Shown here: piece after piece, positions 1 to 64,000 of the stretch
Numbering within the stretch: position 1 is the stretch's first letter
How the letters are laid out: the number at the start of each line of letters is the position of its first letter
Assembly (NCBI GenBank): GCA_916610825.1
Contig: CAKAJK010000003.1
Location: forward strand, 372,001-436,000
DNA length: 64,000 nt
Reading direction: 5' to 3'
Origin: Haliclystus octoradiatus
Lineage: Eukaryota; Cnidaria; Staurozoa; Stauromedusae; Haliclystidae
The notes under the pieces: generated by a model
Database searches by the model: none
Seen by the model: only the letters and a program-made list of their open reading frames with translations
What the model was told of the DNA's origin: nothing
Position numbers and translations under genes: made by a program

Positions 1-13
1 CAAACACGAATTA

Positions 14-167
14 CTCGAGTTATAGTTGAGCAATCATTTCACAAATAGTATATTTGGAATCAGTGCAAAATTCTGAACAAGAATAATGTTCTCAAAAGTT
101 TAAAATGTACAGTTTTGAAATTTCGAATTTTAACAAAGTTTTGTACGTCAAACTAAAACAAGAATTT
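14..167 (+). repeat. Representative A monomer (154 bp)
   Basis: Runs from CTCGAG at 14 to the base before CTCGAG at 168. Layout: CTCGAG; TTATAGTTGAGCAATCA; the shared core with the dyad CAAATA-GTA-TATTTG; GGAATCAGTGCAAAATTCTGAA; then the A-specific 3' half with AATGTTCTC, ATTTCGAATTTTAAC and GTACGTC. The 3' half aligns loosely with that of B but carries 9 extra bases. Sub-classes include TTTTGAAGAAG copies followed by a CCCGAG site (for example 313-466) and copies with GTATGTC in place of GTACGTC. Confidence 0.95.
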
Positions 168-312
168 CTCGAGTTATAATGGCGTAATCGTTTCACAAAT
201 AGTATATTTGGAATCAGTGAAAAATTCTGAACATGAATATTGTATTCAAAACTTCTATTTAACAGTTTCAAATTTTCAACTTCAAACAAAGGAAATCTTC
301 AAACACGAATTA
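168..312 (+). repeat. Representative B monomer (145 bp)
   Basis: Runs from CTCGAG at 168 to the base before CTCGAG at 313. The 5' part has TTATAATGGCGTAATCG, the typical form after an A monomer; after another B the usual forms are GTTGAG, CTTGAG or GCTGAG. The shared core follows, then the B-specific 3' half with a second small dyad GAATA-TTG-TATTC. Diagnostic positions define sub-classes: CTATTTAACAG or CTATTTTACAG, AACTTC or AACCTC, and CTTCAAAC, CTTTAAAC or CTTTACAC, plus AAAGG or AAGGG near the end. Confidence 0.95.
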
Positions 313-466
313 CTCGAGTTATAGTTGAGCAATCATTTCACAAATAGTATATTTGGAATCAGTGCAAAATTTTGAAGAAGAATAATGTTCTCATAAGTTA
401 AAAATGTACAGTTTTGAAATTTCGAATTTTAACAAAGTTTTGTACGTCAAACTAAAACAAGAATTT

Positions 467-620
467 CCCGAGTTATAATGGCGTAATCGTTTCACAAATA
501 GTATATTTGGAATCAGTGCAAAATTCTGAACAAGAAAAATGTTCTCAAAAGTTTAAAATGTACAGTTTTGAAATTTCGAATTTTAACAAAGTTTTGTATG
601 TCAAACTAAAACAAGAATTT
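467..620 (+). repeat. Representative A' monomer (AATGGCG 5' part, GTATGTC 3' half)
   Basis: A 154-bp monomer that follows another A. It begins with CCCGAG, has the AATGGCG 5' part otherwise seen in B, and ends with an A-type 3' half containing GTATGTC. At this copy the sequence before ATGTTCTC is AAGAAAA; other copies have AAGAATA. It is normally followed by the B sub-class with GCGTAACCG and CAGTAAAAAATTCTGAACAATAAT. This A'-B pair is a convenient marker for the larger multimers. Confidence 0.9.
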
Positions 621-3600
621 CTCGAGTTATAATGGCGTAACCGTTTCACAAATAGTATATTTGGAATCAGTAAAAAATTCTGAACAATAATATTGTATTC
701 AAAACTTCTATTTAACAGTTTCAAATTTTCAACTTTAAACAAAGGAAATCTTCAAACACGAATTACTCGAGTTATAGTTGAGCAATCATTTCACAAATAG
801 TATATTTGGAATCAGTGCAAAATTCTGAACAAGAATAATGTTCTCAAAAGTTTAAAATGTACAGTTTTGAAATTTCGAATTTTAACAAAGTTTTGTACGT
901 CAAACTAAAACAAGAATTTCTCGAGTTATAATGGCGTAATCGTTTCACAAATAGTATATTTGGAATCAGTGAAAAATTCTGAACAAGAATATTGTATTCA
1001 AAACTTCTATTTAACAGTTTCAAATTTTCAACTTCAAACAAAGGAAATCTTCAAACACGAATTACTCGAGTTATAGTTGAGCAATCATTTCACAAATAGT
1101 ATATTTGGAATCAGTGCAAAATTTTGAAGAAGAATAATGTTCTCAAAAGTTAAAAATGTACAGTTTTGAAATTTCGAATTTTAACAAAGTTTTGTACGTC
1201 AAACTAAAACAAGAATTTCCCGAGTTATAATGGCGTAATCGTTTCACAAATAGTATATTTGGAATCAGTGAAAAATTCTGAACAAGAATATTGTATTCAA
1301 AACTTCTATTTTACAGTTTCAAATTTTCAACTTTAAACAAAGGAAATCTTCAAACACGAATTACTCGAGTTATAATGGCGTAATCGTTTCACAAATAGTA
1401 TATTTGGAATCAGTGAAAAATTCTGAACAAGAATATTGTATTCAAAACTTCTATTTAACAGTTTCAAATTTTCAACTTTACACAAAGGAAATCTTCAAAC
1501 ACGAATTACTCGAGTTATAGTTGAGCAGTCATTTCACAAATAGTATATTTGGAATCAGTGAAAAATTCTGAACAAGAATATTGTATTCAAAACTTCTATT
1601 TTACAGTTTCAAATTTTCAACTTTAAACAAAGGAAATCTTCAAACACGAATTACTCGAGTTATACTTGAGCAGTCATTTCACAAATAGTATATTTGGAAT
1701 CAGTGAAAAATTCTGAACAAGAATATTGTATTCAAAACCTCTATTTAACAGTTTCAAATTTTCAACTTTAAACAAAGGAAATCTTCAAACACGAATTACT
1801 CGAGTTATAGCTGAGCAATCATTTCACAAATAGTATATTTGGAATCAGTGCAAAATTTTGAAGAAGAATAATGTTCTCAAAAGTTAAAAATGTACAGTTT
1901 TGAAATTTCGAATTTTAACAAAGTTTTGTACGTCAAACTAAAACAAGAATTTCCCGAGTTATAATGGCGTAATCGTTTCACAAATAGTATATTTGGAATC
2001 AGTGAAAAATTCTGAACAAGAATATTGTATTCAAAACTTCTATTTAACAGTTTCAAATTTTCAACTTTAAACAAGGGAAATCTTCAAACACGAATTACTC
2101 GAGTTATAGTTGAGCAATCATTTCACAAATAGTATATTTGGAATCAGTGCAAAATTCTGAACAAGAATAATGTTCTCAAAAGTTTAAAATGTACAGTTTT
2201 GAAATTTCGAATTTTAACAAAGTTTTGTACGTCAAACTAAAACAAGAATTTCCCGAGTTATAATGGCGTAATCGTTTCACAAATAGTATATTTGGAATCA
2301 GTGCAAAATTCTGAACAAGAAAAATGTTCTCAAAAGTTTAAAATGTACAGTTTTGAAATTTCGAATTTTAACAAAGTTTTGTATGTCAAACTAAAACAAG
2401 AATTTCTCGAGTTATAATGGCGTAACCGTTTCACAAATAGTATATTTGGAATCAGTAAAAAATTCTGAACAATAATATTGTATTCAAAACTTCTATTTAA
2501 CAGTTTCAAATTTTCAACTTTAAACAAAGGAAATCTTCAAACACGAATTACTCGAGTTATAGTTGAGCAATCATTTCACAAATAGTATATTTGGAATCAG
2601 TGCAAAATTCTGAACAAGAATAATGTTCTCAAAAGTTTAAAATGTACAGTTTTGAAATTTCGAATTTTAACAAAGTTTTGTACGTCAAACTAAAACAAGA
2701 ATTTCTCGAGTTATAATGGCGTAATCGTTTCACAAATAGTATATTTGGAATCAGTGAAAAATTCTGAACAAGAATATTGTATTCAAAACTTCTATTTAAC
2801 AGTTTCAAATTTTCAACTTCAAACAAAGGAAATCTTCAAACACGAATTACTCGAGTTATAGTTGAGCAATCATTTCACAAATAGTATATTTGGAATCAGT
2901 GCAAAATTTTGAAGAAGAATAATGTTCTCAAAAGTTAAAAATGTACAGTTTTGAAATTTCGAATTTTAACAAAGTTTTGTACGTCAAACTAAAACAAGAA
3001 TTTCCCGAGTTATAATGGCGTAATCGTTTCACAAATAGTATATTTGGAATCAGTGCAAAATTCTGAACAAGAATATTGTATTCAAAACTTCTATTTTACA
3101 GTTTCAAATTTTCAACTTTAAACAAAGGAAATCTTCAAACACGAATTACTCGAGTTATAGTGGCGTAATCGTTTCACAAATAGTATATTTGGAATCAGTG
3201 AAAAATTCTGAACAAGAATATTGTATTCAAAACTTCTATTTAACAGTTTCAAATTTTCAACTTTACACAAAGGAAATCTTCAAACACGAATTACTCGAGT
3301 TATAGTTGAGCAGTCATTTCACAAATAGTATATTTGGAATCAGTGAAAAATTCTGAACAAGAATATTGTATTCAAAACTTCTATTTTACAGTTTCAAATT
3401 TTCAACTTTAAACAAAGGAAATCTTCAAACACGAATTACTCGAGTTATACTTGAGCAGTCATTTCACAAATAGTATATTTGGAATCAGTGAAAAATTCTG
3501 AACAAGAATATTGTATTCAAAACCTCTATTTAACAGTTTCAAATTTTCAACTTTAAACAAAGGAAATCTTCAAACACGAATTACTCGAGTTATAGCTGAG

Positions 3601-4036
3601 CAATCATTTCACAAATAGTATATTTGGAATCAGTGCAAAATTTTGAAGAAGAATAATGTTCTCAAAAGTTAAAAATGTACAGTTTTGAAATTTCGAATTT
3701 TAACAAAGTTTTGTACGTCAAACTAAAACAAGAATTTCCCGAGTTATAATGGCTTAATCGTTTCACAAATAGTATATTTGGAATCAGTGAAAAATTCTGA
3801 ACAAGAATATTGTATTCAAAACTTCTATTTAACAGTTTCAAATTTTCAACTTTAAACAAGGGAAATCTTCAAACACGAATTACTCGAGTTATAGTTGAGC
3901 AATCATTTCACAAATAGTATATTTGGAATCAGTGCAAAATTCTGAACAAGAATAATGTTCTCAAAAGTTTAAAATGTACAGTTTTGAAATTTCGAATTTT
4001 AACAAAGTTTTGTATGTCAAACTAAAACAAGAATTT
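467..4036 (+). repeat. 12-mer higher-order repeat, 1785 bp, about two copies
   Basis: Equivalent positions recur at 1785 bp (for example 545 and 2330, 844 and 2629, 1877 and 3662). This equals 5 A plus 7 B. The first copy is 467-2251. The second starts at 2252 and keeps register until about 4.0 kb, where the expected GTACGTC/CCCGAG monomer is replaced by a GTATGTC/CTCGAG one. The copies differ at only a few bases, for example AATGGCG near 1374 against AGTGGCG near 3159. Confidence 0.9.
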
Positions 4037-5966
4037 CTCGAGTTATAATGGCGTAATCGTTTCACAAATAGTATATTTGGAATCAGTGAAAAATTCTGAA
4101 CAAGAATATTGTATTCAAAACTTCTATTTAACAGTTTCAAATTTTCAACTTCAAACAAAGGAAATCTTCAAACACGAATTACTCGAGTTATAGTTGAGCA
4201 ATCATTTCACAAATAGTATATTTGGAATCAGTGCAAAATTTTGAAGAAGAATAATGTTCTCAAAAGTTAAAAATGTACAGTTTTGAAATTTCGAATTTTA
4301 ACAAAGTTTTGTACGTCAAACTAAAACAAGAATTTCCCGAGTTATAATGGCGTAATCGTTTCACAAATAGTATATTTGGAATCAGTGCAAAATTCTGAAC
4401 AAGAATATTGTATTCAAAACTTCTATTTAACAGTTTCAAATTTTCAACTTTAAACAAAGGAAATCTTCAAACACGAATTACTCGAGTTATAATGGCGTAA
4501 TCGTTTCACAAATAGTATATTTGGAATCAGTGAAAAATTCTGAACAAGAATATTGTATTCAAAACTTCTATTTAACAGTTTCAAATTTTCAACTTTACAC
4601 AAAGGAAATCTTCAAACACGAATTACTCGAGTTATAGTTGAGCAGTCATTTCACAAATAGTATATTTGGAATCAGTGAAAAATTCTGAACAAGAATATTG
4701 TATTCAAAACTTCTATTTTACAGTTTCAAATTTTCAACTTTAAACAAAGGAAATCTTCAAACACGAATTACTCGAGTTATACTTGAGCATTCATTTCACA
4801 AATAGTATATTTGGAATCAGTGAAAAATTCTGAACAAGAATATTGTATTCAAAACCTCTATTTAACAGTTTCAAATTTTCAACTTTAAACAAAGGAAATC
4901 TTCAAACACGAATTACTCGAGTTATAGCTGAGCAATCATTTCACAAATAGTATATTTGGAATCAGTGCAAAATTTTGAAGAAGAATAATGTTCTCAAAAG
5001 TTAAAAATGTACAGTTTTGAAATTTCGAATTTTAACAAAGTTTTGTACGTCAAACTAAAACAAGAATTTCCCGAGTTATAATGGCTTAATCGTTTCACAA
5101 ATAGTATATTTGGAATCAGTGAAAAATTCTGAACAAGAATATTGTATTCAAAACTTCTATTTAACAGTTTCAAATTTTCAACTTTAAACAAGGGAAATCT
5201 TCAAACACGAATTACTCGAGTTATAGTTGAGCAATCATTTCACAAATAGTATATTTGGAATCAGTGCAAAATTCTGAACAAGAATAATGTTCTCAAAAGT
5301 TTAAAATGTACAGTTTTGAAATTTCGAATTTTAACAAAGTTTTGTATGTCAAACTAAAACAAGAATTTCTCGAGTTATAATGGCGTAACCGTTTCACAAA
5401 TAGTATATTTGGAATCAGTAAAAAATTCTGAACAATAATATTGTATTCAAAACTTCTATTTAACAGTTTCAAATTTTCAACTTTAAACAAAGGAAATCTT
5501 CAAACACGAATTACTCGAGTTATAGTTGAGCAATCATTTCACAAATAGTATATTTGGAATCAGTGCAAAATTTTGAACAAGAATAATGTTCTCAAAAGTT
5601 TAAAATGTACAGTTTTGAAATTTCGAATTTTAACAAAGTTTTGTACGTCAAACTAAAACAAGAATTTCTCGAGTTATAATGGCGTAATCGTTTCACAAAT
5701 AGTATATTTGGAATCAGTGAAAAATTCTGAACAAGAATATTGTATTCAAAACTTCTATTTAACAGTTTCAAATTTTCAACTTCAAACAAAGGAAATCTTC
5801 AAACACGAATTACTCGAGTTATAGTTGAGCAATCATTTCACAAATAGTATATTTGGAATCAGTGCAAAATTTTGAAGAAGAATAATGTTCTCAAAAGTTA
5901 AAAATGTACAGTTTTGAAATTTCGAATTTTAACAAAGTTTTGTACGTCAAACTAAAACAAGAATTT

Positions 5967-8900
5967 CCCGAGTTATAATGGCGTAATCGTTTCACAAATA
6001 GTATATTTGGAATCAGTGCAAAATTCTGAACAAGAAAAATGTTCTCAAAAGTTTAAAATGTACAGTTTTGAAATTTCGAATTTTAACAAAGTTTTGTATG
6101 TCAAACTAAAACAAGAATTTCTCGAGTTATAATGGCGTAACCGTTTCACAAATAGTATATTTGGAATCAGTAAAAAATTCTGAACAATAATATTGTATTC
6201 AAAACTTCTATTTAACAGTTTCAAATTTTCAACTTTAAACAAAGGAAATCTTCAAACACGAATTACTCGAGTTATAGTTGAGCAATCATTTCACAAATAG
6301 TATATTTGGAATCAGTGCAAAATTCTGAACAAGAATAATGTTCTCAAAAGTTTAAAATGTACAGTTTTGAAATTTCGAATTTTAACAAAGTTTTGTACGT
6401 CAAACTAAAACAAGAATTTCTCGAGTTATAATGGCGTAATCGTTTCACAAATAGTATATTTGGAATCAGTGAAAAATTCTGAACAATAATATTGTATTCA
6501 AAACTTCTATTTAACAGTTTCAAATTTTCAACTTTAAACAAAGGAAATCTTCAAACACGAATTACTCGAGTTATAGTTGAGCAATCATTTCACAAATAGT
6601 ATATTTGGAATCAGTGCAAAATTTTGAACAAGAATAATGTTCTCAAAAGTTTAAAATGTACAGTTTTGAAATTTCGAATTTTAACAAAGTTTTGTACGTC
6701 AAACTAAAACAAGAATTTCTCGAGTTATAATGGCGTAATCGTTTCACAAATAGTATATTTGGAATCAGTGAAAAATTCTGAACAAGAATATTGTATTCAA
6801 AACTTCTATTTAACAGTTTCAAATTTTCAACTTCAAACAAAGGAAATCTTCAAACACGAATTACTCGAGTTATAGTTGAGCAATCATTTCACAAATAGTA
6901 TATTTGGAATCAGTGCAAAATTTTGAAGAAGAATAATGTTCTCAAAAGTTAAAAATGTACAGTTTTGAAATTTCGAATTTTAACAAAGTTTTGTACGTCA
7001 AACTAAAACAAGAATTTCCCGAGTTATAATGGCGTAATCGTTTCACAAATAGTATATTTGGAATCAGTGCAAAATTCTGAACAAGAAAAATGTTCTCAAA
7101 AGTTTAAAATGTACAGTTTTGAAATTTCGAATTTTAACAAAGTTTTGTATGTCAAACTAAAACAAGAATTTCTCGAGTTATAATGGCGTAACCGTTTCAC
7201 AAATAGTATATTTGGAATCAGTAAAAAATTCTGAACAATAATATTGTATTCAAAACTTCTATTTAACAGTTTCAAATTTTCAACTTTAAACAAAGGAAAT
7301 CTTCAAACACGAATTACTCGAGTTATAGTTGAGCAATCATTTCACAAATAGTATATTTGGAATCAGTGCAAAATTCTGAACAAGAATAATGTTCTCAAAA
7401 GTTTAAAATGTACAGTTTTGAAATTTCGAATTTTAACAAAGTTTTGTACGTCAAACTAAAACAAGAATTTCTCGAGTTATAATGGCGTAATCGTTTCACA
7501 AATAGTATATTTGGAATCAGTGAAAAATTCTGAACAATAATATTGTATTCAAAACTTCTATTTAACAGTTTCAAATTTTCAACTTTAAACAAAGGAAATC
7601 TTCAAACACGAATTACTCGAGTTATAGTTGAGCAATCATTTCACAAATAGTATATTTGGAATCAGTGAAAAATTCTGAACAAGAATATTGTATTCAAAAC
7701 TTCTATTTAACAGTTTCAAATTTTCAACTTTAAACAAGGGAAATCTTCAAACACGAATTACTCGAGTTATAGTTGAGCAATCATTTCACAAATAGTATAT
7801 TTGGAATCAGTGCAAAATTCTGAACAAGAATAATGTTCTCAAAAGTTTAAAATGTACAGTTTTGAAATTTCGAATTTTAACAAAGTTTTGTACGTCAAAC
7901 TAAAACAAGAATTTCTCGAGTTATAATGGCGTAATCGTTTCACAAATAGTATATTTGGAATCAGTGAAAAATTCTGAACAAGAATATTGTATTCAAAACT
8001 TCTATTTAACAGTTTCAAATTTTCAACTTCAAACAAAGGAAATCTTCAAACACGAATTACTCGAGTTATAGTTGAGCAATCATTTCACAAATAGTATATT
8101 TGGAATCAGTGCAAAATTTTGAAGAAGAATAATGTTCTCAAAAGTTAAAAATGTACAGTTTTGAAATTTCGAATTTTAACAAAGTTTTGTACGTCAAACT
8201 AAAACAAGAATTTCCCGAGTTATAATGGCGTAATCGTTTCACAAATAGTATATTTGGAATCAGTGCAAAATTCTGAACAAGAAAAATGTTCTCAAAAGTT
8301 TAAAATGTACAGTTTTGAAATTTCGAATTTTAACAAAGTTTTGTATGTCAAACTAAAACAAGAATTTCTCGAGTTATAATGGCGTAACCGTTTCACAAAT
8401 AGTATATTTGGAATCAGTAAAAAATTCTGAACAATAATATTGTATTCAAAACTTCTATTTAACAGTTTCAAATTTTCAACTTTAAACAAAGGAAATCTTC
8501 AAACACGAATTACTCGAGTTATAGTTGAGCAATCATTTCACAAATAGTATATTTGGAATCAGTGCAAAATTCTGAACAAGAATAATGTTCTCAAAAGTTT
8601 AAAATGTACAGTTTTGAAATTTCGAATTTTAACAAAGTTTTGTACGTCAAACTAAAACAAGAATTTCTCGAGTTATAATGGCGTAATCGTTTCACAAATA
8701 GTATATTTGGAATCAGTGAAAAATTCTGAACAATAATATTGTATTCAAAACTTCTATTTAACAGTTTCAAATTTTCAACTTTAAACAAAGGAAATCTTCA
8801 AACACGAATTACTCGAGTTATAGTTGAGCAATCATTTCACAAATAGTATATTTGGAATCAGTGAAAAATTCTGAACAAGAATATTGTATTCAAAACTTCT

Positions 8901-11203
8901 ATTTAACAGTTTCAAATTTTCAACTTTAAACAAGGGAAATCTTCAAACACGAATTACTCGAGTTATAGTTGAGCAATCATTTCACAAATAGTATATTTGG
9001 AATCAGTGAAAAATTCTGAACAAGAATATTGTATTCAAAACTTCTATTTAACAGTTTCAAATTTTCAACTTTAAACAAGGGAAATCTTCAAACACGAATT
9101 ACTCGAGTTATAGTTGAGCAATCATTTCACAAATAGTATATTTGGAATCAGTGCAAAATTCTGAACAAGAATAATGTTCTCAAAAGTTTAAAATGTACAG
9201 TTTTGAAATTTCGAATTTTAACAAAGTTTTGTACGTCAAACTAAAACAAGAATTTCTCGAGTTATAATGGCGTAATCGTTTCACAAATAGTATATTTGGA
9301 ATCAGTGAAAAATTCTGAACAAGAATATTGTATTCAAAACTTCTATTTAACAGTTTCAAATTTTCAACTTCAAACAAAGGAAATCTTCAAACACGAATTA
9401 CTCGAGTTATAGTTGAGCAATCATTTCACAAATAGTATATTTGGAATCAGTGCAAAATTTTGAAGAAGAATAATGTTCTCAAAAGTTAAAAATGTACAGT
9501 TTTGAAATTTCGAATTTTAACAAAGTTTTGTACGTCAAACTAAAACAAGAATTTCCCGAGTTATAATGGCGTAATCGTTTCACAAATAGTATATTTGGAA
9601 TCAGTGCAAAATTCTGAACAAGAAAAATGTTCTCAAAAGTTTAAAATGTACAGTTTTGAAATTTCGAATTTTAACAAAGTTTTGTATGTCAAACTAAAAC
9701 AAGAATTTCTCGAGTTATAATGGCGTAACCGTTTCACAAATAGTATATTTGGAATCAGTAAAAAATTCTGAACAATAATATTGTATTCAAAACTTCTATT
9801 TAACAGTTTCAAATTTTCAACTTTAAACAAAGGAAATCTTCAAACACGAATTACTCGAGTTATAGTTGAGCAATCATTTCACAAATAGTATATTTGGAAT
9901 CAGTGCAAAATTCTGAACAAGAATAATGTTCTCAAAAGTTTAAAATGTACAGTTTTGAAATTTCGAATTTTAACAAAGTTTTGTACGTCAAACTAAAACA
10001 AGAATTTCTCGAGTTATAATGGCGTAATCGTTTCACAAATAGTATATTTGGAATCAGTGAAAAATTCTGAACAATAATATTGTATTCAAAACTTCTATTT
10101 AACAGTTTCAAATTTTCAACTTTAAACAAAGGAAATCTTCAAACACGAATTACTCGAGTTATAGTTGAGCAATCATTTCACAAATAGTATATTTGGAATC
10201 AGTGAAAAATTCTGAACAAGAATATTGTATTCAAAACTTCTATTTAACAGTTTCAAATTTTCAACTTTAAACAAGGGAAATCTTCAAACACGAATTACTC
10301 GAGTTATAGTTGAGCAATCATTTCACAAATAGTATATTTGGAATCAGTGCAAAATTCTGAACAAGAATAATGTTCTCAAAAGTTTAAAATGTACAGTTTT
10401 GAAATTTCGAATTTTAACAAAGTTTTGTACGTCAAACTAAAACAAGAATTTCTCGAGTTATAATGGCGTAATCGTTTCACAAATAGTATATTTGGAATCA
10501 GTGAAAAATTCTGAACAAGAATATTGTATTCAAAACTTCTATTTAACAGTTTCAAATTTTCAACTTCAAACAAAGGAAATCTTCAAACACGAATTACTCG
10601 AGTTATAGTTGAGCAATCATTTCACAAATAGTATATTTGGAATCAGTGCAAAATTTTGAAGAAGAATAATGTTCTCAAAAGTTAAAAATGTACAGTTTTG
10701 AAATTTCGAATTTTAACAAAGTTTTGTACGTCAAACTAAAACAAGAATTTCCCGAGTTATAATGGCGTAATCGTTTCACAAATAGTATATTTGGAATCAG
10801 TGCAAAATTCTGAACAAGAAATATGTTCTCAAAAGTTTAAAATGTACAGTTTTGAAATTTCGAATTTTAACAAAGTTTTGTATGTCAAACTAAAACAAGA
10901 ATTTCTCGAGTTATAATGGCGTAACCGTTTCACAAATAGTATATTTGGAATCAGTAAAAAATTCTGAACAATAATATTGTATTCAAAACTTCTATTTAAC
11001 AGTTTCAAATTTTCAACTTTAAACAAAGGAAATCTTCAAACACGAATTACTCGAGTTATAGTTGAGCAATCATTTCACAAATAGTATATTTGGAATCAGT
11101 GCAAAATTCTGAACAAGAATAATGTTCTCAAAAGTTTAAAATGTACAGTTTTGAAATTTCGAATTTTAACAAAGTTTTGTACGTCAAACTAAAACAAGAA
11201 TTT
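5967..11203 (+). repeat. 7-mer higher-order repeat with 0, 1, 2 or 1 extra B monomers
   Basis: Successive units start at the A' monomer: 5967-7017 (1051 bp), 7018-8213 (1196), 8214-9554 (1341), 9555-10750 (1196), then a partial 453-bp unit from 10751. The basic unit is 4 A plus 3 B. The extra lengths are whole B monomers of one sub-class (AGTTGAGCAATC, CTTTAAACAAGGG) at the same place in each unit: 7616-7760, then 8812-8956 and 8957-9101, then 10153-10297. Confidence 0.92.
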
Positions 11204-12100
11204 CTCGAGTTATAATGGCGTAATCGTTTCACAAATAGTATATTTGGAATCAGTGCAAAATTCTGAACAAGAAAAATGTTCTCAAAAGTTTAAAATGTAC
11301 AGTTTTGAAATTTCGAATTTTAACAAAGTTTTGTATGTCAAACTAAAACAAGAATTTCTCGAGTTATAATGGCGTAACCGTTTCACAAATAGTATATTTG
11401 GAATCAGTAAAAAATTCTGAACAATAATATTGTATTCAAAACTTCTATTTAACAGTTTCAAATTTTCAACTTTAAACAAAGGAAATCTTCAAACACGAAT
11501 TACTCGAGTTATAGTTGAGCAATCATTTCACAAATAGTATATTTGGAATCAGTGCAAAATTCTGAACAAGAATAATGTTCTCAAAAGTTTAAAATGTACA
11601 GTTTTGAAATTTCGAATTTTAACAAAGTTTTGTACGTCAAACTAAAACAAGAATTTCTCGAGTTATAATGGCGTAATCGTTTCACAAATAGTATATTTGG
11701 AATCAGTGAAAAATTCTGAACAAGAATATTGTATTCAAAACTTCTATTTAACAGTTTCAAATTTTCAACTTCAAACAAAGGAAATCTTCAAACACGAATT
11801 ACTCGAGTTATAGTTGAGCAATCATTTCACAAATAGTATATTTGGAATCAGTGCAAAATTTTGAAGAAGAATAATGTTCTCAAAAGTTAAAAATGTACAG
11901 TTTTGAAATTTCGAATTTTAACAAAGTTTTGTACGTCAAACTAAAACAAGAATTTCCCGAGTTATAATGGCGTAATCGTTTCACAAATAGTATATTTGGA
12001 ATCAGTGCAAAATTCTGAACAAGAATATTGTATTCAAAACTTCTATTTTACAGTTTCAAATTTTCAACTTTAAACAAAGGAAATCTTCAAACACGAATTA

Positions 12101-13568
12101 CTCGAGTTATAATGGCGAAATCGTTTCACAAATAGTATATTTGGAATCAGTGAAAAATTCTGAACAAGAATATTGTATTCAAAACTTCTATTTAACAGTT
12201 TCAAATTTTCAACTTTACACAAAGGAAATCTTCAAACACGAATTACTCGAGTTATAGTTGAGCAGTCATTTCACAAATAGTATATTTGGAATCAGTGAAA
12301 AATTCTGAAAAAGAATATTGTATTCAAAACTTCTATTTTACAGTTTCAAATTTTCAACTTTAAACAAAGGAAATCTTCAAACACGAATTACTCGAGTTAT
12401 ACTTGAGCAGTCATTTCACAAATAGTATATTTGGAATCAGTGAAAAATTCTGAACAAGAATATTGTATTCAAAACCTCTATTTAACAGTTTCAAATTTTC
12501 AACTTTAAACAAAGGAAATCTTCAAACACGAATTACTCGAGTTATAGCTGAGCAATCATTTCACAAATAGTATATTTGGAATCAGTGCAAAATTTTGAAG
12601 AAGAATAATGTTCTCAAAAGTTAAAAATGTACAGTTTTGAAATTTCGAATTTTAACAAAGTTTTGTACGTCAAACTAAAACAAGAATTTCCCGAGTTATA
12701 ATGGCTTAATCGTTTCACAAATAGTATATTTGGAATCAGTGAAAATTTCTGAACAAGAATATTGTATTCAAAACTTCTATTTTACAGTTTCAAATTTTCA
12801 ACTTTAAACAAAGGAAATCTTCAAACACGAATTACTCGAGTTATAATGGCGAAATCGTTTCACAAATAGTATATTTGGAATCAGTGAAAAATTCTGAACA
12901 AGAATATTGTATTCAAAACTTCTATTTAACAGTTTCAAATTTTCAACTTTACACAAAGGAAATCTTCAAACACGAATTACTCGAGTTATAGTTGAGCAGT
13001 CATTTCACAAATAGTATATTTGGAATCAGTGCAAAATTCTGAAAAAGAATATTGTATTCAAAACTTCTATTTTACAGTTTCAAATTTTCAACTTTAAACA
13101 AAGGAAATCTTCAAACACGAATTACTCGAGTTATACTTGAGCAGTCATTTCACAAATAGTATATTTGGAATCAGTGAAAAATTCTGAACAAGAATATTGT
13201 ATTCAAAACCTCTATTTAACAGTTTCAAATTTTCAACTTTAAACAAAGGAAATCTTCAAACACGAATTACTCGAGTTATAGCTGAGCAATCATTTCACAA
13301 ATAGTATATTTGGAATCAGTGCAAAATTTTGAAGAAGAATAATGTTCTCAAAAGTTAAAAATGTACAGTTTTGAAATTTCGAATTTTAACAAAGTTTTGT
13401 ACGTCAAACTAAAACAAGAATTTCCCGAGTTATAATGGCTTAATCGTTTCACAAATAGTATATTTGGAATCAGTGAAAATTTCTGAACAAGAATATTGTA
13501 TTCAAAACTTCTATTTAACAGTTTCAAATTTTCAACTTTAAACAAGGGAAATCTTCAAACACGAATTA
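12101..13568 (+). repeat. 734-bp pentamer, two tandem copies
   Basis: Units 12101-12834 and 12835-13568 each have the order B, B, B, A, B. Both share rare variants: AATGGCGAAATCG in the first B, CTGAAAAAG in the second (near 12306 and 13041) and GTGAAAATTTCTG in the last. These shared private changes mean one unit was copied from the other. Confidence 0.88.
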
Positions 13569-15353
13569 CTCGAGTTATAGTTGAGCAATCATTTCACAAA
13601 TAGTATATTTGGAATCAGTGCAAAATTCTGAACAAGAATAATGTTCTCAAAAGTTTAAAATGTACAGTTTTGAAATTTCGAATTTTAACAAAGTTTTGTA
13701 TGTCAAACTAAAACAAGAATTTCTCGAGTTATAATGGCGTAACCGTTTCACAAATAGTATATTTGGAATCAGTAAAAAATTCTGAACAATAATATTGTAT
13801 TCAAAACTTCTATTTAACAGTTTCAAATTTTCAACTTTAAACAAAGGAAATCTTCAAACACGAATTACTCGAGTTATAGTTGAGCAATCATTTCACAAAT
13901 AGTATATTTGGAATCAGTGCAAAATTCTGAACAAGAATAATGTTCTCAAAAGTTTAAAATGTACAGTTTTGAAATTTCGAATTTTAACAAAGTTTTGTAC
14001 GTCAAACTAAAACAAGAATTTCTCGAGTTATAATGGCGTAATCGTTTCACAAATAGTATATTTGGAATCAGTGAAAAATTCTGAACAAGAATATTGTATT
14101 CAAAACTTCTATTTAACAGTTTCAAATTTTCAACTTCAAACAAAGGAAATCTTCAAACACGAATTACTCGAGTTATAGTTGAGCAATCATTTCACAAATA
14201 GTATATTTGGAATCAGTGCAAAATTTTGAAGAAGAATAATGTTCTCAAAAGTTAAAAATGTACAGTTTTGAAATTTCGAATTTTAACAAAGTTTTGTACG
14301 TCAAACTAAAACAAGAATTTCCCGAGTTATAATGGCGTAATCGTTTCACAAATAGTATATTTGGAATCAGTGCAAAATTCTGAACAAGAATAATGTTCTC
14401 AAAAGTTTAAAATGTACAGTTTTGAAATTTCGAATTTTAACAAAGTTTTGTATGTCAAACTAAAACAAGAATTTCTCGAGTTATAATGGCGTAATCGTTT
14501 CACAAATAGTATATTTGGAATCAGTGAAAAATTCTGAACAAGAATATTGTATTCAAAACTTCTATTTTACAGTTTCAAATTTTCAACTTTAAACAAAGGA
14601 AATCTTCAAACACGAATTACTCGAGTTATAGTTGAGCAGTCATTTCACAAATAGTATATTTGGAATCAGTGAAAAATTCTGAACAAGAATATTGTATTCA
14701 AAACTTCTATTTTACAGTTTCAAATTTTCAACTTTAAACAAAGGAAATCTTCAAACACGAATTACTCGAGTTATACTTGAGCAGTCATTTCACAAATAGT
14801 ATATTTGGAATCAGTGAAAAATTCTGAACAAGAATATTGTATTCAAAACTTCTATTTAACAGTTTCAAATTTTCAACTTTACACAAAGGAAATCTTCAAA
14901 CACGAATTACTCGAGTTATAGTTGAGCAGTCATTTCACAAATAGTATATTTGGAATCAGTGAAAAATTCTGAACAAGAATATTGTATTCAAAACTTCTAT
15001 TTTACAGTTTCAAATTTTCAACTTTAAACAAAGGAAATCTTCAAACACGAATTACTCGAGTTATACTTGAGCAGTCATTTCACAAATAGTATATTTGGAA
15101 TCAGTGAAAAATTCTGAACAAGAATATTGTATTCAAAACCTCTATTTAACAGTTTCAAATTTTCAACTTTAAACAAAGGAAATCTTCAAACACGAATTAC
15201 TCGAGTTATAGCTGAGCAATCATTTCACAAATAGTATATTTGGAATCAGTGCAAAATTTTGAAGAAGAATAATGTTCTCAAAAGTTAAAAATGTACAGTT
15301 TTGAAATTTCGAATTTTAACAAAGTTTTGTACGTCAAACTAAAACAAGAATTT
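12835..15353 (+). repeat. 2519-bp segmental duplication, copy 1 (partner 18507-21025)
   Basis: The monomer order and most diagnostic bases recur 5672 bp downstream. Matches include the AATGGCGAAATCG monomer (12835 and 18507), the AAAATTTCTG variant (near 13478 and 19150) and equivalent A monomers at 15200 and 20872. The copies differ at a few bases, such as CTGAAAAAG near 13041, which is CTGAACAAG in the partner. Confidence 0.8.
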
Positions 15354-16250
15354 CCCGAGTTATAATGGCTTAATCGTTTCACAAATAGTATATTTGGAAT
15401 CAGTGAAAAATTCTGAACAAGAATATTGTATTCAAAACTTCTATTTAACAGTTTCAAATTTTCAACTTTAAACAAGGGAAATCTTCAAACACGAATTACT
15501 CGAGTTATAGTTGAGCAATCATTTCACAAATAGTATATTTGGAATCAGTGCAAAATTCTGAACAAGAATAATGTTCTCAAAAGTTTAAAATGTACAGTTT
15601 TGAAATTTCGAATTTTAACAAAGTTTTGTATGTCAAACTAAAACAAGAATTTCTCGAGTTATAATGGCGTAACCGTTTCACAAATAGTATATTTGGAATC
15701 AGTAAAAAATTCTGAACAATAATATTGTATTCAAAACTTCTATTTAACAGTTTCAAATTTTCAACTTTAAACAAAGGAAATCTTCAAACACGAATTACTC
15801 GAGTTATAGTTGAGCAATCATTTCACAAATAGTATATTTGGAATCAGTGCAAAATTCTGAACAAGAATAATGTTCTCAAAAGTTTAAAATGTACAGTTTT
15901 GAAATTTCGAATTTTAACAAAGTTTTGTACGTCAAACTAAAACAAGAATTTCTCGAGTTATAATGGCGTAATCGTTTCACAAATAGTATATTTGGAATCA
16001 GTGAAAAATTCTGAACAAGAATATTGTATTCAAAACTTCTATTTAACAGTTTCAAATTTTCAACTTCAAACAAAGGAAATCTTCAAACACGAATTACTCG
16101 AGTTATAGTTGAGCAATCATTTCACAAATAGTATATTTGGAATCAGTGCAAAATTTTGAAGAAGAATAATGTTCTCAAAAGTTAAAAATGTACAGTTTTG
16201 AAATTTCGAATTTTAACAAAGTTTTGTACGTCAAACTAAAACAAGAATTT

Positions 16251-18062
16251 CCCGAGCTATAATGGCGTAATCGTTTCACAAATAGTATATTTGGAATCAG
16301 TGCAAAATTCTGAACAAGAATAATGTTCTCAAAAGTTTAAAATGTACAGTTTTGAAATTTCGAATTTTAACAAAGTTTTGTATGTCAAACTAAAACAAGA
16401 ATTTCTCGAGTTATAATGGCGTAACCGTTTCACAAATAGTATATTTGGAATCAGTAAAAAATTCTGAACAATAATATTGTATTCAAAACTTCTATTTAAC
16501 AGTTTCAAATTTTCAACTTTAAACAAAGGAAATCTTCAAACACGAATTACTCGAGTTATAGTTGAGGAATCATTTCACAAATAGTATATTTGGAATCAGT
16601 GCAAAATTCTGAACAAGAATAATGTTCTCAAAAGTTTAAAATGTACAGTTTTGAAATTTCGAATTTTAACAAAGTTTTGTACGTCAAACTAAAACAAGAA
16701 TTTCTCGAGTTATAATGGCGTAATCGTTTCACAAATAGTATATTTGGAATCAGTGCAAAATTCTGAACAAGAATAATGTTCTCAAAAGTTTAAAATGTAC
16801 AGTTTTGAAATTTCGAATTTTAACAAAGTTTTGTATGTCAAACTAAAACAAGAATTTCTCGAGTTATAATGGCGTAACCGTTTCACAAATAGTATATTTG
16901 GAATCAGTAAAAAATTCTGAACAATAATATTGTATTCAAAACTTCTATTTAACAGTTTCAAATTTTCAACTTTAAACAAAGGAAATCTTCAAACACGAAT
17001 TACTCGAGTTATAGTTGAGCAATCATTTCACAAATAGTATATTTGGAATCAGTGCAAAATTCTGAACAAGAATAATGTTCTCAAAAGTTTAAAATGTACA
17101 GTTTTGAAATTTCGAATTTTAACAAAGTTTTGTACGTCAAACTAAAACAAGAATTTCTCGAGTTATAATGGCGTAATCGTTTCACAAATAGTATATTTGG
17201 AATCAGTGCAAAATTCTGAACAAGAAAAATGTTCTCAAAAGTTTAAAATGTACAGTTTTGAAATTTCGAATTTTAACAAAGTTTTGTATGTCAAACTAAA
17301 ACAAGAATTTCTCGAGTTATAATGGCGTAACCGTTTCACAAATAGTATATTTGGAATCAGTAAAAAATTCTGAACAATAATATTGTATTCAAAACTTCTA
17401 TTTAACAGTTTCAAATTTTCAACTTTAAACAAAGGAAATCTTCAAACACGAATTACTCGAGTTATAGTTGAGCAATCATTTCACAAATAGTATATGTGGA
17501 ATCAGTGCAAAATTCTGAACAAGAATAATGTTCTCAAAAGTTTAAAATGTACAGTTTTGAAATTTCGAATTTTAACAAAGTTTTGTACGTCAAACTAAAA
17601 CAAGAATTTCTCGAGTTATAATGGCGTAATCGTTTCACAAATAGTATATTTGGAATCAGTGCAAAATTCTGAACAAGAAAAATGTTCTCAAAAGTTTAAA
17701 ATGTACAGTTTTGAAATTTCGAATTTTAACAAAGTTTTGTATGTCAAACTAAAACAAGAATTTCTCGAGTTATAATGGCGTAACCGTTTCACAAATAGTA
17801 TATTTGGAATCAGTAAAAAATTCTGAACAATAATATTGTATTCAAAACTTCTATTTAACAGTTTCAAATTTTCAACTTTAAACAAAGGAAATCTTCAAAC
17901 ACGAATTACTCGAGTTATAGTTGAGCAATCATTTCACAAATAGTATATTTGGAATCAGTGCAAAATTCTGAACAAGAATAATGTTCTCAAAAGTTTAAAA
18001 TGTACAGTTTTGAAATTTCGAATTTTAACAAAGTTTTGTACGTCAAACTAAAACAAGAATTT
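16251..18062 (+). repeat. 453-bp trimer (A'-B-A), four tandem copies
   Basis: Units start at 16251, 16704, 17157 and 17610, each 154+145+154 bp. The last A is followed by an ordinary B. Private changes (CCCGAGCTAT at 16251, GTTGAGGAATC near 16561, TATATGTGG near 17493) occur in single units only, so they arose after the units were copied. Confidence 0.9.
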
Positions 18063-18506
18063 CTCGAGTTATAATGGCGTAATCGTTTCACAAATAGTAT
18101 ATTTGGAATCAGTGAAAAATTCTGAACAAGAATATTGTATTCAAAACTTCTATTTAACAGTTTCAAATTTTCAACTTCAAACAAAGGAAATCTTCAAACA
18201 CGAATTACTCGAGTTATAGTTGAGCAATCATTTCACAAATAGTATATTTGGAATCAGTGCAAAATTTTGAAGAAGAATAATGTTCTCAAAAGTTAAAAAT
18301 GTACAGTTTTGAAATTTCGAATTTTAACAAAGTTTTGTACGTCAAACTAAAACAAGAATTTCCCGAGTTATAATGGCGTAATCGTTTCACAAATAGTATA
18401 TTTGGAATCAGTGCAAAATTCTGAACAAGAATATTGTATTCAAAACTTCTATTTTACAGTTTCAAATTTTCAACTTTAAACAAAGGAAATCTTCAAACAC
18501 GAATTA

Positions 18507-21025
18507 CTCGAGTTATAATGGCGAAATCGTTTCACAAATAGTATATTTGGAATCAGTGAAAAATTCTGAACAAGAATATTGTATTCAAAACTTCTATTTA
18601 ACAGTTTCAAATTTTCAACTTTACACAAAGGAAATCTTCAAACACGAATTACTCGAGTTATAGTTGAGCAGTCATTTCACAAATAGTATATTTGGAATCA
18701 GTGAAAAATTCTGAACAAGAATATTGTATTCAAAACTTCTATTTTACAGTTTCAAATTTTCAACTTTAAACAAAGGAAATCTTCAAACACGAATTACTCG
18801 AGTTATACTTGAGCAGTCATTTCACAAATAGTATATTTGGAATCAGTGAAAAATTCTGAACAAGAATATTGTATTCAAAACCTCTATTTAACAGTTTCAA
18901 ATTTTCAACTTTAAACAAAGGAAATCTTCAAACACGAATTACTCGAGTTATAGCTGAGCAATCATTTCACAAATAGTATATTTGGAATCAGTGCAAAATT
19001 TTGAAGAAGAATAATGTTCTCAAAAGTTAAAAATGTACAGTTTGGAAATTTCGAATTTTAACAAAGTTTTGTACGTCAAACTAAAACAAGAATTTCCCGA
19101 GTTATAATGGCTTAATCGTTTCACAAATAGTATATTTGGAATCAGTGAAAATTTCTGAACAAGAATATTGTATTCAAAACTTCTATTTAACAGTTTCAAA
19201 TTTTCAACTTTAAACAAGGGAAATCTTCAAACACGAATTACTCGAGTTATAGTTGAGCAATCATTTCACAAATAGTATATTTGGAATCAGTGCAAAATTC
19301 TGAACAAGAATAATGTTCTCAAAAGTTTAAAATGTACAGTTTTGAAATTTCGAATTTTAACAAAGTTTTGTATGTCAAACTAAAACAAGAATTTCTCGAG
19401 TTATAATGGCGTAACCGTTTCACAAATAGTATATTTGGAATCAGTAAAAAATTCTGAACAATAATATTGTATTCAAAACTTCTATTTAACAGTTTCAAAT
19501 TTTCAACTTTAAACAAAGGAAATCTTCAAACACGAATTACTCGAGTTATAGTTGAGCAATCATTTCACAAATAGTATATTTGGAATCAGTGCAAAATTCT
19601 GAACAAGAATAATGTTCTCAAAAGTTTAAAATGTACAGTTTTGAAATTTCGAATTTTAACAAAGTTTTGTACGTCAAACTAAAACAAGAATTTCTCGAGT
19701 TATAATGGCGTAATCGTTTCACAAATAGTATATTTGGAATCAGTGAAAAATTCTGAACAAGAATATTGTATTCAAAACTTCTATTTAACAGTTTCAAATT
19801 TTCAACTTCAAACAAAGGAAATCTTCAAACACGAATTACTCGAGTTATAGTTGAGCAATCATTTCACAAATAGTATATTTGGAATCAGTGCAAAATTTTG
19901 AAGAAGAATAATGTTCTCAAAAGTTAAAAATGTACAGTTTTGAAATTTCGAATTTTAACAAAGTTTTGTACGTCAAACTAAAACAAGAATTTCCCGAGTT
20001 ATAATGGCGTAATCGTTTCACAAATAGTATATTTGGAATCAGTGCAAAATTCTGAACAAGAATAATGTTCTCAAAAGTTTAAAATGTACAGTTTTGAAAT
20101 TTCGAATTTTAACAAAGTTTTGTATGTCAAACTAAAACAAGAATTTCTCGAGTTATAATGGCGTAATCGTTTCACAAATAGTATATTTGGAATCAGTGAA
20201 AAATTCTGAACAAGAATATTGTATTCAAAACTTCTATTTTACAGTTTCAAATTTTCAACTTTAAACAAAGGAAATCTTCAAACACGAATTACTCGAGTTA
20301 TAGTTGAGCAGTCATTTCACAAATAGTATATTTGGAATCAGTGAAAAATTCTGAACAAGAATATTGTATTCAAAACTTCTATTTTACAGTTTCAAATTTT
20401 CAACTTTAAACAAAGGAAATCTTCAAACACGAATTACTCGAGTTATACTTGAGCAGTCATTTCACAAATAGTATATTTGGAATCAGTGAAAAATTCTGAA
20501 CAAGAATATTGTATTCAAAACTTCTATTTAACAGTTTCAAATTTTCAACTTTACACAAAGGAAATCTTCAAACACGAATTACTCGAGTTATAGTTGAGCA
20601 GTCATTTCACAAATAGTATATTTGGAATCAGTGAAAAATTCTGAACAAGAATATTGTATTCAAAACTTCTATTTTACAGTTTCAAATTTTCAACTTTAAA
20701 CAAAGGAAATCTTCAAACACGAATTACTCGAGTTATACTTGAGCAGTCATTTCACAAATAGTATATTTGGAATCAGTGAAAAATTCTGAACAAGAATATT
20801 GTATTCAAAACCTCTATTTAACAGTTTCAAATTTTCAACTTTAAACAAAGGAAATCTTCAAACACGAATTACTCGAGTTATAGCTGAGCAATCATTTCAC
20901 AAATAGTATATTTGGAATCAGTGCAAAATTTTGAAGAAGAATAATGTTCTCAAAAGTTAAAAATGTACAGTTTTGAAATTTCGAATTTTAACAAAGTTTT
21001 GTACGTCAAACTAAAACAAGAATTT
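18507..21025 (+). repeat. 2519-bp segmental duplication, copy 2 (partner 12835-15353)
   Basis: Second copy of the block described at 12835-15353, at an offset of 5672 bp. It ends exactly at a monomer boundary, where the following B (21026-21170) is of a different sub-class from that after copy 1. A private T-to-G change gives CAGTTTGGAAATT near 19043. Confidence 0.8.
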
Positions 21026-21170
21026 CCCGAGTTATAATGGCGTAACCGTTTCACAAATAGTATATTTGGAATCAGTAAAAAATTCTGAACAATAATATTG
21101 TATTCAAAACTTCTATTTAACAGTTTCAAATTTTCAACTTTAAACAAAGGAAATCTTCAAACACGAATTA

Positions 21171-24100
21171 CTCGAGTTATAGTTGAGCAATCATTTCACA
21201 AATAGTATATTTGGAATCAGTGCAAAATTCTGAACAAGAATAATGTTCTCAAAAGTTTAAAATGTACAGTTTTGAAATTTCGAATTTTAACAAAGTTTTT
21301 TACGTCAAACTAAAACAAGAATTTCTCGAGTTATAATGGCGTAATCGTTTCACAAATAGTATATTTGGAATCAGTGAAAAATTCTGAACAAGAATATTGT
21401 ATTCAAAACTTCTATTTAACAGTTTCAAATTTTCAACTTCAAACAAAGGAAATCTTCAAACACGAATTACTCGAGTTATAGTTGAGCAATCATTTCACAA
21501 ATAGTATATTTGGAATCAGTGCAAAATTTTGAAGAAGAATAATGTTCTCAAAAGTTAAAAATGTACAGTTTTGAAATTTCGAATTTTAACAAAGTTTTGT
21601 ACGTCAAACTAAAACAAGAATTTCCCGAGTTATAATGGCGTAATCGTTTCACAAATAGTATATTTGGAATCAGTGCAAAATTCTGAACAAGAATAATGTT
21701 CTCAAAAGTTTAAAATGTACAGTTTTGAAATTTCGAATTTTAACAAAGTTTTGTATGTCAAACTAAAACAAGAATTTCTCGAGTTATAATGGCGTAATCG
21801 TTTCACAAATAGTATATTTGGAATCAGTGAAAAATTCTGAACAAGAATATTGTATTCAAAACTTCTATTTTACAGTTTCAAATTTTCAACTTTAAACAAA
21901 GGAAATCTTCAAACACGAATTACTCGAGTTATAGTTGAGCAGTCATTTCACAAATAGTATATTTGGAATCAGTGAAAAATTCTGAACAAGAATATTGTAT
22001 TCAAAACTTCTATTTTACAGTTTCAAATTTTCAACTTTAAACAAAGGAAATCTTCAAACACGAATTACTCGAGTTATACTTGAGCAGTCATTTCACAAAT
22101 AGTATATTTGGAATCAGTGAAAAATTCTGAACAAGAATATTGTATTCAAAACTTCTATTTAACAGTTTCAAATTTTCAACTTTACACAAAGGAAATCTTC
22201 AAACACGAATTACTCGAGTTATAGTTGAGCAGTCATTTCACAAATAGTATATTTGGAATCAGTGAAAAATTCTGAACAAGAATATTGTATTCAAAACTTC
22301 TATTTTACAGTTTCAAATTTTCAACTTTAAACAGAGGAAATCTTCAAACACGAATTACTCGAGTTATACTTGAGCAGTCATTTCACAAATAGTATATTTG
22401 GAATCAGTGAAAAATTCTGAACAAGAATATTGTATTCAAAACCTCTATTTAACAGTTTCAAATTTTCAACTTTAAACAAAGGAAATCTTCAAACACGAAT
22501 TACTCGAGTTATAGCTGAGCAATCATTTCACAAATAGTATATTTGGAATCAGTGCAAAATTTTGAAGAAGAATAATGTTCTCAAAAGTTAAAAATGTACA
22601 GTTTTGAAATTTCGAATTTTAACAAAGTTTTGTACGTCAAACTAAAACAAGAATTTCCCGAGTTATAATGGCTTAATCGTTTCACAAATAGTATATTTGG
22701 AATCAGTGAAAAATTCTGAACAAGAATATTGTATTCAAAACTTCTATTTAACAGTTTCAAATTTTCAACTTTAAACAAAGGAAATCTTCAAACACGAATT
22801 ACTCGAGTTATAGTTGAGCAATCATTTCACAAATAGTATATTTGGAATCAGTGCAAAATTCTGAACAAGAATAATGTTCTCAAAAGTTTAAAATGTACAG
22901 TTTTGAAATTTCGAATTTTAACAAAGTTTTGTATGTCAAACTAAAACAAGAATTTCTCGAGTTATAATGGCGTAACCGTTTCACAAATAGTATATTTGGA
23001 ATCAGTAAAAAATTCTGAACAATAATATTGTATTCAAAACTTCTATTTAACAGTTTCAAATTTTCAACTTTAAACAAAGGAAATCTTCAAACACGAATTA
23101 CTCGAGTTATAGTTGAGCAATCATTTCACAAATAGTATATTTGGAATCAGTGCAAAATTCTGAACAAGAATAATGTTCTCAAAAGTTTAAAATGTACAGT
23201 TTTGAAATTTCGAATTTTAACAAAGTTTTGTACGTCAAACTAAAACAAGAATTTCTCGAGTTATAATGGCGTAATCGTTTCACAAATAGTATATTTGGAA
23301 TCAGTGAAAAATTCTGAACAAGAATATTGTATTCAAAACTTCTATTTAACAGTTTCAAATTTTCAACTTTAAACAAAGGAAATCTTCAAACACGAATTAC
23401 TCGAGTTATAGTTGAGCAATCATTTCACAAATAGTATATTTGGAATCAGTGCAAAATTCTGAACAAGAATAATGTTCTCAAAAGTTTAAAATGTACAGTT
23501 TTGAAATTTCGAATTTTAACAAAGTTTTTTACGTCAAACTAAAACAAGAATTTCTCGAGTTATAATGGCGTAATCGTTTCACAAATAGTATATTTGGAAT
23601 CAGTGAAAAATTCTGAACAAGAATATTGTATTCAAAACTTCTATTTAACAGTTTCAAATTTTCAACTTCAAACAAAGGAAATCTTCAAACACGAATTACT
23701 CGAGTTATAGTTGAGCAATCATTTCACAAATAGTATATTTGGAATCAGTGCAAAATTTTGAAGAAGAATAATGTTCTCAAAAGTTAAAAATGTACAGTTT
23801 TGAAATTTCGAATTTTAACAAAGTTTTGTACGTCAAACTAAAACAAGAATTTCCCGAGTTATAATGGCGTAATCGTTTCACAAATAGTATATTTGGAATC
23901 AGTGCAAAATTCTGAACAAGAATAATGTTCTCAAAAGTTTAAAATGTACAGTTTTGAAATTTCGAATTTTAACAAAGTTTTGTATGTCAAACTAAAACAA
24001 GAATTTCTCGAGTTATAATGGCGTAATCGTTTCACAAATAGTATATTTGGAATCAGTGAAAAATTCTGAACAAGAATATTGTATTCAAAACTTCTATTTT

Positions 24101-25329
24101 ACAGTTTCAAATTTTCAACTTTAAACAAAGGAAATCTTCAAACACGAATTACTCGAGTTATAGTTGAGCAGTCATTTCACAAATAGTATATTTGGAATCA
24201 GTGAAAAATTCTGAACAAGAATATTGTATTCAAAACTTCTATTTTACAGTTTCAAATTTTCAACTTTAAACAAAGGAAATCTTCAAACACGAATTACTCG
24301 AGTTATACTTGAGCAGTCATTTCACAAATAGTATATTTGGAATCAGTGAAAAATTCTGAACAAGAATATTGTATTCAAAACTTCTATTTAACAGTTTCAA
24401 ATTTTCAACTTTACACAAAGGAAATCTTCAAACACGAATTACTCGAGTTATAGTTGAGCAGTCATTTCACAAATAGTATATTTGGAATCAGTGAAAAATT
24501 CTGAACAAGAATATTGTATTCAAAACTTCTATTTTACAGTTTCAAATTTTCAACTTTAAACAAAGGAAATCTTCAAACACGAATTACTCGAGTTATACTT
24601 GAGCAGTCATTTCACAAATAGTATATTTGGAATCAGTGAAAAATTCTGAACAAGAATATTGTATTCAAAACCTCTATTTAACAGTTTCAAATTTTCAACT
24701 TTAAACAAAGGAAATCTTCAAACACGAATTACTCGAGTTATAGCTGAGCAATCATTTCACAAATAGTATATTTGGAATCAGTGCAAAATTTTGAAGAAGA
24801 ATAATGTTCTCAAAAGTTAAAAATGTACAGTTTTGAAATTTCGAATTTTAACAAAGTTTTGTACGTCAAACTAAAACAAGAATTTCCCGAGTTATAATGG
24901 CTTAATCGTTTCACAAATAGTATATTTGGAATCAGTGAAAAATTCTGAACAAGAATATTGTATTCAAAACTTCTATTTAACAGTTTCAAATTTTCAACTT
25001 TAAACAAAGGAAATCTTCAAACACGAATTACTCGAGTTATAGTTGAGCAATCATTTCACAAATAGTATATTTGGAATCAGTGCAAAATTCTGAACAAGAA
25101 TAATGTTCTCAAAAGTTTAAAATGTACAGTTTTGAAATTTCGAATTTTAACAAAGTTTTGTATGTCAAACTAAAACAAGAATTTCTCGAGTTATAATGGC
25201 GTAACCGTTTCACAAATAGTATATTTGGAATCAGTAAAAAATTCTGAACAATAATATTGTATTCAAAACTTCTATTTAACAGTTTCAAATTTTCAACTTT
25301 AAACAAAGGAAATCTTCAAACACGAATTA
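21171..25329 (+). repeat. 2229-bp 15-mer higher-order repeat, about 1.9 copies
   Basis: Copy 1 is 21171-23399 (6 A plus 9 B). Copy 2 starts at 23400 and stays in register to 25329. Both begin with an A monomer carrying the rare AAGTTTTTTACGTC variant (near 21293 and 23522). That variant occurs once more near 27681. Confidence 0.87.
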
Positions 25330-28179
25330 CTCGAGTTATAGTTGAGCAATCATTTCACAAATAGTATATTTGGAATCAGTGCAAAATTCTGAACAAGAAT
25401 AATGTTCTCAAAAGTTTAAAATGTACAGTTTTGAAATTTCGAATTTTAACAAAGTTTTGTATGTCAAACTAAAACAAGAATTTCTCGAGTTATAATGGCG
25501 TAATCGTTTCACAAATAGTATATTTGGAATCAGTGAAAAATTCTGAACAAGAATATTGTATTCAAAACTTCTATTTTACAGTTTCAAATTTTCAACTTTA
25601 AACAAAGGAAATCTTCAAACACGAATTACTCGAGTTATAGTTGAGCAGTCATTTCACAAATAGTATATTTGGAATCAGTGAAAAATTCTGAACAAGAATA
25701 TTGTATTCAAAACTTCTATTTTACAGTTTCAAATTTTCAACTTTAAACAAAGGAAATCTTCAAACACGAATTACTCGAGTTATACTTGAGCAGTCATTTC
25801 ACAAATAGTATATTTGGAATCAGTGAAAAATTCTGAACAAGAATATTGTATTCAAAACTTCTATTTAACAGTTTCAAATTTTCAACTTTACACAAAGGAA
25901 ATCTTCAAACACGAATTACTCGAGTTATAGTTGAGCAGTCATTTCACAAATAGTATATTTGGAATCAGTGAAAAATTCTGAACAAGAATATTGTATTCAA
26001 AACTTCTATTTTACAGTTTCAAATTTTCAACTTTAAACAAAGGAAATCTTCAAACACGAATTACTCGAGTTATACTTGAGCAGTCATTTCACAAATAGTA
26101 TATTTGGAATCAGTGAAAAATTCTGAACAAGAATATTGTATTCAAAACCTCTATTTAACAGTTTCAAATTTTCAACTTTAAACAAAGGAAATCTTCAAAC
26201 ACGAATTACTCGAGTTATAGCTGAGCAATCATTTCACAAATAGTATATTTGGAATCAGTGCAAAATTTTGAAGAAGAATAATGTTCTCAAAAGTTAAAAA
26301 TGTACAGTTTTGAAATTTCGAATTTTAACAAAGTTTTGTACGTCAAACTAAAACAAGAATTTCCCGAGTTATAATGGCTTAATCGTTTCACAAATAGTAT
26401 ATTTGGAATCAGTGAAAAATTCTGAACAAGAATATTGTATTCAAAACTTCTATTTAACAGTTTCAAATTTTCAACTTTAAACAAAGGAAATCTTCAAACA
26501 CGAATTACTCGAGTTATAGTTGAGCAATCATTTCACAAATAGTATATTTGGAATCAGTGCAAAATTCTGAACAAGAATAATGTTCTCAAAAGTTTAAAAT
26601 GTACAGTTTTGAAATTTCGAATTTTAACAAAGTTTTGTATGTCAAACTAAAACAAGAATTTCTCGAGTTATAATGGCGTAACCGTTTCACAAATAGTATA
26701 TTTGGAATCAGTAAAAAATTCTGAACAATAATATTGTATTCAAAACTTCTATTTAACAGTTTCAAATTTTCAACTTTAAACAAAGGAAATCTTCAAACAC
26801 GAATTACTCGAGTTATAGTTGAGCAATCATTTCACAAATAGTATATTTGGAATCAGTGCAAAATTCTGAACAAGAATAATGTTCTCAAAAGTTTAAAATG
26901 TACAGTTTTGAAATTTCGAATTTTAACAAAGTTTTGTACGTCAAACTAAAACAAGAATTTCTCGAGTTATAATGGCGTAATCGTTTCACAAATAGTATAT
27001 TTGGAATCAGTGAAAAATTCTGAACAAGAATATTGTATTCAAAACTTCTATTTAACAGTTTCAAATTTTCAACTTCAAACAAAGGAAATCTTCAAACACG
27101 AATTACTCGAGTTATAGTTGAGCAATCATTTCACAAATAGTATATTTGGAATCAGTGCAAAATTTTGAAGAAGAATAATGTTCTCAAAAGTTAAAAATGT
27201 ACAGTTTTGAAATTTCGAATTTTAACAAAGTTTTGTACGTCAAACTAAAACAAGAATTTCCCGAGTTATAATGGCGTAATCGTTTCACAAATAGTATATT
27301 TGGAATCAGTGCAAAATTCTGAACAAGAATAATGTTCTCAAAAGTTTAAAATGTACAGTTTTGAAATTTCGAATTTTAACAAAGTTTTGTATGTCAAACT
27401 AAAACAAGAATTTCTCGAGTTATAATGGCGTAACCGTTTCACAAATAGTATATTTGGAATCAGTAAAAAATTCTGAACAATAATATTGTATTCAAAACTT
27501 CTATTTAACAGTTTCAAATTTTCAACTTTAAACAAAGGAAATCTTCAAACACGAATTACTCGAGTTATAGTTGAGCAATCATTTCACAAATAGTATATTT
27601 GGAATCAGTGCAAAATTCTGAACAAGAATAATGTTCTCAAAAGTTTAAAATGTACAGTTTTGAAATTTCGAATTTTAACAAAGTTTTTTACGTCAAACTA
27701 AAACAAGAATTTCTCGAGTTATAATGGCGTAATCGTTTCACAAATAGTATATTTGGAATCAGTGAAAAATTCTGAACAAGAATATTGTATTCAAAACTTC
27801 TATTTAACAGTTTCAAATTTTCAACTTCAAACAAAGGAAATCTTCAAACACGAATTACTCGAGTTATAGTTGAGCAATCATTTCACAAATAGTATATTTG
27901 GAATCAGTGCAAAATTTTGAAGAAGAATAATGTTCTCAAAAGTTAAAAATGTACAGTTTTGAAATTTCGAATTTTAACAAAGTTTTGTACGTCAAACTAA
28001 AACAAGAATTTCCCGAGTTATAATGGCGTAATCGTTTCACAAATAGTATATTTGGAATCAGTGCAAAATTCTGAACAAGAATAATGTTCTCAAAAGTTTA
28101 AAATGTACAGTTTTGAAATTTCGAATTTTAACAAAGTTTTGTATGTCAAACTAAAACAAGAATTTCTCGAGTTATAATG

Positions 28180-28307
28180 GCGTAATCGTTTCACAAATAG
28201 TATATTTGGAATCAGTGAAAAATTCTGAACAAGAATATTGTATTCAAAACTTCTATTTAACTTTAAACAAAGGAAATCTTCAAACACGAATTACTCGAGT
28301 TATAGTT
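28180..28307 (+). repeat. B monomer with 17-bp internal deletion
   Basis: The usual CTATTTAACAGTTTC...CAACTTTAAAC segment is shortened to CTATTTAACTTTAAAC. This removes 17 bp between two copies of AAC, giving a 128-bp monomer. The spacing of equivalent monomers on either side (862 bp instead of 879) confirms the loss. Only one copy was seen, so it has not been amplified. Confidence 0.9.
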
Positions 28308-31300
28308 GAGCAATCATTTCACAAATAGTATATTTGGAATCAGTGAAAAATTCTGAACAAGAATATTGTATTCAAAACTTCTATTTTACAGTTTCAAATT
28401 TTCAACTTTAAACAAAGGAAATCTTCAAACACGAATTACTCGAGTTATACTTGAGCAGTCATTTCACAAATAGTATATTTGGAATCAGTGAAAAATTCTG
28501 AACAAGAATATTGTATTCAAAACTTCTATTTAACAGTTTCAAATTTTCAACTTTACACAAAGGAAATCTTCAAACACGAATTACTCGAGTTATAGTTGAG
28601 CAGTCATTTCACAAATAGTATATTTGGAATCAGTGAAAAATTCTGAACAAGAATATTGTATTCAAAACTTCTATTTTACAGTTTCAAATTTTCAACTTTA
28701 AACAAAGGAAATCTTCAAACACGAATTACTCGAGTTATACTTGAGCAGTCATTTCACAAATAGTATATTTGGAATCAGTGAAAAATTCTGAACAAGAATA
28801 TTGTATTCAAAACCTCTATTTAACAGTTTCAAATTTTCAACTTTAAACAAAGGAAATCTTCAAACACGAATTACTCGAGTTATAGCTGAGCAATCATTTC
28901 ACAAATAGTATATTTGGAATCAGTGCAAAATTTTGAAGAAGAATAATGTTCTCAAAAGTTAAAAATGTACAGTTTTGAAATTTCGAATTTTAACAAAGTT
29001 TTGTACGTCAAACTAAAACAAGAATTTCCCGAGTTATAATGGCTTAATCGTTTCACAAATAGTATATTTGGAATCAGTGAAAAATTCTGAACAAGAATAT
29101 TGTATTCAAAACTTCTATTTAACAGTTTCAAATTTTCAACTTTAAACAAAGGAAATCTTCAAACACGAATTACTCGAGTTATAGTTGAGCAATCATTTCA
29201 CAAATAGTATATTTGGAATCAGTGCAAAATTCTGAACAAGAATAATGTTCTCAAAAGTTTAAAATGTACAGTTTTGAAATTTCGAATTTTAACAAAGTTT
29301 TGTATGTCAAACTAAAACAAGAATTTCTCGAGTTATAATGGCGTAACCGTTTCACAAATAGTATATTTGGAATCAGTAAAAAATTCTGAACAATAATATT
29401 GTATTCAAAACTTCTATTTAACAGTTTCAAATTTTCAACTTTAAACAAAGGAAATCTTCAAACACGAATTACTCGAGTTATAGTTGAGCAATCATTTCAC
29501 AAATAGTATATTTGGAATCAGTGCAAAATTCTGAACAAGAATAATGTTCTCAAAAGTTTAAAATGTACAGTTTTGAAATTTCGAATTTTAACAAAGTTTT
29601 GTACGTCAAACTAAAACAAGAATTTCTCGAGTTATAATGGCGTAATCGTTTCACAAATAGTATATTTGGAATCAGTGAAAAATTCTGAACAAGAATATTG
29701 TATTCAAAACTTCTATTTAACAGTTTCAAATTTTCAACTTCAAACAAAGGAAATCTTCAAACACGAATTACTCGAGTTATAGTTGAGCAATCATTTCACA
29801 AATAGTATATTTGGAATCAGTGCAAAATTTTGAAGAAGAATAATGTTCTCAAAAGTTAAAAATGTACAGTTTTGAAATTTCGAATTTTAACAAAGTTTTG
29901 TACGTCAAACTAAAACAAGAATTTCCCGAGTTATAATGGCGTAATCGTTTCACAAATAGTATATTTGGAATCAGTGCAAAATTCTGAACAAGAATAATGT
30001 TCTCAAAAGTTTAAAATGTACAGTTTTGAAATTTCGAATTTTAACAAAGTTTTGTATGTCAAACTAAAACAAGAATTTCTCGAGTTATAATGGCGTAACC
30101 GTTTCACAAATAGTATATTTGGAATCAGTAAAAAATTCTGAACAATAATATTGTATTCAAAACTTCTATTTAACAGTTTCAAATTTTCAACTTTAAACAA
30201 AGGAAATCTTCAAACACGAATTACTCGAGTTATAGTTGAGCAATCATTTCACAAATAGTATATTTGGAATCAGTGCAAAATTCTGAACAATAATAATGTT
30301 CTCAAAAGTTTAAAATGTACAGTTTTGAAATTTCGAATTTTAACAAAGTTTTGTACGTCAAACTAAAACAAGAATTTCTCGAGTTATAATGGCGTAATCG
30401 TTTCACAAATAGTATATTTGGAATCAGTGAAAAATTCTGAACAAGAATATTGTATTCAAAACTTCTATTTAACAGTTTCAAATTTTCAACTTCAAACAAA
30501 GGAAATCTTCAAACACGAATTACTCGAGTTATAGTTGAGCAATCATTTCACAAATAGTATATTTGGAATCAGTGCAAAATTTTGAAGAAGAATAATGTTC
30601 TCAAAAGTTAAAAATGTACAGTTTTGAAATTTTGAATTTTAACAAAGTTTTGTACGTCAAACTAAAACAAGAATTTCCCGAGTTATAATGGCGTAATCGT
30701 TTCACAAATAGTATATTTGGAATCAGTGCAAAATTCTGAACAAGAATAATGTTCTCAAAAGTTTAAAATGTACAGTTTTGAAATTTCGAATTTTAACAAA
30801 GTTTTGTATGTCAAACTAAAACAAGAATTTCTCGAGTTATAATGGCGTAACCGTTTCACAAATAGTATATTTGGAATCAGTAAAAAATTCTGAACAATAA
30901 TATTGTATTCAAAACTTCTATTTAACAGTTTCAAATTTTCAACTTTAAACAAAGGAAATCTTCAAACACGAATTACTCGAGTTATAATTGAGCAATCATT
31001 TCACAAATAGTATATTTGGAATCAGTGCAAAATTCTGAACAAGAATAATGTTCTCAAAAGTTTAAAATGTACAGTTTTGAAATTTCGAATTTTAACAAAG
31101 TTTTGTACGTCAAACTAAAACAAGAATTTCTCGAGTTATAATGGCGTAATCGTTTCACAAATAGTATATTTGGAATCAGTGAAAAATTCTGAACAAGAAT
31201 ATTGTATTCAAAACTTCTATTTAACAGTTTCAAATTTTCAACTTCAAACAAAGGAAATCTTCAAACACGAATTACTCGAGTTATAGTTGAGCAATCATTT

Positions 31301-33811
31301 CACAAATAGTATATTTGGAATCAGTGCAAAATTTTGAAGAAGAATAATGTTCTCAAAAGTTAAAAATGTACAGTTTTGAAATTTCGAATTTTAACAAAGT
31401 TTTGTACGTCAAACTAAAACAAGAATTTCCCGAGTTATAATGGCGTAATCGTTTCACAAATAGTATATTTGGAATCAGTGCAAAATTCTGAACAAGAATA
31501 ATGTTCTCAAAAGTTTAAAATGTACAGTTTTGAAATTTCGAATTTTAACAAAGTTTTGTATGTCAAACTAAAACAAGAATTTCTCGAGTTATAATGGCGT
31601 AATCGTTTCACAAATAGTATATTTGGAATCAGTGAAAAATTCTGAACAAGAATATTGTATTCAAAACTTCTATTTTACAGTTTCAAATTTTCAACTTTAA
31701 ACAAAGGAAATCTTCAAACACGAATTACTCGAGTTATACTTGAGCAGTCATTTCACAAATAGTATATTTGGAATCAGTGAAAAATTCTGAACAAGAATAT
31801 TGTATTCAAAACTTCTATTTTACAGTTTCAAATTTTCAACTTTAAACAAAGGAAATCTTCAAACACGAATTACTCGAGTTATACTTGAGCAGTCATTTCA
31901 CAAATAGTATATTTGGAATCAGTGAAAAATTCTGAACAAGAATATTGTATTCAAAACTTCTATTTAACAGTTTCAAATTTTCAACTTTACACAAAGGAAA
32001 TCTTCAAACACGAATTACTCGAGTTATAGTTGAGCAGTCATTTCACAAATAGTATATTTGGAATCAGTGAAAAATTCTGAACAAGAATATTGTATTCAAA
32101 ACTTCTATTTAACAGTTTCAAATTTTCAACTTTAAACAAGGGAAATCTTCAAACACGAATTACTCGAGTTATAGTTGAGCAATCATTTCACAAATAGTAT
32201 ATTTGGAATCAGTGCAAAATTCTGAACAAGAATAATGTTCTCAAAAGTTTAAAATGTACAGTTTTGAAATTTCGAATTTTAACAAAGTTTTGTACGTCAA
32301 ACTAAAACAAGAATTTCTCGAGTTATAATGGCGTAATCGTTTCACAAATAGTATATTTGGAATCAGTGAAAAATTCTGAACAAGAATATTGTATTCAAAA
32401 CTTCTATTTAACAGTTTCAAATTTTCAACTTCAAACAAAGGAAATCTTCAAACACGAATTTCTCGAGTTATAGTTGAGCAATCATTTCACAAATAGTATA
32501 TTTGGAATCAGTGCAAAATTTTGAAGAAGAATAATGTTCTCAAAAGTTAAAAATGTACAGTTTTGAAATTTCGAATTTTAACAAAGTTTTGTACGTCAAA
32601 CTAAAACAAGAATTTCCCGAGTTATAATGGCGTAATCGTTTCACAAATAGTATATTTGGAATCAGTGCAAAATTCTGAACAAGAAAAATGTTCTCAAAAG
32701 TTTGAAATGTACAGTTTTGAAATTTCGAATTTTAACAAAGTTTTGTATGTCAAACTAAAACAAGAATTTCTCGAGTTATAATGGCGTAACCGTTTCACAA
32801 ATAGTATATTTGGAATCAGTAAAAAATTCTGAACAATAATATTGTATTCAAAACTTCTATTTAACAGTTTCAAATTTTCAACTTTAAACAAAGGAAATCT
32901 TCAAACACGAATTACTCGAGTTATAGTTGAGCAATCATTTCACAAATAGTATATTTGGAATCAGTGCAAAATTCTGAACAAGAAAAATGTTCTCAAAAGT
33001 TTAAAATGTACAGTTTTGAAATTTCGAATTTTAACAAAGTTTTGTATGTCAAACTAAAACAAGAATTTCTCGAGTTATAATGGCGTAACCGTTTCACAAA
33101 TAGTATATTTGGAATCAGTAAAAAATTCTGAACAATAATATTGTATTCAAAACTTCTATTTAACAGTTTCAAATTTTCAACTTTAAACAAAGGAAATCTT
33201 CAAACACGAATTACTCGAGTTATAGTTGAGCAATCATTTCACAAATAGTATATTTGGAATCAGTGCAAAATTCTGAACAAGAATAATGTTCTCAAAAGTT
33301 TAAAATGTACAGTTTTGAAATTTCGAATTTTAACAAAGTTTTGTACGTCAAACTAAAACAAGAATTTCTCGAGTTATAATGGCGTAATCGTTTCACAAAT
33401 AGTATATTTGGAATCAGTGAAAAATTCTGAACAAGAATATTGTATTCAAAACTTCTATTTAACAGTTTCAAATTTTCAACTTCAAACAAAAGAAATCTTC
33501 AAACACGAATTACTCGAGTTATAGTTGAGCAATCATTTCACAAATAGTATATTTGGAATCAGTGCAAAATTTTGAAGAAGAATAATGTTCTCAAAAGTTA
33601 AAAATGTACAGTTTTGAAATTTCGAATTTTAACAAAGTTTTGTACGTCAAACTAAAACAAGAATTTCCCGAGTTATAATGGCGTAATCGTTTCACAAATA
33701 GTATATTTGGAATCAGTGCAAAATTCTGAACAAGAATATTGTATTCAAAACTTCTATTTTACAGTTTCAAATTTTCAACTTTAAACAAAGGAAATCTTCA
33801 AACACGAATTA

Positions 33812-36800
33812 CTCGAGTTATAATGGCGAAATCGTTTCACAAATAGTATATTTGGAATCAGTGAAAAATTCTGAACAAGAATATTGTATTCAAAACTTCT
33901 ATTTAACAGTTTCAAATTTTCAACTTTACACAAAGGAAATCTTCAAACACGAATTACTCGAGTTATAGTTGAGCAGTCATTTCACAAATAGTATATTTGG
34001 AATCAGTGAAAAATTCTGAACAAGAATATTGTATTCAAAACTTCTATTTAACAGTTTCAAATTTTCAACTTTAAACAAAGGAAATCTTCAAACACGAATT
34101 ACTCGAGTTATAGTTGAGCAATCATTTCACAAATAGTATATTTGGAATCAGTGCAAAATTTTGAAGAAGAATAATTTTCTCAAAAGTTAAAAATGTACAG
34201 TTTTGAAATTTCGAATTTTAACAAAGTTTTGTACGTCAAACTAAAACAAGAATTTCCCGAGTTATAATGGCGTAATCGTTTCACAAATAGTATATTTGGA
34301 ATCAGTGCAAAATTCTGAACAAGAATAATGTTCTCAAAAGTTTAAAATGTACAGTTTTGAAATTTCGAATTTTAACAAAGTTTTGTATGTCAAACTAAAA
34401 CAAGAATTTCTCGAGTTATAATGGCGTAATCGTTTCACAAATAGTATATTTGGAATCAGTGAAAAATTCTGAACAAGAATATTGTATTCAAAACTTCTAT
34501 TTTACAGTTTCAAATTTTCAACTTTAAACAAAGGAAATCTTCAAACACGAATTACTCGAGTTATAGTTTCACAAATAGTATATTTGGAATCAGTGAAAAA
34601 TTCTCAACAAGAATATTGTATTCAAAACTTCTATTTTACAGTTTCAAATTTTCAACTTTAAACAAAGGAAATCTTCAAACACGAATTACTCGAGTTATAC
34701 TTGAGCAGTCATTTCACAAATAGTATATTTGGAATCAGTGAAAAATTCTGAACAAGAATATTGTATTCAAAACTTCTATTTAACAGTTTCAAATTTTCAA
34801 CTTTACACAAAGGAAATCTTCAAACACGAATTACTCGAGTTATAGTTGAGCAGTCATTTCACAAATAGTATATTTGGAATCAGTGAAAAATTCTGAACAA
34901 GAATATTGTATTCAAAACTTCTATTTTACAGTTTCAAATTTTCAACTTTAAACAAAGGAAATCTTCAAACACGAATTACTCGAGTTATACTTGAGCAGTC
35001 ATTTCACAAATAGTATATTTGGAATCAGTGAAAAATTCTGAACAAGAATATTGTATTCAAAACCTCTATTTAACAGTTTCAAATTTTCAACTTTAAACAA
35101 AGGAAATCTTCAAACACGAATTACTCGAGTTATAGTTGAGCAATCATTTCACAAATAGTATATTTGGAATCAGTGCAAAATTCTGAACAAGAAAAATGTT
35201 CTCAAAAGTTTAAAATGTACAGTTTTGAAATTTCGAATTTTAACAAAGTTTTGTATGTCAAACTAAAACAAGAATTTCTCGAGTTATAATGGCGTAACCG
35301 TTTCACAAATAGTATATTTGGAATCAGTAAAAAATTCTGAACAATAATATTGTATTCAAAACTTCTATTTAACAGTTTCAAATTTTCAACTTTAAACAAA
35401 GGAAATCTTCAAACACGAATTACTCGAGTTATAGTTGAGCAATCATTTCACAAATAGTATATTTGGAATCAGTGCAAAATTCTGAACAAGAATAATGTTC
35501 TCAAAAGTTTAAAATGTACAGTTTTGAAATTTCGAATTTTAACAAAGTTTTGTACGTCAAACTAAAACAAGAATTTCTCGAGTTATAATGGCGTAATCGT
35601 TTCACAAATAGTATATTTGGAATCAGTAAAAAATTCTGAACAAGAATATTGTATTCAAAACTTCTATTTAACAGTTTCAAATTTTCAACTTCAAACAAAA
35701 GAAATCTTCAAACACGAATTACTCGAGTTATAGTTGAGCAATCATTTCACAAATAGTATATTTGGAATCAGTGCAAAATTTTGAAGAAGAATAATGTTCT
35801 CAAAAGTTAAAAATGTACAGTTTTGAAATTTCGAATTTTAACAAAGTTTTGTACGTCAAACTAAAACAAGAATTTCCCGAGTTATAATGGCGTAATCGTT
35901 TCACAAATAGTATATTTGGAATCAGTGCAAAATTCTGAACAAGAATATTGTATTCAAAACTTCTATTTTACAGTTTCAAATTTTCAACTTTAAACAAAGG
36001 AAATCTTCAAACACGAATTACTCGAGTTATAATGGCGAAATCGTTTCACAAATAGTATATTTGGAATCAGTGAAAAATTCTGAACAAGAATATTGTATTC
36101 AAAACTTCTATTTAACAGTTTCAAATTTTCAACTTTACACAAAGGAAATCTTCAAACACGAATTACTCGAGTTATAGTTGAGCAGTCATTTCACAAATAG
36201 TATATTTGGAATCAGTGAAAAATTCTGAACAAGAATATTGTATTCAAAACTTCTATTTAACAGTTTCAAATTTTCAACTTCAAACAAAGGAAATCTTCAA
36301 ACACGAATTACTCGAGTTATAGTTGAGCAATCATTTCACAAATAGTATATTTGGAATCAGTGCAAAATTTTGAAGAAGAATAATTTTCTCAAAAGTTAAA
36401 AATGTACAGTTTTGAAATTTCGAATTTTAACAAAGTTTTGTACGTCAAACTAAAACAAGAATTTCCCGAGTTATAATGGCGTAATCGTTTCACAAATAGT
36501 ATATTTGGAATCAGTGCAAAATTCTGAACAAGAATAATGTTCTCAAAAGTTTAAAATGTACAGTTTTGAAATTTCGAATTTTAACAAAGTTTTGTATGTC
36601 AAACTAAAACAAGAATTTCTCGAGTTATAATGGCGTAATCGTTTCACAAATAGTATATTTGGAATCAGTGAAAAATTCTGAACAAGAATATTGTATTCAA
36701 AACTTCTATTTTACAGTTTCAAATTTTCAACTTTAAACAAAGGAAATCTTCAAACACGAATTACTCGAGTTATAGTTGAGCAGTCATTTCACAAATAGTA

Positions 36801-38838
36801 TATTTGGAATCAGTGAAAAATTCTGAACAAGAATATTGTATTCAAAACTTCTATTTTACAGTTTCAAATTTTCAACTTTAAACAAAGGAAATCTTCAAAC
36901 ACGAATTACTCGAGTTATACTTGAGCAGTCATTTCACAAATAGTATATTTGGAATCAGTGAAAAATTCTGAACAAGAATATTGTATTCAAAACTTCTATT
37001 TAACAGTTTCAAATTTTCAACTTTACACAAAGGAAATCTTCAAACACGAATTACTCGAGTTATAGTTGAGCAGTCATTTCACAAATAGTATATTTGGAAT
37101 CAGTGAAAAATTCTGAACAAGAATATTGTATTCAAAACTTCTATTTTACAGTTTCAAATTTTCAACTTTAAACAAAGGAAATCTTCAAACACGAATTACT
37201 CGAGTTATACTTGAGCAGTCATTTCACAAATAGTATATTTGGAATCAGTGAAAAATTCTGAACAAGAATATTGTATTCAAAACCTCTATTTAACAGTTTC
37301 AAATTTTCAACTTTAAACAAAGGAAATCTTCAAACACGAATTACTCGAGTTATAGCTGAGCAATCATTTCACAAATAGTATATTTGGAATCAGTGCAAAA
37401 TTTTGAAGAAGAATAATGTTCTCAAAAGTTAAAAATGTACAGTTTTGAAATTTCGAATTTTAACAAAGTTTTGTACGTCAAACTAAAACAAGAATTTCCC
37501 GAGTTATAATGGCTTAATCGTTTCACAAATAGTATATTTGGAATCAGTGCAAAATTCTGAACAAGAATATTGTATTCAAAACTTCTATTTAACAGTTTCA
37601 AATTTTCAACTTTACACAAAGGAAATCTTCAAACACGAATTACTCGAGTTATAGTTGAGCAGTCATTTCACAAATAGTATATTTGGAATCAGTGAAAAAT
37701 TCTGAACAAGAATATTGTATTCAAAACTTCTATTTAACAGTTTCAAATTTTCAACTTTAAACAAGGGAAATCTTCAAACACGAATTACTCGAGTTATAGT
37801 TGAGCAATCATTTCACAAATAGTATATTTGGAATCAGTGCAAAATTCTGAACAAGAATAATGTTCTCAAAAGTTTAAAATGTACAGTTTTGAAATTTCGA
37901 ATTTTAACAAAGTTTTGTACGTCAAACTAAAACAAGAATTTCTCGAGTTATAATGGCGTAATCGTTTCACAAATAGTATATTTGGAATCAGTGAAAAATT
38001 CTGAACAAGAATATTGTATTCAAAACTTCTATTTAACAGTTTCAAATTTTCAACTTCAAACAAAGGAAATCTTCAAACACGAATTTCTCGAGTTATAGTT
38101 GAGCAATCATTTCACAAATAGTATATTTGGAATCAGTGCAAAATTTTGAAGAAGAATAATGTTCTCAAAAGTTAAAAATGTACAGTTTTGAAATTTCGAA
38201 TTTTAACAAAGTTTTGTACGTCAAACTAAAACAAGAATTTCCCGAGTTATAATGGCGTAATCGTTTCACAAATAGTATATTTGGAATCAGTGCAAAATTC
38301 TGAACAAGAAAAATGTTCTCAAAAGTTTAAAATGTACAGTTTTGAAATTTCGAATTTTAACAAAGTTTTGTATGTCAAACTAAAACAAGAATTTCTCGAG
38401 TTATAATGGCGTAACCGTTTCACAAATAGTATATTTGGAATCAGTAAAAAATTCTGAACAATAATATTGTATTCAAAACTTCTATTTAACAGTTTCAAAT
38501 TTTCAACTTTAAACAAAGGAAATCTTCAAACACGAATTACTCGAGTTATAGTTGAGCAATCATTTCACAAATAGTATATTTGGAATCAGTGCAAAATTCT
38601 GAACAAGAAAAATGTTCTCAAAAGTTTAAAATGTACAGTTTTGAAATTTCGAATTTTAACAAAGTTTTGTATGTCAAACTAAAACAAGAATTTCTCGAGT
38701 TATAATGGCGTAACCGTTTCACAAATAGTATATTTGGAATCAGTAAAAAATTCTGAACAATAATATTGTATTCAAAACTTCTATTTAACAGTTTCAAATT
38801 TTCAACTTTAAACAAAGGAAATCTTCAAACACGAATTA
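33812..38838 (+). repeat. About 5-kb segmental duplication, copy 1 (partner 40488-45525)
   Basis: Equivalent monomers recur at +6687 bp (35202 and 41889, 35501 and 42188, 37422 and 44109, 38618 and 45305). The offset is 6676 bp to the left of an 11-bp deletion in this copy. Shared rare states include AATAATTTTCTC and CTTCAAACAAAAG. The two blocks are separated by 1649 bp. Confidence 0.85.
34554..34687 (+). repeat. B monomer with 11-bp deletion in the spacer before the core
   Basis: TTATAG runs directly into TTTCACAAATAG, so TTGAGCAGTCA is missing and the CTCGAG-to-dyad distance is 11 bp shorter than elsewhere. The same monomer has TTCTCAAC where all others have TTCTGAAC or TTTTGAA. The partner block (near 41231) is full length, so the deletion came after the duplication. 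Confidence 0.88.
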
Positions 38839-39581
38839 CTCGAGTTATAGTTGAGCAGTCATTTCACAAATAGTATATTTGGAATCAGTGAAAAATTCTG
38901 AACAAGAATATTGTATTCAAAACTTCTATTTAACAGTTTCAAATTTTCAACTTCAAACAAAGGAAATCTTCAAACACGAATTACTCGAGTTATAGTTGAG
39001 CAATCATTTCACAAATAGTATATTTGGAATCAGTGCAAAATTTTGAAGAAGAATAATTTTCTCAAAAGTTAAAAATGTACAGTTTTGAAATTTCGAATTT
39101 TAACAAAGTTTTGTACGTCAAACTAAAACAAGAATTTCCCGAGTTATAATGGCGTAATCGTTTCACAAATAGTATATTTGGAATCAGTGCAAAATTCTGA
39201 ACAAGAATAATGTTCTCAAAAGTTTAAAATGTACAGTTTTGAAATTTCGAATTTTAACAAAGTTTTGTATGTCAAACTAAAACAAGAATTTCTCGAGTTA
39301 TAATGGCGTAATCGTTTCACAAATAGTATATTTGGAATCAGTGAAAAATTCTGAACAAGAATATTGTATTCAAAACTTCTATTTTACAGTTTCAAATTTT
39401 CAACTTTAAACAAAGGAAATCTTCAAACACGAATTACTCGAGTTATAGTTGAGCAGTCATTTCACAAATAGTATATTTGGAATCAGTGAAAAATTCTGAA
39501 CAAGAATATTGTATTCAAAACTTCTATTTTACAGTTTCAAATTTTCAACTTTAAACAAAGGAAATCTTCAAACACGAATTA

Positions 39582-39735
39582 CTCGAGTTATACTTGAGCA
39601 GTCATTTCACAAATAGTATATTTGGAATCAGTGAAAAATTCTGAACAAGAATAATGTTCTCAAAAGTTTAAAATGTACAGTTTTGAAATTTCGAATTTTA
39701 ACAAAGTTTTGTACGTCAAACTAAAACAAGAATTT
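39582..39735 (+). repeat. Hybrid monomer: B-type 5' part, A-type 3' half
   Basis: The 5' part is that of a B sub-class (ACTTGAGCAGTC, CAGTGAAAAATTC), but after CTGAACAAGAAT it continues with the A-specific ATGTTCTC and GTACGTC. An identical hybrid occurs at 47601-47754, 8019 bp away. The switch lies in or near the segment shared by A and B. Confidence 0.85.
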
Positions 39736-40487
39736 CTCGAGTTATAATGGCGTAATCGTTTCACAAATAGTATATTTGGAATCAGTGAAAAATTCTGAAC
39801 AAGAATATTGTATTCAAAACTTCTATTTAACAGTTTCAAATTTTCAACTTCAAACAAAGGAAATCTTCAAACACGAATTACTCGAGTTATAGTTGAGCAA
39901 TCATTTCACAAATAGTATATTTGGAATCAGTGCAAAATTTTGAAGAAGAATAATGTTCTCAAAAGTTAAAAATGTACAGTTTTGAAATTTCGAATTTTAA
40001 CAAAGTTTTGTACGTCAAACTAAAACAAGAATTTCCCGAGTTATAATGGCGTAATCGTTTCACAAATAGTATATTTGGAATCAGTGCAAAATTCTGAACA
40101 AGAATAATGTTCTCAAAAGTTTAAAATGTACAGTTTTGAAATTTCGAATTTTAACAAAGTTTTGTATGTCAAACTAAAACAAGAATTTCTCGAGTTATAA
40201 TGGCGTAACCGTTTCACAAATAGTATATTTGGAATCAGTAAAAAATTCTGAACAATAATATTGTATTCAAAACTTCTATTTAACAGTTTCAAATTTTCAA
40301 CTTTAAACAAAGGAAATCTTCAAACACGAATTACTCGAGTTATAATTGAGCAATCATTTCACAAATAGTATATTTGGAATCAGTGCAAAATTCTGAACAA
40401 GAATAATGTTCTCAAAAGTTTAAAATGTACAGTTTTGAAATTTCGAATTTTAACAAAGTTTTGTACGTCAAACTAAAACAAGAATTT

Positions 40488-43400
40488 CTCGAGTTATAAT
40501 GGCGTAATCGTTTCACAAATAGTATATTTGGAATCAGTGAAAAATTCTGAACAAGAATATTGTATTCAAAACTTCTATTTAACAGTTTCAAATTTTCAAC
40601 TTTACACAAAGGAAATCTTCAAACACGAATTACTCGAGTTATAGTTGAGCAGTCATTTCACAAATAGTATATTTGGAATCAGTGAAAAATTCTGAACAAG
40701 AATATTGTATTCAAAACTTCTATTTAACAGTTTCAAATTTTCAACTTCAAACAAAGGAAATCTTCAAACACGAATTACTCGAGTTATAGTTGAGCAATCA
40801 TTTCACAAATAGTATATTTGGAATCAGTGCAAAATTTTGAAGAAGAATAATTTTCTCAAAAGTTAAAAATGTACAGTTTTGAAATTTCGAATTTTAACAA
40901 AGTTTTGTACGTCAAACTAAAACAAGAATTTCCCGAGTTATAATGGCGTAATCGTTTCACAAATAGTATATTTGGAATCAGTGCAAAATTCTGAACAAGA
41001 ATAATGTTCTCAAAAGTTTAAAATGTACAGTTTTGAAATTTCGAATTTTAACAAAGTTTTGTATGTCAAACTAAAACAAGAATTTCTCGAGTTATAATGG
41101 CGTAATCGTTTCACAAATAGTATATTTGGAATCAGTGAAAAATTCTGAACAAGAATATTGTATTCAAAACTTCTATTTTACAGTTTCAAATTTTCAACTT
41201 TAAACAAAGGAAATCTTCAAACACGAATTACTCGAGTTATAGTTGAGCAATCATTTCACAAATAGTATATTTGGAATCAGTGAAAAATTCTGAACAAGAA
41301 TATTGTATTCAAAACTTCTATTTTACAGTTTCAAATTTTCAACTTTAAACAAAGGAAATCTTCAAACACGAATTACTCGAGTTATACTTGAGCAGTCATT
41401 TCACAAATAGTATATTTGGAATCAGTGAAAAATTCTGAACAAGAATATTGTATTCAAAACTTCTATTTAACAGTTTCAAATTTTCAACTTTACACAAAGG
41501 AAATCTTCAAACACGAATTACTCGAGTTATAGTTGAGCAGTCATTTCACAAATAGTATATTTGGAATCAGTGAAAAATTCTGAACAAGAATATTGTATTC
41601 AAAACTTCTATTTTACAGTTTCAAATTTTCAACTTTAAACAAAGGAAATCTTCAAACACGAATTACTCGAGTTATACTTGAGCAGTCATTTCACAAATAG
41701 TATATTTGGAATCAGTGAAAAATTCTGAACAAGAATATTGTATTCAAAACCTCTATTTAACAGTTTCAAATTTTCAACTTTAAACAAAGGAAATCTTCAA
41801 ACACGAATTACTCGAGTTATAGTTGAGCAATCATTTCACAAATAGTATATTTGGAATCAGTGCAAAATTCTGAACAAGAAAAATGTTCTCAAAAGTTTAA
41901 AATGTACAGTTTTGAAATTTCGAATTTTAACAAAGTTTTGTATGTCAAACTAAAACAAGAATTTCTCGAGTTATAATGGCGTAACCGTTTCACAAATAGT
42001 ATATTTGGAATCAGTAAAAAATTCTGAACAATAATATTGTATTCAAAACTTCTATTTAACAGTTTCAAATTTTCAACTTTAAACAAAGGAAATCTTCAAA
42101 CACGAATTACTCGAGTTATAGTTGAGCAATCATTTCACAAATAGTATATTTGGAATCAGTGCAAAATTCTGAACAAGAATAATGTTCTCAAAAGTTTAAA
42201 ATGTACAGTTTTGAAATTTCGAATTTTAACAAAGTTTTGTACGTCAAACTAAAACAAGAATTTCTCGAGTTATAATGGCGTAATCGTTTCACAAATAGTA
42301 TATTTGGAATCAGTGAAAAATTCTGAACAAGAATATTGTATTCAAAACTTCTATTTAACAGTTTCAAATTTTCAACTTCAAACAAAAGAAATCTTCAAAC
42401 ACGAATTACTCGAGTTATAGTTGAGCAATCATTTCACAAATAGTATATTTGGAATCAGTGCAAAATTTTGAAGAAGAATAATGTTCTCAAAAGTTAAAAA
42501 TGTACAGTTTTGAAATTTCGAATTTTAACAAAGTTTTGTACGTCAAACTAAAACAAGAATTTCCCGAGTTATAATGGCGTAATCGTTTCACAAATAGTAT
42601 ATTTGGAATCAGTGCAAAATTCTGAACAAGAATATTGTATTCAAAACTTCTATTTTACAGTTTCAAATTTTCAACTTTAAACAAAGGAAATCTTCAAACA
42701 CGAATTACTCGAGTTATAATGGCGAAATCGTTTCACAAATAGTATATTTGGAATCAGTGAAAAATTCTGAACAAGAATATTGTATTCAAAACTTCTATTT
42801 AACAGTTTCAAATTTTCAACTTTACACAAAGGAAATCTTCAAACACGAATTACTCGAGTTATAGTTGAGCAGTCATTTCACAAATAGTATATTTGGAATC
42901 AGTGAAAAATTCTGAACAAGAATATTGTATTCAAAACTTCTATTTAACAGTTTCAAATTTTCAACTTCAAACAAAGGAAATCTTCAAACACGAATTACTC
43001 GAGTTATAGTTGAGCAATCATTTCACAAATAGTATATTTGGAATCAGTGCAAAATTTTGAAGAAGAATAATTTTCTCAAAAGTTAAAAATGTACAGTTTT
43101 GAAATTTCGAATTTTAACAAAGTTTTGTACGTCAAACTAAAACAAGAATTTCCCGAGTTATAATGGCGTAATCGTTTCACAAATAGTATATTTGGAATCA
43201 GTGCAAAATTCTGAACAAGAATAATGTTCTCAAAAGTTTAAAATGTACAGTTTTGAAATTTCGAATTTTAACAAAGTTTTGTATGTCAAACTAAAACAAG
43301 AATTTCTCGAGTTATAATGGCGTAATCGTTTCACAAATAGTATATTTGGAATCAGTGAAAAATTCTGAACAAGAATATTGTATTCAAAACTTCTATTTTA

Positions 43401-45525
43401 CAGTTTCAAATTTTCAACTTTAAACAAAGGAAATCTTCAAACACGAATTACTCGAGTTATAGTTGAGCAGTCATTTCACAAATAGTATATTTGGAATCAG
43501 TGAAAAATTCTGAACAAGAATATTGTATTCAAAACTTCTATTTTACAGTTTCAAATTTTCAACTTTAAACAAAGGAAATCTTCAAACACGAATTACTCGA
43601 GTTATACTTGAGCAGTCATTTCACAAATAGTATATTTGGAATCAGTGAAAAATTCTGAACAAGAATATTGTATTCAAAACTTCTATTTAACAGTTTCAAA
43701 TTTTCAACTTTACACAAAGGAAATCTTCAAACACGAATTACTCGAGTTATAGTTGAGCAGTCATTTCACAAATAGTATATTTGGAATCAGTGAAAAATTC
43801 TGAACAAGAATATTGTATTCAAAACTTCTATTTTACAGTTTCAAATTTTCAACTTTAAACAAAGGAAATCTTCAAACACGAATTACTCGAGTTATACTTG
43901 AGCAGTCATTTCACAAATAGTATATTTGGAATCAGTGAAAAATTCTGAACAAGAATATTGTATTCAAAACCTCTATTTAACAGTTTCAAATTTTCAACTT
44001 TAAACAAAGGAAATCTTCAAACACGAATTACTCGAGTTATAGCTGAGCAATCATTTCACAAATAGTATATTTGGAATCAGTGCAAAATTTTGAAGAAGAA
44101 TAATGTTCTCAAAAGTTAAAAATGTACAGTTTTGAAATTTCGAATTTTAACAAAGTTTTGTACGTCAAACTAAAACAAGAATTTCCCGAGTTATAATGGC
44201 TTAATCGTTTCACAAATAGTATATTTGGAATCAGTGCAAAATTCTGAACAAGAATATTGTATTCAAAACTTCTATTTAACAGTTTCAAATTTTCAACTTT
44301 ACACAAAGGAAATCTTCAAACACGAATTACTCGAGTTATAGTTGAGCAGTCATTTCACAAATAGTATATTTGGAATCAGTGAAAAATTCTGAACAAGAAT
44401 ATTGTATTCAAAACTTCTATTTAACAGTTTCAAATTTTCAACTTTAAACAAGGGAAATCTTCAAACACGAATTACTCGAGTTATAGTTGAGCAATCATTT
44501 CACAAATAGTATATTTGGAATCAGTGCAAAATTCTGAACAAGAATAATGTTCTCAAAAGTTTAAAATGTACAGTTTTGAAATTTCGAATTTTAACAAAGT
44601 TTTGTACGTCAAACTAAAACAAGAATTTCTCGAGTTATAATGGCGTAATCGTTTCACAAATAGTATATTTGGAATCAGTGAAAAATTCTGAACAAGAATA
44701 TTGTATTCAAAACTTCTATTTAACAGTTTCAAATTTTCAACTTCAAACAAAGGAAATCTTCAAACACGAATTTCTCGAGTTATAGTTGAGCAATCATTTC
44801 ACAAATAGTATATTTGGAATCAGTGCAAAATTTTGAAGAAGAATAATGTTCTCAAAAGTTAAAAATGTACAGTTTTGAAATTTCGAATTTTAACAAAGTT
44901 TTGTACGTCAAACTAAAACAAGAATTTCCCGAGTTATAATGGCGTAATCGTTTCACAAATAGTATATTTGGAATCAGTGCAAAATTCTGAACAAGAAAAA
45001 TGTTCTCAAAAGTTTAAAATGTACAGTTTTGAAATTTCGAATTTTAACAAAGTTTTGTATGTCAAACTAAAACAAGAATTTCTCGAGTTATAATGGCGTA
45101 ACCGTTTCACAAATAGTATATTTGGAATCAGTAAAAAATTCTGAACAATAATATTGTATTCAAAACTTCTATTTAACAGTTTCAAATTTTCAACTTTAAA
45201 CAAAGGAAATCTTCAAACACGAATTACTCGAGTTATAGTTGAGCAATCATTTCACAAATAGTATATTTGGAATCAGTGCAAAATTCTGAACAAGAAAAAT
45301 GTTCTCAAAAGTTTAAAATGTACAGTTTTGAAATTTCGAATTTTAACAAAGTTTTGTATGTCAAACTAAAACAAGAATTTCTCGAGTTATAATGGCGTAA
45401 CCGTTTCACAAATAGTATATTTGGAATCAGTAAAAAATTCTGAACAATAATATTGTATTCAAAACTTCTATTTAACAGTTTCAAATTTTCAACTTTAAAC
45501 AAAGGAAATCTTCAAACACGAATTA
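40488..45525 (+). repeat. About 5-kb segmental duplication, copy 2 (partner 33812-38838)
   Basis: Second copy of the 5-kb block, 5038 bp against 5027 in copy 1; the 11-bp difference is the deletion in copy 1. Substitutions are few, for example CAGTGAAAAATT near 42312 against CAGTAAAAAATT near 35625. Downstream of 45526 the order instead follows the monomers at about 33.2-34.0 kb. Confidence 0.85.
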
Positions 45526-47600
45526 CTCGAGTTATAGTTGAGCAATCATTTCACAAATAGTATATTTGGAATCAGTGCAAAATTCTGAACAAGAATAATG
45601 TTCTCAAAAGTTTAAAATGTACAGTTTTGAAATTTCGAATTTTAACAAAGTTTTGTACGTCAAACTAAAACAAGAATTTCTCGAGTTATAATGGCGTAAT
45701 CGTTTCACAAATAGTATATTTGGAATCAGTGAAAAATTTTGAACAAGAATATTGTATTCAAAACTTCTATTTAACAGTTTCAAATTTTCAACTTCAAACA
45801 AAAGAAATCTTCAAACACGAATTACTCGAGTTATAGTTGAGCAATCATTTCACAAATAGTATATTTGGAATCAGTGCAAAATTTTGAAGAAGAATAATGT
45901 TCTCAAAAGTTAAAAATGTACAGTTTTGAAATTTCGAATTTTAACAAAGTTTTGTACGTCAAACTAAAACAAGAATTTCCCGAGTTATAATGGCGTAATC
46001 GTTTCACAAATAGTATATTTGGAATCAGTGCAAAATTCTGAACAAGAATATTGTATTCAAAACTTCTATTTTACAGTTTCAAATTTTCAACTTTAAACAA
46101 AGGAAATCTTCAAACACGAATTACTCGAGTTATAATGGCGAAATCGTTTCACAAATAGTATATTTGGAATCAGTGAAAAATTCTGAACAAGAATATTGTA
46201 TTCAAAACTTCTATTTAACAGTTTCAAATTTTCAACTTTACACAAAGGAAATCTTCAAACACGAATTACTCGAGTTATAGTTGAGCAGTCATTTCACAAA
46301 TAGTATATTTGGAATCAGTGAAAAATTCTGAACAAGAATATTGTATTCAAAACTTCTATTTAACAGTTTCAAATTTTCAACTTCAAACAAAGGAAATCTT
46401 CAAACACGAATTACTCGAGTTATAGTTGAGCAATCATTTCACAAATAGTATATTTGGAATCAGTGCAAAATTTTGAAGAAGAATAATTTTCTCAAAAGTT
46501 AAAAATGTACAGTTTTGAAATTTCGAATTTTAACAAAGTTTTGTACGTCAAACTAAAACAAGAATTTCCCGAGTTATAATGGCGTAATCGTTTCACAAAT
46601 AGTATATTTGGAATCAGTGCAAAATTCTGAACAAGAATATTGTATTCAAAACTTCTATTTTACAGTTTCAAATTTTCAACTTTAAACAAAGGAAATCTTC
46701 AAACACGAATTACTCGAGTTATAATGGCGAAATCGTTTCACAAATAGTATATTTGGAATCAGTGAAAAATTCTGAACAAGAATATTGTATTCAAAACTTC
46801 TATTTAACAGTTTCAAATTTTCAACTTTACACAAAGGAAATCTTCAAACACGAATTACTCGAGTTATAGTTGAGCAATCATTTCACAAATAGTATATTTG
46901 GAATCAGTGAAAAATTCTGAACAAGAATATTGTATTCAAAACTTCTATTTAACAGTTTCAAATTTTCAACTTCAAACAAAGGAAATCTTCAAACACGAAT
47001 TACTCGAGTTATAGTTGAGCAATCATTTCACAAATAGTATATTTGGAATCAGTGCAAAATTTTGAAGAAGAATAATTTTCTCAAAAGTTAAAAATGTACA
47101 GTTTTGAAATTTCGAATTTTAACAAAGTTTTGTACGTCAAACTAAAACAAGAATTTCCCGAGTTATAATGGCGTAATCGTTTCACAAATAGTATATTTGG
47201 AATCAGTGCAAAATTCTGAACAAGAATAATGTTCTCAAAAGTTTAAAATGTACAGTTTTGAAATTTCGAATTTTAACAAAGTTTTGTATGTCAAACTAAA
47301 ACAAGAATTTCTCGAGTTATAATGGCGTAATCGTTTCACAAATAGTATATTTGGAATCAGTGAAAAATTCTGAACAAGAATATTGTATTCAAAACTTCTA
47401 TTTTACAGTTTCAAATTTTCAACTTTAAACAAAGGAAATCTTCAAACACGAATTACTCGAGTTATAGTTGAGCAGTCATTTCACAAATAGTATATTTGGA
47501 ATCAGTGAAAAATTCTGAACAAGAATATTGTATTCAAAACTTCTATTTTACAGTTTCAAATTTTCAACTTTAAACAAAGGAAATCTTCAAACACGAATTA

Positions 47601-47754
47601 CTCGAGTTATACTTGAGCAGTCATTTCACAAATAGTATATTTGGAATCAGTGAAAAATTCTGAACAAGAATAATGTTCTCAAAAGTTTAAAATGTACAGT
47701 TTTGAAATTTCGAATTTTAACAAAGTTTTGTACGTCAAACTAAAACAAGAATTT
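47601..47754 (+). repeat. Second copy of the hybrid B/A monomer
   Basis: Same composition as the hybrid at 39582-39735: ACTTGAGCAGTC and CAGTGAAAAATTC at the 5' side, ATGTTCTC and GTACGTC at the 3' side. Neighbouring monomers also match at +8019 bp (39660 and 47679, 40113 and 48132, 40412 and 48431), so it was copied within a larger block. Confidence 0.83.
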
Positions 47755-49104
47755 CTCGAGTTATAATGGCGTAATCGTTTCACAAATAGTATATTTGGAA
47801 TCAGTGAAAAATTCTGAACAAGAATATTGTATTCAAAACTTCTATTTAACAGTTTCAAATTTTCAACTTCAAACAAAGGAAATCTTCAAACACGAATTAC
47901 TCGAGTTATAGTTGAGCAATCATTTCACAAATAGTATATTTGGAATCAGTGCAAAATTTTGAAGAAGAATAATGTTCTCAAAAGTTAAAAATGTACAGTT
48001 TTGAAATTTCGAATTTTAACAAAGTTTTGTACGTCAAACTAAAACAAGAATTTCCCGAGTTATAATGGCGTAATCGTTTCACAAATAGTATATTTGGAAT
48101 CAGTGCAAAATTCTGAACAAGAATAATGTTCTCAAAAGTTTAAAATGTACAGTTTTGAAATTTCGAATTTTAACAAAGTTTTGTATGTCAAACTAAAACA
48201 AGAATTTCTCGAGTTATAATGGCGTAACCGTTTCACAAATAGTATATTTGGAATCAGTAAAAAATTCTGAACAATAATATTGTATTCAAAACTTCTATTT
48301 AACAGTTTCAAATTTTCAACTTTAAACAAAGGAAATCTTCAAACACGAATTACTCGAGTTATAATTGAGCAATCATTTCACAAATAGTATATTTGGAATC
48401 AGTGCAAAATTCTGAACAAGAATAATGTTCTCAAAAGTTTAAAATGTACAGTTTTGAAATTTCGAATTTTAACAAAGTTTTGTACGTCAAACTAAAACAA
48501 GAATTTCTCGAGTTATAATGGCGTAATCGTTTCACAAATAGTATATTTGGAATCAGTGAAAAATTCTGAACAAGAATATTGTATTCAAAACTTCTATTTA
48601 ACAGTTTCAAATTTTCAACTTCAAACAAAGGAAATCTTCAAACACGAATTACTCGAGTTATAGTTGAGCAATCATTTCACAAATAGTATATTTGGAATCA
48701 GTGCAAAATTTTGAAGAAGAATAATGTTCTCAAAAGTTAAAAATGTACAGTTTTGAAATTTCGAATTTTAACAAAGTTTTGTACGTCAAACTAAAACAAG
48801 AATTTCCCGAGTTATAATGGCGTAATCGTTTCACAAATAGTATATTTGGAATCAGTGCAAAATTCTGAACAAGAATAATGTTCTCAAAAGTTTAAAATGT
48901 ACAGTTTTGAAATTTCGAATTTTAACAAAGTTTTGTATGTCAAACTAAAACAAGAATTTCTCGAGTTATAATGGCGTAATCGTTTCACAAATAGTATATT
49001 TGGAATCAGTGAAAAATTCTGAACAAGAATATTGTATTCAAAACTTCTATTTTACAGTTTCAAATTTTCAACTTTAAACAAAGGAAATCTTCAAACACGA
49101 ATTA

Positions 49105-52100
49105 CTCGAGTTATAATTGAGCAATCATTTCACAAATAGTATATTTGGAATCAGTGCAAAATTCTGAACAAGAATAATGTTCTCAAAAGTTTAAAATGTA
49201 CAGTTTTGAAATTTCGAATTTTAACAAAGTTTTGTACGTCAAACTAAAACAAGAATTTCTCGAGTTATAATGGCGTAATCGTTTCACAAATAGTATATTT
49301 GGAATCAGTGAAAAATTCTGAACAAGAATATTGTATTCAAAACTTCTATTTAACAGTTTCAAATTTTCAACTTCAAACAAAGGAAATCTTCAAACACGAA
49401 TTACTCGAGTTATAGTTGAGCAATCATTTCACAAATAGTATATTTGGAATCAGTGCAAAATTTTGAAGAAGAATAATGTTCTCAAAAGTTAAAAATGTAC
49501 AGTTTTGAAATTTCGAATTTTAACAAAGTTTTGTACGTCAAACTAAAACAAGAATTTCCCGAGTTATAATGGCGTAATCGTTTCACAAATAGTATATTTG
49601 GAATCAGTGCAAAATTCTGAACAAGAATAATGTTCTCAAAAGTTTAAAATGTACAGTTTTGAAATTTCGAATTTTAACAAAGTTTTGTATGTCAAACTAA
49701 AACAAGAATTTCTCGAGTTATAATGGCGTAATCGTTTCACAAATAGTATATTTGGAATCAGTGAAAAATTCTGAACAAGAATATTGTATTCAAAACTTCT
49801 ATTTTACAGTTTCAAATTTTCAACTTTAAACAAAGGAAATCTTCAAACACGAATTACTCGAGTTATACTTGAGCAGTCATTTCACAAATAGTATATTTGG
49901 AATCAGTGAAAAATTCTGAACAAGAATATTGTATTCAAAACTTCTATTTTACAGTTTCAAATTTTCAACTTTAAACAAAGGAAATCTTCAAACACGAATT
50001 ACTCGAGTTATACTTGAGCAGTCATTTCACAAATAGTATATTTGGAATCAGTGAAAAATTCTGAACAAGAATATTGTATTCAAAACTTCTATTTAACAGT
50101 TTCAAATTTTCAACTTTACACAAAGGAAATCTTCAAACACGAATTACTCGAGTTATAGTTGAGCAGTCATTTCACAAATAGTATATTTGGAATCAGTGAA
50201 AAATTCTGAACAAGAATATTGTATTCAAAACCTCTATTTAACAGTTTCAAATTTTCAACTTTAAACAAAGGAAATCTTCAAACACGAATTACTCGAGTTA
50301 TAGCTGAGCAATCATTTCACAAATAGTATATTTGGAATCAGTGCAAAATTTTGAAGAAGAATAATGTTCTCAAAAGTTAAAAATGTACAGTTTTGAAATT
50401 TCGAAATTTAACAAAGTTTTGTACGTCAAACTAAAACAAGAATTTCCCGAGTTATAATGGCTTAATCGTTTCACAAATAGTATATTTGGAATCAGTGAAA
50501 AATTCTGAACAAGAATATTGTATTCAAAACTTCTATTTAACAGTTTCAAATTTTCAACTTTAAACAAGGGAAATCTTCAAACACGAATTACTCGAGTTAT
50601 AGTTGAGCAATCATTTCACAAATAGTATATTTGGAATCAGTGCAAAATTCTGAACAAGAATAATGTTCTCAAAAGTTTAAAATGTACAGTTTTGAAATTT
50701 CGAATTTTAACAAAGTTTTGTACGTCAAACTAAAACAAGAATTTCTCGAGTTATAATGGCGTAATCGTTTCACAAATAGTATATTTGGAATCAGTGAAAA
50801 ATTCTGAACAAGAATATTGTATTCAAAACTTCTATTTAACAGTTTCAAATTTTCAACTTCAAACAAAGGAAATCTTCAAACACGAATTACTCGAGTTATA
50901 GTTGAGCAATCATTTCACAAATAGTATATTTGGAATCAGTGCAAAATTTTGAAGAAGAATAATGTTCTCAAAAGTTAAAAATGTACAGTTTTGAAATTTC
51001 GAATTTTAACAAAGTTTTGTACGTCAAACTAAAACAAGAATTTCCCGAGTTATAATGGCGTAATCGTTTCACAAATAGTATATTTGGAATCAGTGCAAAA
51101 TTCTGAACAAGAAAAATGTTCTCAAAAGTTTAAAATGTACAGTTTTGAAATTTCGAATTTTAACAAAGTTTTGTATGTCAAACTAAAACAAGAATTTCTC
51201 GAGTTATAATGGCGTAACCGTTTCACAAATAGTATATTTGGAATCAGTAAAAAATTCTGAACAATAATATTGTATTCAAAACTTCTATTTAACAGTTTCA
51301 AATTTTCAACTTTAAACAAAGGAAATCTTCAAACACGAATTACTCGAGTTATAGTTGAGCAATCATTTCACAAATAGTATATTTGGAATCAGTGCAAAAT
51401 TCTGAACAAGAATAATGTTCTCAAAAGTTTAAAATGTACAGTTTTGAAATTTCGAATTTTAACAAAGTTTTGTACGTCAAACTAAAACAAGAATTTCTCG
51501 AGTTATAATGGCGTAATCGTTTCACAAATAGTATATTTGGAATCAGTGAAAAATTCTGAACAAGAATATTGTATTCAAAACTTCTATTTAACAGTTTCAA
51601 ATTTTCAACTTCAAACAAAGGAAATCTTCAAACACGAATTACTCGAATTATAGTTGAGCAATCATTTCACAAATAGTATATTTGGAATCAGTGCAAAATT
51701 TTGAAGAAGAATAATGTTCTCAAAAGTTAAAAATGTACAGTTTTGAAATTTCGAATTTTAACAAAGTTTTGTACGTCAAACTAAAACAAGAATTTCCCGA
51801 GTTATAATGGCGTAATCGTTTCACAAATAGTATATTTGGAATCAGTGCAAAATTCTGAACAAGAATAATGTTCTCAAAAGTTTAAAATGTACAGTTTTGA
51901 AATTTCGAATTTTAACAAAGTTTTGTATGTCAAACTAAAACAAGAATTTCTCGAGTTATAATGGCGTAATCGTTTCACAAATAGTATATTTGGAATCAGT
52001 GAAAAATTCTGAACAAGAATATTGTATTCAAAACTTCTATTTTACAGTTTCAAATTTTCAACTTTAAACAAAGGAAATCTTCAAACACGAATTACTCGAG

Positions 52101-54622
52101 TTATACTTGAGCAGTCATTTCACAAATAGTATATTTGGAATCAGTGAAAAATTCTGAACAAGAATATTGTATTCAAAACTTCTATTTTACAGTTTCAAAT
52201 TTTCAACTTTAAACAAAGGAAATCTTCAAACACGAATTACTCGAGTTATACTTGAGCAGTCATTTCACAAATAGTATATTTGGAATCAGTGAAAAATTCT
52301 GAACAAGAATATTGTATTCAAAACTTCTATTTAACAGTTTCAAATTTTCAACTTTACACAAAGGAAATCTTCAAACACGAATTACTCGAGTTATAGTTGA
52401 GCAGTCATTTCACAAATAGTATATTTGGAATCAGTGAAAAATTCTGAACAAGAATATTGTATTCAAAACCTCTATTTAACAGTTTCAAATTTTCAACTTT
52501 AAACAAAGGAAATCTTCAAACACGAATTACTCGAGTTATAGCTGAGCAATCATTTCACAAATAGTATATTTGGAATCAGTGCAAAATTTTGAAGAAGAAT
52601 AATGTTCTCAAAAGTTAAAAATGTACAGTTTTGAAATTTCGAAATTTAACAAAGTTTTGTACGTCAAACTAAAACAAGAATTTCCCGAGTTATAATGGCT
52701 TAATCGTTTCACAAATAGTATATTTGGAATCAGTGAAAAATTCTGAACAAGAATATTGTATTCAAAACTTCTATTTAACAGTTTCAAATTTTCAACTTTA
52801 AACAAGGGAAATCTTCAAACACGAATTACTCGAGTTATAGTTGAGCAATCATTTCACAAATAGTATATTTGGAATCAGTGCAAAATTCTGAACAAGAATA
52901 ATGTTCTCAAAAGTTTAAAATGTACAGTTTTGAAATTTCGAATTTTAACAAAGTTTTGTACGTCAAACTAAAACAAGAATTTCTCGAGTTATAATGGCGT
53001 AATCGTTTCACAAATAGTATATTTGGAATCAGTGAAAAATTCTGAACAAGAATATTGTATTCAAAACTTCTATTTAACAGTTTCAAATTTTCAACTTCAA
53101 ACAAAGGAAATCTTCAAACACGAATTACTCGAGTTATAGTTGAGCAATCATTTCACAAATAGTATATTTGGAATCAGTGCAAAATTTTGAAGAAGAATAA
53201 TGTTCTCAAAAGTTAAAAATGTACAGTTTTGAAATTTCGAATTTTAACAAAGTTTTGTACGTCAAACTAAAACAAGAATTTCCCGAGTTATAATGGCGTA
53301 ATCGTTTCACAAATAGTATATTTGGAATCAGTGCAAAATTCTGAACAAGAAAAATGTTCTCAAAAGTTTAAAATGTACAGTTTTGAAATTTCGAATTTTA
53401 ACAAAGTTTTGTATGTCAAACTAAAACAAGAATTTCTCGAGTTATAATGGCGTAACCGTTTCACAAATAGTATATTTGGAATCAGTAAAAAATTCTGAAC
53501 AATAATATTGTATTCAAAACTTCTATTTAACAGTTTCAAATTTTCAACTTTAAACAAAGGAAATCTTCAAACACGAATTACTCGAGTTATAGTTGAGCAA
53601 TCATTTCACAAATAGTATATTTGGAATCAGTGCAAAATTCTGAACAAGAATAATGTTCTCAAAAGTTTAAAATGTACAGTTTTGAAATTTCGAATTTTAA
53701 CAAAGTTTTGTACGTCAAACTAAAACAAGAATTTCTCGAGTTATAATGGCGTAATCGTTTCACAAATAGTATATTTGGAATCAGTGAAAAATTCTGAACA
53801 AGAATATTGTATTCAAAACTTCTATTTAACAGTTTCAAATTTTCAACTTCAAACAAAAGAAATCTTCAAACACGAATTACTCGAGTTATAGTTGAGCAAT
53901 CATTTCACAAATAGTATATTTGGAATCAGTGCAAAATTTTGAAGAAGAATAATGTTCTCAAAAGTTAAAAATGTACAGTTTTGAAATTTCGAATTTTAAC
54001 AAAGTTTTGTACGTCAAACTAAAACAAGAATTTCCCGAGTTATAATGGCGTAATCGTTTTACAAATAGTATATTTGGAATCAGTGCAAAATTCTGAACAA
54101 GAATAATGTTCTCAAAAGTTTAAAATGTACAGTTTTGAAATTTCGAATTTTAACAAAGTTTTGTATGTCAAACTAAAACAAGAATTTCTCGAGTTATAAT
54201 GGCGTAATCGTTTCACAAATAGTATATTTGGAATCAGTGAAAAATTCTGAACAAGAATATTGTATTCAAAACTTCTATTTTACAGTTTCAAATTTTCAAC
54301 TTTAAACAAAGGAAATCTTCAAACACGAATTACTCGAGTTATACTTGAGCAGTCATTTCACAAATAGTATATTTGGAATCAGTGAAAAATTCTGAACAAG
54401 AATATTGTATTCAAAACTTCTATTTTACAGTTTCAAATTTTCAACTTTAAACAAAGGAAATCTTCAAACACGAATTACTCGAGTTATACTTGAGCAGTCA
54501 TTTCACAAATAGTATATTTGGAATCAGTGAAAAATTCTGAACAAGAATATTGTATTCAAAACTTCTATTTAACAGTTTCAAATTTTCAACTTTACACAAA
54601 GGAAATCTTCAAACACGAATTA
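49105..54622 (+). repeat. 2238-bp 15-mer higher-order repeat, about 2.5 copies
   Basis: Units are 49105-51342, 51343-53580 and a partial 53581-54622. Each full unit is 7 A plus 8 B. The first two share a private change, TTCGAAATTTAAC in place of TTCGAATTTTAAC (near 50402 and 52640), seen nowhere else in the window. Register is lost at 54623, where a CAATC monomer replaces the expected CAGTC one. Confidence 0.88.
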
Positions 54623-57600
54623 CTCGAGTTATAGTTGAGCAATCATTTCACAAATAGTATATTTGGAATCAGTGCAAAATTTTGAAGAAGAATAATGTTC
54701 TCAAAAGTTAAAAATTTACAGTTTTGAAATTTCGAATTTTAACAAAGTTTTGTACGTCAAACTAAAACAAGAATTTCCCGAGTTATAATGGCGTAATCGT
54801 TTCACAAATAGTATATTTGGAATCAGTGCAAAATTCTGAACAAGAAAAATGTTCTCAAAAGTTTAAAATGTACAGTTTTGAAATTTCGAATTTTAACAAA
54901 GTTTTGTATGTCAAACTAAAACAAGAATTTCTCGAGTTATAATGGCGTAACCGTTTCACAAATAGTATATTTGGAATCAGTAAAAAATTCTGAACAATAA
55001 TATTGTATTCAAAACTTCTATTTAACAGTTTCAAATTTTCAACTTTAAACAAAGGAAATCTTCAAACACGAATTACTCGAGTTATAGTTGAGCAATCATT
55101 TCACAAATAGTATATTTGGAATCAGTGCAAAATTCTGAACAAGAATAATGTTCTCAAAAGTTTAAAATGTACAGTTTTGAAATTTCGAATTTTAACAAAG
55201 TTTTGTACGTCAAACTAAAACAAGAATTTCTCGAGTTATAATGGCGTAATCGTTTCACAAATAGTATATTTGGAATCAGTGAAAAATTCTGAACAAGAAT
55301 ATTGTATTCAAAACTTCTATTTAACAGTTTCAAATTTTCAACTTCAAACAAAAGAAATCTTCAAACACGAATTACTCGAGTTATAGTTGAGCAATCATTT
55401 CACAAATAGTATATTTGGAATCAGTGCAAAATTTTGAAGAAGAATAATGTTCTCAAAAGTTAAAAATGTACAGTTTTGAAATTTCGAATTTTAACAAAGT
55501 TTTGTACGTCAAACTAAAACAAGAATTTCCCGAGTTATAATGGCGTAATCGTTTCACAAATAGTATATTTGGAATCAGTGCAAAATTCTGAACAAGAATA
55601 ATGTTCTCAAAAGTTTAAAATGTACAGTTTTGAAATTTCGAATTTTAACAAAGTTTTGTATGTCAAACTAAAACAAGAATTTCTCGAGTTATAATGGCGT
55701 AATCGTTTCACAAATAGTATATTTGGAATCAGTGAAAAATTCTGAACAAGAATATTGTATTCAAAACTTCTATTTTACAGTTTCAAATTTTCAACTTTAA
55801 ACAAAGGAAATCTTCAAACACGAATTACTCGAGTTATACTTGAGCAGTCATTTCACAAATAGTATATTTGGAATCAGTGAAAAATTCTGAACAAGAATAT
55901 TGTATTCAAAACTTCTATTTTACAGTTTCAAATTTTCAACTTTAAACAAAGGAAATCTTCAAACACGAATTACTCGAGTTATACTTGAGCAGTCATTTCA
56001 CAAATAGTATATTTGGAATCAGTGAAAAATTCTGAACAAGAATATTGTATTCAAAACTTCTATTTAACAGTTTCAAATTTTCAACTTTACACAAAGGAAA
56101 TCTTCAAACACGAATTACTCGAGTTATAGTTGAGCAGTCATTTCACAAATAGTATATTTGGAATCAGTGAAAAATTCTGAACAAGAATATTGTATTCAAA
56201 ACTTCTATTTTACAGTTTCAAATTTTCAACTTTAAACAAAGGAAATCTTCAAACACGAATTACTCGAGTTATAGCTGAGCAATCATTTCACAAATAGTAT
56301 ATTTGGAATCAGTGCAAAATTTTGAAGAAGAATAATGTTCTCAAAAGTTAAAAATGTACAGTTTTGAAATTTCGAATTTTAACAAAGTTTTGTACGTCAA
56401 ACTAAAACAAGAATTTCCCGAGTTATAATGGCTTAATCGTTTCACAAATAGTATATTTGGAATCAGTGAAAAATTCTGAACAAGAATATTGTATTCAAAA
56501 CTTCTATTTTACAGTTTCAAATTTTCAACTTTAAACAAAGGAAATCTTCAAACACGAATTACTCGAGTTATACTTGAGCAGTCATTTCACAAATAGTATA
56601 TTTGGAATCAGTGAAAAATTCTGAACAAGAATATTGTATTCAAAACTTCTATTTAACAGTTTCAAATTTTCAACTTTACACAAAGGAAATCTTCAAACAC
56701 GAATTACTCGAGTTATAGTTGAGCAGTCATTTCACAAATAGTATATTTGGAATCAGTGAAAAATTCTGAACAAGAATATTGTATTCAAAACTTCTATTTT
56801 ACAGTTTCAAATTTTCAACTTTAAACAAAGGAAATCTTCAAACACGAATTACTCGAGTTATACTTGAGCAGTCATTTCACAAATAGTATATTTGGAATCA
56901 GTGAAAAATTCTGAACAAGAATATTGTATTCAAAACCTCTATTTAACAGTTTCAAATTTTCAACTTTAAACAAAGGAAATCTTCAAACACGAATTACTCG
57001 AGTTATAGCTGAGCAATCATTTCACAAATAGTATATTTGGAATCAGTGCAAAATTCTGAACAAGAATAATGTTCTCAAAAGTTTAAAATGTACAGTTTTG
57101 AAATTTCGAATTTTAACAAAGTTTTGTACGTCAAACTAAAACAAGAATTTCTCGAGTTATAATGGCGTAATCGTTTCACAAATAGTATATTTGGAATCAG
57201 TGAAAAATTCTGAACAAGAATATTGTATTCAAAACTTCTATTTAACAGTTTCAAATTTTCAACTTCAAACAAAAGAAATCTTCAAACACGAATTACTCGA
57301 GTTATAGTTGAGCAATCATTTCACAAATAGTATATTTGGAATCAGTGCAAAATTTTGAAGAAGAATAATGTTCTCAAAAGTTAAAAATGTACAGTTTTGA
57401 AATTTCGAATTTTAACAAAGTTTTGTACGTCAAACTAAAACAAGAATTTCCCGAGTTATAATGGCGTAATCGTTTCACAAATAGTATATTTGGAATCAGT
57501 GCAAAATTCTGAACAAGAATAATGTTCTCAAAAGTTTAAAATGTACAGTTTTGAAATTTCGAATTTTAACAAAGTTTTGTATGTCAAACTAAAACAAGAA

Positions 57601-60600
57601 TTTCTCGAGTTATAATGGCGTAATCGTTTCACAAATAGTATATTTGGAATCAGTGAAAAATTCTGAACAAGAATATTGTATTCAAAACTTCTATTTTACA
57701 GTTTCAAATTTTCAACTTTAAACAAAGGAAATCTTCAAACACGAATTACTCGAGTTATACTTGAGCAGTCATTTCACAAATAGTATATTTGGAATCAGTG
57801 AAAAATTCTGAACAAGAATATTGTATTCAAAACTTCTATTTTACAGTTTCAAATTTTCAACTTTAAACAAAGGAAATCTTCAAACACGAATTACTCGAGT
57901 TATACTTGAGCAGTCATTTCACAAATAGTATATTTGGAATCAGTGAAAAATTCTGAACAAGAATATTGTATTCAAAACTTCTATTTAACAGTTTCAAATT
58001 TTCAACTTTACACAAAGGAAATCTTCAAACACGAATTACTCGAGTTATAGTTGAGCAGTCATTTCACAAATAGTATATTTGGAATCAGTGAAAAATTCTG
58101 AACAAGAATATTGTATTCAAAACTTCTATTTTACAGTTTCAAATTTTCAACTTTAAACAAAGGAAATCTTCAAACACGAATTACTCGAGTTATACTTGAG
58201 CAGTCATTTCACAAATAGTATATTTGGAATCAGTGAAAAATTCTGAACAAGAATATTGTATTCAAAACCTCTATTTAACAGTTTCAAATTTTCAACTTTA
58301 AACAAAGGAAATCTTCAAACACGAATTACTCGAGTTATAGCTGAGCAATCATTTCACAAATAGTATATTTGGAATCAGTGCAAAATTTTGAAGAAGAATA
58401 ATGTTCTCAAAAGTTAAAAATGTACAGTTTTGAAATTTCGAATTTTAACAAAGTTTTGTACGTCAAACTAAAACAAGAATTTCCCGAGTTATAATGGCTT
58501 AATCGTTTCACAAATAGTATATTTGGAATCAGTGAAAAATTCTGAACAAGAATATTGTATTCAAAACTTCTATTTTACAGTTTCAAATTTTCAACTTTAA
58601 ACAAAGGAAATCTTCAAACACGAATTACTCGAGTTATACTTGAGCAGTCATTTCACAAATAGTATATTTGGAATCAGTGAAAAATTCTGAACAAGAATAT
58701 TGTATTCAAAACTTCTATTTAACAGTTTCAAATTTTCAACTTTACACAAAGGAAATCTTCAAACACGAATTACTCGAGTTATAGTTGAGCAGTCATTTCA
58801 CAAATAGTATATTTGGAATCAGTGAAAAATTCTGAACAAGAATATTGTATTCAAAACTTCTATTTTACAGTTTCAAATTTTCAACTTTAAACAAAGGAAA
58901 TCTTCAAACACGAATTACTCGAGTTATACTTGAGCAGTCATTTCACAAATAGTATATTTGGAATCAGTGAAAAATTCTGAACAAGAATATTGTATTCAAA
59001 ACCTCTATTTAACAGTTTCAAATTTTCAACTTTAAACAAAGGAAATCTTCAAACACGAATTACTCGAGTTATAGCTGAGCAATCATTTCACAAATAGTAT
59101 ATTTGGAATCAGTGCAAAATTTTGAAGAAGAATAATGTTCTCAAAAGTTAAAAATGTACAGTTTTGAAATTTCGAATTTTAACAAAGTTTTGTACGTCAA
59201 ACTAAAACAAGAATTTCCCGAGTTATAATGGCTTAATCGTTTCACAAATAGTATATTTGGAATCAGTGAAAAATTCTGAACAAGAATATTGTATTCAAAA
59301 CTTCTATTTAACAGTTTCAAATTTTCAACTTTAAACAAAGGAAATCTTCAAACACGAATTACTCGAGTTATAGTTGAGCAATCATTTCACAAATAGTATA
59401 TTTGGAATCAGTGCAAAATTTTGAAGAAGAATAATGTTCTCAAAAGTTAAAAATGTACAGTTTTGAAATTTCGAATTTTAACAAAGTTTTGTACGTCAAA
59501 CTAAAACAAGAATTTCCCGAGTTATAATGGCTTAATCGTTTCACAAATAGTATATTTGGAATCAGTGAAAAATTCTGAACAAGAATATTGTATTCAAAAC
59601 TTCTATTTTACAGTTTCAAATTTTCAACTTTAAACAAAGGAAATCTTCAAACACGAATTACTCGAGTTATACTTGAGCAGTCATTTCACAAATAGTATAT
59701 TTGGAATCAGTGAAAAATTCTGAACAAGAATATTGTATTCAAAACTTCTATTTAACAGTTTCAAATTTTCAACTTTACACAAAGGAAATCTTCAAACACG
59801 AATTACTCGAGTTATAGTTGAGCAGTCATTTCACAAATAGTATATTTGGAATCAGTGAAAAATTCTGAACAAGAATATTGTATTCAAAACTTCTATTTTA
59901 CAGTTTCAAATTTTCAACTTTAAACAAAGGAAATCTTCAAACACGAATTACTCGAGTTATACTTGAGCAGTCATTTCACAAATAGTATATTTGGAATCAG
60001 TGAAAAATTCTGAACAAGAATATTGTATTCAAAACCTCTATTTAACAGTTTCAAATTTTCAACTTTAAACAAAGGAAATCTTCAAACACGAATTACTCGA
60101 GTTATAGCTGAGCAATCATTTCACAAATAGTATATTTGGAATCAGTGCAAAATTTTGAAGAAGAATAATGTTCTCAAAAGTTAAAAATGTACAGTTTTGA
60201 AATTTCGAATTTTAACAAAGTTTTGTACGTCAAACTAAAACAAGAATTTCCCGAGTTATAATGGCTTAATCGTTTCACAAATAGTATATTTGGAATCAGT
60301 GAAAAATTCTGAACAAGAATATTGTATTCAAAACTTCTATTTAACAGTTTCAAATTTTCAACTTTAAACAAAGGAAATCTTCAAACACGAATTACTCGAG
60401 TTATAGTTGAGCAATCATTTCACAAATAGTATATTTGGAATCAGTGCAAAATTCTGAACAAGAATAATGTTCTCAAAAGTTTAAAATGTACAGTTTTGAA
60501 ATTTCGAATTTTAACAAAGTTTTGTACGTCAAACTAAAAAAAGAATTTCTCGAGGTATAATGGCGTAATCGTTTCACAAATAGTATATTTGGAATCAGTG

Positions 60601-60847
60601 AAAAATTCTGAACAAGAATATTGTATTCAAAACTTCTATTTAACAGTTTCAAATTTTCAACTTCAAACAAAGGAAATCTTCAAACACGAATTACTCGAGT
60701 TATAGTTGAGCAATCATTTCACAAATAGTATATTTGGAATCAGTGCAAAATTTTGAAGAAGAATAATGTTCTCAAAAGTTAAAAATGTACAGTTTTGAAA
60801 TTTCGAATTTTAACAAAGTTTTGTACGTCAAACTAAAACAAGAATTT

Positions 60848-60876
60848 CCCGAGTTATAATGGCGTAATCGTTTCAC
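60848..60876 (+). repeat. Truncated last monomer and right edge of the array
   Basis: The final monomer starts at CCCGAG (60848) and matches the usual sequence for 29 bases, through TTTCAC. At 60877 the expected AAATAG is replaced by CGTAGCGCGATG and no satellite similarity remains. The break falls at the first base of the conserved dyad. The preceding full monomers are nearly standard; the B at 60549 has CTCGAGGTATAATGG and the A before it ends in CTAAAAAAAG. Confidence 0.95.
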
Positions 60877-61890
60877 CGTAGCGCGATGATTGCGACAAAG
60901 GCCTTATTCACGGTTGCGTGAAGAGCAAATTTGGGCAAAAAACACGCACATTTTGGCATAAATTGTCCATTTATTAAAAATATTTATAGCGAAAACAATC
61001 AATACGGTTGGAAATCATATCAGAGAATGAAAATATAACATTGAAAACAAGTCATACCTTTCAATTCATTACGGCGAATATATTATTTACTATATTATGT
61101 TCATAACTTTTGAATTTCTTACATTGTTAATGGCGATTTAATACAGCAGAAGTTAGTGGCAGCAAAATTATCGATATCTGATAAGCGACGAGGGCTATAA
61201 ACACAGTACGGTTGGAATATTACAGAACATGTTCTGATCTAAATTAAGCTGTTAAAATAAGTTTCCAAATCGTTGTAAATCATATATCGTTGCCAATGGA
61301 AAACATAGCATTATTCATGTTTCAAACATGAAATAGAGCTTGTAAATAACGGCATCCTAAGCAATCTATGATCTCAAACTTCACCCAAAACGTGTATAGG
61401 TCCTTCGAGAAAGACGTTCATGTGCTTTGGCAATGACTGGCCTTTTTATCTAGCCTCCATCTATAAGTATTTCTGTCATGAAAGTGAAGCGATTTTATGT
61501 TTAGTTTCCGCCCCTTTATTGGGGGCAACACTCCCCGTTTTACCGATGATCTTCTGTACAATGCAGATAGCGCCGCTACAGGAATAAGTTTTTGCGTAGA
61601 ATGAAATGATAGGTCTACAGCTACATTAACTGTGTGATTATAACTAAAGTGATACCTTACCAAGGAAATAATTTTAAATCCACCTCCTTAAAATCGCAAA
61701 TCGAATTCAAAAGGTTTATAGTATTTTATGAGGTACAGCAAGCCTAGGGGGATACACATTACACTGTTTTTGAATGTCTAAGAAACATTACCAAAATGTG
61801 TAGTATTTGATTTATTTTATTTATATTTACAGCTATGTCAGCTGACATCAAGCGCTGTTTTACTGCTATTAGATAATTATATCTAGTGTT
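60877..61890. other. Flanking DNA with no recognised gene
   Basis: Non-satellite, AT-rich sequence. I see no convincing coding region. An 81-codon minus-strand frame (61418-61663) begins with TTG rather than ATG and resembles no family I know. The only local structures noted are a near-palindrome at 61314-61332 (TTCATGTTT, one base, AAACATGAA) and a 14-bp palindrome CAGAACATGTTCTG at 61223-61236. Neither has an evident role. Confidence 0.7.
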
Positions 61891-61900
61891 TATTATAAGT

Positions 61901-61962
61901 GCACAAGTAGCACAGCGGCTAAGTGCCCGGAGAGACCTTCATGCGATTCTTTGTCGGTTAAT
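61901..61962 (+). mobile_element. Possible decayed tRNA-derived SINE head (pol III A and B boxes)
   Basis: TAGCACAGCGG (61908-61918) fits the RNA polymerase III A-box pattern TRGYNNANNNG. About 33 bases after its start, ATGCGATTCTT (61941-61951) resembles the B-box core TTCGATTC with one mismatch. The flanking words (AGTAGCACAGCGGCTAAGTGCC) look like tRNA-derived SINE heads. No foldable full tRNA is present, so this is not a tRNA gene. The downstream 114-bp tandem units and ATT-rich tract could be its body and tail, but that is inference. Confidence 0.4.
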
Positions 61963-62001
61963 ATGTTATTTGCAATTGCCTATAAATGGTTATATCTCCT
62001 C

Positions 62002-62229
62002 CAAAAGAACAGAAGCAATATCATGCAGAAATAATAATATCAGAAGGCAGGAACATATTTTTACAGTAAAATCGAAAACAATGAAGCAATCATTTTTCCA
62101 TATTTCAGGAATTATCAAAAGAACAGAAGCAATATAATGCAGAAATAGTAATATCAGAAGGCAGGAACATATTTTTACAGTAAAATCAAAAACAATGAAG
62201 CAATAATTTTTCCATATTTCAGGAATTAT
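62002..62229 (+). repeat. Tandem duplication of a 114-bp unit
   Basis: Units 62002-62115 and 62116-62229 are head to tail with the same length and about four differences (TATCATG/TATAATG, AATAATAAT/AATAGTAAT, TCGAAA/TCAAAA, CAATCAT/CAATAAT). Each begins CAAAAGAACAGAAGC and ends CATATTTCAGGAATTAT. Similarity to the satellite monomers was not seen. Confidence 0.93.
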
Positions 62230-62285
62230 AGATTATAATAACATTATACAGTGCTTAGAAGTGACGCTATACAAATATAGTTTTC

Positions 62286-62320
<35 letters not shown>

Positions 62321-62443
62321 ATTATTATCATTATCATTATTATTATTATTATTGCTATATTATTACTATTACTATTACCATAACCATTACTATTGCTATT
62401 ATTATTATAACTATTATTATTACTATTATTATTATTATTATTA
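62286..62443 (+). repeat. Imperfect (ATT)n microsatellite
   Basis: About 158 bp of TTA/ATT triplets with scattered ATC, GCT, ACT and CCA interruptions. On the minus strand it gives a low-complexity frame rich in Asn and Ile, begun by TTG, which is not a gene. It lies just downstream (in the minus sense) of the transposase-like exon, about 195 bp past its stop codon. Confidence 0.95.
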
Positions 62444-62638
62444 AGCATTGATTTTGAGTATATTAAATTATAATATAATTGGATATATAATTGAGTATAT
62501 TGAAGTACATTATAAATTTGCGTGGGTATAAAACTGCAACCTACCATAACACATGATTTGAAGAAGAAAATTTTTTGCAATGAAATTCATCAGTTCCAAG
62601 GGAAGGGAATTATCAGACATGCAAATGACTAAGGTTGG

Positions 62639-63606
62639 TCAGGCATCATAAAAAAAACCTCGAGTGTGGCAATTAACTGCTTGAGCAGCAGCATTCCTTG
62701 GAGTAGTCACTCTATTTATGGCACGATTCATTCTGTGATTTAAATATTCCACCGACTGCTGTTGGAAGCAATGGATATTACCAAAATTTTCATATAGCCA
62801 CGGTATATGTAGTAATAAGTGGATATATGTTGAGAAGCTAGAAGGACAGAATGCTCTTCTAAAGTTTGCCAGAAAGTCAACTATATTATTTTTAAGAGCA
62901 GCATATGTTTCATTGTCATTTGTAGTTCTGATAGATTCCCATACACTATGCCAAGCAGAAAAGGCTTTTTCAATCTCTTCTATTTTTTGTAATGACAGCT
63001 CAAAACAGAATGAAGGTAATTTTTCTCCACAGAAAACATTAGAAAACATTTTTTTTCTCATAGACATGGTCAATTTTGAAAATTTAGTTCCTTCGCTGTC
63101 ATTACCTTTCATAGAAAAGCCTGTGATGCCTTCTGATTGACATAATGCATTGAACTTTTCCCTTCCCCTGTCACTGATAAGATCAAGGCAGCGTTGAAAG
63201 AGCTGATCACTGACTCTAAGATAACAATGCATAGTATCAATGAACACAAAGTTGAATTTGCTTGAATCTACAAGAGGTTTGTTGCCGTCATTGTTATACC
63301 CAGGGTCAGTATCAAGCAGCGTGGGAAGGACAAACTTTTCCTCGATCAGCTGATAGCGGGGTACGCAAATATGATTGAATTTGTTGTTAGGAATGCAACA
63401 ATAGTCCCAATCCACTTTACTGCACTTACAATAAATACATGTGTTATGGCCAGTAGCAGCTTTATACCCCAGTATTGTCAGCATTGTTTTGTAATCAACG
63501 CACAAGTTGTGCTCCAACTGCACATCAGAATCAAATTCTTGAGACATGAATGATGGTAACTTCTGCCAGAAGCCACTAGCTTTATGAAGATCATAAGTCT
63601 CTGCAC
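62639..63606 (-). CDS. RAG1-like DDE transposase, C-terminal catalytic exon (5' exons not seen)
   Basis: The frame is open from a probable 3' splice site at 63607/63606 to TGA at 62639-62641: 321 codons, of which the 302 from the first ATG (63547) are numbered here. Candidate residues are D18, C37/C40 (CIYC), IDTMHC at 103-108, H243 and H247, and E267. From memory, the RAG1 core has D708, C727/C730, an IDALHC motif, H937/H942 and E962. D-to-C is 19 residues in both, last H-to-E is 20 in both, and CxxC to IDxxHC is about 68 against 66. A CxxC...H...H zinc site inside an RNase H-like fold is also known in Transib, hAT and CACTA transposases, so the exact superfamily is open. The first catalytic Asp (D600 in RAG1) is not in this exon, so the gene is partial here. 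The frame has no internal stop, suggesting a young or still constrained copy. No terminal inverted repeats or target duplications were found. An unnamed invertebrate family with similar CxxC and IDxLH motifs is the likely closest relative. Confidence 0.65.
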
Positions 63607-63636
63607 CTGGAAGAGAATCGACACAGAATGTGTTAG
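63607..63636 (-). other. Predicted 3' splice site with branch point
   Basis: On the minus strand CTAAC (63636-63632) matches the branch-point consensus, with its A at 63633. A pyrimidine-rich stretch TTCTCTTCCAG follows, ending at 63607, 26 bases from the branch A. The transposase frame is open back through this site but meets TAA at 63643-63641 just inside the putative intron, which supports splicing here. The intron would interrupt a codon after its first base (phase 1). The donor was not identified. Confidence 0.6.
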
Positions 63637-64000
63637 ATAATTATGAAAAATAAGCTCCATCTTTACATGTTTTCATGTAGGTCAGTAGGATATAAATTAT
63701 CAGACTAACAAGATTGATTTTGTTGTTGAAATCTATTGGTCTCAAATAAAAAGTTAAATCTCAATCCAAAACCCTAAATTTATATCACAAATATACGACA
63801 AATAGAAGTAAGGAGTAAATTTGTATTGAAGTCAAGCACCTGAAACGTTTTTTTCAATATATGATACATAGGGTGATTCTGCTAGCAGGATTTTGAACGC
63901 CATAGTATATCGTCTACATTGCAACTAATTTAATGTGTATATGACAGACAGCTATGAAATTATGGCAACTGCTGCTATGAGCAGGTGGCCTTTTTATACA
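63637..64000 (-). other. Probable intron or upstream flank of the transposase-like gene
   Basis: No reading frame of note continues the transposase in any minus-strand frame here, and I could not recognise an upstream exon or the missing first Asp motif. A short minus-strand frame starting at ATG 63660 runs out of frame across the acceptor and is a shadow. TATAAAAAGG on the minus strand at 63998-63989 resembles a TATA box but stands without other support. Confidence 0.45.

What the first reader, a model, noticed from the sequence alone, without database searches (positions are those of the whole stretch)
62639..63606. RAG1-like catalytic core encoded beside a giant satellite array
Five sets of candidate residues (D18, C37/C40, the IDTMHC block, H243/H247, E267) are collinear with the RAG1 core, and two spacings are identical (19 residues from Asp to first Cys, 20 from last His to Glu). 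The segment between also has RAG1-like words: a phenylalanine-methionine-GN stretch near 144-149 and a VW pair near 202-203. This may be a relative of RAG/Transib transposases outside the named groups, or a Transib/CACTA-like element. The RAG1 positions are recalled, not looked up.
Basis: partly seen in the sequence, partly recalled or inferred. Interest (0 to 1): 0.72.

Follow-up and report, generated by a model that had tools for sequence, protein, structure and literature searches.

The report
RAG1-like transposon with one-base duplication
The predicted protein is the last exon of a transposase in a recently mobile jumping gene of a stalked jellyfish; its active site is laid out like the enzyme that cuts our antibody genes, but it leaves an unusual one-base scar where it inserts.

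Summary
The ORF is real: it is the last exon (62639-63606, minus) of a 600-aa transposase in a 6,118-bp DNA transposon (window 60877 to 66994; right end 3 kb outside the window). The genome is Haliclystus octoradiatus (Staurozoa), identified by exact scaffold lengths. The window copy and six others (99.6-99.9% identical over 5.2-6.1 kb) keep both ORFs intact, so the element jumped recently. The window copy sits inside the satellite array. The missing first-Asp exon was found just outside the window (64215-64469). Nine RAG1-type residues (D600, D708, C727/C730, IDxLH Asp/His, H937/H942, E962) align with mouse RAG1 and are invariant in five families and a remote relative. The two 'identical spacings' are not RAG1-specific: CACTA elements of the same genome share them. 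Ends (CGTAGYG) and target-site duplication (exactly 1 bp; 18 of 21 insertions; empty site in 408 satellite units) fit neither Transib/RAG (5 bp) nor the published range of the CACTA-Mirage-Chapaev-Transib clade (2-5 bp). A conserved 101-aa ORF1 precedes the transposase, its stop overlapping or near the transposase ATG. Best reading: an apparently undescribed lineage of the RAG1/Transib/CACTA clade. No structure test was possible; the RAG1 profile match is modest (E 0.0026).

The parts
60877..64000 (-). Part of the 6,118-bp transposon inside the window; the element continues to window position 66994 (G000:C12:432877-438994)
   Evidence: Sharp ends shared by 7 copies with unrelated flanks
60877..60883 (+). 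3' end of the element, CGTAGCG on the + strand; the inverted partner CGTAGCG at 66994-66988 (minus) is outside the window. The two ends are identical over 7 bp, then only partly alike
60876..60876 (.). One copy of the 1-bp target-site duplication (C on + strand); the other copy is at 66995, outside the window
   Evidence: Satellite empty site TTTCACAAATAGT 408 times, TTTCACCAAATAGT 0 times in the window
62639..63606 (-). Last exon of the transposase (ORF2): second catalytic Asp, C(2)C, D(2)H, H(3)H, catalytic Glu
   Evidence: conserved in the families aligned
63607..64000 (-). Window part of the last intron (63607-64214); upstream exons lie outside the window: exon with first Asp 64215-64469, first ORF2 exon 64868-65447, ORF1 65447-65752
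   Evidence: GT..AG sites and phases
62002..62229 (.). 114-bp tandem repeat, 2 copies, in the element's 3' non-coding part
   Evidence: also in the other six copies
62286..62443 (.). (TTA)n simple repeat in the element's 3' non-coding part
1..60875 (.). Tandem satellite array into which the element inserted (array continues beyond the element)

Best explanation
It is the catalytic exon of an autonomous cut-and-paste DNA transposon of the RAG1/Transib/CACTA clade (CMCT) whose ends and target duplication do not fit the definitions of the named lineages I could test; whether it is a separate branch or a drifted branch of a named one is left to the rivals. Shown: sharp CGTAGYG inverted ends, a 1-bp target duplication, recent spread, an intact spliced transposase gene with the RAG1-type catalytic and zinc residues, and a small conserved ORF1 whose stop overlaps or lies close to the transposase start. 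Inferred: the transposase folds as an RNase H-like DDE enzyme with a zinc-bound helical insertion, binds the ends, excises the element, and joins its two 3' ends to the two target strands only 1 bp apart, so that gap repair copies one base. Also inferred: ORF1 and the transposase come from one transcript, the transposase by termination-reinitiation. ORF1 may be an accessory protein; its role is not known.
For: 7 copies of 6,115-6,357 bp with unrelated flanks. The six others are 99.6-99.9% identical to the window copy over 5.2-6.1 kb; in five of them a separate 0.88-kb left segment is 98.2-98.9%. 7 of 7 read ORF1 and ORF2 without a premature stop. TSD: 18 of 21 insertions match at the flanking base; 2 of 21 match over two bases, one of them among the 18. 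Empty site in 408 satellite units, 0 with the doubled base. A second family (CGTAGTGCCAA ends) shows the 1-bp match in 4 of 4 copies with both ends. Catalytic residues: invariant in A3, set opposite RAG1's by MAFFT and, from D708 on, by hhalign. ORF1: codon-position differences rank 3 > 1 > 2 in 6 of 6 pairs. Its stop overlaps the ORF2 ATG in 4 lineages and lies 26 nt before it in a fifth.
Against: The RAG1 profile match is modest (hhalign probability 11.5%, E 0.0026; without the remote relative E 0.051). HMMER finds no PDB hit and no Pfam match above its cut-off. The only structure model, from one sequence, has mean pLDDT 39.5 and is useless. 3 of 21 insertions lack a 1-bp match: one shows 2 bp, two have a mutated terminal base. 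Reinitiation is inferred from sequence only. Repbase and Dfam were not available, so the lineage may already be named there.
Confidence: 0.8

Rival explanations
1. It is a divergent branch of CACTA/EnSpm (or Chapaev/Mirage) whose ends and TSD drifted, not a separate lineage.
For: C(2)C, H(3)H and the two spacings are shared with same-genome CACTA; weak DUF4218 match, E 0.17, for the window exon; hhalign to own-genome CACTA E 0.026 with a 7-row profile. Other CMCT lineages vary in TSD length (2-5 bp, PMC12730594 passages).
Against: With the 6-row profile A3 the CACTA match is E 0.26, weaker than RAG1's 0.0026, though the CACTA set is only three pieced-together sequences. No Transposase_21 match, and DUF4218 below cut-off. 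Ends CGTAGYG; TSD 1 bp.
Confidence: 0.25
2. It is a true RAG/Transib-family transposon (RAG1L-like).
For: Catalytic and zinc residues collinear with RAG1; IDTMHC against IDALHC; the remote relative L045 has FSFT and H(4)H like RAG1.
Against: 5-bp TSDs and RSS-like 7-bp ends are typical of Transibs (PMC4411706 passages); here 1 bp and CGTAGYG. No Pfam RAG1 match in the genome by HMMER (but that search's 14 controls rang nowhere). Apart from ORF1 and the ORF2 exons no frame in the element exceeds 153 aa; kelch repeats were not searched for.
Confidence: 0.08
3. The two ORFs are expressed from separate promoters or splice forms, not by stop-start coupling.
For: In one family (L020) the ORF1 stop and ORF2 ATG do not overlap but are 26 nt apart.
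Against: Stop and start overlap in L010 (TAATG), L016 (ATGA), L025 (TGATG) and L027 (11 nt; its near-copy L028 has an earlier stop).
Confidence: 0.35
4. Chance ORF or single host gene.
For: None found.
Against: 7 dispersed copies with the same ends, intact splice sites, families at about 50% identity with coding-type substitution.
Confidence: 0.01

Closest known systems
RAG1 / RAG1-like (TransibSU, ProtoRAG) and Transib transposases
   Same: Order D, D, C(2)C, D(2)H, H..H, E; D-19-C and H-20-E spacings; IDxLHC block (compared with mouse RAG1 only)
   Different: 1-bp instead of 5-bp TSD, CGTAGYG ends, H(3)H instead of RAG1's H(4)H (the remote relative L045 has H(4)H), extra ORF1, no sizeable second gene
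CACTA/EnSpm of the same genome (Transposase_21 + DUF4218)
   Same: Same catalytic plan, H(3)H, D-19-C (2 of 3), H-20-E (1 of 1)
   Different: Weaker profile match, no Pfam match above cut-off for the window family, different ends and TSD (those of CACTA recalled, not measured here)
ESTA, Plavaka, Lanisha (CMCT lineages, PMC12730594 passages)
   Same: Same motif set; ESTA also looks like RAG1 by HHpred in that paper; lineages told apart by TSD, ends and tree
   Different: ESTA makes TA TSDs; Plavaka 2-3 bp with ends TGT..ACA or CATCA..TGATG; Lanisha's TSD not seen. Sequences not available here for comparison
Spy (PHIS)
   Same: An exceptional TSD: none at all
   Different: Other transposase clade (PIF/Harbinger-ISL2EU-Spy); known here from a title and a passage in PMC12730594

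Membership tests
CMCT clade (EnSpm-Mirage-Chapaev-Transib and relatives) | DDE with C(2)C and H(3-4)H between second D and E | tested here: met
   A3 invariant columns; definition from PMC12730594 passages
CMCT clade (EnSpm-Mirage-Chapaev-Transib and relatives) | TSD of 2 to 5 bp | tested here: not met
   1 bp in 18 of 21 insertions
CMCT clade (EnSpm-Mirage-Chapaev-Transib and relatives) | 5'-CA..TG-3' termini ('in most cases') | tested here: not met
   CGTAG..CTACG ends
Transib / RAG-like transposon | 5-bp TSD and heptamer-like termini | tested here: not met
   definition from PMC4411706 passages
Transib / RAG-like transposon | RAG1-type catalytic and zinc residues in order | tested here: met
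Transib / RAG-like transposon | Significant match to the RAG1 profile | tested here: inconclusive
   hhalign E 0.0026 against one RAG1 sequence, E 0.051 without L045; HMMER no hit
Transib / RAG-like transposon | Phylogenetic placement with Transib | not tested
   No Transib or RAG1L letters obtained; of RAG1 only mouse letters
CACTA/EnSpm | CACTA/CACTG ends with 2-3-bp TSD (recalled; CAC..GTG and 3 bp in PMC12730594 passages) | tested here: not met
CACTA/EnSpm | Transposase_21 or DUF4218 match | tested here: not met
   Only DUF4218 E 0.17, below cut-off, for the window exon; none in the 6 members of A2 at E up to 1
DDE RNase H fold | Catalytic residues converge in a predicted structure | not testable with these tools
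   Single-sequence model pLDDT 39.5; relatives from this genome are not on the tool's list of accepted sequences

The most novel reading that the evidence does not exclude
A superfamily-level lineage between Transib/RAG1 and CACTA whose transposase joins DNA ends with a 1-bp stagger and leaves a 1-bp duplication, carried by a two-gene element whose transposase is translated by stop-start reinitiation after a small ORF1. This would be a RAG1-type core working with the shortest possible non-zero target duplication.
Probability: 0.4. Interest if true: 0.75.

Novelty: new variant of a known kind. Interest (0 to 1): 0.6.

Why it matters
TSD length reports the spacing of the two strand-transfer sites. 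A RAG1-type enzyme with a 1-bp spacing, next to relatives that make 2-5 bp, would show that this geometry is freer than thought and give a natural system to study it. It also adds a recently mobile, apparently intact RAG1-clade element in a non-bilaterian animal, useful for the question of how RAG1 relates to Transib and CACTA. The two-ORF stop-start layout seems uncommon for an animal DNA transposon (recalled, not searched).

Tried and rejected
AlphaFold2 on the window exon alone gave pLDDT 39.5, so no fold search was run. Profile searches of the PDB with A2 and A3 found nothing at E up to 10. Searches for relatives in viral and prokaryotic contigs confirmed none of 97 and 53 pattern matches. 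Genome search for Pfam RAG1 found none, but its 14 controls also rang nowhere, so absence is not shown. Pfam matches below cut-off were set aside as chance or coiled coil: Vps35 E 0.015 and others for A2 members, DUF4407 E 0.0016 and ten weaker ones for the first ORF2 exon. A first splice model that joined ORF1 to ORF2 was dropped because the ORF1 stop overlaps or adjoins the ORF2 ATG. A supposed small exon at element 2282-2374 was rejected: its frame holds a stop, and it matches one other family's loci and a place outside the gene in L025. The 'identical spacings' argument was rejected as non-specific. For TSDs, of 26 hits to the 5' end and 20 to the 3' end I used the 7 full copies and 10 other pairs; the rest were unpaired, truncated or left out. 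Of the second family I used the 4 loci with both ends; L022 and L023 lack the 5' end.

Full report
What was checked.

Where it is. The window is G000:C12:372001-436000 of a genome of 261,861,806 bases in 33 contigs. Contig lengths C1 39,977,743, C5 28,991,210 and C10 20,733,292 equal the longest, N50 and N90 lengths printed for Haliclystus octoradiatus jrHalOcto1.1 in PMC9975415 (first of two parts of the text read; that paper gives 261,898,343 bp in all, slightly more than here). The mitochondrial COX2 reads better with code 4 than code 5 (judged by a recalled conserved motif), which fits a cnidarian.

The element. tblastn in the genome gave 69 match rows; 7 are full length at 99-100% protein identity (the window copy and six others), the next group about 50%, then lower. 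The seven copies share sharp ends with unrelated flanks and are 6,115-6,357 bp long. The six others are 99.6-99.9% identical to the window copy over 5.2-6.1 kb; in five of them a separate 0.88-kb left segment is 98.2-98.9% identical. The ends are CGTAGCG, inverted over 7 bp; a second family of about 50% protein identity ends in CGTAGTGCCAA. The window copy spans window 60877-66994. Satellite lies on both sides, so the element inserted into the array.

Target duplication. In 18 of 21 insertions the last base before the element equals the first base after it (chance about 6e-8 at 0.28 per site); 2 bp match in 2 of 21, one of these being among the 18; 3 bp in none. The exceptions are one 2-bp-only case and two copies with a mutated terminal base. 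The satellite gives the empty site directly: TTTCACAAATAGT occurs 408 times in the window, TTTCACCAAATAGT never, and the filled site has one C on each side. The duplication is therefore 1 bp.

Genes. ORF1 (window 65447-65752, 101 aa) and ORF2 (600 aa, exons 64868-65447, 64215-64469, 62639-63606) lie on the minus strand; introns have GT..AG ends and matching phases. The ORF1 stop and ORF2 start overlap as TAATG here, ATGA in L016, TGATG in L025 and by 11 nt in L027 (its near-copy L028 has an earlier stop); they are 26 nt apart in L020; L024 is degraded. In 7 of 7 copies both ORFs read without a premature stop. Codon-position differences between families rank third > first > second in 6 of 6 ORF1 pairs (four families), 3 of 3 pairs of the first ORF2 exon and 6 of 6 pairs of the last exon, so ORF1 is very likely a protein. 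The two ORF1 sequences scanned have no Pfam match with E below 0.065.

Relation to RAG1. In A3 (five families and the remote relative L045) D51, D123, C142, C145, D209, H212, H348, H352 and E372 are invariant. MAFFT sets all nine opposite D600, D708, C727, C730, the Asp and His of IDxLH, H937, H942 and E962 of mouse RAG1. RAG1 residue numbers are recalled; the letters come from PDB output. hhalign on its own aligns 236 columns from D708 to E962 in the same register, E 0.0026, score 31.0; 200 shuffles of RAG1 reach at most 28.2, the reversed sequence 18.7. Against this: probability only 11.5%, E 0.051 without L045, no HMMER hit in PDB or to the Pfam RAG1 model. The same-genome CACTA set gives E 0.26 (6-row profile) or 0.026 (7-row), and CACTA against RAG1 0.61; L045 with L066 alone gives RAG1 0.015 and CACTA 0.04. 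The CACTA set is small, so 'closer to RAG1 than to CACTA' is suggested, not shown. L045 is tied to the window family by a reciprocal search: window-family loci at E 7e-12 to 9e-4, L045 at E 0.035 and 0.44 the other way.

Same-genome CACTA has D-19-C in 2 of 3 and H-20-E in 1 of 1 examined. The two spacings therefore mark more than RAG1. The clade name CMCT, its motifs, 2-5-bp TSDs and CA..TG ends are from PMC12730594 (passages and part 1 of the reference list). The 5-bp TSD of Transib is from PMC4411706 (passages).

Print. Searches for 1-bp TSD wordings in the held library gave no DNA transposon (one search's single hit was a LINE-1 paper, seen in the listing only). No held paper had 4 of 6 terms on Haliclystus and transposons. 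Repbase and Dfam were not searchable here.

Verdict. A recently mobile CMCT-type DNA transposon with a 1-bp duplication, untypical ends and a two-ORF layout; probably an unnamed lineage; RAG1-like in the layout of its active site, not shown to be a RAG/Transib family member.

Noticed in passing
L045 (G000:C10:7369500-7373800), L066, L067: A second, remote transposase family with H(4)H and FSFT words even closer to RAG1 by eye; in L045 its N-terminal part is in one frame with the core, broken by one stop. Ends and TSD not determined.
   Followed up: partly
Element position about 880; L012 about 1406-1645 (oriented): Five of seven copies carry an extra insert of about 240 bp with about 3 bp repeated at its edges; the window copy and L009 lack it. 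A nested element is likely.
   Followed up: no
G000 C1:39946, C4:27756, C5:37223, C1:39960051: Copies of the element's 5' end (89-92%, lacking the first 12 bp) lie within about 40 kb of scaffold ends, as if spread by subtelomeric duplication.
   Followed up: no
window 1-60818: Satellite with periods of about 145, 299 and 453 bp, roughly one, two and three units; GC 27% against about 34% for the chromosomes. It sits on a 0.93-Mb scaffold that is not one of the nine chromosomes.
   Followed up: no
G000: The genome also gave 36 CACTA (Transposase_21) and 42 KDZ match rows, several with open frames.
   Followed up: no
G000 C6:8180970-8183597 and nine other places: A related group (83-84% at the 5' end, 84-92% at the 3' end): 9 of 10 places are 2.6-2.7 kb, one 7.4 kb; probably non-autonomous, coding content not examined.
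   Followed up: partly
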